This document shows, piece by piece, positions 1-51,338 of a stretch of DNA of 51,338 nt (the stretch's first letter is position 1; each line of letters starts with the position of its first letter). The position numbers and the translations under genes were made by a program. Below the pieces are notes generated by a model that worked only from the letters and a program-made list of their open reading frames with translations, ran no database searches and was not told where the DNA came from. Where the stretch lies: contig JAOEVD010000016.1 in NCBI GenBank assembly GCA_028383305.1, positions 1 to 51,338 of the forward strand. Reading direction: 5' to 3'. Source of the stretch: Candidatus Puniceispirillum sp. Lineage in GTDB: Bacteria; Pseudomonadota; Alphaproteobacteria; Puniceispirillales; Puniceispirillaceae.

Positions 1-1193
1 GGTTTTTCGTCACCCGCGCCTACCAAACATTTGCCGAGGATAACCTAGAAAAGCTGAATACCAACAAAATCAGTAAAGAAATATTTACCGATGATGGCAG
101 TGTCCCGCCCGTTGGCACAAAAATTATTCAGCCTCAGCTCGCAACCACTTTGCGGCGATTAGGTGATGACGGCGCAGATGGATTTTACAGAGGCGCAATT
201 GCGAAGATATTGAGCGAGGATGCTCAATCTAGCGGACTGATGCTCACTGGCTCAGATTTTGCGAATTTCCGGTCCGAAACGCAGACCTCAATCAGCACAA
301 ACTATCGTGGGTTTGAGATTTACCAAACACCCCTGAATTCCACAGGCTTTGTATTGCTAGAAGAATTAAAAATCCTCGAACAATTTGACATCACAAAATT
401 TGATTATGGCTCAGCAGACCTCATTCATCTGATGGTGGAGATAAAAAAGCGCGCGTTTCTAGATCGTGAGCGCTATGGAACCGATCCACGGTTTACCGAC
501 TCAAACGTTGAAGAGCTTTTTTGCAAAGACCATGCGTTAAGCAAGGCAGCGACGATTGACATGTCAACGTCATCGAATATTCCACTGATGCCAAGCCAAC
601 AAAAATTGGAGAATACCACCTATTTCTGCATTATTGACAAAGACGGGAATGCTGTTTCTGCAATACAAAGCATAAATAGTGCTTTTGGTTCAGGTGTTAC
701 CGGTTCAAAAACCGGCATCTTATTCAATAATAGGATGGCATATTGGCACCTTGATGATGAACACCCCAATTTGCTTCGCCCCGGCAAACGTGTCAGGCAC
801 ACGATGAACGCCCCTATCATCACGCAAAACGGCAAGTTGTGGGGGGTGTTTGGCACACCCGGAGCAGACAATCAGGTTCAAATCAATTTTCAAGTTGCGG
901 TCGCCTTGATGGATTATGGCTTTGACCCGCAACAGGCCGTGGAAGTAGCACGATGGACGAGTTCCCAGCCAAATCAAGCAGCCAATTGGCCGCATGAAGG
1001 AAACTCATGCCTGACCCTGGAGCGTGGCGTTGACGGCGACGCCTTGAGAGATCTTGAGCAGCGAGGCCATGATATAAAAACTGTCGCTCCACTTGCTGGC
1101 CCCTGTAGCGTGGCCTGCATTCGAGTATTAGAAAATGGCACAATGATGGCCGGCAGTGATCCGCGTCGTGATGGGTGGGCGGCAGCATATTGA
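1..1193 (+). CDS. Gamma-glutamyltransferase family protein, C-terminal part (5' end outside window)
   Basis: The frame is open from base 3 to the TGA at 1191-1193, so the gene enters from the left edge and lacks its N-terminus. Family enzymes transfer or hydrolyse gamma-glutamyl groups, or act as cephalosporin-type acylases, usually in the periplasm after self-cleavage into two subunits. The visible part covers the end of the large subunit (LATTLRRLGDDGADGFYRG), the self-cleavage site with the presumed nucleophilic Thr at 615-617 (NTTYFCIIDKDGNAVSA), and the small-subunit GTPGADNQ segment. Family membership is clear; the substrate is not. It runs opposite to the ABC/hydrolase operon on its right, so joint regulation is not implied. 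Confidence 0.9.
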   Translation, partial: FFVTRAYQTFAEDNLEKLNTNKISKEIFTDDGSVPPVGTKIIQPQLATTLRRLGDDGADGFYRGAIAKILSEDAQSSGLMLTGSDFANFRSETQTSISTNYRGFEIYQTPLNSTGFVLLEELKILEQFDITKFDYGSADLIHLMVEIKKRAFLDRERYGTDPRFTDSNVEELFCKDHALSKAATIDMSTSSNIPLMPSQQKLENTTYFCIIDKDGNAVSAIQSINSAFGSGVTGSKTGILFNNRMAYWHLDDEHPNLLRPGKRVRHTMNAPIITQNGKLWGVFGTPGADNQVQINFQVAVALMDYGFDPQQAVEVARWTSSQPNQAANWPHEGNSCLTLERGVDGDALRDLEQRGHDIKTVAPLAGPCSVACIRVLENGTMMAGSDPRRDGWAAAY

Positions 1194-1237
1194 CCTGTAG
1201 CCAAACGTGACAATGAAAGCGGCAATAATTTGGAACA

Positions 1238-1267
1238 CAAAAAAGCCGTCTCGATTGTGAGGCGGCT
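1238..1267 (-). terminator. Rho-independent terminator of the leftward ABC/hydrolase operon
   Basis: Nine-base arms at 1244-1252 and 1259-1267 pair with one G-U wobble around a six-base loop. Read on the minus strand the hairpin is followed by a run of six U, the classic intrinsic form. It lies about 190 bp past the stop of the alpha/beta hydrolase. It could also slow transcription coming from the other side, but the U run fits only the minus strand. Confidence 0.75.
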
Positions 1268-1458
1268 AGTTATCTGACATTAAATAAAATCATTTGGTTG
1301 AACGGCTGGATTTTCTCAAAAGCCTACGGTAACCATTTGACTGCAATGTGGCCTTACGGGTATTCAACCCCAGTAACTCGCGTCAAGCTCACAAAAAGAA
1401 AATGTCGAAACTACTTTTTTGTTAATTATGCCCAAGGTCCATGTCCTTAAACTGCAGG

Positions 1459-2265
1459 TTATCCATTAGGCAAGCCCAGCAGAAAATCAAGCACTACCAT
1501 ATTGAATTCATTTGAATTTTCTATATTGGAGAGATGTCCAGCATCTTTGATAACTTCAAGTTTTGCCCCAGGAATTTGATCAGCAATATCCTTTGCTAAG
1601 GCAGGCGAAGTCAGTCGATCAAATTCACCCACCACAACAAGGGTAGGAGCTTCAATTTGACTCAAACTATCTGCATGATCACCACGAACCGATGCCTCAA
1701 TTGATTTAATGTAACTATGCTTATGCAGGCGACTCATTGAATCTACGAGTGCATCAAAAGTGTTGGTATTCTCAGGTCTGCCAATAAGTGTTTTGGCCAC
1801 AATAGGAGCAATATCCTTTGGTTCTTTTCCTGCCAGGAGCGGTTCTTTTCTGAGCCGTATAAATTCCTCCTGCTGTTCTTTCGTAAAATGTTTGAACCCT
1901 TTATGGGTATCACAGAGGATCAGAGATGCAATCCGATGGCTATATTTCTCGCAAAATGAAAAAGCAATTCGTCCCCCCATTGAAAGCCCCAACAGATGGG
2001 CCTTTTCCACACCGTAATGGTCGAGAACACGATTTAAATCATCTGCGAAATCAGAAAACTCGAGATCACCGGGATAATCGTCACTTTCGCCATATCCCCG
2101 CGCATCCCACGCGACAGTTTTAAAATGCCTTCCAAACACCTCTATATTCGTTGCCCAGTTTCGCTTGTTGCCACCAATACCGTGCATCAAGATCAACAAC
2201 TCACCGTCACCACATTCATTCACAGAAATATAGGGATCAGGCCCAATCCGGTAAGAAGTAATCAT
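1459..2265 (-). CDS. Alpha/beta-fold hydrolase (3-oxoadipate enol-lactonase-like)
   Basis: A 268-residue cytoplasmic hydrolase of the usual single-domain length. Visible features are the oxyanion-hole region HGIGGN (28-33), DARGYGESD, the nucleophile elbow GLSMGG with Ser95, an acid in VVGEFDRLT and the catalytic His in DAGHLSN. It resembles PcaD-type enol-lactonases and carboxylesterases, but the substrate cannot be read from sequence. It is the last gene of a five-gene leftward operon and starts 4 bp after the stop of an ABC permease. The likely inference is that it hydrolyses the imported compound or a product of it. Confidence 0.88.
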   Translation of the reverse strand: MITSYRIGPDPYISVNECGDGELLILMHGIGGNKRNWATNIEVFGRHFKTVAWDARGYGESDDYPGDLEFSDFADDLNRVLDHYGVEKAHLLGLSMGGRIAFSFCEKYSHRIASLILCDTHKGFKHFTKEQQEEFIRLRKEPLLAGKEPKDIAPIVAKTLIGRPENTNTFDALVDSMSRLHKHSYIKSIEASVRGDHADSLSQIEAPTLVVVGEFDRLTSPALAKDIADQIPGAKLEVIKDAGHLSNIENSNEFNMVVLDFLLGLPNG

Positions 2266-2269
2266 AAAA

Positions 2270-3037
2270 TTAAGTCTCCATTATGTTTATTGAATAGCGT
2301 CTCGCAATAGGCCGTAATATCAATCCATCAATGATGGAGAAAAGTATCACAATTAGAATGCAGACTGCCAAGACCCGCTGGGCATTTGATTGATTCTGCG
2401 CCTGCTGCAACAACCAACCCAAGCCGGAACTTGCCCCGAACAGTTCAGCAACAATCGCGATCTTCCAAGCAATACCGTAAGACATTCTCACACCAGCAAT
2501 AATGAAGGGCACAGCTAGAGGAATGTGTAATTTGAAAAAGTTTCTGAACGTGTTTCTTGATAAACTTTTGCCCATTTCTAGCAGTTCCTGATCCATTTGA
2601 CGGAACCCCTGAAGGCAATTGATCAAGCAAAATGGTGTAATAATCATGATTTCAATAAAAACAACTGTTCCATCTGAAATCGAAAACCAAATCACCCCTA
2701 GAATAGCCCAGCCCACAGATGGGAAACTGTTTAGAACCACAAGGATGTTGTTTTCGATAACAGTATCAAAGAAAATATTTCTTCGCGATAGGACAGCCAA
2801 CAGGATTGAAATCAATGCTGCAAGAAACACTGCCGCCACAACCCGTGACATGCTGATAAAGACATGACCAACCGTAGTTGAATCTGTCAACAGTGTTATG
2901 AGTGACATTAAGACTTCAATTGGGGTAGGTAGAACAAAATCCGGCAAGTCCTTGGCAATGAGCCACCAGAACCCACAGACCGTCAAAATCAGCAATTCAG
3001 ATGAATAGGCAGTTCTGTATATCTGATTATTCCACAT
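2270..3037 (-). CDS. NitT/TauT-type ABC transporter permease (second of two)
   Basis: Membrane permease of the SsuC/TauC (BPD_transp_1) type with about six hydrophobic segments. The ATPase-coupling EAA loop region reads LEMGKSLSRNTFRNFFKLHIP. The ATG at 3037 (MWNNQIYR) is chosen because the longer frame to 3100 would run over 70 bases into the upstream permease; this start overlaps it by 11 bp. It is paralogous to its neighbour, so the channel is probably a heterodimer. The family imports small organic ions such as sulfonates, nitrate, pyrimidines or aromatic acids; the substrate here is unknown. Confidence 0.88.
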   Translation of the reverse strand: MWNNQIYRTAYSSELLILTVCGFWWLIAKDLPDFVLPTPIEVLMSLITLLTDSTTVGHVFISMSRVVAAVFLAALISILLAVLSRRNIFFDTVIENNILVVLNSFPSVGWAILGVIWFSISDGTVVFIEIMIITPFCLINCLQGFRQMDQELLEMGKSLSRNTFRNFFKLHIPLAVPFIIAGVRMSYGIAWKIAIVAELFGASSGLGWLLQQAQNQSNAQRVLAVCILIVILFSIIDGLILRPIARRYSINIMET

Positions 3038-3788
3038 GATATCTTTTATCCAAACTTTTCTGGATTTGTTGAAAAACCAGCAATTCTGAAGCAATGACAA
3101 AGATAATCATATAGGTGATCAGAGCGAAGATGATTTCAGTTTCAAATTCCTGGCGGGCTTTATTGAGTATGTACCCCATGCCCCCAGAACCTCCGAACAG
3201 TTCTGCTGTCAGCACAACTTTCCAACTAACCCCAAAACTTATTCTCAATGTTGCAAAGGCATAGGGGTAAAGCATCGGTATTACGATTTTACAAAAATTC
3301 TTCCACTTGCTCCGTGTTAAGCTGGCGCCTAGTTCAATTATTTCAGCATCCATCTCAGACAACCCGGTGCGCAGGTTGATAATCGCAAACGGAATAAGAA
3401 CCATTGTCACAGCGAAAATTACTGTAAATGAATTTATACCAAACCAAAGTATGGCAACAAAAAGCCAGCCAACACCTGAAAAGGAATTGAGAAACGGTGT
3501 CAGCCTACGATCCACAAAATGGGCACTTACTGGATGCAGATTAGGTAATATCGCAATAAAGCTACCTACAATAAACGCGACAACCATCGCGCTGGAGATA
3601 TGGAATAGCGAGAGCATTATCTGACGCGACATAGACGCATCAGAAATAATAGCCAATATCGTCTTGGCAACAGTGCCGGGCCCGGGCAACTGATAAGCGG
3701 GGACCTGGAGCGAATATGCATGCCAGGCTCCGATAAAGCTGACCCAGAATGCCAGTGAGATGATAATTTTTTTTGTTTTTAGTTTCAA
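3027..3788 (-). CDS. NitT/TauT-type ABC transporter permease (first of two)
   Basis: A 253-residue inner-membrane permease of the SsuC/TauC family. An N-terminal membrane anchor is followed by the typical QLPGPGTVAKTI stretch and an EAA-like loop (LGASLTRSKWKNFCKIVIP). The apparent start is TTG at 3788 with a GAGATGAG ribosome site just upstream; no in-frame ATG lies nearby. It sits between the binding-protein gene and the second permease, in the order expected for a complete importer. Confidence 0.88.
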   Translation of the reverse strand: MKLKTKKIIISLAFWVSFIGAWHAYSLQVPAYQLPGPGTVAKTILAIISDASMSRQIMLSLFHISSAMVVAFIVGSFIAILPNLHPVSAHFVDRRLTPFLNSFSGVGWLFVAILWFGINSFTVIFAVTMVLIPFAIINLRTGLSEMDAEIIELGASLTRSKWKNFCKIVIPMLYPYAFATLRISFGVSWKVVLTAELFGGSGGMGYILNKARQEFETEIIFALITYMIIFVIASELLVFQQIQKSLDKRYHVE

Positions 3789-3831
3789 TCGCTCATCTCA
3801 CAGCATTAATGCGTAACAAATGTTGGGTTGG

Positions 3832-4803
3832 CTATTCCCTCAAAGTTTTAGACCAGACAGCACCACTAATATCAGGTGACTCTTTCAGCATCCCAAGTGT
3901 TTTGGCCTGATCCCAGAGTGTCTGAATAGCCTCCATATCTTCTTGGCTCATCAGTACTGGAAAATCGCTGTATTCAGCAAACCAACGTTTAAAGAACTCA
4001 ACATCTGTTCCAGTCGCCTCTGCAACAGAACCGAACACCTCATCAGGATTGGCTTTAGCATATTCAACAGAGGCGCGCAGCAATCTGAGAAACTCTCGAT
4101 GAACTTCCGGCTTGGCATCAAGCTTTTTACCGTAACCCGCAAGGACAGCAGAAACCATGCGTACCCCAAATTTATTATAATTATCAGGCGCGGTAGAAAC
4201 AATTGAACGGAAGGCATTGGTGTTTTGTGCCTTAAAGGCCTGTGCATGGATAAGTGTGGCTGCATCAATTGTTCCTGACTCAAGCGCTGCAGGCATGCCT
4301 GGAGGAGGCATTTCAACAAACTCTATATCACCATCTTTGAGGGAAACGTTGAACCCATGTGAATTTGCAAGAGCGATCCTAATCAGGGTGATACCAGAGG
4401 ACCCAAGCGAATATACAGCAAGCTTTTTGCCCTTCAGATCTCCCGCTGTTTGCAGCGGGCTGTCTTTCCTGACCCAGATATCCGCACCTTCACCAGCTTT
4501 GTGATACCGAAGTGCTGTTCCAATAATGCGAAGATCCAGACCCTTGGAGCGCGCTCTCGGAATTGCCATGCCTGCAGTCTGAACAACGTCATAAGTCTGC
4601 GCAATTGTTGCCTGAATAAGCGCTGGTATTTGCAGCGCATCAGCCTGAACCTCAATGGAGTCAGACTTCACTTTACCGTTTTTCAGGGCCCACATCACTG
4701 CTTCATGACTTGGGTCAGACAAATATCCAAACTTGACCACTTCCTTTGCCAGCGCACCACCGGCAAAAAACACGCTAAATATAAATACAAAAATAAATCT
4801 CAT
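3832..4803 (-). CDS. NMT1/SsuA-like ABC transporter substrate-binding protein
   Basis: A 323-residue periplasmic binding protein. A signal peptide of about 19 residues (hydrophobic core, then GGALAKE) precedes a type II binding fold that opens with VKFGYLSDPSHEAVMWA. The segment DLKGKKLAVYSLGSSGITL is the usual SsuA/ThiY domain-crossing region. An AGAGG-type ribosome site precedes the ATG at 4803. The gene lies between the ATPase and the permeases of the same importer. Ligands in this family range from sulfonates to pyrimidines, and nothing visible decides among them. Confidence 0.88.
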   Translation of the reverse strand: MRFIFVFIFSVFFAGGALAKEVVKFGYLSDPSHEAVMWALKNGKVKSDSIEVQADALQIPALIQATIAQTYDVVQTAGMAIPRARSKGLDLRIIGTALRYHKAGEGADIWVRKDSPLQTAGDLKGKKLAVYSLGSSGITLIRIALANSHGFNVSLKDGDIEFVEMPPPGMPAALESGTIDAATLIHAQAFKAQNTNAFRSIVSTAPDNYNKFGVRMVSAVLAGYGKKLDAKPEVHREFLRLLRASVEYAKANPDEVFGSVAEATGTDVEFFKRWFAEYSDFPVLMSQEDMEAIQTLWDQAKTLGMLKESPDISGAVWSKTLRE

Positions 4804-4816
4804 GATGACCTCTCCC

Positions 4817-5587
4817 TTATGTTTCAGCTATTTTCCTGAATTCTTGAATTAGATTAACTTTTATCTTACGCAATTTTTCATTTATATCAATTTCACGAGG
4901 TCGACGCACTTTTGGCTCAATAAGATTCTGAACAGAGGCCGGCTTTGTTCCTAAGACAAGGATGCGGTCACCCAATTCTAGTGCTTCATCGATATCATGC
5001 GTCACAAAGATGATGGTGTTGCCAGCCTCTTTCCAAAGCTCAATCAGTTGAAGCCGCAAGACCCTGCGTGTATTGGGGTCAAGCGCCGAAAAAGGTTCAT
5101 CCATAAGAATTATTTCAGGTTTCAAAGCAAGGGCCCTTGCAATAGCGACGCGCTGCCTTTCCCCGCCTGACAACATGATAGGCATTTTTTGCATGTCATT
5201 TGCCAGCCCAACCTTCACAAGTTGTTCTGAGGCAAGATCTAGCCTTTCCTTCGTGCTGTATCCTGGATAACGCATTTCCAGTCCAAAGGCCGCATTTTCA
5301 AGAGCATTTTTCCAAGGCAGAAGTCTTGGATTCTGGAAAACATATGCTATTTTTCCCCATGCCGCATTGGGCGGGCCGCCAGCCACCCGTATTGTACCGG
5401 AAGCACCTTCAAGCAAGTCACCAATCAGCCGTAGAATGGTTGATTTTCCACAACCTGAGGGCCCAAGAAGACAGATGAATTCACCTTTTTCAACAGAAAA
5501 ACTGAGGTTTTCAAGTATCTGTACCTCGCCGAGTTGGAGGCAAACATTTTGGAAAACAATCATTGAAGAAGACTTTGCCTGCAACAT
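4817..5587 (-). CDS. NitT/TauT-type ABC transporter ATP-binding protein
   Basis: A 256-residue ATPase of the SsuB/TauB type. It shows Walker A GPSGCGKST, a Q-loop in VFQNPRLLPW, the signature LSGGERQRV, Walker B IILMDEPFSALD and the switch His in VTHDIDEAL. It is the first gene of the leftward transporter operon and probably lies nearest the promoter. Translation may start at the ATG at 5587 or at the in-frame ATG at 5563 (MIVFQNV), which fits the family's start slightly better. Neither has a strong ribosome site. Confidence 0.9.
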   Translation of the reverse strand: MLQAKSSSMIVFQNVCLQLGEVQILENLSFSVEKGEFICLLGPSGCGKSTILRLIGDLLEGASGTIRVAGGPPNAAWGKIAYVFQNPRLLPWKNALENAAFGLEMRYPGYSTKERLDLASEQLVKVGLANDMQKMPIMLSGGERQRVAIARALALKPEIILMDEPFSALDPNTRRVLRLQLIELWKEAGNTIIFVTHDIDEALELGDRILVLGTKPASVQNLIEPKVRRPREIDINEKLRKIKVNLIQEFRKIAET

Positions 5588-5806
5588 AAATCACTAAGCC
5601 AAAGCTTAAGTGGTTTCTTGAAAGATTAAAATAGAATTTTCCACCCACCTGCATTTGCAACGGAGCGCAAGCTTATTTTTGCATGATCATTTGAGTTAGG
5701 GATAATAATAAATTGCGGGGAAAAATGTATTCTCCCTTCAATCATGAACGACCACAACCATTTTCACACCAAAGGGCGCATTGTTAAGTTTCAGGGTGAA
5801 TTAAAC
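5588..5806. other. AT-rich intergenic region left of the aconitase-X terminator
   Basis: No coding sequence is supported here. It must contain the promoter of the leftward ABC operon, but I could not pick a convincing -35/-10 pair. Together with the terminator and tRNA remnant on its right it forms the boundary between two leftward operons. Confidence 0.5.
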
Positions 5807-5839
5807 CAAAAAACACCTCCAAACCAATGGATGGAGATG
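5807..5839 (-). terminator. Rho-independent terminator after the aconitase-X genes
   Basis: On the minus strand an eight-base stem (CATCTCCA pairing with TGGAGGTG, one G-U pair) closes a ten-base loop and is followed by six U. Arms lie at 5832-5839 and 5814-5821. It lies about 60 bp past the stop of the small aconitase-X gene, with the tRNA-like remnant in between. It may originally have been the terminator of that tRNA gene. Confidence 0.75.
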
Positions 5840-5849
5840 CAAATAACAA

Positions 5850-5899
5850 TGTTTGCGGAGGCTGGATTTGAACCTGCGCTCTTCAGGTTTTTAGCCTAA
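5850..5899 (-). pseudogene. Degenerate 3' half of an initiator tRNA (tRNA-fMet) gene
   Basis: Read on the minus strand, this stretch follows the 3' half of bacterial tRNA-fMet closely: anticodon-arm side (AACCTGAAG against the usual AACCCGAAG), then GCAGGTTCAAATCC and an acceptor 3' strand GCCTCCGCAAACA where the intact gene would have GCCCCCGCAACCA. The anticodon is lost, the T-stem has a mismatch, and there is no 5' half. It begins one base past the stop of the aconitase-X small gene. Such fragments are typically left where an element integrated into a tRNA gene; that history is inferred. Confidence 0.6.
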
Positions 5900-5900
5900 T

Positions 5901-6311
5901 TTAATCGAGAATTATGACCTCGCCTGCTGCAGGGTCAACTTCAATGATCTGTCCTGATTTAATAATGCTGGTCACATCGCCATCTTCAAATCGGTCACAC
6001 ATGGCCATATTGGCCAATGCCGCCCCTTGCACCAGAATGGTGTTTGCCTCATTGAACAAAATTCCCTTTGGCGTGATGCCTCTCGCGGTCATTTCATGCA
6101 GCATCCAGGCTGAAGCAACGCCACCTTTTGCCGTGTTAAGCACCAAAATTTTTTGGTCGTAAGACTCTCCTGCAAGTTTATGCTGTGGCCGAGAGAAAAC
6201 GCCGTTGATTCTGTCCAGATCGTAACGCGTCGAAAAATTATCATCGGCAACCAGCGCTTCACCAGTCACTTTTGGACCAATACCCTTATGACATTTTAAA
6301 ACTTTCATCAT
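5901..6311 (-). CDS. Aconitase X swivel (small) subunit, DUF126
   Basis: A 136-residue protein with the swivelling-domain pattern of the AcnX superfamily: GEALVADDNFSTRYDLDR near the N-terminus, then LVLNTAKGGVASAWMLHEM and LFNEANTILVQGAALANM. In two-gene bacterial AcnX enzymes this subunit closes the active site of the large subunit; characterised members dehydrate cis-3-hydroxy-L-proline. Its start overlaps the end of the large-subunit gene (ATGATGA), indicating coupled translation. No proline racemase or ketimine reductase lies beside it, so the hydroxyproline role remains a family-based guess. Confidence 0.88.
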   Translation of the reverse strand: MMKVLKCHKGIGPKVTGEALVADDNFSTRYDLDRINGVFSRPQHKLAGESYDQKILVLNTAKGGVASAWMLHEMTARGITPKGILFNEANTILVQGAALANMAMCDRFEDGDVTSIIKSGQIIEVDPAAGEVIILD

Positions 6312-7534
6312 ACAATCTTTCCGTTAATCGCTGCTGCCACACAATCTTTCATGCTAGCAAGTGCTGGCTTGTAACCATAACCACCCAAAATATTCACAAT
6401 TTTTGCTGAATTGCTTAACAAACGAACCCAACCGTTTGCTTCTCCGATTTCTTTTGCTCCTTGCTGATAAAAACAGGTTCCTTCAAGAACAACTCCACCT
6501 GCACTTTCAATTTTATCGACAAATCCCATGCGCCTTGCGTCTCCGTAGGTTTGAGGGGACGTACAAACAATCATTGGTACTTTTAATTTTTGACCATCCA
6601 CAAGACTGGACACCTCTCCCATTTCTACAATCGAAAGCTGGGGAGCAGCAAAAACAATCACATCAGGCTTTTCACCTTTTGCACCAAAGTTACTGCGTAA
6701 TTCGGCAAGGTCGTGATCAGCAATCTTTGTAACCGGTAATTTGGCTCCCTTTACAGCTGCTAGATTTGGTGCTTCAGGGGTAATACCAACAATGTGAAAC
6801 AGCGGGGTCGATCCATAGCTGGCCATGGCTGCGCCAAAATGCTTTATTTCGTCAGAGGTCGGCACAGTCTCAATACCCTCAACGACAGGCACTTCCCAGT
6901 ACGACCCGGCCATACGGCCAATCACCGCTCCAAGAACGCCCCAATCAGTCAACTCGGCAGGTTGAGTTTTTATTTGGAAACGGCGTGTGGCTCTTCGTTT
7001 TTGATCAAGGTGCAAGCCGTATCGGGGCGTGCGTCCAGTTAAACCAGCGGCTAATGCAGATGGACCACCTTCAAAGTTAGAACGCGCTCCACAAACGCTA
7101 TTAGAATAGATTACAACTCCAGTATCCCCATAGGCAACATGGTCTCCAAGCAACGGAGGCATAATGGTTTGATAGTTTACGCAAGTGTTAGTCATCATTA
7201 TGCCGATCGCCTCGCAAGCAGCTATGAATCGTCGTTCTGTATTGGCCATTTCTTCGGTTTGACCAAGCGGGCGGTAATGATTGAGGTCGACACCGCGCGG
7301 GTCGGTGATCATCGGGATCACAACCCGGCCGCCATCATTGGCGATCGATTCCATGAAATTCACGCCAGCCTCGCCAACCGATTCAGGGTCGGCCATCATA
7401 TGTGCCTGACTAACCGTCACCATATCGGGCGCGTCAAAAAATTCACCAACCTTGATCTGGTGATCAATTGCCCATTGTTTTGCCGTACCAAATTCGCCGT
7501 TCAGCATGGCCTTTTCTTCGTCATTTAACTGCAT
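6308..7534 (-). CDS. Aconitase X catalytic (large) subunit, DUF521
   Basis: A 408-residue AcnX catalytic subunit of normal length. Conserved parts visible are VSQAHMMADPESVGEAG, MTNTCVNYQ, NSVCGARSNFEGGPSAL with its Cys, the GRTPRYGLHL segment and VCTSPQTYGD near the C-terminus. The cysteines are candidate Fe-S or metal ligands. Bacterial two-subunit forms act on cis-3-hydroxy-L-proline; archaeal relatives dehydrate mevalonate 5-phosphate, which is unlikely here. The gene is first in a two-gene leftward operon and overlaps the small subunit by 4 bp. Confidence 0.9.
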   Translation of the reverse strand: MQLNDEEKAMLNGEFGTAKQWAIDHQIKVGEFFDAPDMVTVSQAHMMADPESVGEAGVNFMESIANDGGRVVIPMITDPRGVDLNHYRPLGQTEEMANTERRFIAACEAIGIMMTNTCVNYQTIMPPLLGDHVAYGDTGVVIYSNSVCGARSNFEGGPSALAAGLTGRTPRYGLHLDQKRRATRRFQIKTQPAELTDWGVLGAVIGRMAGSYWEVPVVEGIETVPTSDEIKHFGAAMASYGSTPLFHIVGITPEAPNLAAVKGAKLPVTKIADHDLAELRSNFGAKGEKPDVIVFAAPQLSIVEMGEVSSLVDGQKLKVPMIVCTSPQTYGDARRMGFVDKIESAGGVVLEGTCFYQQGAKEIGEANGWVRLLSNSAKIVNILGGYGYKPALASMKDCVAAAINGKIV

Positions 7535-7760
7535 TTGGGAAACCTTTTTTTTGCGAAGCTGTATAAGGCAAGGCTACGCGTCTTGTGTATTGTTCGCCAA
7601 GCCTAAATAGATACAAATTGCATTTTTCTGATCGAAGATGCGCCACTGCCTACACGTGATGGCTGCATTTTACTGGCAAAGCGTCTGTTGGGCTTGCCAA
7701 AGGTGCTTATCATGCCCATTTACCCAATGGGGCAGAACGGCCAGCGATTAGGTGATTTTG

Positions 7761-8147
7761 ATGATTGAAGTGTTTTTTGACGGTAAATGCGGGCTTTGCA
7801 GTAAAGAGATTGCCTATTATCAGAATATTGCGCCATCAAGCATTTTTGCATGGATGGATATTGCGACTGATGCATCACCGCTGGCGGTGCATCAAATCTC
7901 GCAAGCCGATGCTTTGCGCCATCTTCATGTTCGCGATGCAGCAGGTGATTGGCATATTGGTGCCGCGGCCTTTTTGGTGATTTGGCAGCAGCTTCGCTAC
8001 TGGCGGTTTCTGGCAGTTCTGGTTGGGTTGCCCATCATTCGCCAGATTGCCGCGATGGTTTATAACCGTTTTGCCGATTACCGTTTCGCTAGGCTCGCCC
8101 ATTGCCAGATTGCCCAAAAGAATCTGGCAAAAGCAACGACAAGCTAG
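7761..8147 (+). CDS. DCC family (DUF393) thiol-disulfide oxidoreductase-like protein
   Basis: A short protein of about 128 residues opening with VFFDGKCGLCSKEIAYY, the family's hallmark, carrying a CxxC pair a few residues after the FDG turn. The C-terminus contains RQIAAMVYNRFADYRF, also typical. Function in the family is unproven; thioredoxin-like redox chemistry is suggested by the CxxC. The ATG at 7761 follows a GGTGA ribosome site; a GTG at 7752 in the same frame would add three residues. It is the only rightward gene between 7.7 and 10.4 kb and stands alone. Confidence 0.82.
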   Translation: MIEVFFDGKCGLCSKEIAYYQNIAPSSIFAWMDIATDASPLAVHQISQADALRHLHVRDAAGDWHIGAAAFLVIWQQLRYWRFLAVLVGLPIIRQIAAMVYNRFADYRFARLAHCQIAQKNLAKATTS

Positions 8148-8158
8148 GCATCGACAAG

Positions 8159-8461
8159 CTAAACGCCCTCAAGAACCAGCAATGTTGCCTTGGAATTTGC
8201 CAGCCGGATTGATTTTACCGGCGCATATTCGGGGCTGTCTAAAAAGGCATGTGCTGCCGCCATCGATGGAAATTTTACCAATACGATGCGGGCAGGTTCC
8301 CATAATTCAGTCTGCATAAGATCAATTTTGCCGCCGCGGGTCAGATAGACACCACCATAATGTTCGGCAATCGGTTTGGCCGCAGCTTTATATTTTTCAT
8401 AGGCAACAGGGTCAGTGATTTTTGTGTCGACTAGAATATAGGCAGGTTTGTCTGCGGTCAT
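8159..8461 (-). CDS. DUF1330 domain protein
   Basis: A dimeric alpha/beta-barrel protein of about 100 residues matching DUF1330: PAYILVDTKITDPVAYEKY at the start, YGGVYLTRGGKIDL in the middle and VKFPSMAAAHAFLDSPEY, then a C-terminal strand ending VLEGV. The ATG at 8461 is preferred because an AAGGATGG ribosome site precedes it. No catalytic role is established for the family. It ends 12 bp from the convergent DCC gene and follows a haloacid dehalogenase gene on the same strand with 21 bp between them, so the two may be co-transcribed. Confidence 0.85.
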   Translation of the reverse strand: MTADKPAYILVDTKITDPVAYEKYKAAAKPIAEHYGGVYLTRGGKIDLMQTELWEPARIVLVKFPSMAAAHAFLDSPEYAPVKSIRLANSKATLLVLEGV

Positions 8462-8482
8462 GTGAACCATCCTTGGCATGCG

Positions 8483-9196
8483 TCAAATTTTGGGGCAGTC
8501 CAGCCCATCAGCAACGCCCTCAACCGAGTCAGCAATAATATCCCAGTCACTGGTGGCTTCAAAATCAACTTTTTGGTCAATGCCATATTCGGTTGGCCGA
8601 TTGATATAGGCGGTGCGCATGCCTTCTTTGCGCGCGGCTTCTAGATCATCATTATGCGCTGCCGTCATCATGATTTCATCAGGTGCCATGCCCAAAAGAC
8701 GGATGGCGTTTTGATAAACAGCCGGATTGCGTTTGAAGGCACGATGCATATCGCTTGAGAAAATAAAATCCCACGGAATCCCAGCGCGTTTTGCTATGGT
8801 TGATAACAGAACGACCGATCCGTTCGATAGAGGTGAGATTAGGAATTTTGATTTGATCCGCTTTAAACCGGGAACACTGTCAGGCCATGGGGTTAGGCGA
8901 TGCCATGCGCGGTTCAGATGGTCGCGTTCTGCTTCATCGAGCATCGGCAAGCCAAATTGAGGTAAGATTTCTTCCAGCCGTTCACGATGAATGACGTCAA
9001 TAGAAACCCATGGCCGCTCGCCAGCTGTTACGCGCGCCATACCCGGCCGATATCCGGCGCGCCAGGCGCGAGCAAACCCATCACCATCAAAATCGGCAAC
9101 GCCCTTTTGGACGGCGACAACTACGCCTTCGCGAGCAATTGACGAGCGCCAGTCAACAATGGTGCCAAATGTATCGAATAAAACAGCTTTAATCAC
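8483..9196 (-). CDS. Haloacid dehalogenase, type II
   Basis: About 237 residues. The HAD nucleophile motif is VLFDTFGTIVDW, the Ser motif ISPLSNGSV, a conserved Lys lies in HRAFKRNPAVYQ and the acidic motif is AAHNDDLEAARKEGM. The pattern is that of (S)-2-haloacid dehalogenases, which hydrolyse short 2-haloacids, although many marine members have other or unknown substrates. The GTG at 9196 starts the protein just before the first strand; a TTG at 9208 is possible. It is upstream of the DUF1330 gene in the same direction. Confidence 0.87.
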   Translation of the reverse strand: MIKAVLFDTFGTIVDWRSSIAREGVVVAVQKGVADFDGDGFARAWRAGYRPGMARVTAGERPWVSIDVIHRERLEEILPQFGLPMLDEAERDHLNRAWHRLTPWPDSVPGLKRIKSKFLISPLSNGSVVLLSTIAKRAGIPWDFIFSSDMHRAFKRNPAVYQNAIRLLGMAPDEIMMTAAHNDDLEAARKEGMRTAYINRPTEYGIDQKVDFEATSDWDIIADSVEGVADGLDCPKI

Positions 9197-9269
9197 AATC
9201 AGTCTCAAACATCAGGTTGCTGTAGGCAGGCACTTGCGCCGATCAAACTGATAATGAGGCAAGATCGGA

Positions 9270-10394
9270 TTAAACGCTACTAGTTACCGTTTCCTTGTCA
9301 AGAAAGCCATTAATAAAGGGCAAACGCAATGACAAATTGCCAAGGCCGAAACCCGCAAAGGCAATCAATACGCCGCCATTCAAAACGCTGCCGCCGGTCA
9401 AAAGCCACCCAACAGTGCAACCGCCAGCAATCACCCCGCCAAAAGACATGAAAAATGCACCAAGGATATAGCGGAGCGGGTGGGGTGCATTGTTAAAGCC
9501 TTCAATGACAATACGGCCAGATAATTTCGCCGATAGAATCGTGCCGATAAAGGCACCGCCAACCAGCCCAAGACCAAATTTGGGGGTGAGGGCGGTCGAA
9601 TAGACGAAATAGCCAAGACTATCAGCAACAGGCAGGATAAACCGCAAGCCTTCGACCGGAATCGGATCAAATTCATCGGCACCAATGACGGCGGTGACAA
9701 AGAAACAAGCTGGCACCAGCAGGCCAATAGAGGCTGCCATGAGGGCGCGTTTTACCGGCTGGTTCGCGCCACCGCGCCACATGACCAACACAACAGCCAC
9801 AAGCAATAACAGAACCCAGATTGCAAACAGGCTGTGGGATAAAGTCGGGCTATATTCAATCTGCCCAAGGCTGGCAATAGTGATCCGCGGCACGGCCAAA
9901 ACGCCGCTGATTGCCGACCATGCGAAAAGCGATAAAAACACCAATGTGATCAAGGCGCGAATATTGCCGCGACCCGATAGGACGATCAGCCGCGACACGC
10001 AGCCACGGCTAAGTCCCATACCAATGCCGAAAAGCAATGTTCCCAAAAACAAACCAACCAGATTTAACGGCGCTTTAAATTGCCGCGCCTGCTCAATGTC
10101 AAACAATTCGAGCTGGCGTGCGATCAAAATGGCAATGATCGCCGATATGCCAGCAATAGCAATTTGCCAAAGCTGGTTGAGCTGGCCGCGTCCTGTGCGG
10201 CTAGTCAATGAGAATATCTCGTCATAGGCTGAGCGGGCGCAATAATCACTTCGTTCGGCAAGCCAACCAAACAGACCGCCAACAAGCAGACTTGCTGCTA
10301 GAACAAGCGTCGTGACACCATACATTTCGCGCCATTCGAGAATCGTTTCCACATCGCACCTCAGGCAAAAGCTGTAATGCGCTTCAGATAGCAT
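9270..10394 (-). CDS. YeeE/YedE family sulfur-compound permease
   Basis: A 374-residue integral membrane protein with about nine hydrophobic segments. It carries the family's repeated Cys-containing signatures: SDYCARSAYDEIF near the N-terminus, GMGLSRGCVSRLIVLSG in the middle and GGVIAGGCTVGWLLTGGS near the C-terminus. Characterised members (TsuA) import thiosulfate using these cysteines; others move unidentified sulfur species. No TusA-like partner gene adjoins it. ATG at 10394 is used, with ATG at 10325 an alternative that trims 23 residues before the first membrane segment. Its position next to the thiazole-making operon is suggestive but divergent. Confidence 0.85.
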   Translation of the reverse strand: MLSEAHYSFCLRCDVETILEWREMYGVTTLVLAASLLVGGLFGWLAERSDYCARSAYDEIFSLTSRTGRGQLNQLWQIAIAGISAIIAILIARQLELFDIEQARQFKAPLNLVGLFLGTLLFGIGMGLSRGCVSRLIVLSGRGNIRALITLVFLSLFAWSAISGVLAVPRITIASLGQIEYSPTLSHSLFAIWVLLLLVAVVLVMWRGGANQPVKRALMAASIGLLVPACFFVTAVIGADEFDPIPVEGLRFILPVADSLGYFVYSTALTPKFGLGLVGGAFIGTILSAKLSGRIVIEGFNNAPHPLRYILGAFFMSFGGVIAGGCTVGWLLTGGSVLNGGVLIAFAGFGLGNLSLRLPFINGFLDKETVTSSV

Positions 10395-10495
10395 TTTTTA
10401 TTCTTTTGGAAAGGTATAATTCACTCACACAGAAAATAAATGCTCATTGATTGAAGATTTAGGTAATATTTTTTGAAAATGCGGGGTTTAAGGCA

Positions 10496-10561
10496 ATGCC
10501 CAATCGAGCCGTCATCGCGGCGGTGATCTTCGCGCTTGAAATTGCCGCTTTGGCTGGCTAG
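10496..10561 (+). CDS. Possible 21-residue hydrophobic leader peptide upstream of the TPP riboswitch
   Basis: ATG at 10496 opens a 21-codon frame ending at the TAG at 10559-10561, about 10 bp before the riboswitch. The peptide is mostly one hydrophobic stretch (VIAAVIFALEIAALAG). There is an AAGG four bases before the ATG. It may be a chance frame or a remnant of a membrane protein; length and position alone do not prove expression. Confidence 0.2.
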   Translation: MPNRAVIAAVIFALEIAALAG

Positions 10562-10570
10562 TGTGAGAAA

Positions 10571-10676
10571 TCTGTTGGGGTGCAATGGTTTGACCATTTG
10601 GTTGACGCCAAGGCTGAGAAGCGAAAGCTAACTCATAGAACCTGATCCAGTTAAAACTGGCGTAGGGAACGGAGAT
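10571..10676 (+). promoter_or_regulatory. TPP (THI-box) riboswitch
   Basis: The thi-box is unmistakable: GGGGTGC near 10578, GGCTGAGA at 10611-10618, then the long conserved run from ACCTGATCCAGTTA into ACTGGCGTAGGGAA ending near 10670. It lies 70 bp ahead of thiD. It binds thiamine diphosphate and lowers expression of the downstream operon. All ten thi genes that follow are in tight same-strand order, so it probably controls the whole operon. Confidence 0.95.
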
Positions 10677-10696
10677 CATACCAGATCGCAGCGGCT

Positions 10697-10735
10697 ATCT
10701 CTCCTGTCCCCACGCAAGCCATTTGTTTTTGGGAC
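10697..10735 (+). promoter_or_regulatory. Expression platform of the TPP riboswitch (Shine-Dalgarno sequestering hairpin)
   Basis: GTCCC at 10706-10710 can pair with GGGAC at 10731-10735, the only candidate ribosome site before the thiD ATG at 10743. The segment ATCTCTCC...TCCC (10697-10710) can instead pair with the riboswitch 3' side GGGAACGGAGAT (10665-10676). The two pairings exclude each other, and no U-run follows. This suggests translational rather than transcriptional control. The structure is deduced by eye. Confidence 0.5.
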
Positions 10736-10742
10736 GCGTCGC

Positions 10743-11555
10743 ATGTTGAAATCAGACAATCAAAAGCCAGTTGCAACCGCACTGACCATTGCCGGTTCCG
10801 ACAGTGGCGGCGGCGCGGGGATTCAGGCTGATCTGAAAAGCTTTTCCGCGCATGGCGTTTATGGCGCAAGCGTCATTACTGCGGTCACGGCGCAAAACAC
10901 CCGATTGGTCATAAAGGTCGAAGCGATTTCACCAGCGATGATCAGGGCGCAGATTGACGCGGTTCTGTCTGATATTCGGATTGACGCTATTAAAATTGGG
11001 ATGTTGGCAACGCCTGCGGTAATTGACGCTGTTGCTGATGGTCTTGCCGATTTTCGTGGGCCGATTGTCCTTGATCCGGTCATGGTGGCAAAATCAGGCG
11101 ATGCATTGCTGCAAGATGATGCCGTATCCTGCCTGATTGATAGATTGTTGCCGCGTGCCAGCCTGCTAACGCCCAATATTCCTGAAGCAGAGCGGCTTTT
11201 GTCGGGCAAGGGTGATTTGCCGCCACAAGACCAGGGCAAAGCGCTTTTGGCGCTGGGGCCAGCGGCGATTTTAATGAAAGGCGGCCATGCCGATGGCGCG
11301 GTTTGCCATGATTATTTGGTGACTGAGTCGCAAATCATCGGTTTCGACGCACCGCGCATTGATACTGGCAATACGCATGGCACAGGATGTTCGCTGTCAT
11401 CGGCGATTGCCGCGGGTCTTGCTAAAAATTTAGCACTTGATGACGCCATTGGCACAGCGCATCAATGGCTTCATGGCTCAATTAAGGCCGCCGACCAGCT
11501 TGGCATTGGGCAAGGTCATGGGCCGGTGCATCATTTTCACCAATTCTGGAGATAG
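10743..11555 (+). CDS. thiD: Hydroxymethylpyrimidine/phosphomethylpyrimidine kinase
   Basis: A 270-residue ribokinase-fold enzyme that phosphorylates HMP and then HMP-phosphate to HMP diphosphate in the cytoplasm. The N-terminal substrate loop IAGSDSGGGAGIQADLKSF, the VLDPVMVAKSGDALL segment and the anion-hole motif DTGNTHGTGCSLSSAIA are intact. It is the first gene after the TPP riboswitch and ends 3 bp before thiO. With no thiC in the operon, its HMP substrate probably comes from salvage. Confidence 0.95.
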   Translation: MLKSDNQKPVATALTIAGSDSGGGAGIQADLKSFSAHGVYGASVITAVTAQNTRLVIKVEAISPAMIRAQIDAVLSDIRIDAIKIGMLATPAVIDAVADGLADFRGPIVLDPVMVAKSGDALLQDDAVSCLIDRLLPRASLLTPNIPEAERLLSGKGDLPPQDQGKALLALGPAAILMKGGHADGAVCHDYLVTESQIIGFDAPRIDTGNTHGTGCSLSSAIAAGLAKNLALDDAIGTAHQWLHGSIKAADQLGIGQGHGPVHHFHQFWR

Positions 11556-11558
11556 CGC

Positions 11559-12581
11559 GTGACCGAACCACAGATAACCATTGTTGGCGGCGGGGTTGCC
11601 GGACTTTGCCTTGCTGCCGAATTGGCGGAACGCGGTGTTTCCTTGCGGATTTTTGACCGCTATGGCCGCCCTGCCGAACATGGCTGTTCATGGTGGGCTG
11701 GTGGTATGCTGGCGCCTTTTTGTGAAAGTGAGGCGGCTGAAGAGCCGGTTGTCAGGCTTGGTCAAGAAGCCGCTGGATGGTGGCAGCGGCATAATGTGAA
11801 TGTTGAGCGCAATGGCTCGCTGGTGCTTGCACTTAGCCGTGATGGCGGCGAATTGGATCGCTTTGCCCGCCGAACCGACCAGCATGAATGGGTTGATGCT
11901 AATGGTGTGGCGGCCTTAGAGGCTGACTTGGCCGGTCGGGCGCGGCGCGGCCTGTTCTTTCCAACCGAAGCGCATTTGTCGCCGCGTGACGCTTTGGCCT
12001 GTCTTGTTGGTGAATTGGAAAGCCGCAATATCACGATTGAAACCGCCGATGGTATGGATTTCGCAGATAATGATAATCAAGCGGCACTGCCAATCAAGGT
12101 TCGTAAAATTGATTGTCGCGGCTTGTCAGCATCGGATGCCATGCAGGATTTGCGTGGGGTCAAAGGTGAAATGCTGGTAATCCGGTCAGCTGATATTCGT
12201 TTATCACGGCCGGTACGGTTGCTGCATCCGCGGATTCCGATCTATCTTGTGCCCCGTGGCGATGGTGTTTTCATGCTTGGCGCAACGCAAATTGAATCGG
12301 GAAACCGGCACGCGGCAAGCGTGCGTTCGGTTCTTGAATTGCTAAGCGCTGCCTATGCGCTTCATCCGGCTTTTGGCGAGGCCGAGATATTGGAAATTGG
12401 CGTCGATGCGCGGCCTGCCTTTCCCGATAATTTACCGCGGATCAGGCGCCGTGGAGACCGGCTTTATGTCAATGGTCTGTTTCGGCATGGGTTTTTGCTG
12501 GCACCAGCGATGGCGCGGATGACAGCCGATTATCTTCTTTCAGGACAGATTCCAGAGGTGATGGATGAAAATCTCAATTAA
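11559..12581 (+). CDS. thiO: Glycine oxidase ThiO (FAD-dependent)
   Basis: A 340-residue DAO-family flavoenzyme that oxidises glycine to iminoglycine, the dehydroglycine needed by ThiG. The N-terminal FAD-binding motif reads ITIVGGGVAGLCLAAELAE, with WWAGGMLAPFCE next and a C-terminal NGLFRHGFLLAPAMA typical of ThiO. The start codon is GTG three bases past thiD. The 3' end overlaps thiS by 17 bp. Use of ThiO rather than ThiH implies an oxygen-dependent route, which fits an aerobic organism. Confidence 0.92.
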   Translation: MTEPQITIVGGGVAGLCLAAELAERGVSLRIFDRYGRPAEHGCSWWAGGMLAPFCESEAAEEPVVRLGQEAAGWWQRHNVNVERNGSLVLALSRDGGELDRFARRTDQHEWVDANGVAALEADLAGRARRGLFFPTEAHLSPRDALACLVGELESRNITIETADGMDFADNDNQAALPIKVRKIDCRGLSASDAMQDLRGVKGEMLVIRSADIRLSRPVRLLHPRIPIYLVPRGDGVFMLGATQIESGNRHAASVRSVLELLSAAYALHPAFGEAEILEIGVDARPAFPDNLPRIRRRGDRLYVNGLFRHGFLLAPAMARMTADYLLSGQIPEVMDENLN

Positions 12582-12762
12582 CGGCGTGGCAAAAGATGTC
12601 ACCAGCACCAATCTAGCCGCCATTTTGCACGAGGCTGGCTATGGTGATGCGCGTGTGGCAACCGCGGTGAATGGCCAATTTGTTCCGGTTGGCCAACGTG
12701 AATCATGCCCGATCGAAGCTGGCGATCAGGTTGAAATTGTCGCGCCGCGGCAAGGAGGGTGA
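12565..12762 (+). CDS. thiS: Sulfur carrier protein ThiS
   Basis: A 65-residue ubiquitin-fold carrier with the obligatory C-terminal Gly-Gly (PRQGG) that is adenylated and then thiocarboxylated to donate sulfur for the thiazole ring. Its N-terminus is [11 protein letters not shown] and the middle has [11 protein letters not shown], both usual for ThiS. It starts inside the end of thiO and stops one base before the thiG GTG, so the three genes are translationally coupled. Confidence 0.93.
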
Positions 12763-12763
12763 T

Positions 12764-13537
12764 GTGACAGCATTTTACGGAGTTGAATTGCCAACCGCCT
12801 TCATGCTTGGGACGGCGCAATATCCATCGCCAGCAATTCTTGGCGAGGCTTTTCGCGAATCTGCGGCATCAGTTGCGACGGTTTCGGTTCGGCGCGAGGC
12901 CGCTGGCGCGCAGGCAGGCGAGGGGTTCTGGCGACTTATTCGCGATCTTGGTGTGCATGTCTTGCCCAATACCGCTGGTTGTCATTCACCAAGCGAGGCG
13001 ATCACCACGGCAAAAATGGCGCGCGAATTATTTGAAACTGACTGGATCAAGCTTGAAGTCATCGGCCATAGCGATAGTTTGCAACCCGATCCGTTTGGCC
13101 TTGTCGAAGCGGCTGCCAGCCTTTGCCGTGGCGGGTTTAAGGTGTTTCCTTATACGACTGAAGATCTGGTTCTTGCTGACCGGCTTCTTGATGCTGGCTG
13201 CGAGGTGCTGATGCCGTGGGGTGCGCCAATTGGAACTGGATTGGGGCTTGTGAATCCCTATGGGTTACGAAGCTTGCGCGCGCAATATCCTGATGTGCCG
13301 ATGGTTATTGATGCGGGGCTTGGCCTGCCGTCACAAGCGGCGCAGGCAATGGAAATGGGGTTTGATGCGGTGCTGCTGAATACCGCAGTCGCCAAGGCTG
13401 GTGATCCGGTGGCGATGGCCATTGCGTTTGCCAAGGCGATTGAGGCTGGCAAGCTTGCCAGAAACGCCGACCCTATGGATCCGCGCGATATGGCCGCGCC
13501 ATCTACCCCGCTAATCGGAAAGGCGTTTTTACAATGA
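12764..13537 (+). CDS. thiG: Thiazole synthase ThiG
   Basis: A 257-residue TIM-barrel enzyme that forms the thiazole phosphate from dehydroglycine, ThiS thiocarboxylate and deoxyxylulose phosphate. The Schiff-base lysine lies in [10 protein letters not shown]; other landmarks are [26 protein letters not shown] and [14 protein letters not shown]. The GTG at 12764, preceded by the strong ribosome site AAGGAGGGTGA, is chosen over the longer frame from 12671, which would overlap thiS. Its TGA overlaps the thiE ATG by 4 bp. Confidence 0.94.
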
Positions 13538-14130
13538 AGTTTGATCGGTTTTACCCTATTTTCGATCATCCTGACTGGCTGGAGCGCATGTTGCCATTGG
13601 GGGTCAAGCTTGTGCAAATGCGAATCAAGGATTTGCCAGCAGATGAAACCCGCGCGGCCTTGCAACGATCAAAGCAATTATGCGATGCGGCGGGTGCCAT
13701 TATGGTAGTGAATGATTTTTGGGAAATGGCGATTGATCTTGATTGCGATTGGATTCACCTTGGTCAAGAAGATCTTGCCGATGCTGATATGGCGGCAATC
13801 CGGCGCGCGGGTTTGAAAATAGGCATCAGCACGCATGATGATGATGAACTTGACCGCGCATTGGCCGAACAGCCTGATTATGTTGCGCTTGGGCCGGTTT
13901 ATCCGACAATTCTGAAAAAAATGAAATGGGTTGAACAGGGGCTGGATCGGGTTCAGCAATGGAAAAACCAAATTGGTGATTTGCCACTTGTCGGCATTGG
14001 CGGCATGACGATTGATCGCGCCGCAGGGGTTTATGCCGCTGGTGCTGATATCGTGTCGGTTGTGACCGATATCACATTGAATGAAAATCCCGAAGACCGC
14101 CTAAAAGGCTGGATAAAGGCAACAAGATGA
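13534..14130 (+). CDS. thiE: Thiamine phosphate synthase ThiE
   Basis: A 198-residue TIM-barrel enzyme that joins HMP diphosphate to thiazole phosphate. Visible family elements: [48 protein letters not shown] and [11 protein letters not shown]. It is shorter and more divergent than E. coli ThiE: the usual ND-R motif reads VNDFWEMA, and the conserved TxTK after the GPVYPT strand reads TILKK. The 4-bp overlaps with thiG and the next gene show translational coupling. Activity is likely, but those substitutions merit a check. Confidence 0.9.
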
Positions 14131-15110
14131 ACCGGTATGACCGACAGATCAGCGTTGCTGAATTTGGGGTTGATGGTCAGAAAAAACTGGCTGCGGCCAA
14201 AATTCTTGTTGTTGGGGCTGGGGGGCTGGCAAGCCCTGTTCTGCAATATCTGGCAGGCGCCGGCCTTGGTCATATAAAAGTGATGGATTACGATATTGTC
14301 AGTGTGAACAACATGCACCGGCAACCGATTTTCCGTTCAGATGATCTTGGGCTGGCCAAGGCTGGCGCGGCTGCAACAAATATGCGTGGCTTGAATCCTG
14401 ATTGTCAGATGACGCCGATCATCGAGCCGCTGACGCCTGATAATATTGAAACATATGCCAGTGATGTCGATCTGGTGCTGGATTGTGCCGACAGTTTTGC
14501 GGTTAGCTATAGCCTTTCCGATTACTGCTTGAACCGGTTGCCATTGATCCATGCGTCGGTTGTTGGAACGGCAGGCTATGTCGGTGGGTTTTGTTATAAT
14601 GCGCCAAGCCTTCGTGCGGTTTTTCCTGATCTGCCACAACGGTTTGGAAGCTGTGCCGAAGATGGTGTTTTGGGGCCAATTGTTGGCATTATCGGATCGC
14701 TTCAGGCGCAAATGGCCATTGCTGTCATCACCAAGCAACTCTCGTCACCACTTGGCCAGCTGGTGACTTATGACGCCATTGGAAACCGGTTTGGTGGGTT
14801 CCGCTTTGATGGGGTCGGCGAACCCGATGCCTCGCTGGCATTTATCAGCCCGCAGCAATTAAAAAGCGGCGATCTTGTCATTGATTTGCGCGCCGCGGAC
14901 GAGGCTGATCTGATCACGGCTGATGCGCAGCGGCTTGGCCTTAATCAGATCACAGCTGATTTACCCCTCAAGGGCGTTGAACATGTTGTTTTTTGCTGTC
15001 GGTCTGGCCAACGTGCATGGGCAGCGGCAGAAAAACTTTCCGGATTCTGGTCTGGATCCATTTCACTGATCGCGGCTGGCGTTCCAAATTTAATGCGAAA
15101 AAGAGGTTGA
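14127..15110 (+). CDS. thiF: ThiF/MoeB-like sulfur-carrier adenylyltransferase with C-terminal rhodanese-like part
   Basis: A 327-residue E1-like enzyme expected to adenylate the C-terminus of ThiS. The nucleotide-binding start is VVGAGGLASPVLQYLAGAG, followed by NNMHRQPIFR and SCAEDGVLGPIVGIIGSLQA. About 80 C-terminal residues form a reduced rhodanese-like module whose persulfide loop candidate is VVFCCRSGQRAWAA. The usual CxxC zinc pair before the FPD turn is missing (SLRAVFPDLPQ). It overlaps thiE by 4 bp. The gene symbol rests on operon position; MoeB-type activity is also possible. Confidence 0.85.
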   Translation: MNRYDRQISVAEFGVDGQKKLAAAKILVVGAGGLASPVLQYLAGAGLGHIKVMDYDIVSVNNMHRQPIFRSDDLGLAKAGAAATNMRGLNPDCQMTPIIEPLTPDNIETYASDVDLVLDCADSFAVSYSLSDYCLNRLPLIHASVVGTAGYVGGFCYNAPSLRAVFPDLPQRFGSCAEDGVLGPIVGIIGSLQAQMAIAVITKQLSSPLGQLVTYDAIGNRFGGFRFDGVGEPDASLAFISPQQLKSGDLVIDLRAADEADLITADAQRLGLNQITADLPLKGVEHVVFCCRSGQRAWAAAEKLSGFWSGSISLIAAGVPNLMRKRG

Positions 15111-15112
15111 AG

Positions 15113-16051
15113 ATGAAAAAGTATCTTATTGTTTTGTTTTGTTTATTACTAAGCACACCGTTGCAGGCGCAAGATCGGATAACGCTTTTGCTGGATTGGT
15201 TTATCAACCCTGATCATGGGCCAATTATCATTGCTCAGGAAAAGGGTTATTTTGCTGATGCCGGTCTTGAGGTTGAGGTGATCGCCCCGGCTGACCCTGC
15301 TGATCCGCCAAAAATGGTGGCAGCCGGAAAGGCCGATCTAGCGGTTTCCTATCAACCGCAATTGCATCTTCAAGTTGCCGAGGGCATGCCTCTTGTTCGG
15401 GTTGGAACCTTGGTGGCGACACCGTTAAATTGTCTGCTGGTGCTAAAAGACGGCAAAATCAAATCGATTGCCGATCTAAAAGGAAAAAAGGTTGGATTTT
15501 CCGTTGCTGGTGTTGAAGAAGCCCTGTTGACAACGATTTTGGCACGGAACGGCCTGTCGATGACGGATATCGAACTGGTGAATGTGAACTGGTCCTTGTC
15601 GCCATCATTAATGTCGGGACAGGTTGATGCGGTGATCGGCGCCTTTCGCAATTTTGAATTAAATCAGATGGATATCGAAGGGGTTCCGGGGCGTTGTTTC
15701 TATCTTGAAGAAGAAGGTCTTCCAGCATACGACGAATTGATCTATGTCGCCAATCCCGATCGTATGAATAAGGATGTTGTTCGCCGTTTCTTGCAGGCAA
15801 CCGAGCTTGCAACGCAATTCATCGTTAATCATCCGCAGGAAAGCTGGGAAATTTTCAAAGGCACCGCCAAGGAATTGGATGATGAATTGAACGCCCGCGC
15901 ATGGAAAGACACGCTACCGCGCTTTGCCTTGCGTCCTGAGGCATTGGATGAAGGCCGCTACAGCCGCTTTGAAAGCTTTTTGAAAGAGGCCGGTCTGTTA
16001 AAGGATATTCGTTCTGTATCGAAACTGGCGATTGATCTGGGGACACAATGA
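15113..16051 (+). CDS. thiY: ThiY, periplasmic binding protein for a thiamine pyrimidine precursor
   Basis: A 312-residue NMT1/Thi5-like binding protein of the ThiXYZ importer, which takes up formylaminopyrimidine from degraded thiamine. A signal peptide (hydrophobic core, then PLQAQDR) precedes LLLDWFINPDHGPIIIAQEKG, the signature opening of ThiY. DLKGKKVGFSVAGVEEALL and FEL-rich pocket segments follow. The ATG at 15113 with AGAGG upstream is preferred over the frame from 14993, which runs inside the previous gene. It is followed by tenA with a 4-bp overlap. Confidence 0.92.
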   Translation: MKKYLIVLFCLLLSTPLQAQDRITLLLDWFINPDHGPIIIAQEKGYFADAGLEVEVIAPADPADPPKMVAAGKADLAVSYQPQLHLQVAEGMPLVRVGTLVATPLNCLLVLKDGKIKSIADLKGKKVGFSVAGVEEALLTTILARNGLSMTDIELVNVNWSLSPSLMSGQVDAVIGAFRNFELNQMDIEGVPGRCFYLEEEGLPAYDELIYVANPDRMNKDVVRRFLQATELATQFIVNHPQESWEIFKGTAKELDDELNARAWKDTLPRFALRPEALDEGRYSRFESFLKEAGLLKDIRSVSKLAIDLGTQ

Positions 16052-16722
16052 CAGAATACGGTCATAGCTTTGCCGCTTGGCGCAAGGCAACGGGGACAGC
16101 ATGGCAGGATTATGTCTGTCATGATTTTGTGACCGAATTGGGCAGTGGCAGGCTGCCCAAATCGGCCTTTTTGCATTATCTGGTTCAAGATTATCTGTTT
16201 TTGATCCATTTTTCGCGGGCATGGGCGCTTGCTGTTACCAAGGCCGATGATGTTGCTGAAATGCGCGCCTGTGCGGCGACGGTGAATGCGCTTGTCAATG
16301 ACGAGATCAGTTTGCATATCCGCATTTGTGCTGCGGCGGGCATTGATGAGGCCACATTATTTTCCGCCACCGAAGAAACCGCCAATCTGGCCTATACGCG
16401 CTATGTTCTTGATGCCGGTCATTCGGGCGATTTTCTGGATTTGATGGCTGCTTTGGCACCTTGCGTGCTTGGTTACGGTGAAATTGGCGCAAGGCTGCTT
16501 GCCGAAGGTCATGACGCCGCCTATGCCGATTGGATCGAAACCTATGGTGGTGAGGATTATCAGCAGGTTTGCCGCGATGTCGGAACTTTGATCGATAATG
16601 CGGTGTTGCGCCGGCTTGGTGAGCAACCGACAAAAAGCCCTCGCTGGGCTGGGCTTTGCCAGCGTTTTGCCATAGCAACAAGACTTGAGGCCGGATTTTG
16701 GCAAATGGGGCTGAACAAGTGA
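16048..16722 (+). CDS. tenA: TenA, thiaminase II / aminopyrimidine aminohydrolase
   Basis: A 224-residue all-helical TenA. The aromatic active-site stretch HYLVQDYLFLIHFSRAWALA, the catalytic-Cys helix LAPCVLGYGEIG and the C-terminal GLCQRFAIATRLEAGFW are present. In ThiXYZ contexts TenA converts aminomethyl-aminopyrimidine to HMP for ThiD, so it is the step linking import to synthesis. ATG overlaps the thiY stop, and its TGA overlaps a GTG start of the next gene. Confidence 0.92.
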   Translation: MTEYGHSFAAWRKATGTAWQDYVCHDFVTELGSGRLPKSAFLHYLVQDYLFLIHFSRAWALAVTKADDVAEMRACAATVNALVNDEISLHIRICAAAGIDEATLFSATEETANLAYTRYVLDAGHSGDFLDLMAALAPCVLGYGEIGARLLAEGHDAAYADWIETYGGEDYQQVCRDVGTLIDNAVLRRLGEQPTKSPRWAGLCQRFAIATRLEAGFWQMGLNK

Positions 16723-17501
16723 CAGGCAGCAAGGCAAAATCGGCACAGGCGCGACATATCGGGCAGGGGGCATTCATGTCCAACAGTCCAGCGTTGCATT
16801 TTCATGGCAGTGCCGCAATTGCCGGAGCGACTATTTTCGATCCGCTTGATCTCAATATTGCCGCGAGGAGATGGACTTGCCTTCTTGGCGCGTCTGGTGT
16901 CGGCAAAACAACGGTTTTGCGCCTGCTAGCAGGGCTAGGCGATCATATTGATCATGCTGGATCCATCACGGCAAGCGATGGTCAATCACTTGCTGGCCGC
17001 ATTAGCCTGATGGCGCAAACCGATAATCTGATGCCGTGGCTTGATGTTTTTGATAATATTGTGATTGGCAGTCGGCTTCGCGGGGATGTGGTTGATGGTG
17101 ATCGGGCTGAAAGGTTAATCGCGCAGGTTGGCCTTGCCGTGCACCGACATAAAAAGCCAAATGCGTTATCGGGTGGCCAGCGTCAGAGGGTGGCCTTGGC
17201 ACGCACCTTGATGGAAGGCAGGCCGATTGTTTTGCTGGACGAGCCTTTTTCGGCGCTTGACGCCAAAATTCGTGCGGAAATGCAGGAATTGGCCGCGCGT
17301 TTGTTTGCTGGTAAAACCGTATGTCTGATTACGCATGATCCCGGTGAGGCTGCACGGCTTAGCGATGTGATTTTCGTGATGAACGCAACCGGATTACACA
17401 GCGTTACCCCGCCATCATCGCCTGTTATCCGCCCCTATGATGCGCCAGATGTTCTGGCTTGTCAGGGACAGCTTTTGCGGCTGCTTCGTGAGACGCCATG
17501 A
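16719..17501 (+). CDS. thiZ: ThiZ, ATP-binding protein of the pyrimidine-precursor importer
   Basis: An ABC ATPase of about 260 residues with Walker A GASGVGKTT, signature LSGGQRQRV, Walker B IVLLDEPFSALD and switch His in ITHDPGEAAR. Two starts are reasonable: GTG at 16719, overlapping the tenA stop as GTGA, or ATG at 16776 with GGGCAGGGGG before it and a protein beginning MSNSPALHF. The Q-loop LMAQTDNLMPW is standard. It overlaps thiX by 4 bp. Confidence 0.9.
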   Translation: MTGSKAKSAQARHIGQGAFMSNSPALHFHGSAAIAGATIFDPLDLNIAARRWTCLLGASGVGKTTVLRLLAGLGDHIDHAGSITASDGQSLAGRISLMAQTDNLMPWLDVFDNIVIGSRLRGDVVDGDRAERLIAQVGLAVHRHKKPNALSGGQRQRVALARTLMEGRPIVLLDEPFSALDAKIRAEMQELAARLFAGKTVCLITHDPGEAARLSDVIFVMNATGLHSVTPPSSPVIRPYDAPDVLACQGQLLRLLRETP

Positions 17502-18238
17502 TGCGCGCGATTCGCATCATCGGGGTGACCATGTTCATTCTGTCCTTATGGCACCTTCTTGTGGTTTTGACGGGTCTGCCTGCCTTTATCTTGCCCTCAC
17601 CGGCACGCGTTGGCATGGCTTTGGTTGGTAATCTTGAATTGATTGCGCATCATGCCAGCGTCACCATGGCCGAAGTGATGATCGGCTTGCTTCTTGGTGC
17701 AGTTCTTGGGGTGATGACGGCGATCAGTCTGGCACAGTCGCCGATCGCCCGCGTTGTTGTGCGGCCGATGATGGTTCTTAGTCAGGCTTTGCCGGTTTTT
17801 GCCTTGGCACCGGTTTTAACGCTGTGGCTTGGCTATGGCTTATGGCCCAAAATCATCATGGCCTTGCTAATCATCTATTTTCCGGTGACGTCGGCCTTTT
17901 TTGACGGTTTGATGCAAACGCCGCGCGGCATGCTTGATCAGGCAAAGGTCATGCAGGCGCGGCCATGGCAAATTATGCGTCATATCCGTATTCCGGCCGC
18001 TATTCCGGCATTGGCATCAGGATTGCGGTTGGCTGCGGTCTATGCACCGATTGGCGCGATCATTGGCGAATGGGTTGGCGCGTCACAGGGGCTTGGCTAT
18101 CTAATGCTATTGGCAAATGGCCGCGCCAAGATTGATTTGATGTTTGCAGCATTGATCGTCTTGGCGGTTTTGACCCTTTTGCTGCATACGTCGGTTGACC
18201 GGCTATGCAGCTATGTGGTGCGGCGTCAGCAGGCCTAG
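17498..18238 (+). CDS. thiX: ThiX, permease of the pyrimidine-precursor importer
   Basis: A 246-residue inner-membrane permease of the SsuC-like family with about six hydrophobic segments. Characteristic parts are [13 protein letters not shown], an EAA-like loop ([19 protein letters not shown]) and [14 protein letters not shown]. It completes ThiXYZ and ends the thiamine operon. Its last 4 bp overlap the end of the convergent queF gene, leaving no room for a terminator between them. Confidence 0.92.
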
Positions 18239-18684
18239 CCGCGTCCGCGGTAGCCAGCGACACCTTGATCAGGCACCCACGTGCCTTCAGGAATGGTGCC
18301 ATGCTGCCAAAACACATCAATCGGAATACCGCCACGCGGATACCAATAGCCGCCAATCCGAATCCATCTTGGTGACAAGAGCGCGATTAGTTCTTTGGCG
18401 ATATCAACCGTGCAGGCTTCATGAAACGCCTGATGGTTGCGAAAGCTGCCAAGATATAGTTTCAGCGACTTTGATTCGACCATCCATTGATCCGGAATAT
18501 AATCAATCACGAGATGCGCGAAATCAGGCTGCGCCGTTACCGGACAAAGCGAGGTGAATTCGGGCTGGGTAAAACGGGCAACAAAATTGCAGTCAGGATG
18601 TGGATTAGGAACGCGTTCCAGTTCGGCTTCTTCCGGGCTGTTTGGCTGTTTGGCAGCTTGACCAAGCGCTTTTAAATTTTTCAT
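18235..18684 (-). CDS. queF: NADPH-dependent 7-cyano-7-deazaguanine reductase QueF
   Basis: A 149-residue type I (short) QueF that reduces preQ0 to preQ1 in queuosine synthesis. The catalytic Cys and Asp sit in [13 protein letters not shown] (usually TGQPD), followed by the NADPH/substrate segment [20 protein letters not shown]. The C-terminus [15 protein letters not shown] is standard. No other queuosine gene is near. It converges on thiX with a 4-bp overlap. Confidence 0.94.
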
Positions 18685-19012
18685 CTTATCCTCGTTCTAC
18701 AATGTCGGGTGGCACCCATGAAAAGCGTGATAACCCAAGGCGATACGCTGTTGGCCTCAGGCTTTTCCATATCCAGCCTTTGGGGTCAAGTCTCTTTTGT
18801 GAAATGCACGGTAATCAGGCGACCAAGACAGGTGGAATCGCACTGGTGAAAGGATGATATAAAAAATATGAATAATATTGCATTTCATGCTTGTGCTTTT
18901 GCGTTTAGGCCGCTAACTGAAGCGCGTTGCGATGACCGATCCCAACTCGTATTTCGTGCGGGGGGTGCTAAGGCATTGCTGGTTCATCTACTGGTTCCGA
19001 AAGGGGTGCGTC
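18685..19012. other. Intergenic region between queF and speD
   Basis: About 330 bp that must hold the divergent promoters of queF and speD. An 11-bp palindrome GGGTGGCACCC lies near 18704, about 20 bp before the queF start on its strand, and could be an operator or hairpin. An in-frame extension of speD from an ATG at 18932 is not favoured. No RNA gene is visible and I could not fold a convincing preQ1 riboswitch. Confidence 0.4.
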
Positions 19013-19543
19013 ATGGATAACGCCAACCTTTTCCAACTGGGGATAGGTCTGGCAACGGGCACCCAAGCGGAAGATTTCGACAGCGGCAATGATGCTGCGC
19101 GTTACAACGATTCTGATCAAGCATACCACGGGCTAAAACTCGTCAGCAATGAGTGGCGTGATGATCATTTTATCCGCCGTGATGGCAAGATCTTTGCCGG
19201 TACACATCTCATCATCGAGGTGGTTAATGGTACCGGTCTTGATAATGAAGATTTGATCCAATCAGCATTCCGGCGCTGTGTTGATGAATGTGGCGCAACC
19301 TTGCTGCATATTTATACTCATAAATTCAGCCCACAAGGCGTTTCCGGCGTTGCCGTTTTGGCCGAAAGCCATATTTCGGTTCATACATGGCTGGAAATTG
19401 GCTATGCCGCCTTTGATGTGTTCATGTGTGGTGATGCGCAACCATGGAATGCGGTTGGTGTTTTGGCGGAAATGTTTGAAACAGCTGATGTTCGGGTTCG
19501 TGAATTGCTTCGCGGCGACGGCGTTGTGGAAGGTATGCTATGA
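19013..19543 (+). CDS. speD: S-adenosylmethionine decarboxylase proenzyme SpeD
   Basis: About 176 residues. The self-cleavage Ser that becomes the pyruvoyl group lies in VLAESHISVHTWLE, with FSPQGVSGVAV before it and FDVFMCGDAQPW after it. It makes decarboxylated SAM, the aminopropyl donor used by the SpeE encoded just downstream. The ATG at 19013 follows AAGGGG; an in-frame ATG at 18932 would add 27 unusual residues. The usual HTWPE reads HTWLE. The 4-bp overlap with speE marks an operon. Confidence 0.92.
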   Translation: MDNANLFQLGIGLATGTQAEDFDSGNDAARYNDSDQAYHGLKLVSNEWRDDHFIRRDGKIFAGTHLIIEVVNGTGLDNEDLIQSAFRRCVDECGATLLHIYTHKFSPQGVSGVAVLAESHISVHTWLEIGYAAFDVFMCGDAQPWNAVGVLAEMFETADVRVRELLRGDGVVEGML

Positions 19544-20388
19544 GCGAGCGTTTTACTGAAACATTGCATGTTGACTATGCGCAATCGCTTGGCGTGACCA
19601 AAGTCCTTTATGACAATAACAGCAGCTTGCAGCATATTCAGGTTTTTGAAAATGACCGCTTTGGGCGGGTGCTGACGCTTGATGGCGTTGTGCAAACAAC
19701 CCAAGGCGATGAATTTATCTATCATGAAATGTTGACCCATGTTCCGATTTTGGCGCATGGCAATGCAACCCGTGTTTTGATTATTGGTGGAGGTGACGGC
19801 GGTATGGCGCGAGAAGTATTGCGCCATAAATCGGTTGAAAAAGTCACGATGGTCGAAATTGATGAAGGCGTTATTGCCTTTTCAAAAAACTATCTGCCAA
19901 GCCTGTCAAATGGCGCCTTTGATGATCCGCGCCTTGATCTGGTGATCGCCGATGGTGCCGATTTTATGGCAACATCAACCGATGAATTTGACGTTATAAT
20001 CATTGACTCAACCGATCCTGTCGGGCCGGGCGAAGTGTTGTTCACCGATAGTTTTTATGGCCATGCCAAGCGCCGGCTTGCCAAAGATGGGGTTTTGGTA
20101 ACGCAAAATGGCGTTCCGTTCATGCAGCCAAGCGAATTGACCGGCACGATGCGCGCCTTTCAACAGCTATTTGCCGATTGGGGATGCTATATTGCCAGCA
20201 TACCAACCTATGCAGGTGGCTCAATGGCCTTTGGCTGGGGCAGTGATAGCAGCAAAGCAAGAAATGTTGATATTGCCGTTCTGACCAAGCGTCTTGAAGC
20301 GGCTGGTCTTGATCTTGGCTATTACACGCCATCCGTTCACAAAGCTGCCTTCAGCCTGCCACGCTATATCGAAAAGCTATTGCCCTAA
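19540..20388 (+). CDS. speE: Spermidine synthase SpeE
   Basis: A 282-residue aminopropyltransferase of standard length that makes spermidine from putrescine and decarboxylated SAM. The SAM-binding motif is IIGGGDGGMAREVLRH, with the VEIDEGVI acid, DGADF and the catalytic DSTDPVGP loop all intact. It overlaps speD, giving a two-gene polyamine operon. An EamA permease follows about 50 bp later on the same strand. Confidence 0.94.
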   Translation: MSERFTETLHVDYAQSLGVTKVLYDNNSSLQHIQVFENDRFGRVLTLDGVVQTTQGDEFIYHEMLTHVPILAHGNATRVLIIGGGDGGMAREVLRHKSVEKVTMVEIDEGVIAFSKNYLPSLSNGAFDDPRLDLVIADGADFMATSTDEFDVIIIDSTDPVGPGEVLFTDSFYGHAKRRLAKDGVLVTQNGVPFMQPSELTGTMRAFQQLFADWGCYIASIPTYAGGSMAFGWGSDSSKARNVDIAVLTKRLEAAGLDLGYYTPSVHKAAFSLPRYIEKLLP

Positions 20389-20440
20389 CGCCGATTGCGC
20401 GGCTTAATGAGCCACGTTAACAAGGTAATTGGGTCCTTTG

Positions 20441-21313
20441 ATGGTATCTGCCAATATTAAGGGCGCCATTTTGATGACAATTGCGCGTTTTGCGTTTGTC
20501 ACAAATGACGTTTTTATGAAATATCTATTTGTTGATATGTCGGTGTTTCAGGCGATGTTTCTGCGCGGCACGGTGGCGGTGCCGATCATCGCCGGTCTTG
20601 CATGGTACCGCAATTGCCTATTGATTCGTCTAAGCGTGGTTGATTTTGGCCTTTTGTCGATCCGCGCGGCGGCGCAAATTGGCATGGCCAGCTGTTTTTT
20701 GACGGCGCTTGCCCATATGCCAATTGCCAATGTTTCAGCCATTATGCAAATCGTGCCTTTATCGCTGATTGTGGTGGCGGCGATATTTCTGGCTGAAGTG
20801 GTTGGATGGCGGCGCTGGAGCGCGGTTGTGATTGGGTTTTGTGGGGTGTTGATGGTGATCCGCCCGGGAACCGATGATTTCAATAGCTATTCAACGCTTG
20901 CCGTTGGGGCGGTGGCCTTTGCCACGGTGAATGATGCGGTGACGCGCCATTTGCCAAACCGTGTGCCAGCCCTATTTGCGGCGCTGTTTACCGCAATCGG
21001 CGTCTGCCTGTTTAGCGGCGCGATGACCACGACCATACCGTGGCAGGCAATTTCTGCCTTTAACTGGCTGATCTTGTCATTCTGCGGGCTTAGCGTTGCT
21101 GCGGGATATTTCTTTCAGGTGATGACCATGCGGTTTGGCGATCTAAGCTTTGTCGCGCCATTTCGATATATAGGGCTGGTTTGGGCGGTTTTATTGGGGG
21201 CGTTGCTATTTGACGAATGGCCCGGTGGCTGGACCGGATTTGGCACAATCCTTGTTGTTCTAAGCGGTCTTTATTCATTTTATCGTGAGCATCAGCAGCG
21301 TAGTGCCAATTAG
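20441..21313 (+). CDS. EamA/DMT family permease (first of three)
   Basis: About 290 residues with ten predicted membrane helices arranged as two EamA repeats. The junction motif GWRRWSAVVIGFCGVLMVIRP between helices is typical, and FVAPFRYIGLVWAVLLG marks the second repeat. ATG at 20441 is used; a TTG at 20429 would add four residues. It resembles the gene at 26072 closely. Family members export amino acids, nucleosides or cofactors. Its placement after speE hints at polyamine or metabolite export, without proof. Confidence 0.88.
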   Translation: MVSANIKGAILMTIARFAFVTNDVFMKYLFVDMSVFQAMFLRGTVAVPIIAGLAWYRNCLLIRLSVVDFGLLSIRAAAQIGMASCFLTALAHMPIANVSAIMQIVPLSLIVVAAIFLAEVVGWRRWSAVVIGFCGVLMVIRPGTDDFNSYSTLAVGAVAFATVNDAVTRHLPNRVPALFAALFTAIGVCLFSGAMTTTIPWQAISAFNWLILSFCGLSVAAGYFFQVMTMRFGDLSFVAPFRYIGLVWAVLLGALLFDEWPGGWTGFGTILVVLSGLYSFYREHQQRSAN

Positions 21314-21388
21314 CCATTGCCTATGTCCAAAATATGCGCCGGATTTAGTGGTATTATGCTTGTGACGCCGCTATAATCGGGCGGACGA

Positions 21389-21430
21389 CGATATGATATC
21401 GTTGACAATCTGACTATCTATTGGACTATC
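21389..21430 (+). promoter_or_regulatory. Candidate promoter with overlapping palindromic operator upstream of the Old Yellow Enzyme gene
   Basis: The 13-bp palindrome CGATATGATATCG at 21389-21401 abuts TTGACA at 21402-21407. A TATC-type -10 candidate lies about 17 bp further on. An operator at the -35 box would suit a repressor of the NemR/TetR or MarR type, both known to control OYE genes. The promoter call is by eye. Confidence 0.4.
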
Positions 21431-21550
21431 TTTTCGACTGGCAATCTGCTTAGTCAATTCAACGGAATCCTCGCACCAAAGCGCCGTTGCGTTTCATGCT
21501 AAACTGGCCTGATTGTCTATCTGGTTACTGTTATCTCTAGGAGCAAATTT

Positions 21551-22621
21551 ATGTCTAGCTATTTATTTACCCCGATTGAACTATCCGGTCTGGCGTTTGC
21601 CAACCGTGTTGTGGTCGCGCCAATGTGTCAATATTCGGCCAATGAGGGAACGATGAATGACTGGCATCTGGCAAATCTTGGCCAGTTTGCGATGAGTGGC
21701 CCGGGGCTGATCATTATCGAGGCGACGGGTGTTGAGGCAGCAGGGCGTATTACGCATGGCTGTTCAGGGCTTTACTCAGATGAAAACGAAGCCGCGATGA
21801 AGCGGGTTGTTGATTTCTGCAAATCGGTTGGTCAAAGCAAAATCGGTATCCAGCTTGGCCATGCTGGCCGCAAAGCCTCTTCACAACGGCCATGGGAAGG
21901 CGGCAATGCCTTGTCACAGGATGTTTGGCAAACCTATGCCCCATCAGCGATTCCTTTTGCCGATGGCTGGCATACGCCCGAGGCGCTTGATGATGCTGGT
22001 TTGGCGCGGATCAAACAGGCCTTTGTTGACTCGGCAAAACGCGCTGTCAGGCTGGGCATTGATGCGATCGAACTGCATGCCGCCCATGGTTATCTTCTGC
22101 ATCAATTCCTGTCACCGATCAGCAACCAACGCGATGATGCCTATGGTGGTTCATTGGAAAACAGACTGCGTTATCCGCTGGAAATATTTGATGCTGTCAA
22201 AGCGGTTGTTCCTGCCGATATGCCGGTTCTGGTTCGTGTGTCTGCCTCGGATTGGGTTGATGGCGGCTGGGATGTTGAACAGACAATCGAATTTGCCAAG
22301 GCACTTGATGCGGTTGGTTGTGCCTCGCTTCATGTGTCGAGTGGTGGCAATTCATTGGCGCAGAAAATCAACATTGGCTATGGTTATCAGACCGATCTTG
22401 CCAAACAGATCCGTGATGCGGTGGCAATGCCTATCATTGCTGTTGGGATGATTACCGACCCAATTCAGGCTGAAACCATCATCCGCACTGGACAGGCTGA
22501 TATGGTTGCTTTGGCGCGTGAGTTTTTGAGAGATCCGCATTGGACATGGCGCGCGGCAAAGGCGCTTCGCAGCACGTCATCAGTGCCAGATCAATATGCA
22601 CGCGCCGTCACCTTTAGCTAG
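21551..22621 (+). CDS. NADH:flavin oxidoreductase, Old Yellow Enzyme (YqjM-like)
   Basis: A 356-residue FMN enzyme of the YqjM/thermophilic-like OYE class that reduces activated C=C bonds or nitro groups. The Cys-Tyr pair is in VVAPMCQYSAN, the FMN-binding GHAGRKAS follows, and the substrate His pair is in IELHAAHGYLLHQFLSP. Phosphate-binding VGMITDP and MVALAREFLRDP close the barrel. ATG at 21551 follows TAGGAG. It stands alone behind a candidate operator, which fits stress-induced electrophile detoxification. Confidence 0.92.
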   Translation: MSSYLFTPIELSGLAFANRVVVAPMCQYSANEGTMNDWHLANLGQFAMSGPGLIIIEATGVEAAGRITHGCSGLYSDENEAAMKRVVDFCKSVGQSKIGIQLGHAGRKASSQRPWEGGNALSQDVWQTYAPSAIPFADGWHTPEALDDAGLARIKQAFVDSAKRAVRLGIDAIELHAAHGYLLHQFLSPISNQRDDAYGGSLENRLRYPLEIFDAVKAVVPADMPVLVRVSASDWVDGGWDVEQTIEFAKALDAVGCASLHVSSGGNSLAQKINIGYGYQTDLAKQIRDAVAMPIIAVGMITDPIQAETIIRTGQADMVALAREFLRDPHWTWRAAKALRSTSSVPDQYARAVTFS

Positions 22622-22747
22622 AGAATAGCTGGGCATTGGCCTTATGATGGTGATTGGCCTCGTCCGGGGGGTGGCTTGGCGCTGGTGATTGGTTAAAACA
22701 TGCCGGAATAGAGAACAAACTCTGGCAAAAGGAGGGGTGCTGGCGTC

Positions 22748-24097
22748 ATGGCCGGTCTTCAGGAAACCGCAGCCTATGCCATGTTGTGCCGCAATTGCGG
22801 AACCGCTGGGCATGTTGGTAGCGCGGTACCATTAACCGCCTGTCCGTCTTGCCAGTCAAACCATATTCGCACCCATCCTGATCTATTTACCCTGACCATT
22901 GCGCATATCGATTGTGATGCGTTTTTTGCGTCAGTTGAAAAGCTGGATAATCCGGCGCTTGCTAATCGGCCAGTGATTGTTGGTGGCGGTGATCGCGGGG
23001 TTGTTGCCGCAGCATGCTATATCGCCCGTCAATTTGGTGTGCGTTCGGCAATGCCAGCATGGCAAGCCTTGAAAAAATGCCCTGATGCGGTGGTGATCCG
23101 GCCAAGAATGAGCCGTTACGTTGATATTGGCCAGCAGGTTCGCGACAAAATGCTGTCTTTGACACCGTTGGTGCAGCCATTGTCAATTGATGAGGCTTTT
23201 CTTGATCTTGCTGGTACGCAAAAGCTGCATCGTGCCAGTCCAGCCGAGGCGTTGCACCGGCTTCAACAGGAAATCAAACGTGATATTGGCATTTCGGTTT
23301 CGGTTGGGCTGAGTGGCACTAAATCGCTTTCCAAAATGGCATCTGACCGTGACAAGCCTGACGGTTTTTTTGTCATTGGCACGCGCGAAGCCGCGGCATG
23401 GCTTGCCCCGCAACCGGTCTCGGTTTTATATGGGGTTGGCAAATCGGCAATCGCACGATTGAATGCGATTGGTGTTTTTACCTGCCATGATCTGGCCGAG
23501 GGTGATCCAAAAGCGCTTTCAACTGCGCTTGGCAGCCAAACAATAACGGTGATGAATCTTGCCAAGGGCATTGATCCGCGCCCCGTCGTAAGCGAACGTG
23601 AAACAAAATCAATTTCAAATGAAACCACTTTTGCCAAAGATCTGACCGATCTTGCCGCGCTGGAAACCGAACTTGAATTTCTATGCCAGAAACTGTCGGC
23701 ACGGTTGAAAGCAAAGCAGCTGGCAGGCAGCACGGTAACGTTAAAATTAAAGCGGTCAAACCACCGTATTATCAGCCGAAGCCGAACCGTACCAAGCCGG
23801 ATCGACAAGGCCTATCATCTGTTTGATATTGGCCGTGAACTTTTGCGTTCAGAAGTTAAAAAATCTAATGCATACAGATTAATAGGAATTGGTGTTGATA
23901 ATCTTGGCGAACCTTCTGAGGCACGGCTTTTTGATCTCGAAGGCGGTGATGATGATAAGCGCAACCGGCTTGAAGCGGCGGTTGATCAGCTTCATGGCAA
24001 AATGGGGATTGATGCGCTTCGCACGGGTCGCCAATTTGCGCGTGCCTATGATAGATCGGCAAAACAAAAACCGGCCAATGATAAGCCTGACCAGTGA
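22748..24097 (+). CDS. dinB: DNA polymerase IV (Y-family), DinB
   Basis: A 449-residue translesion polymerase. The palm carboxylates are in IAHIDCDAFFASVEK and LSIDEAFLDLAGT, and GLSGTKSLSKMASDRDKP gives the thumb helix-hairpin region. A 45-residue N-terminal extension carries two CxxC pairs (MLCRNCG and CPSCQS) forming a likely zinc knuckle, a feature of some alphaproteobacterial DinB proteins. The C-terminus lacks an obvious clamp-binding peptide and ends in a Lys/Asp-rich tail touched by a 16-bp duplication. I see no clear LexA box upstream. Confidence 0.93.
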   Translation: MAGLQETAAYAMLCRNCGTAGHVGSAVPLTACPSCQSNHIRTHPDLFTLTIAHIDCDAFFASVEKLDNPALANRPVIVGGGDRGVVAAACYIARQFGVRSAMPAWQALKKCPDAVVIRPRMSRYVDIGQQVRDKMLSLTPLVQPLSIDEAFLDLAGTQKLHRASPAEALHRLQQEIKRDIGISVSVGLSGTKSLSKMASDRDKPDGFFVIGTREAAAWLAPQPVSVLYGVGKSAIARLNAIGVFTCHDLAEGDPKALSTALGSQTITVMNLAKGIDPRPVVSERETKSISNETTFAKDLTDLAALETELEFLCQKLSARLKAKQLAGSTVTLKLKRSNHRIISRSRTVPSRIDKAYHLFDIGRELLRSEVKKSNAYRLIGIGVDNLGEPSEARLFDLEGGDDDKRNRLEAAVDQLHGKMGIDALRTGRQFARAYDRSAKQKPANDKPDQ

Positions 24098-24116
24098 TAA
24101 GCCTGACCAGTGATAA
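24079..24116 (+). repeat. 16-bp tandem duplication across the dinB stop codon
   Basis: TGATAAGCCTGACCAG occurs at 24079-24094 and again at 24095-24110, followed by TGATAA. The dinB stop TGA is the first three bases of the second copy, so the duplicated unit repeats the last codons as 3' untranslated sequence. This looks like replication slippage. Confidence 0.9.
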
Positions 24117-24152
24117 CGCGATTTATGGCGCGGTGAAGTATATATAAAATGC

Positions 24153-24734
24153 CTAAAACGGGTTTTTGGCGCTGCGGTCTGATGACAATGATTGCGCCTT
24201 GGCATGGGCAATTTGTTCAATTGCATCGGCAATATGATTTTGGTCAATCGTTGCAGCACCAGCGGCAACGCGGATATGATGCGCTGCGGTCAAGACAAAA
24301 GTATGGGTTGCACCTGCTGGCGGTTCAAACCGGTATGATGCCAATTCAATCAACAGGCCAAGCGGGTCGCGAAAATAGATCGAATCCATAAAGCCACGAT
24401 CTTTCGGCCCTGAATGTTTGACTTTGCGTTGGTCAAGCCGGTCAACCGCTTGCCAGAAGCTTGCCTGAGACACGGCAAAGGCAATGTGATGCACCTGACC
24501 CGGATTCTGGGGAAGGCGGGTCATTTTTGTGGTGCGGGTCTCATCGGTGAAAACGGTGATCAATCGGCCATCGCCCGGGTCAAAATACAAATGGCCTTCA
24601 TTTGGATTATCCAGATTTGGCTGTTCAAACACAAAAGGCATACCAAGAACGCCATCCCAAAAATCAATGGATGTCCGGCGGTCTGCACCAACCAAAGTGA
24701 TGTGATGAACCCCTTGGGATTGAATTTTACGCAT
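24153..24734 (-). CDS. VOC (glyoxalase/bleomycin resistance/dioxygenase) superfamily protein
   Basis: A 193-residue protein whose first 130 residues form one VOC module: GVHHITLVGADRRTSIDFW, then VHHIAFAV and a Glu in DPLGLLIELASY, the expected His/His/Glu metal site. The last 50 residues are helical and rich in Ala. It resembles the N-terminal half of ring-cleaving-dioxygenase-like proteins (MhqO type), which have two modules. The function is unknown. It converges on dinB. Confidence 0.85.
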   Translation of the reverse strand: MRKIQSQGVHHITLVGADRRTSIDFWDGVLGMPFVFEQPNLDNPNEGHLYFDPGDGRLITVFTDETRTTKMTRLPQNPGQVHHIAFAVSQASFWQAVDRLDQRKVKHSGPKDRGFMDSIYFRDPLGLLIELASYRFEPPAGATHTFVLTAAHHIRVAAGAATIDQNHIADAIEQIAHAKAQSLSSDRSAKNPF

Positions 24735-24809
24735 TGAAATTGCCCGATCTATGATGTCTGTTCAATGTGGGTCATGATCCTTGATGACCCGTTTTCAAAC
24801 CGCCCTTGT

Positions 24810-25730
24810 CTACCAGCCAGCGGCACCGGTTTTGATAAAAGTACCATTGTTTAACTCGCGCATAGCAGTTTGCAACTCGGCCTGAGTGTTCATCACAATT
24901 GGCCCATGCCATGCAACAGGCTCGCGAAGTGGCGCTCCTGAAATCAGCAGAAACCGAACGCCTTCATCGCCTGAAGTGACGGCAACTTCATCACCGGCAC
25001 CAAAAACCACCAATGTACGATTGCCCGATAAATCGCGAATTTCCAGCTCTTCGCCCTGAAATTCTTTCTCAACTTTGACGCCAAACGGGTTTGATGCATC
25101 TTTGAAGCGCGCGCTGCCTTCAAAAATATAGGCAAATCCCTGTCGCCGCGTATCAAACGGAAACCGCTTGAAACAACGTGGGGGAAGGGTGATGTCCAGA
25201 TATTGTGGATCAGCGGCAATGCCGTCAACCGGCCCTTTATAGCCACGGTAATTTCCGGCAATAATGCGAATTTTACTGCCATCATCATCAAGCATCTCGG
25301 AAATTTCCTGCGACTTGATATCTTGATATCGCGGTGTTGTCATTTTCTGCGATGACGGCAGATTAGCCCATAGTTGAAAGCCATGCATGGCGCCATCCTT
25401 ATCACCCTCTGGCATTTCTTGATGAATGATGCCCGATCCGGCGGTCATCCATTGAATATCGCCGCCACCAAGCGTGCCGACATTGCCTAGGCTGTCGCCA
25501 TGATCAACCGTGCCTTTTAAAACATAGGTGATGGTCTCGATGCCGCGGTGCGGGTGCCACGGAAACCCGTTTTTATAAAGCTGTGGATCATCATTACGGA
25601 AATCATCCATCATCAAAAAAGGATCGAATGGTTTAGTGTCGCCGAATCCGAAAATGCGGTGAAGATGGACACCAGCCCCTTCGGTTGTTGGGCGTGCTTC
25701 GCTTGACATTTTAACAGGACGAATTGACAT
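24810..25730 (-). CDS. Pirin family protein
   Basis: A bicupin of about 306 residues. The N-terminal cupin has the metal-binding HPHRGIETITYVLKGTVDH and later IIHQEMPEG; the C-terminal cupin includes APLREPVAWHGPIVMNT. Bacterial pirins bind iron and may act as quercetinases or modulators of other enzymes. ATG at 25730 (MSIRPVKM) is preferred to TTG at 25757. A VOC gene lies 75 bp downstream on the same strand. Confidence 0.92.
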   Translation of the reverse strand: MSIRPVKMSSEARPTTEGAGVHLHRIFGFGDTKPFDPFLMMDDFRNDDPQLYKNGFPWHPHRGIETITYVLKGTVDHGDSLGNVGTLGGGDIQWMTAGSGIIHQEMPEGDKDGAMHGFQLWANLPSSQKMTTPRYQDIKSQEISEMLDDDGSKIRIIAGNYRGYKGPVDGIAADPQYLDITLPPRCFKRFPFDTRRQGFAYIFEGSARFKDASNPFGVKVEKEFQGEELEIRDLSGNRTLVVFGAGDEVAVTSGDEGVRFLLISGAPLREPVAWHGPIVMNTQAELQTAMRELNNGTFIKTGAAGW

Positions 25731-25757
25731 CAAATGACCCCGGTTTGCCAAAGCCAA

Positions 25758-26071
25758 AAGGCTTTTTCAGCGTTTTCAAAAATATTGGCGTGCCTGATGG
25801 CTGCCAACGGCCAAACCACCACCTAATCACACGACCATAATTTACGCGTTTTAGATTGTTTTTGCAGGGGCTAATTGGAAAAGAACTTTTGCATTATCGA
25901 TAAGAATAGCGCGTGATTTTTACAAATTTTGTGGTGAGTTCCGATATGGTTTCTTGTTGTTTTATCGAAAATTCAAGCGCACAAGCAAATAGTCGATAGG
26001 ATTTCGGCAAAGTGGGCGGGCAGACCTTTTCATCGTGTTGCGATCGCAACCGCCATTAGGTGAAAACGATT
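25758..26071. other. Intergenic region between pirin and the second EamA permease
   Basis: About 310 bp between divergent genes, AT-rich in its middle. It should contain both promoters. GTTGCGATCGCAAC at 26038-26051 is a perfect 14-bp palindrome located about 20 bp before the permease start and is a candidate operator. Nothing else stands out. Confidence 0.45.
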
Positions 26072-26953
26072 ATGAAATTAACGGATAATGTTTTTGGTGC
26101 CATTTTTATGGCGGTCAGCATGCTGTCATTCATTGGAAATGATGCCTTGATGAAATTTCTGTTTCAGACCATTTCGGTTGAACAGGGCATTTTCATGCGC
26201 GGGCTTGTGTCGGTTCCGCTTCTTGCGGTGATCGCCTATTTTCGCAAAAGCCTGTTTATCCGCATCGATTGGCGAAATTGGCGGGTGATTCTCGTTCGTG
26301 CTTTTGCCGAGCTTGCCTCGACAATGTTGTTTCTAACCGCTTTGGCGCATATGCCGTTAGCCAATATTACCGCCATTTTGCAATCATTGCCGCTGACCGT
26401 GACGATGTTTGCTGCGGTATTTTTTGGCGAGGCGGTTGGCTGGCGTCGGTGGAGCGCCATTCTGGTTGGTTTTATCGGCGTTCTAATCATCATCCGCCCA
26501 GAAAGTGATGGTTTTAACGAATATGCTTTTCTGGCACTGGTTGCAGTTGGGTTTATCACGCTGCGTGATGCGATTACGCGGCGTATTGACCGTTCGGTGC
26601 CATCGCTATTTGTTGCCTTTGTGTCGGCCATTCCGATTTTTCTGTTTGGCGGAGCCATGACCGTGACAACGGGCTGGACGCCTATATCTTGGCCAATGGG
26701 CATGGTTGTTCTTGTGGCTGCGATCGCCATTACTAGCGGCTATTTATTTGCCGTAATGGCCATGCGTAATGGGGATATTAGCTTTGTTGCGCCATTTCGC
26801 TACACTGGCATGCTCTGGGCGATTTTATTCGGCTTTCTGCTTTTTGGAAATTTGCCTGATCAAATGACGATTTTGGGAACCTGTATCGTGATTGGCATGG
26901 GCGTTTACACCTTTCACCGTGAACGCGTTCGGCAAAAGGCTAGCGCAGCCTGA
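26072..26953 (+). CDS. EamA/DMT family permease (second of three)
   Basis: About 293 residues with ten membrane segments and two EamA repeats, a close paralogue of the gene at 20441: both have LTALAHMP, VGWRRWSA and FVAPFRYTGMLWA-type motifs at matching places. The ATG at 26072 is 16 bp past an AGGTGAAA ribosome-site-like stretch; GTG at 26060 is an alternative. The exported compound is unknown. It is a single-gene unit. Confidence 0.88.
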   Translation: MKLTDNVFGAIFMAVSMLSFIGNDALMKFLFQTISVEQGIFMRGLVSVPLLAVIAYFRKSLFIRIDWRNWRVILVRAFAELASTMLFLTALAHMPLANITAILQSLPLTVTMFAAVFFGEAVGWRRWSAILVGFIGVLIIIRPESDGFNEYAFLALVAVGFITLRDAITRRIDRSVPSLFVAFVSAIPIFLFGGAMTVTTGWTPISWPMGMVVLVAAIAITSGYLFAVMAMRNGDISFVAPFRYTGMLWAILFGFLLFGNLPDQMTILGTCIVIGMGVYTFHRERVRQKASAA

Positions 26954-26970
26954 AACAAGCCGGTTTCGAA

Positions 26971-27006
26971 CTGGCCTTTCGCACTGGCCTTTCGCACTGG
27001 CCTTTT
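26971..27006 (+). repeat. 13-bp tandem repeat, 2.8 copies
   Basis: CTGGCCTTTCGCA is repeated at 26971-26983, 26984-26996 and partly at 26997-27006, 17 bp past the stop of the permease gene. It runs into a T-rich stretch. GGCC pairs within it could form small hairpins, so it may help end transcription of the convergent genes, but it is chiefly a simple tandem repeat. Confidence 0.85.
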
Positions 27007-27031
27007 CTTTTTTCTTGGGGGTTTTTTGGGG

Positions 27032-27829
27032 CTAGACGACTGGCGAGCTGCCACCATCGACATTGATTGCCGTTCCATTGATGTAAGATCCGGCATCTGA
27101 GGCCAGAAATGTTGCCATATTGGCAAATTCTTCAGTCGTGCCAAACCGCCCGATATTCAAGCCTTGAGCAGCGTCAGCATACCATTCTTCAAGGGTCAGG
27201 CCGCGCGGGTCGGCGGCATGTCGTCTTTCCCATTGATCGCTGCGGATGCGGCCGACAAGAAGACCATTGACCAGAATATTAAAGCCAGCATTTTCATTTG
27301 CCAGAACCTTGGTCAGGGCCATGCCCGCAGCGCGGCTGACGGCGGTTGGTGCGCCGCCTGCATTTGGGGCTTTTGCGCCAAGATTCAGAACATTGATGAT
27401 GCGACCCCATTTGCGTTCCCGCATGCCCGGAATGACCAAACGGCTGAGCCGGATTGCAGAAAATAATTTCAGATCAAGATCATCTTGCCAAACTTCGTCG
27501 CTTACCTCGAGAAACGCGCCGCGTTGGGATGTACCTGCATTATTCACCAAAACGTCTACCATGCCGAATTCAGCGGTAATGTTGTAGATAACGTTAGTGC
27601 ATTCATCATTACGGCGGATATCGGCAGATAGCGCAATGACTTTGCCAGTGCTACCGGCTTTTGCGCCTTCAGCTTCGATTTCAGCCTTTGCTGCATCCAG
27701 AACATCGCGACGCCGTGCCACAATTGCGACATTGGCGCCTGAGGTCAGAAAATTTTTGGCAATGGCTTTGCCAATACCGGCACTGCCACCGGTGATGATG
27801 GCGTTACGCCCGTCGAGTCTCGCTTGCAT
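27032..27829 (-). CDS. SDR-family protein lacking the catalytic triad
   Basis: A 265-residue Rossmann-fold protein with an intact nucleotide motif (ITGGSAGIGKAIA), DV-type ALSADIRR and VNNAGTSQ. The catalytic positions differ from classical SDRs: where YAVSKAA is expected the sequence is TAVSRAA, so the Tyr and Lys are replaced by Thr and Arg, and the Ser strand reads NVLNLGAKAP. The C-terminal NGTAINVDGG is standard. It probably binds NAD(P) but may not be a dehydrogenase. It is divergent from the nitrile hydratase operon. Confidence 0.88.
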   Translation of the reverse strand: MQARLDGRNAIITGGSAGIGKAIAKNFLTSGANVAIVARRRDVLDAAKAEIEAEGAKAGSTGKVIALSADIRRNDECTNVIYNITAEFGMVDVLVNNAGTSQRGAFLEVSDEVWQDDLDLKLFSAIRLSRLVIPGMRERKWGRIINVLNLGAKAPNAGGAPTAVSRAAGMALTKVLANENAGFNILVNGLLVGRIRSDQWERRHAADPRGLTLEEWYADAAQGLNIGRFGTTEEFANMATFLASDAGSYINGTAINVDGGSSPVV

Positions 27830-28008
27830 TTACGCACCTATATTTACTGTTATTATCGGCGAAAAAGCCGAATGTTGATGAAAAACACCATATAGCTTTT
27901 GACGATTTTGCCAAGCGGTCCCGATAAAGCATTTTCGTGATTTGTTTTTTGAGTTTTGGCAGTCTTTCATTTCTGGACTTGTCTCAAATTCAAATGTTAG
28001 GGTTTTGC

Positions 28009-28632
28009 ATGCCCCATGATCACCATGATGAAGATGCCCATTCTCTATTGCCAAGTGAGCCTGCGCTGCGGGTCAAGGCGCTTGAGACAATTTTGGTGCA
28101 AAAGGGACTGATTGATCCGGCGGCAGTTGACGCGATCATCGACCGGTATGAACATCATATCGGCCCGCAAATTGGCGCAGGGCTGATCGCGCGCGCTTGG
28201 TCTGATCCGGCATTCAAGGCGCAGCTTGTCAACAATACCGACGGTATTTTGTCCGACCTTGGTTTTGGTGGACGGCAAGGTGAACACATTGTCGTGGTGG
28301 AAAATACGCCTGATTGCCATAATCTTGTCGTTTGCACCTTATGCAGCTGTTACCCTTGGCCAGTTTTAGGCGTGCCGCCTGCATGGTATAAATCAGATGC
28401 CTATCGCAGTCGTGCGGTGTGTGAACCAAGACAGGTTTTGGCCGAATTTGGCGTCATAATCCCCCCTGAGCAAAAGATCCGTGTTTGGGACTCAACCGCC
28501 GAAATCCGATATCTGGTATTGCCAATGCAGCCCGCGCAAAGCCGCGGCCTTGAAGAAAGCGAACTGGCTTTATGGGTAAACCGTAATGCCATGATCGGCA
28601 CTGGCTTACCGCAGCCCCCGGCCAAGACATGA
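28009..28632 (+). CDS. nthA: Nitrile hydratase alpha subunit, cobalt type
   Basis: About 207 residues. The metal-binding claw CTLCSC is encoded at 28333-28350; Thr at its second position marks the cobalt type, where iron enzymes have Ser. YPWPVLGVPPAWYKS and YRSRAVCEPR follow as usual. With the beta subunit it hydrates nitriles to amides in the cytoplasm. ATG at 28009 (MPHDHHDEDAHS) follows TTAGGG; the frame is open 24 codons further up. Its stop overlaps the beta-subunit ATG. No amidase gene adjoins. Confidence 0.94.
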   Translation: MPHDHHDEDAHSLLPSEPALRVKALETILVQKGLIDPAAVDAIIDRYEHHIGPQIGAGLIARAWSDPAFKAQLVNNTDGILSDLGFGGRQGEHIVVVENTPDCHNLVVCTLCSCYPWPVLGVPPAWYKSDAYRSRAVCEPRQVLAEFGVIIPPEQKIRVWDSTAEIRYLVLPMQPAQSRGLEESELALWVNRNAMIGTGLPQPPAKT

Positions 28633-29321
28633 CTGGCCGCAAGATGAAACTGCATCATGATATGGGCGGCGATCCGGCAGGGCCAATCATACCCGATAAG
28701 CCAGATGACCCGATATTTGCCAAACCGTGGCACAAGCGCGTTTTGGGACTAACCGTTGCTGGCGGGGCGATGGGGGCGTGGAGCATTGATACGTCACGAT
28801 TTTGGCGGGAAAGCCTGCCCAAAACGGATTATCGATCCTTTACCTATTATGAAAAATGGCTTGCTGCATTGACCAATTTGTTTGTTGCCAAAGGGTTTGT
28901 CACGCGTGAAGAAATCATCAATGGATTACCATCTGGCCCAAAACAGCCGCTTCATGCTGCGGCGCTTGGTGCTGATCGGGTGTTGGCGATGTTGGCAGCA
29001 GGTGCCAAGGCATCGCGTCCGGAGATGGCAAAGCCATTATTTCAAGAAGGGCAAAAAGTGCGAACACGCTGGCCCGATGCCACCAAGCGGCAGATGCCAG
29101 GCCATACAAGATTGCCACATTATGCAGCGGATAAAATTGGTAAGATTCTGTTTTATCATGGCCATCATGTATTGCCGAACAGCAATGCGCATTTTCTGGG
29201 TGAATGTCCTGAGCCGCTTTATTCGGTTGAATTTTCCAACGCCGATCTATGGCCCGATGGCCACGCTGGCGACGTTGTGATTGTTGATTGCTGGCAAAGC
29301 TATCTTGAGCCAATGACATGA
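28629..29321 (+). CDS. nthB: Nitrile hydratase beta subunit
   Basis: A 230-residue beta subunit. It opens near HHDMGGDPAGP, the family's N-terminal DMGG, then FAKPWHKRVLGLTVA and YYEKWLAALTNLFVAKG. The C-terminal half has the SH3-like barrel with HTRLPHYAADKIGKI and a final VVIVDCWQSYLEP. ATG overlaps the alpha stop by 4 bp; an ATG at 28644 is a second choice. It shapes the active site together with the alpha subunit. Confidence 0.93.
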   Translation: MTGRKMKLHHDMGGDPAGPIIPDKPDDPIFAKPWHKRVLGLTVAGGAMGAWSIDTSRFWRESLPKTDYRSFTYYEKWLAALTNLFVAKGFVTREEIINGLPSGPKQPLHAAALGADRVLAMLAAGAKASRPEMAKPLFQEGQKVRTRWPDATKRQMPGHTRLPHYAADKIGKILFYHGHHVLPNSNAHFLGECPEPLYSVEFSNADLWPDGHAGDVVIVDCWQSYLEPMT

Positions 29322-29713
29322 CCGGACAATTGCCAAAAGACCCAAAATTTCAAATGATGGAAAAGGGGGAAGCTGGCGCGGCGGCGATGCAGCCATCACC
29401 CGAAAAAGCCTTTGACGCGCCATGGCATGCCGAAGTGTTTGCCCTTGCCGTTCATTTGAATGAGGGCGGCTATTTTGATTGGCCAGAATGGGCAAGCCGG
29501 TTCGGTGAAAATCTGGCGGCGGCAAAAACGGTCAAAATAGGCGTGGGTGAGGGGCTTGATGGCAGCGATGATTATTATCAAATCTGGCTTCAGACCCTAA
29601 TCGAACTTATGCAGGAAAAAGAACTTGTCGATGCCGAGATGCTGGCATCAAATAAGGCGCAATGGCGTGACGCCTATTTGCAAACCCCGCATGGTAAGCC
29701 AGTACATTTGTAA
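29318..29713 (+). CDS. Nitrile hydratase accessory/activator protein
   Basis: A 131-residue protein related to the beta-subunit N-terminal half: FDAPWHAEVFALAVHLNEGG, WPEWASRFGENL, DYYQIWLQTLIELMQEK. In cobalt enzymes such proteins deliver the cobalt-loaded alpha subunit by subunit swapping. It overlaps nthB by 4 bp and completes a three-gene operon, arguing that this hydratase is functional. Confidence 0.9.
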   Translation: MTGQLPKDPKFQMMEKGEAGAAAMQPSPEKAFDAPWHAEVFALAVHLNEGGYFDWPEWASRFGENLAAAKTVKIGVGEGLDGSDDYYQIWLQTLIELMQEKELVDAEMLASNKAQWRDAYLQTPHGKPVHL

Positions 29714-29761
29714 AGCCGGTTTTTCCAGCTAAATTCCATTGGCATTTTGGCAAAAATCATC

Positions 29762-29798
29762 AAAGCCATGTCTTTCACCCCATATCGGCGGTGGCTTT
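29762..29798 (+). terminator. Possible hairpin downstream of the nitrile hydratase operon
   Basis: AAAGCCA at 29762-29768 pairs perfectly with TGGCTTT at 29792-29798 across a 23-base loop. No U-run follows, so it is at best a weak or factor-assisted terminator. It is the only such structure between the operon and the SulP gene. Confidence 0.3.
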
Positions 29799-29852
29799 AT
29801 CAGTTAAAGTCTTTATAAGGCTTAAATTCACTGTTCAAAAAGCGAGATTCTT

Positions 29853-31469
29853 TTGCGCCCTAGTTTTTTTTCCCGGTTACCACAGCTTTTGCTTGGAACC
29901 GCGCATGATACCAATTCCCCGCAACGTCTAAGTCTTCGTCAAATAAATCTGGATGTGCTGTCTGGTTTGACGGTTTCGCTGGCATTGGTTCCCGAAGCGA
30001 TTGCCTTTGCCTTTGTCGCGGGTGTTGCCCCGCTTGTCGGGCTTTATGCTGCCTTTATCGTTGGGTTAATCACGGCAGTTTTTGGCGGTCGGCCGGGAAT
30101 GATCTCGGGTGCAACCGGTGCTCTGGCGGTGGTGATGGTTGCGCTTGTTGCCCAACACGGCGTTCAATATCTGTTTGCAACGGTCATCTTGATGGGAATT
30201 TTGCAGCTGTTTGCCGGTGCGATGCGATGGGGAAAATTCATCCGCATGGTGCCGCACCCGGTGATGCTTGGTTTTGTCAATGGATTGGCCATTGTGATCG
30301 GCCTTGCGCAGATTGATCAATTCAAAATCACCAACAGTGCTGGTCAAAGTGACTGGTTGTCGGGTGACACGTTAATTCTGACTTGCGGGTTGGTCGTCGC
30401 AACAATTGTTTTGATCTGGGTAACGCCGCGTCTGACCCGTCTTTTACCTGCGCCTTTGCTTGCCATTGGTGTTGTAACGGCTGTTGTTCTTGGGTTTGAT
30501 CTTGATGTGCAGCGTGTTGGCGACCTTGCCAGCCTATCGGGCGGTTTGCCAAGCTTTGCGATCCCGATGGTGCCAATGACAATTGAAACCTTAATGATCA
30601 TTTTCCCCTATGCCTTGATCTTATCGGCCATCGGGTTGATTGAAAGCCTGCTGACGCTGAATCTTGTTGGCGAAATGACCAATCAACGCGGCGGTGCGTC
30701 ACAGGAATGTTTGGCGCAGGGCGCGGCCAATCTATGTACGGGCTTTTTCGGCGGTATGGGTGGCTGTGCGATGATTGGCCAGTCGATGATCAATGTTAAA
30801 TCGGGTGGTCGAAGCCGCGTTTCAGGCATTGTCGCGGCGCTGTTTTTATTATGTTTTATTCTCTATACCGGTCCAGTGATCGAAATGATTCCAATTGCGG
30901 CGCTGACCGGCGTAATGTTTATGGTGGTTATCGGCACATTTGCCTGGAATTCACTCAAAAGCTTGCTGATCGTGCCACGCGCCGATGCGCTGGTGACGAT
31001 TGTTGTCACTTGCGTTACGGTTGCGGAAGATTTGGCGGTTGCGGTTGTTGTTGGCGTAATTATGTCGGCGCTGGTTTATGCGTGGAATGCTGCCAAGCGG
31101 ATTGATGCTTCGACCCGCCCGTCGGTACGCGAAGCGGGCGCTTTGGTCTATGATATCCAAGGCCCGCTGTTTTTTGGCTCGATCGCCAGTTTCCATGAAT
31201 TATTCGATATCAACAATGACCCTGATAAGGTGATTATTGATTTCTCGGCATCGCGCGTTGTTGATCAATCAGCGTTACAGGCAATCGAAGATGTTGCCGC
31301 AAAATATGATGCAGCTGGAAAGACATTATTGCTTCGCCATCTTACCCGTGATTGCCATCGGCTTTTATCTAAATCGGGGCAGTTGATGGTCGATAGTGAC
31401 GATGACCCAGATTACGGCATCGCGGTTGATTATGGTGTGAAGCTTGGCATCCTTGACAGCAAACATTGA
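29853..31469 (+). CDS. SulP family anion transporter with STAS domain
   Basis: A 538-residue SLC26/SulP transporter. The N-terminal membrane domain starts at DVLSGLTVSLALVPEAIAFA and contains GATGALAVVMVALV, MVPHPVMLGFVNGLAI and the conserved GGMGGCAMIGQSM. The C-terminal STAS domain includes IDFSASRVVDQSALQAI. Substrates in the family include sulfate and bicarbonate; this one is unassigned. The start is TTG at 29853 after GCGAGA; no upstream ATG is available. Confidence 0.9.
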   Translation: MRPSFFSRLPQLLLGTAHDTNSPQRLSLRQINLDVLSGLTVSLALVPEAIAFAFVAGVAPLVGLYAAFIVGLITAVFGGRPGMISGATGALAVVMVALVAQHGVQYLFATVILMGILQLFAGAMRWGKFIRMVPHPVMLGFVNGLAIVIGLAQIDQFKITNSAGQSDWLSGDTLILTCGLVVATIVLIWVTPRLTRLLPAPLLAIGVVTAVVLGFDLDVQRVGDLASLSGGLPSFAIPMVPMTIETLMIIFPYALILSAIGLIESLLTLNLVGEMTNQRGGASQECLAQGAANLCTGFFGGMGGCAMIGQSMINVKSGGRSRVSGIVAALFLLCFILYTGPVIEMIPIAALTGVMFMVVIGTFAWNSLKSLLIVPRADALVTIVVTCVTVAEDLAVAVVVGVIMSALVYAWNAAKRIDASTRPSVREAGALVYDIQGPLFFGSIASFHELFDINNDPDKVIIDFSASRVVDQSALQAIEDVAAKYDAAGKTLLLRHLTRDCHRLLSKSGQLMVDSDDDPDYGIAVDYGVKLGILDSKH

Positions 31470-31524
31470 TTTGCCGCTTAATCTTGTCCATGTTTGCATG
31501 ACAATCTGGCCTTAATTGGGGGAT

Positions 31525-31743
31525 ATGATGATTTTAAATCAGGAAGTAAAAAAATGGGCAACTGATCTGCATGTTTTTCTGCATAAGGCAGAGATGTTTT
31601 TGCCAAGCTCGAATTCTGCCGAGGAATTTGTCGGAAAGGTCTTTAGTAGTTTCGAGGAAAAGCCCCAATTCATGTCGAACGAAGAAGCAGAAGAAATGCT
31701 GCATGAATTGTGGCTAGCCTATAAAGATGGACGCCTAGACTAG
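31525..31743 (+). CDS. Small acidic hypothetical protein
   Basis: About 72 residues, acidic and mainly helical, ending EEAEEMLHELWLAYKDGRLD. Adjacent ATGs at 31525 and 31528 follow a GGGGG run. I do not recognise a family. It is kept because of the good start region, codon use like its neighbours and a position that does not overlap other genes. It converges on the DUF2805 gene. Confidence 0.6.
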   Translation: MMILNQEVKKWATDLHVFLHKAEMFLPSSNSAEEFVGKVFSSFEEKPQFMSNEEAEEMLHELWLAYKDGRLD

Positions 31744-31781
31744 GCTTTCTAGCCGATTTATGGTTTTTGGACCGCTGTGGG

Positions 31782-32030
31782 CTATTTATAATGTTCGCGC
31801 CGGTCTGAAAATTTGCGGACACGCCTTCGCCAGGATTCATAGCTGCCGCGTTTCAGATTTTGGCGCATAATGCGCTTTACATCATCCGCACTAAGCCCAT
31901 ACAGCTTTTCGATATCGCCAAAGCTGGTATGGTCGGACAAGGCCATCTCAATCACCTCATCGATGTCATAATCTTGCGACAAGTCTCTATCCTGCAATCG
32001 TTGGGCGTTATGCGATGATGTTTTGTTCAT
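31782..32030 (-). CDS. DUF2805/TIGR03643-like small protein
   Basis: An 82-residue basic protein with the family's helix-turn-helix-like core: IDEVIEMALSDHTSFGDIEK, LSADDVKRIMR and KRGSYESWRRRVRKF. The Arg/Trp-rich C-terminus suggests nucleic-acid binding. The family is widespread in marine proteobacteria but uncharacterised. It lies alone between the small acidic gene and the XRE regulator. Confidence 0.8.
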   Translation of the reverse strand: MNKTSSHNAQRLQDRDLSQDYDIDEVIEMALSDHTSFGDIEKLYGLSADDVKRIMRQNLKRGSYESWRRRVRKFSDRREHYK

Positions 32031-32183
32031 AGCAAAATAGCATGGAATAGCGGCTTATGGCGATAAAAGCGTGATTTCGGTTTTTCTGCGGCGGCTTTGC
32101 TGAACCGGTCTGGACAGAACAGGGATCTTTGCGAAAAAGACAACCAAACATCCGCTTTTATTCAGCATTCAAATCCAGTAAAA

Positions 32184-33590
32184 TTAACTCTCATAGCGGG
32201 TTTTACCGCGCCTTGTTGTGTCGGTATTGAGTTCAATGAACAACGGGTCATGCGCCCGTTGTGAGCAGTTATGTCTAAGGCATAGATGACAGTTAATGCC
32301 GATCTTGCTGAAGGCGTCATTGGCTGGTTTTGGAAAAGCCGATGTATAGATTAATTTGCTTGCATGTTTGATGTCACAGCCAAGCGATATCGCCAATCGG
32401 CGGTCCTGGGTCTGCATTGAGAAAACGGGACGTTCAGTGGTTCGTGCCAGCGTGAAAAATCTCTCGCCATCGGTCAACTCCACATATTGCGGTAGAATAA
32501 CCCCGGGCGTTCGAAACGCCGTATGCAAATTCCAAACCGGGCATGATCCACCATGTTCAGCGATGTTAAAGCTGGTGGCATTAAAGCGTTTGGTGACATT
32601 TCCAGCTTTATCAACCCGCAAAAAGAAAAAGGGAACCCCTCGTTTGGTCTCGCGTTGCAAGGTGGTCAAACGCTGGCAGACCTGTTCGAATGAAACGGCA
32701 AAGGCTGAGGCCATGCGGTCAATGTCATATTTGCTTTGTTCCGCCATCGCATGAAAGGCATCATAGGGCATCAATAAAGCTGCCGCGAAATAATTTGCAA
32801 GTTCAACATGACACCGCGCAACGGCGCGTTGTGATTCGAAATTACTGTCAGATGTGATGTCATTTAAGATGGTTTCAGATTCAACAAAACATAGAATATG
32901 GGCTAGCTGAAATGTGCGGTTTTGATAATCCAAGGCTTCAGAAAGTTTGATAATGCCAGCCTCAGCGTCAAAAATACGAAGTGATTCCTCCATTATTTCA
33001 ACAGGCTGTGTCTCAACAATGATGCCATGCTTGGTGAAAAGCCGTTGTTGAAGCATGCTTTGCATTTCATATGGCTGGCTTGGCGCTTCCCGTCTAAGCG
33101 CGTCGGCTGCTTGTTCAAGGACGTCAAAATAATTGAAATGATCTCGAAAGAAGTCGTGAATGATTGCCTCAGGCGAGGCGGTTAGCAATTCCGTTGGCAT
33201 GCGTTCATTGCCGAATTTCATTATATTATCCATTGCCGTGCGATGGCTTTGGTGAAGTTTTAAGAAATTCTGGACAAGCGATGGCGCATGATCGACCGCG
33301 GCTCGCATTTCTTGAAGATCGGGTTGTCTTGCTGCAAATAGGGGGTCCTGCATTGCGTTGCGCAAGTCAGATAACAGATTTGCGCTTTTATCCATCACAA
33401 CATCGCGCCAATCGACATTGTAGTTATCCGCCAAAGCCATCAGAATTGAAACCGATAAGCTTCGCTGGTTTTTCTCCAGAAGATTAATATAGGCGGCGCT
33501 GACCCCAAGTACGCGCCCCATTTCAGCCTGTGTCTGGCCTTTTTCGCGACGGAGTTGACGTAATTGCGTTCCGATGAATGTTTTTTGCAT
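32184..33590 (-). CDS. XRE-family short-chain fatty-acid-type regulator (ScfR/RamB-like)
   Basis: A 468-residue regulator. Residues 8-62 are a Cro/CI helix-turn-helix (LRREKGQTQAEMGRVLGVSA). The middle has an ImmA/IrrE-like region around HVELANYFAAALLMPYDAF, where the zinc motif is degenerate. The C-terminal DUF2083 part carries a Cys cluster in GINCHLCLRHNCSQRAH. Relatives (RamB, MccR, ScfR) control acetate, propionate or glyoxylate metabolism. It is divergent from a glyoxylate-type aminotransferase with operator-like repeats between them, so it likely regulates that gene and itself. Confidence 0.9.
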   Translation of the reverse strand: MQKTFIGTQLRQLRREKGQTQAEMGRVLGVSAAYINLLEKNQRSLSVSILMALADNYNVDWRDVVMDKSANLLSDLRNAMQDPLFAARQPDLQEMRAAVDHAPSLVQNFLKLHQSHRTAMDNIMKFGNERMPTELLTASPEAIIHDFFRDHFNYFDVLEQAADALRREAPSQPYEMQSMLQQRLFTKHGIIVETQPVEIMEESLRIFDAEAGIIKLSEALDYQNRTFQLAHILCFVESETILNDITSDSNFESQRAVARCHVELANYFAAALLMPYDAFHAMAEQSKYDIDRMASAFAVSFEQVCQRLTTLQRETKRGVPFFFLRVDKAGNVTKRFNATSFNIAEHGGSCPVWNLHTAFRTPGVILPQYVELTDGERFFTLARTTERPVFSMQTQDRRLAISLGCDIKHASKLIYTSAFPKPANDAFSKIGINCHLCLRHNCSQRAHDPLFIELNTDTTRRGKTRYES

Positions 33591-33614
33591 GGTTTGATGG
33601 CTCCATTCATCATA

Positions 33615-33645
33615 TTAACAAATTAACAAAAAATAGGTTTGTTAA
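33615..33645. promoter_or_regulatory. Operator with tandem and inverted TTAACAAA sites
   Basis: TTAACAAA occurs at 33615-33622 and directly again at 33623-33630, then in inverse (TTTGTTAA) at 33638-33645. The last two form a perfect 8-bp inverted repeat with a 7-bp spacer. It lies 25-55 bp from the regulator start and about 90 bp before the aminotransferase. This is the expected place for an autoregulated XRE-family operator. Confidence 0.65.
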
Positions 33646-33731
33646 ATAAACACTATACACAATAACACCATTTTTCGTGAAATTAAAATGATATTGTTTA
33701 ATGGTATTTCCTCAACACAACGGAGGAAGTT

Positions 33732-34922
33732 ATGATTGGTTACAAAACATTGGCTGTACCAGGCCCGACAAATCTGCCCTATGAAGTGCAGCGCGCGATG
33801 GAAGTGCCGCTTGAAGACCATCGTGCTCCTGATTTTCCAAATTTCACGCTGCCGCTTTTCGCTGATCTGAAAACGATCTTTCGGACTGAGACTGGGCGCG
33901 TTTTCGTTTTTCCAGGTTCAGGAACAGGCGGTTGGGAAGCTGCAATCAGCAATCTTTTGTCGGCGGGCGATAAAGTTCTGACTTCTTCCTTTGGCCAATT
34001 TTCGACACTTTGGGTGAATATGTGCCGAGATTTTGAATTGGATGTTCAGAATTTTGACGTTACATGGGGCGAGGGCGTTCCGCTTGAAGATTACCATTCG
34101 GCGCTATCGGCTGATAAGGCGCACGCCATCAAGGCAGTGCTTGTCTGTCATAATGAAACCGCAACAGGTGTTACTAGTGATGTCAAAGCGGTTCGCCAAA
34201 TATTGGACGATCTCGGCCATCCAGCACTGCTTTTTGTAGATGGAGTCAGCTCGATTGGAAGTCTTGACTTCCGCATGGAGGAATGGGGTGTTGATGTTGC
34301 TGTATCAGGGTCGCAAAAGGGCTTTATGATGCCAACAGGGCTTTGCATTGTCGGTGTCAGCCTCAAGGCGTTAGAGGCTTGTTCGACATCAAGATTCCCA
34401 ACGGGTTATTTCAGTTTTCAAGATATGATGAAAATGAATGGTCAAGGCTATTTCCCTTACACGCCAGCGGCAACGCTTCTGCGCGGGTTGCGGGCTTCGA
34501 TCGATATGTTGCACAGCGAAGGTTTGGCAAATGTTGTGTCACGTCACAACCGATTGGCATCGGGTGTTCGGGCTGCGGTTGATGCTTGGGGTCTTAAAAA
34601 TTGTGCATTAGCACCAAAATGGCACTCGGACACAGTGACGGCGATCTTTGTTCCTGAAAAGTTTGATGCGAATGATGTCATCAGTGCGGCCTATCATAAT
34701 TATGGCGTGTCGCTTGGCGGCGGTCTTGGCAAAGTCGCTGGCAAGGTTTTCCGTATTGGCCATTTGGGCTGGCTAAATGAAACGATGGTTTTGCGTGCAT
34801 TGGGCGGTGTTGAGATGGCGATGCGCGATGCATGTATACCGTTCCAAGCTGGTTCAGGAGTTGGCGCTGCGGTGGAGTATTACACCGATACCCGTCAACC
34901 GTTAAGTCTGGCAGCTGAATAG
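33732..34922 (+). CDS. Class V aminotransferase, serine/aspartate-glyoxylate type
   Basis: A 396-residue PLP enzyme. The N-terminal PGPTNLPYEVQRAM, VFPGSGTGGWEAAISN, the FVDGVSSIGSLDF acid and the PLP lysine in SGSQKGFMMPTG are typical of serine-glyoxylate aminotransferase and of BhcA, the aspartate-glyoxylate enzyme of the beta-hydroxyaspartate cycle. The other bhc genes are not nearby, so serine-glyoxylate activity is the default. ATG at 33732 follows CGGAGGAAG. It is probably controlled by the divergent ScfR-like regulator. Confidence 0.9.
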   Translation: MIGYKTLAVPGPTNLPYEVQRAMEVPLEDHRAPDFPNFTLPLFADLKTIFRTETGRVFVFPGSGTGGWEAAISNLLSAGDKVLTSSFGQFSTLWVNMCRDFELDVQNFDVTWGEGVPLEDYHSALSADKAHAIKAVLVCHNETATGVTSDVKAVRQILDDLGHPALLFVDGVSSIGSLDFRMEEWGVDVAVSGSQKGFMMPTGLCIVGVSLKALEACSTSRFPTGYFSFQDMMKMNGQGYFPYTPAATLLRGLRASIDMLHSEGLANVVSRHNRLASGVRAAVDAWGLKNCALAPKWHSDTVTAIFVPEKFDANDVISAAYHNYGVSLGGGLGKVAGKVFRIGHLGWLNETMVLRALGGVEMAMRDACIPFQAGSGVGAAVEYYTDTRQPLSLAAE

Positions 34923-34958
34923 CCTCATAAATAAAACGTAACTAATCAATGGGCTGGG

Positions 34959-35010
34959 AAGGGCTGGTTGGGTTTAATGGCTTTCAAACCTTGTTCCAGC
35001 CCTTTTTACT
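34959..35010 (+). terminator. Rho-independent terminator of the aminotransferase gene
   Basis: AAGGGCTGG at 34959-34967 pairs with CCAGCCCTT at 34996-35004, with an inner GGTTT/AAACC helix, followed by TTTTTA. It lies 36 bp past the stop codon. Confidence 0.85.
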
Positions 35011-35167
35011 GGGCGGATGCCAGCATGCGCCGGTGAAGGTAAAGGCGAAACGAATTCGCTTTCAAGGCTCGGTGGTTAGCTCCAACTCACAGTGTCTTTG
35101 GCGTCAATTGCGGTGATCAACGTTGTTGTGTAAACAACTGTTTGATCACATAAATCATAGCGTCGGC

Positions 35168-35755
35168 TTAGTTTTTCGCGAGTGGTTTTTCTGCCATCGT
35201 TTTTGGTATTTTGGATCTTTCCCACATTGATAGAACGGGCCTTCGGGTAAGCAGAAGGGTTGATACGCTATCTTTGTCTGTTGGTTGTTGCCTCCAAAGT
35301 CCAATCACTTGCGAGTCAAAGCTGCTTTCAAAGGATGGCCAAACCTCCTCGCAAAGCTGTAAAAATTTGTCATAATTATTTTCAGGAGTTTCGAACCAAC
35401 GAAAGGCATAATTTCCCTGTTTCACCGGTGGTTCGCTCGTTTTTGGACGTAATGTTGGGGCAAGAAATTTTGTTTTGTGGCTTTTTATGAATTTCAAACG
35501 GCTGAAAATATCATCTGATTTTGATGATGCGGTTCCCATATCTGGCCAAACAGACACTATCGTCAGAACATCTCTTGGAAGACCAATTTGGCTTCGCCAG
35601 ATTCCATAGAGAAAAGCGTGTCCATCAGAATTTTTGAAATGGCTGGAATTTTGAACCTGTTCGGCAACCTCTGACCAATGCCGTGGTACGCAGCTGATCT
35701 CATGATGTACGTAAATTTGGAACATTGTTGCATCAATTCTAATGGCATCAGACAT
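35168..35755 (-). CDS. Hypothetical protein, possible two-module dimeric alpha/beta-barrel (NIPSNAP-like)
   Basis: About 195 residues. Two weakly similar halves each follow a strand-helix-strand pattern: IYVHHEISCVPRHWSEVAEQ with GIWRSQIGLPRDVLTIVSVW, then YAFRWFETPENNYDKFLQLC with IGLWRQQ and STLLLTRR. This is how NIPSNAP and related ferredoxin-like proteins look. ATG at 35755 is used; a TTG at 35785 extends it by ten residues. Confidence in the family is low, in the gene fair. Confidence 0.65.
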   Translation of the reverse strand: MSDAIRIDATMFQIYVHHEISCVPRHWSEVAEQVQNSSHFKNSDGHAFLYGIWRSQIGLPRDVLTIVSVWPDMGTASSKSDDIFSRLKFIKSHKTKFLAPTLRPKTSEPPVKQGNYAFRWFETPENNYDKFLQLCEEVWPSFESSFDSQVIGLWRQQPTDKDSVSTLLLTRRPVLSMWERSKIPKTMAEKPLAKN

Positions 35756-35810
35756 CACAAAAGGTTCCGTTATTATCTCAATCAATCGAAACCGATATTA
35801 TGAATGTGGG

Positions 35811-36251
35811 TCAAATCTTATTGCCACTCATGTTGGATAATAAGTAATCATCTGCCTTTTCCTTTAGAGATTTTGCAGACATTGCCTCGCAAGCGCGTTT
35901 ACCGGGATTGGTTGAAAGTTCCAATGTTGTACGGTTTAGCTGATAGCGCGTGTTTGAAAAGCCTTCTCGGTCAAGCCAAGAAATTGAATTTGCGCTGATT
36001 TCAGTTGTAAGGGTTTTGCTGAAACGGATATGGTTTGTCTCAAATCTGAGGCGGGACACGCTTTGGCGGTCTTCAGCAAACAAAAAGAACAAGGGTTCTT
36101 TGTCGTCTTTTGACTCGATGGTCTTGCAGAGGACTCCAATGCCATTCTCGAATGGCTCAAATGTATTGCTGCTGACTGACTGTATCCCCGCAAAAAAGAT
36201 CAATGCGATCTCAAAAGCACAGACGGAGAATAGGATGAGTTTGCGGATCAT
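35811..36251 (-). CDS. Hypothetical exported or membrane-anchored protein
   Basis: A 146-residue protein with an N-terminal hydrophobic segment (KLILFSVCAFEIALIFFAG) that is a signal peptide or anchor, followed by a soluble domain with mixed strands. No family recognised. A 25-codon copy of its first segment recurs at 40803-40880, so this leader has been duplicated. It lies in an AT-rich accessory stretch. Confidence 0.65.
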   Translation of the reverse strand: MIRKLILFSVCAFEIALIFFAGIQSVSSNTFEPFENGIGVLCKTIESKDDKEPLFFLFAEDRQSVSRLRFETNHIRFSKTLTTEISANSISWLDREGFSNTRYQLNRTTLELSTNPGKRACEAMSAKSLKEKADDYLLSNMSGNKI

Positions 36252-36394
36252 TTGATTGCACCTAAGTTAAACAGTTATTTAGTCTGCGGAGTAATAAAAT
36301 TAAAGTCCAAAGCTCTAAAAATCCAGACCTCTATTGAATGCGATTGGGCGTGAAAGATGAAAACCAAAAGCGGTTCGTATAAATTTGATTTTGA

Positions 36395-37225
36395 TTAGGT
36401 GTAAACACTTACCAGAAGTTGCAAACCGACAACAGCCAGAGCAAAATGTAATAAAAGATAGAATTGCTGATCGGTCATCAAATCACTTATTTTGTGTCCC
36501 AAAATCACTCCAATAGGTATCGCTGGCAAAAGCAATAGTGAGATAATTAGGCTCGATTTGGACAAAATATCAAGTTCCCAATAAAGCGGGACTTTGGTGA
36601 GGTTCAATATAAAGAAAAATGCGCCCGCTGAACCGATAAAAACGGTCCGTGGCACCTTGCAAGATAATAGAAATATCTGCAATGGGATGCCGCCTGAAAC
36701 TGAAATAAAGCTGGCAATGCCTGAAAGTGTGCACCAAAAACTGCCCCAGCTCCAAAGCGCGATTGGCCTGCTTTGCAGAGGCGGGATGGCGACAAGGTCT
36801 ATTTTGACGGGCAGAAAACGTTTTTTGAAATATAAAAAAGCTGTTAATAGCGACATGCCGCCAATAAAGCTGACAAGCGCAGTGTTCGATATATAATCGA
36901 AAAAATACCAGCCGAGGCCATGCCCCAACAAACCAAAAATCAACATAATCACGAGAAGTTTATAATTAATTTTATTGTTTGAAAAAAACACCACCCAGAT
37001 ATCAATAATCAATAAAATAGGAAGCGTTACGGCTAATGCAATGCGGGGCGATGTAACCAGTATAAGAACAGGTATACCCAGTGCGACGGCGCCACCAAAG
37101 CCGGATTTTGAAACCGCAGTGATGAGCACCGCGATAAAACCAATAGCGTAAAACAGGAATGGTGTGACAACGCCAACCGCGCCAAATAACTCAGTTAAAT
37201 AGGTCAAGCTATTGTTCCGTAACAA
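36395..37225 (-). CDS. TauE/SafE family membrane protein
   Basis: Up to 276 residues with about eight membrane helices. The repeated family motif appears as AVSKSGFGGAVALGIPVLIL near the N-terminus, and FISVSGGIPLQIFLL in the second half. Members are proposed to export sulfite, sulfoacetate or related anions. The frame's first start is TTG at 37225, inside an inverted repeat; TTG at 37207 is an alternative that leaves the repeat upstream. Confidence 0.85.
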   Translation of the reverse strand: MLRNNSLTYLTELFGAVGVVTPFLFYAIGFIAVLITAVSKSGFGGAVALGIPVLILVTSPRIALAVTLPILLIIDIWVVFFSNNKINYKLLVIMLIFGLLGHGLGWYFFDYISNTALVSFIGGMSLLTAFLYFKKRFLPVKIDLVAIPPLQSRPIALWSWGSFWCTLSGIASFISVSGGIPLQIFLLSCKVPRTVFIGSAGAFFFILNLTKVPLYWELDILSKSSLIISLLLLPAIPIGVILGHKISDLMTDQQFYLLLHFALAVVGLQLLVSVYT

Positions 37226-37255
37226 TGTGAGGTTGCCTAGACTTTAGTCACATTG
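37223..37255. promoter_or_regulatory. Perfect 8-bp inverted repeat at the TauE/SafE start
   Basis: CAATGTGA at 37223-37230 is mirrored by TCACATTG at 37248-37255 with a 17-bp spacer. TGTGA-N-TCACA resembles CRP/FNR half-sites but the spacer is too long for that. It may be an operator pair or an mRNA hairpin near the start codon. Confidence 0.4.
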
Positions 37256-37547
37256 CCTTACTTGGCAAGGTCTAACCATGCTGTGATTTACGCTCTTAAC
37301 GAGCACCTATTCAGCAAATAAATAGAATATTGAATTTTTTGGAAAAATCTCTTTTCTAAAATTCTAAACCGCGTCATCACTTGCTTTGAAAACAGTGCGC
37401 TCAAGCCAAGGTCTTCTCCTTTTTTGTTGGAGTTTTTCCATGATGGTAAGATTGTGCTAGGCTGTTATTCAGATGGCAGAAAGAAGGCGTTTGCAATGAA
37501 TTTGGCGCGATCAAAGGGGTTAACTTTTATTTGGGAAGTGGTTTAAA
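37256..37547. other. Intergenic region between TauE/SafE and DUF938 genes
   Basis: About 290 bp of AT-rich sequence between divergent genes, presumably with both promoters. A 16-codon frame from the ATG at 37497 ends just before the methyltransferase. No RNA gene or repeat is seen. Confidence 0.4.
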
Positions 37548-38213
37548 TTGGTATTGCGTACAAACATCCCATCAACAGCCAGCGTTGTTCAGGAAAAAAG
37601 TGATGGATGCTTGCATTCGCCTGCTGCAGAGAGAAATTCAGCCCAAATAATTGAGCTTGTTCGCGGTTACGCGCCGGAAAGTGGAAGTGCTCTGGAAATC
37701 GCAAGCGGTACCGGCCAACACATAGTTGAGCTTGCCGCTGCTGTTCCCAACTTAATCTGGCAACCGTCTGACATAGACGAGACCCGCTTGAATAGCATTG
37801 TCTTAAGAAGCCTCGCAAAACAGTTACCAAATCTTTTGCCGCCCATAAGACTGGATGTAACGGATAAGGGCTGGTCAGCCTTTTGCCCCAATCAGGATTT
37901 CATCTTGCTGGTTAACCTGTTGCACCTTGTCAGTGAAGCTGAGGTAAAAGCTATCATACGTGGAATTTCTCAATCCCTAGCTGAAGATGGGCGTTCCGTC
38001 ATTTATGGTCCGTTTATGCGAGATGGTGTTCTAAGCAGCAGTGGTGACAGGTGCTTTCATCAGAGCTTGATAGAGGCTGATCCAGATATTGGTTATAAAG
38101 ATGATGCTTGGATGCTCGATCTCTCCAGGCAACAAAGTCTGAAGATTATCAAAATTCTGGAAATGCCAGCTAACAACTTGGCGTTCGTTATGGAGAAGGG
38201 TAACACCAATTAA
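37548..38213 (+). CDS. DUF938 SAM-dependent methyltransferase-like protein
   Basis: A 221-residue protein with the DUF938 opening SPAAERNSAQIIELV, SAM motif ALEIASGTGQHIVELA, the acidic PSDIDETRL and ILLVNLLHLVSEAE. The methyl acceptor is unknown. The start is TTG at 37548 after GGGAAG; no ATG lies in the first 60 codons. It stands alone among accessory genes. Confidence 0.82.
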   Translation: MVLRTNIPSTASVVQEKSDGCLHSPAAERNSAQIIELVRGYAPESGSALEIASGTGQHIVELAAAVPNLIWQPSDIDETRLNSIVLRSLAKQLPNLLPPIRLDVTDKGWSAFCPNQDFILLVNLLHLVSEAEVKAIIRGISQSLAEDGRSVIYGPFMRDGVLSSSGDRCFHQSLIEADPDIGYKDDAWMLDLSRQQSLKIIKILEMPANNLAFVMEKGNTN

Positions 38214-38336
38214 TCCATCCTGTAGAAAGGTACTTCTATAGACGCAATCAAGCGGGTGATGCGCGAGCCCAACATTCGGCTAGCAAAAGAATTACAGTTA
38301 ATATTTCGCTTCGTATTTGGGTAATAACATACTGTT

Positions 38337-38555
38337 TTATCTGTTTTTAAATTTCAATAAAAATAGCGCAACTAAACCAGAGACCATCGCAGTTATAACC
38401 AATATCAACGGGCTGTGCCAATCATCTGGACTGGTAATAAAGAATGCGAAAAATAGGCCTACAAACACCAGTAAAAAATCATATATTGGATTGCCTTTGA
38501 ATTTGTGCTCAGGGTTTTTCAATTTAACAATCTGATCCTTTTTGGTAACTATCAC
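38337..38555 (-). CDS. Small two-helix membrane protein
   Basis: A 72-residue protein with a basic N-terminus and two hydrophobic segments (DFLLVFVGLFFAFFI and LILVITAMVSGLVALFLL). The start is GTG at 38555. No family recognised. It precedes nothing on its strand and follows the GFA gene by 17 bp, so the two may be co-transcribed. Confidence 0.55.
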   Translation of the reverse strand: MIVTKKDQIVKLKNPEHKFKGNPIYDFLLVFVGLFFAFFITSPDDWHSPLILVITAMVSGLVALFLLKFKNR

Positions 38556-38572
38556 AGTGAAAGCAAAATTAA

Positions 38573-38983
38573 TTATTTTTTTGGTGGTCGTTTTTCAAAG
38601 GCTGGAAGGCCATCTGGCAAGTGATGAAATGGTTGGATGTCACAAGTAAATATAGCTGCTTGTGCTGCGAATGCTGATGGGTCATCCAGTGTCCCAACTT
38701 TTACAATCATTGAGTTTGGACGAGCGGGGCTCTCGGTCCCCATCGCTGTTCCGCAGTTTTCGCAAAAATGTCTTGTAACAGGCGTCTCAATATCGGTTCT
38801 TGCAAACTTTTTTGGATTCCCCTCTACGTAGCGAAATGCATCTTTGGGAAACACCATAACAATGTTTGGGTTACCGCCAGTGATGTACTGGCACTCTCGG
38901 CAGTGACACTGGAATGCAGCCTCGGCTTGCCCACTAATTTCATACTTAAGGCTGCCACAATAGCAACGTCCTATGGTTTTCAT
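38573..38983 (-). CDS. GFA-family zinc protein (glutathione-dependent formaldehyde-activating enzyme-like)
   Basis: About 136 residues. Zinc-binding cysteines appear in order: GRCYCGSLKYE, FQCHCRECQYITGG and HFCENCGTAMG. The fold carries glutathione-dependent chemistry in Gfa and CENP-V-like proteins; most bacterial members have no known substrate. ATG at 38983 follows GGAGAACC and is preferred over the longer frame to 39049. Confidence 0.88.
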   Translation of the reverse strand: MKTIGRCYCGSLKYEISGQAEAAFQCHCRECQYITGGNPNIVMVFPKDAFRYVEGNPKKFARTDIETPVTRHFCENCGTAMGTESPARPNSMIVKVGTLDDPSAFAAQAAIFTCDIQPFHHLPDGLPAFEKRPPKK

Positions 38984-39173
38984 CACCGGTTCTCCAAAAT
39001 TCTTTCTGTATGAAACCCTGACAGAAAACAAAGTTGGCGCATAGGCCAAATAATTAAGTCGAAGTAACTAACCAAATGAGAGATTTGATCTTGTGCTTCG
39101 GTTCATTTTCCCTGACCTTAAGAATAGCTGTTAGATTTTTGTATGGTGCCTGTGTTTTTGTGGAGGCCAATTT

Positions 39174-39866
39174 ATGGCTCAGGATAAAGAAACGTGTATT
39201 ATAGTTGGCGCAGGTAGTGGCTTAAGCGCATCTCTCGCTAGACTGTTTAGTGCGGAAAATATGTCTGTTGTCTTGGCAGCGCGTGATATCCAAAAATTGA
39301 AGGGTTTGAGAGAAGAGATCAACTGTGATTTGGTGCAATGCGATGTGACTAACATTAATCAAGTCGAGAGTCTATTTGCTCAAACTGACCAAATTTTAGG
39401 TAAGCCATCAGTTGTAGTTTACAATCCTTCAGCAAGAATCAGAGGCGACATAACAAGCCTTGATCCGGTAAAGACAAAGTTAGCACTCGAAACAACGTGT
39501 TATGGAGCGTTTTTAGTTGCTCAACAAGCTGCCATTCGAATGACCAAAATTGGTCGTGGAAGTATTTTCTTTACTGGCGCTTCAGCTGGAATAAAAGGTT
39601 TTCCAAACTCTTCAGTGTTTGCAATGGGTAAATTTGGCCTCCGTGGTCTGGCACAATCCTTGGCTAGGGAGTTGCAACCAAAAAATATTCACGTTGCACA
39701 TTTCGTTATAGATGGCGGCATTTCCTCTGAGTTAAGACCTGATACTGGAGAACAAACGCTTTTAAATCCAGATGAAATTGCAAAGACTTACCTTCATTTC
39801 CATCGCCAAGATCGCAGCATTTGGTCTTGGGAAATTGAACTGAGACCATGGGTTGAGAAGTTTTAG
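39174..39866 (+). CDS. Short-chain dehydrogenase/reductase family protein
   Basis: A 230-residue SDR with nucleotide motif IVGAGSGLSASLARLF, VVYNPSAR in place of the usual NNAG, and FTGASAGIKGFPNSSVFAMGKFGLRG, where Tyr of YxxxK is replaced by Phe (FAMGK). Such FxxxK forms occur in marine SDRs of unknown function. ATG at 39174 follows a good TGGAGG site. It precedes an EamA permease on the same strand. Confidence 0.85.
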   Translation: MAQDKETCIIVGAGSGLSASLARLFSAENMSVVLAARDIQKLKGLREEINCDLVQCDVTNINQVESLFAQTDQILGKPSVVVYNPSARIRGDITSLDPVKTKLALETTCYGAFLVAQQAAIRMTKIGRGSIFFTGASAGIKGFPNSSVFAMGKFGLRGLAQSLARELQPKNIHVAHFVIDGGISSELRPDTGEQTLLNPDEIAKTYLHFHRQDRSIWSWEIELRPWVEKF

Positions 39867-39947
39867 GGCTTAAGCGCTCATTAAACGTGGCGATTCAACA
39901 GCTATAATTTGCCCAAAACAGCTTCAACAGGATCAGGTCTCATCATT

Positions 39948-40862
39948 TTGCCGATAAGTAACATTCAAAAAGAAAATCTTCTTGGCAGCTTTTTGATGGT
40001 GGTTGCAATGGCAACATTTGCTGTCGAAGATAGTGTGATAAAACTTGTTTCGTCAGCGCTGCCAGTTGGACAGATTCTATTTCTGCTGGGTTTTGGCGGA
40101 GCTCTGACCTTTTCTGGATTGGCTTTGATCCTGCGAAAAGAGATTTTTTCATTGGTTTTTTTCACTAAGCCAATGCATTTTCGCGTGGTGTCTGAATTAA
40201 CAGGTCGCGTATTTTACTCATCCGCGCTTGCTTTGACACCTTTAGCCTCGTCTACAATGATTTTACAGGCAACTCCACTTGTTGTTGTGGTTGGCGCAGC
40301 TGTATTGTTCAAAGAAAAAGTTAGTGCTTTGCGGTGGGCTGCAGTTCTGCTTGGCTTCGTTGGTGTTTTGATCATAGTTGACCCTGCCAGTGATAGCTTC
40401 TCATTCTTGTCAATTTTGGCGGTGCTAGGAATGCTTGGTTTTGCGGGTCGAGATCTTGCTAGCCGGGCGGTGCCAAAGTCATTGAATATTTTTACTCTTG
40501 GGGTGCACGGCTTTATGTCGATTGCCCTGTCAGGCCTCGCCTTAAGCTTTTTCTTCAATGAACCGTTTATCTGGCCGGACGCCAGTTCTTGGCTTTACCT
40601 GCTTCTAGGTGTTTTTCTTGGTACAATTGGATACAGCTCAATCATCTCAGCAATGCGGATTGGTGAGGTGTCTGCAATCACACCTTTTCGATATTCACGG
40701 ATCATTTTTGGTGGGGCAATCGGTGTTTTATTCTTTGGAGAGAACATCACATTAACTGCGGCCATTGGTTGCGGGCTAATTGTATTGTCTAGTTTTATCG
40801 TTCTATACCCACGCCGCTACAAACAGGATCAGCGCGATTTCAAAAGCACAAACGAGGAATAG
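39948..40862 (+). CDS. EamA/DMT family permease (third of three)
   Basis: About 304 residues with ten membrane segments; EamA landmarks are LRWAAVLLGFVGVLIIVDP and ITPFRYSRIIFGGAIG. It is more distant from the two paralogues near 20 and 26 kb. The start is uncertain: TTG at 39948 after GGATCAGGT, or TTG at 39909. Its last dozen codons lie within the copy of the hypothetical-protein leader on the other strand, so the C-terminus may have been altered by that insertion. Confidence 0.85.
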   Translation: MPISNIQKENLLGSFLMVVAMATFAVEDSVIKLVSSALPVGQILFLLGFGGALTFSGLALILRKEIFSLVFFTKPMHFRVVSELTGRVFYSSALALTPLASSTMILQATPLVVVVGAAVLFKEKVSALRWAAVLLGFVGVLIIVDPASDSFSFLSILAVLGMLGFAGRDLASRAVPKSLNIFTLGVHGFMSIALSGLALSFFFNEPFIWPDASSWLYLLLGVFLGTIGYSSIISAMRIGEVSAITPFRYSRIIFGGAIGVLFFGENITLTAAIGCGLIVLSSFIVLYPRRYKQDQRDFKSTNEE

Positions 40863-40880
40863 GGTGAGTTTGTGGGGCAT
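40803..40880 (-). pseudogene. 25-codon truncated copy of the leader of the hypothetical protein at 36251
   Basis: Minus-strand ATG at 40880 opens KLTLFLVCAFEIALILF, nearly the same as KLILFSVCAFEIALIFF of the protein starting at 36251, then ends at a TAG at 40803-40805. Similarity extends a little upstream of the ATG. It lies 29 bp past the ricin-like gene and overlaps the 3' end of the EamA gene on the other strand. Confidence 0.6.
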
Positions 40881-40909
40881 TTCGTTGGTTACCTGAGATT
40901 GGAATATGG

Positions 40910-41437
40910 TCAATTGCCTATACGCCAACGTCTGTATTTGCCCTTGGTTGTAGCGCAGTTTTCAAGCGTCAAACGCCTCATCAAGTGAATAGGTGTCCCA
41001 CCACCGCCTTCTTTGGACTTTCCGTCATTCACTACTAAACAAAGTTCGTTGTTAACAACTAATCTAATCTCATTAGCTGAGTTTAGATCAAATTTTTGAA
41101 GATTTTGTTCAGCGCATCTTGTCAGAATTAAGCGCGATCCTTGAGAACTGTTTTCTGCTGCCATACAGACGTCAAAGGCAGGCAGATAAAATCTACCAGT
41201 TGCTACAAGGCTGGCATCAAAAGCCTGATCCACGCCAATCTGCCCTTGGTAGGAGTAACACGTGTGAGCCTGAAGCCCTCGTTGAACCTTTGCACGATCC
41301 TTATGACCGCGTATATCTATACAATATCCTCGCTGATCATCTAATTTGCTGACAAGCTGTACCTCAGCTAAATTATTACCCCAAGCCGTCTGGCTGCACA
41401 GGGTAAGGAATATGGCTGTGATCAGGGTGCGGGTCAT
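40910..41437 (-). CDS. Secreted ricin-type beta-trefoil-like protein
   Basis: A 175-residue exported protein. A 20-residue signal peptide ends TAWGNN. The rest has repeated segments of ricin-B type: GYCIDIRGHK, FDVCMAAENSSQGSRLILTRC with QNLQKFDL, and ELCLVVNDG ending YRRWRIGN. The paired Cys and the QxF/W-like turns fit a carbohydrate-binding trefoil. Its ATG shares a base with the stop of the deacetylase gene upstream, so both are made together and may act on the same polysaccharide. Confidence 0.75.
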   Translation of the reverse strand: MTRTLITAIFLTLCSQTAWGNNLAEVQLVSKLDDQRGYCIDIRGHKDRAKVQRGLQAHTCYSYQGQIGVDQAFDASLVATGRFYLPAFDVCMAAENSSQGSRLILTRCAEQNLQKFDLNSANEIRLVVNNELCLVVNDGKSKEGGGGTPIHLMRRLTLENCATTKGKYRRWRIGN

Positions 41438-42333
41438 TACTGCTTCAGTTGCTTATCTAGTGGCAGTTTACGGTAGAACCGAGAAACTTCGTTTGGTGTT
41501 GTAATCCAGATTTCATCACGCCTTTTACATATGTAATCGAGGGCTCTTTTTAAGTGTTTTTGTCTGAAGGGCTGACCAACAATGAATGAATGAAGCGATA
41601 GCGGAAAAACAAGCGGTTGTGGCTCATTTAAATCCATCAGAACATCAAACTGATCAATAATCATATTTGCGTATTCCTCAGCTGAAACTCGGCGTCCGAC
41701 TATTGCTGGCTGATCATTAAGTTCTATAGGGTAGGGTAGAGTTAAAATTTCGCCGTTATCAGTTTTCATCCAGAAGGGCTGCTCATCACAGAGGCCCCAA
41801 TCCAACAAATATTCATAACCAGCTGCGGACAAAATATCTGGCGTTTTTTGACTTGGAGTAAGGTAAGAGGACAACCACCCATTAGGGCGCTTACCATCAG
41901 CCTTGGTCATTATTTCTGTTACTTCGGCGACCATTTTAGCCTCTTCCTCAATAGCCATATCAATGGGCCTTGTGGTGCCGTTTGAGATACCGTGGCCGAT
42001 CATTTCATCACCGCGGTTGCGGTAGCGTTCCAAAAGCTCAGGGCTGTGGGAGTAATTAGCTGCATTTACGATAACGCCGACGTTCATTTCGAGGTCGTCG
42101 AACAGATCTGCTAAACGCCAACCACCCACTCTGTTTCCATATTCGCGCCATAACCAGCTTCTTTGGCTCCAAGGCTTTGTCTCGCGATCTAAGTCAATGC
42201 CGCCACCTTCACCAAACGGAAAATGTTCAATGTTTAAAGCGATGTAAAAGGCTATGCGTTTTCCATCTGGCCATTCAAAAGAAGGCCGTGTCGAAATACC
42301 CGAATAATTAAATCTATTGTGATCTTTAAGCAT
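41437..42333 (-). CDS. Polysaccharide deacetylase family protein (PuuE allantoinase-like)
   Basis: A 298-residue NodB-homology protein. Typical segments are RIAFYIALNIEHFPFGEGG, VGVIVNAANYSHSPELLERY, EMIGHGISNG and FPLSLHSFIVGQPFR. The motif order matches the PuuE/HpPgdA-like branch, which includes allantoinases and cyclic-imide hydrolases. No signal peptide, so a cytoplasmic amidohydrolase is as likely as a polysaccharide deacetylase. ATG at 42333 follows GAGGATG. Confidence 0.85.
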   Translation of the reverse strand: MLKDHNRFNYSGISTRPSFEWPDGKRIAFYIALNIEHFPFGEGGGIDLDRETKPWSQRSWLWREYGNRVGGWRLADLFDDLEMNVGVIVNAANYSHSPELLERYRNRGDEMIGHGISNGTTRPIDMAIEEEAKMVAEVTEIMTKADGKRPNGWLSSYLTPSQKTPDILSAAGYEYLLDWGLCDEQPFWMKTDNGEILTLPYPIELNDQPAIVGRRVSAEEYANMIIDQFDVLMDLNEPQPLVFPLSLHSFIVGQPFRQKHLKRALDYICKRRDEIWITTPNEVSRFYRKLPLDKQLKQ

Positions 42334-42555
42334 TGTTCACATCCTCTTGAGAAATGCTGCCACAAAATAAGGCCAGCGCAAAGGCCGGCCGAGTTTAGGG
42401 AGAAAATGCGTTAGGTTCACCATTAACACTGCACCTGTATTTTGACGGGTTTATGGCTGGAATCGTTTCATTGTGTGGGTTTAGCACAGGAAATTGCACG
42501 TAAATTTACGTTATGAAAATTAAAATATAATGAAGTCATTAGTGTAGAAAAGTAA
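42334..42555. other. Intergenic region left of the first repeat copy
   Basis: AT-rich, about 220 bp. A GGCC-rich hairpin-like stretch near 42372-42393 lies close to the deacetylase start. No gene or gene remnant recognised. Confidence 0.4.
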
Positions 42556-42672
42556 ATGGTGGAGAGGGTGTCTGCCTCACGCAGATTTAAGCAATTAATT
42601 ATGATCTGTTTTTCTGGATGCTGATAATCTTACCCCACATTCCACCCCAAAATAATATTGGGGTTATTGGGC
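42556..42672 (+). repeat. Attachment-like dispersed repeat, copy R1 (left half, diverged)
   Basis: Starts ATGGTGGAGAGGGTG, then the hairpin TCTGC-CTCAC-GCAGA, ATTATGAT, a T-rich stretch and the iteron TTACCCCACATT followed by a decayed second copy (CCACCCCAAAAT) and GGGTTATTGGGC. It matches R2 and R3b in order but has lost the right half where the dioxygenase gene ends at 42680. Confidence 0.75.
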
Positions 42673-42679
42673 CACCCTG

Positions 42680-43507
42680 CTACACGGGGATTTCACCCTG
42701 CGCAGTGCATCGGTGGAGTTTTCTTGGCATGTCTTCGGTGTAATCGCGGACCGCGTAGTGCATCGTGCGACGATTATCCCAAACTAAGACATCTCCCACA
42801 CGCCACTGATGGCGGTAGATATTTTCTGGTTGGGTCGCAACCTTGTTCATGTAGCTTAACATCCAGGATCCTTCTTCTGCACTGACATCTTCGATTTCAG
42901 TGGTGAAGTGTGGATTAACAAATATAGCTTGTTGGTTTGTGCCACTGGGCAATCTTACGATAGGATGTGATTGTGGAGGCTTTATTTCAGACTTATCTAT
43001 TAATCGTGCATCAGAAGTGCCGGCAATGCTTCTTTGAAAAGTTGCCATTCCACTATGGAGTGCTCTCATACCATCGATCATTTCTCTCATATTATCTGAT
43101 AGATTTTTGTATGCATTAACCATATTACACAGCATCGTGTCACCATGGCCTTCCGGTATAATAAGTGAGTGTAAAATAGTCGCTGACGGTGGTTGTTCTG
43201 AATGAGAGATATCAGAGTGCCAATAATCATTTGGCGCACCTGGGCGCCCAGGTTGGTTTTCCAGAATCAGAACTTCAGGCAAACCCTCGACGCTCGCGCG
43301 CGTTTTTAGTGGGTGCGAATTAACTGGGCCAAAAAATTCAGAAAAGGCAACTTGCGCGTCAGGGTTTAAGTCCTGGTTTCTAAATAAAAGTACAAGGTTG
43401 TCATTGTAAAGTTCTAGAATGTCAGATTTTGTTTCGTTGTTTATTTTGTTTAGATCTATGTCGCAGATTTCAATTCCCAAGGCTCCATTTATACATTTTG
43501 TCTTCAT
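42680..43507 (-). CDS. TauD/TfdA-family Fe(II)/2-oxoglutarate dioxygenase
   Basis: A 275-residue dioxygenase. The iron ligands are in YWHSDISH (HxD) and TMHYAVRDY, and the 2-oxoglutarate Arg is near the C-terminal DMPRKLHRC. The N-terminal ALGIEICDIDL is standard for TauD. Family substrates include taurine, 2,4-D and alkyl sulfates. ATG at 43507 follows GGAGG. It is divergent from a second dioxygenase and is bounded on its 3' side by repeat R1. Confidence 0.9.
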   Translation of the reverse strand: MKTKCINGALGIEICDIDLNKINNETKSDILELYNDNLVLLFRNQDLNPDAQVAFSEFFGPVNSHPLKTRASVEGLPEVLILENQPGRPGAPNDYWHSDISHSEQPPSATILHSLIIPEGHGDTMLCNMVNAYKNLSDNMREMIDGMRALHSGMATFQRSIAGTSDARLIDKSEIKPPQSHPIVRLPSGTNQQAIFVNPHFTTEIEDVSAEEGSWMLSYMNKVATQPENIYRHQWRVGDVLVWDNRRTMHYAVRDYTEDMPRKLHRCTAQGEIPV

Positions 43508-43801
43508 CCATTGCCTCCTAATAAACGCTGCTGTTGTTTATCTAATATGTACAATTGTAATACTGAATGATTTTCCAATAAAATGTCAAAGCCTAACCTT
43601 GACGTCATACCCTGTATTTTAATGCACATTAAAATTGGTTTTGATGAAGATTTTTTTCTGTTTCAGAATGATTTTGACAGAGGGATTGAGTCAGATCTTG
43701 AATCTTAGCTAAAACACCTTTGCTGGGTTGTTGGTTTCAAGGCGCAATGATATCGTTAGGTTTGAATGGTTCATTTGGTCGATGTTTTGAGGTCAATTCT
43801 G

Positions 43802-44845
43802 ATGCTGCCAGAACATATTAACATCCCCGCTGCATGGTTTGGTGCAGAATTAGCAGGCAAATCTGATATTTGGCATTACAAGCTTCAAGATGAAGAAATT
43901 GGCGAGTTAATCACAGCTGCGAACAAATTTTGTGCATCTGGAGAAGAATTGGGGAAGATTAACCCACAAAACTTTGTATTAAATAAATTTGCAGTCAGGC
44001 TCTCTGAACTCCAAGAGGAGCTTAGAACAGGAATTGGATTTAGACTTATTTCTGGTTTACCGGTGGACCAGTTGACTCCTGAATTATACTCTACAGTTTT
44101 TTGTGGCTTGGGCAGCTTCCTGGGTAAGGCGAGGTCTCAGAATGCCGCTGGACATTTGTTAGGTCATGTTCGAGATACTGGGGCGAGTGCCAAAGACCCA
44201 TCCGTTAGAATATATCAAACCTCTGCACGTCAAACCTTTCATACTGACCGTTCAGATGTTGTAGGCCTATTGTGCATTAGAGATGCTAAAGAAGGGGGCG
44301 ATTCATTATTGGCTTCCAGCGTGACCGCATTCAACGAAGTAATGAAGAAGTCGCCAATCTTGGCTGAAGAGCTTATGCGGCCGGTAGCATATGATCGCCG
44401 TGGAGAGGTACCGACTGGTCAAAAGCCTTATATGACGATACCGGTTGTCAATTGGTACAAGGGAAAACTCACCTGCATATACCAAAGGGAATACATCATA
44501 TCCGCCCAACGATATGAAGATGCGCCAAAGCTAACTAAATCACAGAATGAAGCTTTTGACCTTTTTGATGAGGTTTTAAATGACGACAAAATAAACCTCA
44601 AAATGAGGTTAAGACCTGGTGACATGCAGTTTGTTTATAATCACAGTCTTTTGCACGATCGAACCTGTTTTGTCGATTGGCCCGAGCCTGAAAAAACACG
44701 GCAACTGTTGCGCCTCTGGATCTCATTGCCTGGCGACAGAGAATTACCACCAACCTTTTCACAAGCATATGGAAACCTTGATGTAGGTGATCGTGGTGGT
44801 GTTGTAACCAAAGAGACAGTTCTCCACGCCCCAATAGATGCCTAA
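43802..44845 (+). CDS. TauD/TfdA-like Fe(II)/2-oxoglutarate dioxygenase, second type
   Basis: About 347 residues, longer than TauD. It has GIGFRLISGLPVD, the HxD motif in TFHTDRSDVVGLLC, the distal His region YNHSLLHDR and the Arg in RQLLRLWISLPGD. This layout is that of clavaminate-synthase-like/TfdA oxygenases found in marine bacteria. ATG at 43802 after TTTTGAGGT is preferred to the frame from 43766. Together with the divergent dioxygenase it forms the first module between repeats R1 and R2. Confidence 0.87.
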   Translation: MLPEHINIPAAWFGAELAGKSDIWHYKLQDEEIGELITAANKFCASGEELGKINPQNFVLNKFAVRLSELQEELRTGIGFRLISGLPVDQLTPELYSTVFCGLGSFLGKARSQNAAGHLLGHVRDTGASAKDPSVRIYQTSARQTFHTDRSDVVGLLCIRDAKEGGDSLLASSVTAFNEVMKKSPILAEELMRPVAYDRRGEVPTGQKPYMTIPVVNWYKGKLTCIYQREYIISAQRYEDAPKLTKSQNEAFDLFDEVLNDDKINLKMRLRPGDMQFVYNHSLLHDRTCFVDWPEPEKTRQLLRLWISLPGDRELPPTFSQAYGNLDVGDRGGVVTKETVLHAPIDA

Positions 44846-44944
44846 TGATAACATGCTTAGATTTTGCACACTTAGAATCCTGTCGAGTGCGCAAACTTAC
44901 TTCCTATTATCAATAGATTAACTAGGACATGTCATTTGTCTGCC

Positions 44945-45097
44945 CTAGCCCGTCTTGCCGTTTGACTTCATCAATTGAAGCATGATCAGCTTGAGCATCA
45001 ACCGACCTGCCCCAATCATTGAAATCTGGTTCAAATCATTTTCTGGTGCCAGCTCGACCAAGTTCAACCCCAGAACCTGCGCCTTTGCCGCCAACAT
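44945..45097 (-). pseudogene. C-terminal fragment of an agmatinase/arginase-family ureohydrolase
   Basis: A 50-codon minus-strand frame ends at a TAG (44945-44947) and reads VLGLNLVELAPENDLNQISM then IGAGRLMLKLI, the terminal strand and helix of ureohydrolases (normally like VVEVNPPYDxxxxTA...AA). The 300-odd residues that should precede it, with the metal ligands, are absent; sequence toward repeat R2 is unrelated. It is a truncated gene. Confidence 0.6.
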
Positions 45098-45102
45098 CTT
45101 TT

Positions 45103-45127
45103 AATATCCGATAATATGACGGATATT
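45103..45127. promoter_or_regulatory. Perfect 8-bp inverted repeat left of R2
   Basis: AATATCCG at 45103-45110 and CGGATATT at 45120-45127, with nine bases between. It lies at the break of the ureohydrolase fragment and about 45 bp before R2. It could be an old operator or recombination scar. No U-run follows. Confidence 0.45.
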
Positions 45128-45173
45128 ATGGGGTGCAGAGCTATTAAAGATAATTTAGAATAATTAAAAATAA

Positions 45174-45388
45174 GGGGTGTGGTGGAAAGGGTGTCTGCAG
45201 AATGCGGATTCAAGACATTGATAATAATACATTTTTTTGGTTGTGTAGGATCTTACCCCACATTTTACCCCACATAAAAATCAGGGTTACTGTGGACGTT
45301 TCTCCATCAGATTTGGACTTGATTAGAGGGGGGCGCAGGACGCAGGGGCTTGCGTCTCAGAAGGCCAGTTTACTTGATGGGTTGGTGC
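45174..45388 (+). repeat. Attachment-like dispersed repeat, copy R2 (full length)
   Basis: About 215 bp. In order: GGGGTGTGGTGGAAAGGGTG, hairpin TCTGC-AGAAT-GCGGA, CATTTTTTTGGTTG, then 46 bp (45247-45292) identical to R3b that contain the iterons TTACCCCACATT and TTACCCCACATA, then CAGATTTGGACTTGATTAGAG, a second hairpin GACGCA-GGGGCT-TGCGTC, and TTTACTTGATGGGTTGG. A 65-codon frame inside it is not considered a gene. Confidence 0.85.
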
Positions 45389-45438
45389 TTTTCCTCTAAA
45401 AGAATTAGCAACTAGTTCCAAGGCACTGTTAGAGTTTC

Positions 45439-46527
45439 ATGTCAGATCAGCGCGCAATTCCATTTTTACACATGCGAGGTGGCACCTCAAAAGGTCCAGT
45501 TTTTCATAAAAAAGATTTACCGGAAGACGAGAAAACATTAGCTAAGGTTTTGATAGCTGCGGTTGGCTCAGGGCATCCATTGAACATTGATGGAATAGGG
45601 GCAGGAAATTCAGTTACCACAAAGGTTCCAATAATATCAAAATCCAGTGATAGCTGGGCCGACATTGATTATTTCTTTGCTCAAGTTCAAGCCCTCGAAC
45701 GTACTGTAGATTTTACGACCACGTGTGGAAACATGCTTGCTACGGTTGCTCCTGCCTCTATTGAGCTTGGTCTTTTTGAGCCAACAGCCGATGAGACGTC
45801 AATAAAAATTCGAGCTGTGAATACCGAGGGGCGGTTTATTTCAACTGTCCAAACCCCCAATACAAAATTAACCTATGGGGGTGAGACAGTGATTGATGGC
45901 GTGCCCGGTTCCGCAGCGCCAATCAAGTTAACATTCATGGATATTACAGGTTCGAAAACAGGAAAATTTCTTCCAACTGGGCAGTTTAAGGATTTTATTA
46001 ACGGCCTCGAAGTGACTTGCATGGATGTCACGATGCCGGTGGTAATTGGTCGCGCGTCAGATTTTGGCATAAGTGGCTATGAGGATCGGGAGGCGCTAGA
46101 CCTCAATAAACCGTTGTTCGAAAAAATGGAATCTATTCGTCTCAAAGCTGCCGAACTAATGGGGCTTGGAGATGCGAGCAAATCTGTAGCGCCCAAATTT
46201 GCACTTTTAGCACCCGCCAAAAAAGATGGGACCATTGCAGTGAGGTATTTTATGCCCTGGCAGACACACCCAACTTTGGCAGCAACCTCGTCACAATGCC
46301 TGGCTGCATGTGTTTTAACCCCCGGCACTGTGGCTGAGGGTTTATGTAATCGGCCAGAAAGTAGCCCAGCAACCATTGTATTTGAGCATCCATTGGGCAA
46401 CATGAGCGTTGGTTTGAATTATGACTATCGAGGCTTGAACTCTATAGTTAACGCAGCTCATATTACACGGACTGCGCGTAAATTAAGCTCTGGTCTCATC
46501 TACGTACCGAATTCAATCTGGGTTTGA
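45439..46527 (+). CDS. PrpF/GalD-family isomerase (4-oxalomesaconate tautomerase-like)
   Basis: A 362-residue protein of the PrpF family (diaminopimelate-epimerase fold). Landmarks: FLHMRGGTSKGPVFH, VTTKVPIIS, TTTCGNMLATVAPASIE with the catalytic Cys, and EHPLGNMSVGLNYD near the end. Members isomerise aconitate, methylaconitate or 4-oxalomesaconate. No partner genes of those pathways adjoin. It is the single gene of the module between repeats R2 and R3. Confidence 0.9.
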   Translation: MSDQRAIPFLHMRGGTSKGPVFHKKDLPEDEKTLAKVLIAAVGSGHPLNIDGIGAGNSVTTKVPIISKSSDSWADIDYFFAQVQALERTVDFTTTCGNMLATVAPASIELGLFEPTADETSIKIRAVNTEGRFISTVQTPNTKLTYGGETVIDGVPGSAAPIKLTFMDITGSKTGKFLPTGQFKDFINGLEVTCMDVTMPVVIGRASDFGISGYEDREALDLNKPLFEKMESIRLKAAELMGLGDASKSVAPKFALLAPAKKDGTIAVRYFMPWQTHPTLAATSSQCLAACVLTPGTVAEGLCNRPESSPATIVFEHPLGNMSVGLNYDYRGLNSIVNAAHITRTARKLSSGLIYVPNSIWV

Positions 46528-46634
46528 CCAAAAAATTTGGGAACCAATTTCATCAATGCTGCGTAATCCCAATTGTGCCATTAATGTATCAGTTTCATCT
46601 CTGAGGATTTCGAGCACTCTATAAGCGCCTTCTT
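46513..46634 (-). pseudogene. C-terminal fragment of an FMN-dependent alpha-hydroxy-acid dehydrogenase
   Basis: Minus-strand reading gives GAYRVLEILRDETDTLMAQL then GLRSIDEIG, the last helix of LldD/mandelate-dehydrogenase-type enzymes (usually ...ALELLRDELDRTMALLGCRSIAEL). The stop is at 46513-46515. The match begins exactly where repeat R3a ends (about 46634), so the remainder was lost at the repeat junction. Its last bases overlap the prpF-like stop. Confidence 0.65.
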
Positions 46635-46730
46635 CTTTTTGGCTGCACAGTGTCTTACCCCACATTTCAACCCACATAAAAATCAGGGTTACTGAGGGCA
46701 TTTCTAAATCGGATTTGGACTTGGTTAGAA
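46634..46730 (+). repeat. Attachment-like dispersed repeat, copy R3a (right-central part)
   Basis: Begins TTTTTGGCTGCACAG and contains iteron TTACCCCACATT, a decayed second iteron (TCAACCCACATA), AAAATCAGGGTTACTGAGG and GGATTTGGACTTGGTTAGAA. It runs directly into R3b at 46731, so two copies are fused head-to-tail with the left part of R3a missing. Confidence 0.8.
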
Positions 46731-46950
46731 GGGGTGTGGCGGAGAGACAGTCTGCCTTGCACAGATTCAAGTCATTGATTATGATTCATTTTTTTGGTTG
46801 CACAGGATCTTACCCCACATTTTACCCCACATAAAAATCAGGGTTACTGAGGCCAGTTTTCTGTCAGCTTTGGACTTTGTTGAAGGGGGTGGGGCCGCAG
46901 GACGCAGGAGCTTGCGCCTCGGAGGGCCGGTTTACTTGATTGGTTGGTAG
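46731..46950 (+). repeat. Attachment-like dispersed repeat, copy R3b (full length)
   Basis: About 220 bp. GGGGTGTGGCGGAGAGACAG, a weaker TCTG/CAGA hairpin, CATTTTTTTGGTTG, the 46-bp core at 46804-46849 identical to R2, CAGCTTTGGACTTTGTTGAAG, GGGGCCGCAG, second hairpin GACGCA-GGAGCT-TGCGCC, ending TTTACTTGATTGGTTGG. It lies about 90 bp before the sulfatase pseudogene. Confidence 0.85.
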
Positions 46951-47039
46951 ATTTGATTGAATAAGGTTTAAATTTATTTCCTTGCAGATAAGCTTTGCTT
47001 GCCCTTTCCAAAGTTCACTCCCCAAGAGGAGGCTTACTA

Positions 47040-48479
47040 ATGCAAGACAGACCCATTAACCAGCTCATATTAATGACCGACGAACACACGCGGAAGGTTA
47101 TTGGATGCTACGGCAATAAGATTGTCAAAACGCCCCACATCGATAGCCTAGCGCGCGAAGGAACATTGTTTGAAAATGCCTATACAAATGTGCCTATTTG
47201 CGTGCCAGCCAGAGCTTCCTTTGCAATAGGAGATTATGCGCATCGTTCGCATCATTGGGATAACGCCACACCCTATTTGGGCACACCTAACTCTTGGGGC
47301 AACGAGCTACAAAAAGCCGGTATCACAGTGGGGTCAATCGGCAAACTACATTACCGGAACTCAGATGACGACGTTGGGTTGGATTTTCAGAAGATACCAA
47401 TGCATGTGGTCAACGGGACTGGTGATATTCTGGGCTGCGTTAGGGAGCCTTTGCCAAAGCGCTGGAAGTCTTTGTCTATGGCTGAAAAGATTGGCTCGGG
47501 GGAGACTGACTACAATATTTATGACCGTCAGGTAGCAACTGAAGCGATAGAGTGGTTAGCCACGGAGGGCAAACAAAAGAAACCTTGGGTGCTGTTTGTA
47601 TCCATGGTAGCGCCACATTTTCCGTTAATCGCACCGCAAGAATTCTACGATCTCTATGACAAGCTTGGTCTTATGCCAACAAAACCCCGGGAGTCGCCGG
47701 AGCATCCTTGGCATCACGCCATGCGAAACTGTCAAATCATGGATAACTTTACATCAGAGCGAACGAGGGTTGCGCTGGCATCCTATTACGGGCTTGTCAC
47801 ATTCATTGATGATTTGATTGGCAAAGTTTTAGGGGCGGTCCAACAAAACGGTCTAAGCGACAACACATAGATTTTCTACCTCAGCGATCACGGTGATAAT
47901 ATTGGTGAACGCGACCTTTGGGGCAAATCAAACTTCTATGAAGAGTCAGTTGGCATACCCTGTATTATAAAAGGCTCGGGAATTCCCGTGGAGAAAACTG
48001 TTAAAACACCAGTTTCACTGATTGATGTCTGCCCAACGATACTAAAAACCGCAGGTATCAACCCAATGGCAAAGCCGGGTAAATCGCTCGTCGATTTGGC
48101 AAACGCTGCAGATGATTTTGAGAGATTGGTTTTTTCTGAGTATCACGCTGTGGGATCAGCAACTGGTGCTTTTATGATCCGCAAAGGACAGTGGAAATTG
48201 GTCTATTATGTATCAATGCAGCCACAGTTATTCAATTTAGCTGAGGACCCGGAAGAATTGTGTGATCTTGGTGCCAACCCAAAGCACGATGGCATACGCA
48301 GACAATTGGAAACCGAACTTCGGTCAATATGTGACCCAGAAGCAGTAGATGCAATGGCGAAGGCTGATCAGATGGCTATCGTAAACGCAAATGGCGGCAT
48401 AGAGGCCGTTGTCGCAAAAGGCGGATTCGGTGCTACACCTCCCCCCGGGGTTAATGCAGAATTCGCAAACGGGAAATAA
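47040..48479 (+). pseudogene. Sulfatase interrupted by one in-frame amber codon
   Basis: One frame of about 480 codons, broken only by TAG at 47868-47870. The start ATG at 47040 follows AAGAGGAGG. The N-terminal part has LILMTDEHTRKVIGCYGN and the formylglycine site CVPAR (Cys codon 47199-47201), as in choline-sulfatase/phosphonate-monoesterase-like enzymes. After the TAG the frame resumes at once with IFYLSDHGDNIGERDLWGK, which holds metal ligands, and runs to a normal C-terminus. Without readthrough or correction the product lacks essential residues. It is the module between R3 and R4. Confidence 0.88.
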
Positions 48480-48511
48480 CAGATTTAAACGCTCGATCCA
48501 TAGCAGCGCGG

Positions 48512-48584
48512 ACCGGGGTTACTGGAGCCGTTTCGCTGTCAGCTTTGGACTTGATTAGAGGGGGTGGGGCCGCAGGATGCAATC
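48512..48584 (+). repeat. Attachment-like dispersed repeat, copy R4 (right part only)
   Basis: GGGGTTACTGGAGCC, then TTTCGCTGTCAGCTTTGGACTTGATTAGAGGGGGTGGGGCCGCAGGA-type sequence as in R3b and R2, cut off within the second hairpin (GATGCAATC). The left half with the iterons is missing. It begins about 30 bp past the sulfatase stop. Confidence 0.75.
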
Positions 48585-48778
48585 AATGCCTTTCTTAGGC
48601 AATATAAACAAATCAGATCTCATCACGCACTGGACATGAGATCACCCGTCCCTGAAGCCGTATTAGAGAAAGCCAAAATAAGCGGTGCTGAGAAATGGGG
48701 CTAGACATGTGGATGTACAGCAGCCGATGTAACCGACAGCAAAACAAAGCCCCTGCCGTAGATAGGTAGCTGAGAACC
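48585..48778. other. Region between repeat R4 and zur with no supported gene
   Basis: An inverted repeat ATCTCAT...ATGAGAT (near 48618-48643) and GGGGCT...AGCCCC arms are visible. A 68-codon minus-strand frame covers it but matches nothing I know. It may be debris from the same insertion history, and marks the right edge of the array. Confidence 0.4.
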
Positions 48779-49177
48779 CTACGCATTTTCACAAGCCCCA
48801 CAAATACCATGTAATTCAATGCTCGATTTTACAGCAGTAATTTTACCCTTTTCAGCCAGCTCAGTAATAAATAGCGACACGGAGTTATCAGAAACTTCTT
48901 GAACCTGCTCACATTTTTCACAGATCACAAAGGCAGTAACACCAACAGTTGCGCAAGAGGTATCATTGCATGCAATGAATGAGTTTAGACTCTCCAGACG
49001 ATGAACCTGGCCCATGCTGATTAATTTCTCCAACGCGCGATAGACCTGCAGGGGCGCCCGAACACTGGAACCGTGGAGTTGATCAAGGATCATGTAGGCA
49101 CTCATCGGATGCCCTTTTTTTTCAAGCACCGCTAGGACAAGTTGCAGATTATTATGTAATTCAGCCCTTTTTTTCAT
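48779..49177 (-). CDS. zur: Fur-family zinc uptake regulator Zur
   Basis: About 132 residues: an N-terminal winged helix (LHNNLQLVLAVLEKKGHPM then LHGSSVRAPLQVYRALEKL), a linker with VHRLESLNSFIAC, and structural zinc cysteines in CEKC and CGAC. Location next to znuBC identifies it as Zur, which represses zinc import when zinc is ample. ATG at 49177 is chosen over TTG at 49213. It is the last gene of the leftward operon. Confidence 0.9.
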   Translation of the reverse strand: MKKRAELHNNLQLVLAVLEKKGHPMSAYMILDQLHGSSVRAPLQVYRALEKLISMGQVHRLESLNSFIACNDTSCATVGVTAFVICEKCEQVQEVSDNSVSLFITELAEKGKITAVKSSIELHGICGACENA

Positions 49178-49230
49178 TTTTCCAATTTCCAAGTAACCTA
49201 TCTTGCTATTCAATTTAATTTTACTTTACT

Positions 49231-50031
49231 TTACTTTGTACGGAATGGATTTAGCGATCGGAATAATGACAAAACAAAACATAAAAGCGCAGCGACAACA
49301 ATACTGGGCCCTGCTGGAGTGTCAAATTCAAGAGAGCCTATAAGCCCAAAGCAAACCGCAGCGCTTCCTATAACAATGGCAATGGTTGCCATATGCTCTG
49401 GAGATTTTGCAAATGTTCGAGCAGACGCAGCAGGTATGATTAACAATGCAGTTATGAGTAACACACCAACTATCTTCAGTGACATTGCAATGACTGCTGC
49501 CATCAAAATCATGAAAATTACATTTATGCGATCAGACTTGATGCCTTCTGCTGTAGCTAATTCATAGCTAACAGTTGCGGCAAATAAGGGATGCCAAATT
49601 TTAGCAAGAACAGTTAATACAAATAATCCGCCTCCCCAGATTAGAGCCACATCAAATGTTGAGATTGATAAAATATCACCAAAGAGAAACCCCATCAGGT
49701 CAACCCTAACCCAAGTCATGAAGGCTAAAACCACCAACCCAATGGCCAAAGCAGAGTGCGCAAGCAGACCGAGCAAAGCATCTGAAGATAAGTTAGCGCG
49801 TCTTTGCAGAAGAACGAGCAACAACGCAACAACCGAGGATACAATAAAGACAGCCAAAGTGATGTTTAGTTCTAGTATTAGCCCCAAAGCGACACCCAAG
49901 AGCGCCGAATGGGAGAGCGTATCACCAAAGTAAGCCATTTTTCGCCAAATTATAAAACAGCCCAGTGGTCCAGCAATCACCGCAACACCGATCCCACCAA
50001 TCACAGCGCGGGTAAAGAAATCATCAAACAT
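49231..50031 (-). CDS. znuB: Zinc ABC transporter permease ZnuB
   Basis: A 266-residue ABC-3 family permease with about eight membrane segments. GPLGCFIIWRKMAYFGDTLSHSALLGVALG is the standard N-terminal pattern, with LLITALLIIPAASARTFA and the GPSIVVAALL end. It overlaps znuC by 8 bp and is followed 50 bp later by zur. A short ACTTT tandem repeat lies at its stop codon. Confidence 0.92.
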   Translation of the reverse strand: MFDDFFTRAVIGGIGVAVIAGPLGCFIIWRKMAYFGDTLSHSALLGVALGLILELNITLAVFIVSSVVALLLVLLQRRANLSSDALLGLLAHSALAIGLVVLAFMTWVRVDLMGFLFGDILSISTFDVALIWGGGLFVLTVLAKIWHPLFAATVSYELATAEGIKSDRINVIFMILMAAVIAMSLKIVGVLLITALLIIPAASARTFAKSPEHMATIAIVIGSAAVCFGLIGSLEFDTPAGPSIVVAALLCFVLSLFRSLNPFRTK

Positions 50032-50884
50032 CTGAATTGACTTTGCTATGGATTATAGCCTTGTGATTGATAGGCCCTGAACTAATTGGCGTTCTGGCAT
50101 TTTTTGAAACTACCTCACTTTTTGATGGTGTGTGAGTATTGTTTGCATTGGTGCCGTCACCCACGACACTCCCGTCCAAATGGTGCTTGTGGTCATGTCT
50201 ATGCTCATAAATCGCAAGGCCAGAGGAAGCGCGGTGTCCAAAAAGTGACTTAAATTCATTGCTCGAGACAACTGTCGCTGGAGTGCCGGAACAACATACA
50301 TGGCCGTTTAAGCAAATTACTCTGTCAGTTGTTGACATCACCACATGCAAATCGTGGGAAATTAATAAAATGCCACAGTTGAGCTGATTGCGAATATCTT
50401 CAATTAACTTGTAGAGCTCCAGCTCACCATTGAAATCCACACCCTGCACTGGCTCGTCAAGCACAAGAAGCTCTGGCGACGACAGAATGGCTCTTGCCAG
50501 CAGTACCCTCTGAAATTCACCACCTGATAGGCTTGCCATTTGTTCGTCGGCAAGATGATCTGTTCCAGTCGCCTTTAATGCAAAATTTATTGCCTTCCTA
50601 TCAGGCCTAAACGTTAGACGCAGGAAACGTGTTACAGATAGTGGTAAATGTGGGCTAAGCTGAATTTTTTGCGGTACGTAGCTGACGCAAAGCCCATCTT
50701 TACGGCTTGCATGGCCTTCGTCTGCAGAAAGAACACCGAGAGCGAGTTTGGCTGTTGTGGATTTACCCGAGCCATTCGGTCCAATCAGTGTGACGATTTC
50801 ACCAGCCTCAACTGTCATCGAAACACCCCGCACTAACCACTTTTTGGATCGAAAAATTCCAGCATTTTTTAATGATACAAGCAT
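50024..50884 (-). CDS. znuC: Zinc ABC transporter ATP-binding protein ZnuC
   Basis: About 286 residues. Walker A GPNGSGKST, signature LSGGEFQRV, Walker B LLVLDEPVQGVD and switch His in LISHDLHVVM. A His-rich stretch (YEHRHDHKHHLDG) near residue 230 is the zinc-sensing tail seen in ZnuC. The 50 residues after it are low-complexity and unusual. ATG at 50884 is used; a TTG at 50896 adds four residues. Divergent from znuA across a Zur-like box. Confidence 0.92.
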   Translation of the reverse strand: MLVSLKNAGIFRSKKWLVRGVSMTVEAGEIVTLIGPNGSGKSTTAKLALGVLSADEGHASRKDGLCVSYVPQKIQLSPHLPLSVTRFLRLTFRPDRKAINFALKATGTDHLADEQMASLSGGEFQRVLLARAILSSPELLVLDEPVQGVDFNGELELYKLIEDIRNQLNCGILLISHDLHVVMSTTDRVICLNGHVCCSGTPATVVSSNEFKSLFGHRASSGLAIYEHRHDHKHHLDGSVVGDGTNANNTHTPSKSEVVSKNARTPISSGPINHKAIIHSKVNSDV

Positions 50885-50956
50885 AACATCTTTCAAACGT
50901 TATAGGCATTAAGCGACCCGACACCGGAACCTTAAACAAACCCTTGCAGAATGTAA

Positions 50957-50980
50957 ATTTGTTATGTTATAACGTCAAGA
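50957..50980. promoter_or_regulatory. Zur box between znuC and znuA
   Basis: TTGTTATGTTATAACGTCAA contains the self-complementary GTTATAAC core (50966-50973) and matches the GTTATA-rich pattern of proteobacterial Zur boxes. It lies 35 bp before znuA and about 75 bp from znuC. A related AACGTTATAG at 50897-50906 may be a second, weaker site by the znuC start. Confidence 0.7.
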
Positions 50981-51014
50981 AAATTTGGTTCTAATTGTGT
51001 TAGGTTGAAAAAAA

Positions 51015-51338
51015 ATGCGAATCGCAAAGGTTACACTTATTGCAACTGCAATCTTCTCATCGAGTTTAGCTTGTGCCTCGGAAGGTTTAGGTGTTGTCAC
51101 GTCAATCAAGCCCATCCATTCCCTGGTTTCAGCGGTCATGGACGGCATTGGCACGCCGTCGCTAATTATTGAGGGGGCAGGGTCTCCACACACATACGCG
51201 TTAAAACCATCGCAGGCAAAAGCACTGCAAGATGCTGATTTGGTTTTCTGGGTCGGTCCAGCCATAGAGAGTTTTCTTGAAAAACCGATTAAGGAGGTTG
51301 CTTCCAGTGCACGTATTGTCACCTTGTCAGATGCAAAT
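51015..51338 (+). CDS. znuA: Zinc ABC transporter substrate-binding protein ZnuA (3' end outside window)
   Basis: 108 codons are visible to the window edge. A signal peptide (MRIAKVTLIATAIFSSSLACASE) is followed by VVTSIKPIHSLVSAVMDGIG and the first zinc His in EGAGSPHTYALKPSQAKAL, then DADLVFWVGPAIESFLEKP, the ZnuA pattern. ATG at 51015. Divergent from znuCB-zur. Confidence 0.92.
   Translation, partial: MRIAKVTLIATAIFSSSLACASEGLGVVTSIKPIHSLVSAVMDGIGTPSLIIEGAGSPHTYALKPSQAKALQDADLVFWVGPAIESFLEKPIKEVASSARIVTLSDAN

Follow-up and report, generated by a model that had tools for sequence, protein, structure and literature searches.

Tandem islands bounded by tRNA or tmRNA repeats have already been published elsewhere, and their stacking is a known way of gene collection. 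In the ssrA genomic islands of Dehalococcoides (McMurdie et al. 2011, PMC3146451), several tandem islands lie downstream of one RNA gene, the borders are formed by a short direct repeat of the RNA 3′ end, around which conservation is raised, and the integration module is separable from the cargo; the locus described here is alike in each of these respects. Additive flexible genomic islands have been described for Methylophilaceae (fGI-2, PMC10872708), Actinomarinales (fGI1, PMC7771536) and Alteromonas (fGI1, PMC4119200); tycheposons are treated in PMC10872708 and mentioned by name in PMC11389934. In titles and abstract openings we recognised no account of such arrays in SAR116/Puniceispirillum; the islands in PMC10256201 belong to Phaeobacter. 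A search for literature on island ends with conserved non-coding modules found nothing.

Results

The window is a stretch of 51,338 nucleotides of a Candidatus Puniceispirillum genome (contig C8). A sequence-only reading had described five copies of one repeat in the same orientation, and all five were found on the forward strand. With the copy R3b (46731-46948) as query, R1 (42557-42674), R2 (45174-45386), R3a (46630-46739) and R4 (48516-48581) are 75, 80, 84 and 83% identical to it; given E-values of 2.7e-13 to 3.3e-52, these matches are not due to chance. The motif TACCCCAC occurs six times and GGGTTACTG four times in the window, each time within a repeat copy and on the forward strand.

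The five copies differ in make-up. A complete junction consists of a core that corresponds to a tRNA 3′ end, an arm with TTACCCCACATTTTACCCCACA and a "seam" of about 107 bp, and only R2 and R3b are complete. R2 has the core TGGTGGAAAGGGTG at 45180-45193, the arm at 45194-45283 (TACCCCACATTTTACCCCACA at 45254) and the seam at 45284-45386. In R3b the flank GGGGTG and the core TGGCGGAGAGACAG, which represents the tRNA allele ending in ACAG, occupy 46731-46750, followed by the arm at 46751-46840 (TACCCCACATTTTACCCCACA at 46811) and the seam at 46841-46948. R1 is core and arm nearly without a seam: its core ATGGTGGAGAGGGTG (42556-42570) is, apart from one base, the reverse complement of the tRNA-Ser 3′ end, and 42571-42674 hold the arm and the first bases of the lost seam (TACCCCACATTCCACCCC at 42631). 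R3a (46630-46730) is an arm with a truncated seam, and R4 (48516-48581) is a partial seam without an arm; its left edge, GGACCG, recurs at C28, C78 and C18 beside DUF6538-type integrases. R1, R2 and R3b thus repeat the tRNA 3′ end directly, as cores of 14-15 bp, whereas R3a and R4 have no such core, so that R4 is no tRNA-Ser scar.

Another contig of the same genome, C43, carries tRNA-Ser(UGA) at 4867-4956. Its 3′ end adjoins an uninterrupted gene for a P4-type tyrosine integrase (3494-4705) with the domains Arm-DNA-bind_3, Phage_int_M and Phage_integrase; three TACCCCAC motifs sit between integrase gene and tRNA, and an AlpA-like ORF (22.2 bits, cut-off 21) overlaps the end of the integrase gene. 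Three C43 proteins were compared with PHROGs. The contig also has a further seam, again without a tRNA-Ser core. Both halves of znuA are single-copy: the N-terminal half (51015-51338, forward strand) closes C8 at its right end, and the C-terminal half opens C43 at its left end. Judging from this split gene, C8 and C43 most likely belong to one array, with tRNA and integrase just beyond the window; the proposed join would span an assembly gap in a genome that is 84% complete. The earlier statement that the window has no recombinase holds for tyrosine integrases, as none of the genome's 27 PF00589 matches lies on C8. The recombinase need not act solely in trans, as had been suggested, because C43 has an uninterrupted integrase gene next to the tRNA, at one end of what is most likely a single array with the window.

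The sequences to the left of the junctions lead to the same tRNA, whose identity as tRNA-Ser(UGA) was checked at the loci of nine relatives. The flank of R1 (42348-42555, forward strand) is homologous to the tRNA-Ser(UGA) 3′ flank of the complete relative G004, which supplies the pre-insertion state; that of R2 (45105-45179, forward strand) shares homology with the C43 tRNA-Ser flank on the side of the integrase, and that of R1 in G010 aligns with the tRNA-Ser flank of G003. In all three, homology ends just past the core, as integration predicts. The match at R3b is short (6 bp plus core). The junction cores end in GGTG or ACAG, and both endings are present among seven aligned tRNA-Ser genes. 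From these alignments we read R1, R2 and R3b as attachment-site junctions, belonging to islands that were stacked at a single tRNA-Ser(UGA) gene. Several observations count against this: the R1 core of G010 ends in GGTG although the tRNA now present has ACAG; two junction-type copies, one in G004 (2337729), distant from its tRNA-Ser at 241445, and one on contig C11 of G009, which lacks a tRNA, have a core reduced to AGACAG; and the cores of G005 and G014 are degenerate. Serial insertion leaving attachment scars, as first proposed, is borne out for R1, R2 and R3b by core, flanks and presence or absence in relatives, but not for R4. Since R4 and the C43 seam lack the tRNA-Ser core, some module borders are not scars of the C43 integrase.

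Matches to a seam profile were obtained in 29 of 101 genomes (11 of them strong), with up to 12 per genome. Such a dispersed, multi-copy sequence, of which R4 is a seam and nothing else, could also be a non-autonomous element of the MITE or REP type that inserted between genes and separates modules by coincidence. Four of the eight strong seams in two complete genomes, with no integrase match within 5 kb, would agree with that. The other four, however, lie at most 1.5 kb from an integrase match, against 0.15 expected, and the tRNA-Ser 3′ end together with tRNA-Ser-like flanks reaching up to the core in R1, R2 and the R1 of G010 is not expected from random insertion. For R1 to R3b this explanation is disfavoured, and we regard it as improbable overall. 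Repeats scattered widely at random, a possibility raised with the sequence-only reading, were found only in part: the seam does occur at many other loci, but its placement relative to integrases is not random.

The content of the tRNA-Ser locus varies among G000, G003, G004 and G010, with cassettes present or absent. In G003 the tRNA is followed by one gene of 582 amino acids and then by the backbone, and the island genes of the window are absent, whereas G004 has four of them at this locus. Over the approximately 40 kb compared, G010 has R1, both dioxygenase genes and the gene at 37548, lacks the PrpF, sulfatase and znu genes, and has its modules reordered. The syntenic comparison that had been proposed thus revealed differences in modules, and gene order is not conserved in all relatives. 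Homology with G003 and G010 upstream stops at 37501, just past the start codon of a gene whose G003 counterpart separates tRNA-Ser from the backbone, and 37502-51338 is taken as the putative island region on C8. The genes at 32184-37225 are absent from G004 and kept in G003 and G010; therefore the DNA to the left of 37502 is variable too. Separate presence or absence of modules, as in G010, speaks against the entry of one large island in which the repeats arose afterwards by internal duplication. Duplication would also yield copies in the same orientation, and R3a and R3b do lie head to tail, but the left flanks of R1 and R2 differ from each other, matching those of tRNA-Ser in G004 and C43, respectively, and the aligned copies diverge by about 16-27%. 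We consider this course of events very improbable.

The genes of the modules, metabolic and unrelated to one another, are those named before, two dioxygenases, a PrpF-like gene and a sulfatase. The R1 module carries a TauD/TfdA-type dioxygenase gene (42680-43507, reverse strand; 94.5% amino acid identity in G010) and a second TauD-type gene (43766-44845, forward strand; 95.5% in G010, 86% in G005), the R2 module a PrpF-family gene (45439-46527, forward strand). The sulfatase gene (46995-48479, forward strand) is broken by one in-frame TAG into 46995-47870 and 47988-48479. The last module of the window holds genes for a zur-like regulator of the Fur family and an ABC transporter (48779-50896, reverse strand), assigned to zinc by gene context. 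Two remnants on the reverse strand are absent from the first account: the C-terminal part of an FMN-dependent dehydrogenase gene (FMN_dh, 46513-46650; 26.6 bits, cut-off 24.9) and, possibly, of an arginase-family gene (44948-45097; E 0.077, 12.9 bits, below the cut-off of 22). Among the island-region proteins compared with Pfam, no relaxase or conjugation gene was found. Rfam at gathering thresholds gave nothing but one TPP riboswitch (10566-10685).

Short modules parted by repeats of one orientation are also what an integron-like platform, whose sites would be of attC type and whose integrase would act in trans, would look like, and a mobile cassette platform had been suggested. However, no match in the genome exceeded the TIGR02249 cut-off of 265 (19 weaker ones, the best with 69.7 bits), 13 stretches taken from seam, core and arm, several of them in both strands, gave folds no better than those of their shuffled versions (z −0.79 to +1.13), and the junction cores are tRNA sequence. 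In view of the completeness of the genome an integron integrase gene could be merely unassembled; still, we hold such a platform to be extremely improbable.

Discussion

With high confidence we read the region, from its sequence, as an array of integrative islands anchored at a tRNA. The P4-type tyrosine integrase would recombine the attP of an island with the tRNA-Ser(UGA) 3′ end; every integration would rebuild a full tRNA beside the integrase, and at the far end of the island a duplicate of the tRNA 3′ end would remain, adjoined by the second arm of the island. The restored tRNA could then take in the next island, pushing older ones outward. Successive entry at a restored tRNA predicts the order old integrase-side flank, tRNA core, new far arm, seam and cargo at an internal joint, and this order is found whole in R2 and in part in R1 and R3b. 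The TACCCCAC repeats, which flank the core on either side, probably serve the integrase as arm-type binding sites. Later deletions would have stripped integrases and cargo from older islands. The pair R3a-R3b had been ascribed to unequal recombination; a deletion fits better, in which two joints would have been fused once the intervening DNA was lost. As no module of the window keeps both ends intact, the order and number of insertions are what we infer from the joints.

The less ordinary part of the array is the seam. Its copies adjoin integrases of at least two types, and cargo and attachment modules reassort at or near it. Its best conserved stretch is TTACT, at the left edge where the partners change, in 27 of 27 aligned copies; this alignment left out copies without that edge (G007, G013) and R1, which reads TTATT. 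Other roles were considered and rejected. RNAalifold predicts no pairs on the 27 copies, contrary to a structured RNA. The next listed downstream ORF is on the strand of the seam in 12 of 28 copies, hence no consistent pattern of a portable promoter or leader. In the few copies inspected by eye, stop positions vary, which does not suit a coding sequence, and two exact seam patterns had no match in viral_contigs, weak evidence against a packaging signal or phage origin. The seam probably marks the place of past exchange between cargo and attachment modules. It is tempting, if still doubtful, to speculate that SAR116 islands use it in common as a site of exchange: unrelated attachment modules, P4-type at tRNA-Ser and DUF6538-type at tRNA-Gly or tRNA-Arg, would have this cargo boundary in common, and cargo as well as integrase modules would be shuffled through it, so that one cargo pool would serve several attachment sites. 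If the seam were a true exchange site, the movement of the same cargo between attachment sites of different integrases would be explained. The SAR116 lineage is abundant in the ocean, and the array illustrates gain and loss of single metabolic genes at one tRNA in such cells.

P4-type integrases with an AlpA-type partner occur at island borders, and the C43 border, compared on these genes alone, is of this kind, with the integrase by the tRNA and a small AlpA-like ORF alongside. The likeness to tycheposons, cargo-carrying elements of marine bacteria (PMC10872708, PMC11389934), concerns the layout, a tyrosine recombinase beside a tRNA at one border. As in the flexible islands of Methylophilaceae, Actinomarinales and Alteromonas, cassettes are added at tRNA genes and their content depends on the strain; copies of the tRNA end, recurring or tell-tale, are reported for the first two. 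A seam of about 107 bp shared between integrase types, as seen here, goes unmentioned in the available parts of those papers (PMC10872708, PMC7771536, PMC4119200). The ssrA islands of Dehalococcoides (PMC3146451) use serine recombinases and a tmRNA gene, whereas the array described here has P4-type tyrosine integrases and tRNA-Ser(UGA), and, unlike in Dehalococcoides, the same seam also borders islands with DUF6538-type integrases.

The repeat copies and their relation to tRNA-Ser(UGA)

The five repeat copies that divide the catabolic gene modules at 42556-48584 had been described in the sequence-only reading as a possible attachment-scar or cassette array. A similarity search of the window returned all five at the positions reported there, each on the + strand. 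The copies differ in composition. R3b (46731-46948) is the complete unit and consists of a core, which is the reverse complement of the 3' end of tRNA-Ser, an arm with TTACCCCACATTTTACCCCACATAAAAATCA at its end, and a third part of ~107 bp, the seam, which begins with GGGTTACTG. All three parts are also present in R2; R1 has the core, the arm and the initial bases of the seam, R3a the arm and a cut seam, and R4 the seam alone. Fold prediction gave no structure for the seam.

Three alignments of a junction flank, a junction being a copy read as the attachment-site joint of stacked islands, with a tRNA-Ser flank yielded a match. The flank of R1 (from ~42348) aligns with the DNA beside the tRNA-Ser of the complete genome G004 through ATGGYGGAGAGGGTG, where the match ends; R1 continues with TCTGCC and the G004 tRNA with GGATTCGAACC. 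The same pattern, with one core mismatch, was found for the R1 of G010 and the tRNA-Ser flank of G003, and the flank of R2 aligns with the integrase-side flank of the tRNA-Ser on C43, another contig of the same genome. Between R3b and C43 the match is limited to GGGGTG and the core. When ten junction-type copies were lined up (three from the window, seven from elsewhere), the core was mostly kept in six (R1, R2, R3b, G010, contig C18 of G009, and G011), degenerate in G005 and G014, and reduced to AGACAG in G004 (2337729) and contig C11 of G009. The core stretch ends in GGTG in four of seven lined-up tRNA-Ser genes and in ACAG in the other three, and both endings occur among the junctions; in G010 they disagree, with GGTG in the junction and ACAG in the tRNA.

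Probable extension of the array and gene content in relatives

The window is the entire contig C8 of a genome of 2.41 Mb in 81 contigs (84% complete). Its right end cuts znuA, and C43 opens on its left with the remaining half. Neither half is present a second time in the genome, and a more distant, separate relative lies on C1. We infer from this that the two contigs adjoin across a gap within znuA, in which case the array would extend to an integrase and a tRNA ~5 kb past the window. C43 carries tRNA-Ser(UGA) with an adjoining P4-type integrase gene, an AlpA-like ORF that overlaps the end of this gene, and three TACCCCAC motifs between integrase and tRNA. It also encodes (L018, 2526-2843) a small HGGxSTG-domain protein (NF041373), which has relatives in islands at L054, L063, L064, L066, L071 and L074.

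The tRNA-Ser(UGA) loci of 11 relatives (G002-G005, G008-G011, G014, G016 and G020) were searched for matches to the proteins and DNA of the window. In G003, tRNA-Ser is followed by a single 582-aa gene and then backbone, with none of the window's island genes. The tRNA of G004 adjoins the R1 flank and four island genes (37548-40862); the dioxygenases, PrpF, the sulfatase and znu are all absent from this locus, and the window genes at 32184-37225 are missing as well. In G010, R1 is accompanied by the two dioxygenases (91% DNA identity) and by a disrupted relative of the 37548 gene, and the gene order differs; PrpF, sulfatase and znu were not found in the ~40 kb fetched. Integrases related to the one on C43 (31-77% aa identity) are present at tRNA-Ser in six of the 11 (G002, G008, G009, G011, G014 and G016). 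Together with the differing gene content, this shows the locus to be a recurrent target at which modules come and go. That one large island entered a single time and gained its repeats by later internal duplication is very improbable in our estimation, and we favor islands stacked at tRNA-Ser(UGA). Single-protein searches, each of 16 genomes (own, nine genus relatives and six from other families), located close homologues outside these loci: G009 has a dioxygenase relative (78%), and six of the nine genus relatives have sulfatase relatives (73-95%).

Two other features of the window were recorded. The protein encoded at 40910-41437 (-) in the island region has a ricin-type beta-trefoil lectin domain (PF00652) as sole reported Pfam domain and a start that looks signal-like by eye. 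A TPP riboswitch (60.5 bits) at 10566-10685 (+) precedes a row of genes apparently for thiamine biosynthesis and uptake, named by eye from their translations.

Head-to-tail copies R3a and R3b and the sulfatase module

The seam of R3a is broken at TTAGAAGGGG, after which the next junction starts as GGGGTGTGGCGGAG. Since AAGGGG(G)TG-like stretches occur in the two parent sequences, as seen in further seam copies and in the flank on C43, the simplest reading of these sequences is that R3a-R3b arose by deletion through short homology. The piece of an FMN_dh gene left of R3a would fit as lost cargo.

The sulfatase frame (46995-48479, +) is interrupted by one in-frame TAG at 47868; in near relatives from G006, G007 and G008 the frame is open, at 495-534 aa. 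A second copy of its N-terminal part (90% identical) lies in another island on own-genome contig C78 (L020, 3-500), adjoining a broken DUF6538 integrase and tRNA-Gly(UCC).

Sequence exchange and distribution of the seam

At the C78 seam, the left side matches G004_1434 (-844 to -29, 86%) and the right side G004_544 (seam end to +816, 78%); a left edge of 79 bp is also common to C78 and G004_544. A molybdenum-hydroxylase cargo behind a DUF6538-type end on own-genome contig C28 is 90% identical to that behind a tRNA-Ser-type end in G014. The match starts 224 and 625 bp past their seams; hence the breakpoint is not tied to the seam. The sulfatase modules of R3b and G007 are identical at 384 of 400 positions counted rightward from where the seam ends, but at 58 of 88 within the seam before it, the G007 contig starting inside its seam. 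In G004 and G020, both complete genomes, seam plus 200-230 bp outer arm occurs as inverted pairs (98-99.6% identical) that enclose 13 and 12 kb (L054 3022-16311 and L063 7040-18622).

At E 0.001, a seam profile built from 24 copies and run with strict filters and a rough calibration had matches in 29 of 101 genomes. The window's family accounts for 27 of these, and 11 of the matched genomes reach 1e-10, the weaker matches being less certain. The conserved motif is TTACT in 27 copies, the longer GTTACTG being changed in one. Of 13 stretches found by a pattern scan of named genomes, ten come from records of SAR116 or Puniceispirillum. A single record labelled Gammaproteobacteria contains two, and the last is in a record whose label goes no further than Alphaproteobacteria. 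The assignment to SAR116 is based on these named records.

In G004 and G020, four of eight strong seams lie <1.5 kb from a PF00589 match; random placement averaged 0.15, and four was reached in one trial out of 20000. Counting the weak copies too gives 4/12 versus 0.22 expected. The other four strong seams are 14-40 kb from the nearest match. DUF6538-type integrases or fragments adjoin seams at C28, C78, C18, L053, L054, L059 and L063, and tRNA-Gly or tRNA-Arg is near those at C78, L054 and L063. At L055 (12526-12765), an integrase N-terminal remnant is fused at TACCCCACA directly to a seam, as if the core and one arm had been deleted through the arm repeats.

Comparison with known systems

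A literature search, mostly without subscription papers, gave no recognizable description of the seam. The main finding is already covered by published systems of tandem and tRNA-gene islands. The ssrA islands of Dehalococcoides are in tandem, with repeats of the 3' end of a single RNA gene at their borders (PMC3146451), cassettes are added at tRNA genes in Methylophilaceae (PMC10872708), tRNA genes are the sites of cassette addition in Actinomarinales (PMC7771536), and tRNA-gene cassette addition is likewise described for Alteromonas (PMC4119200).
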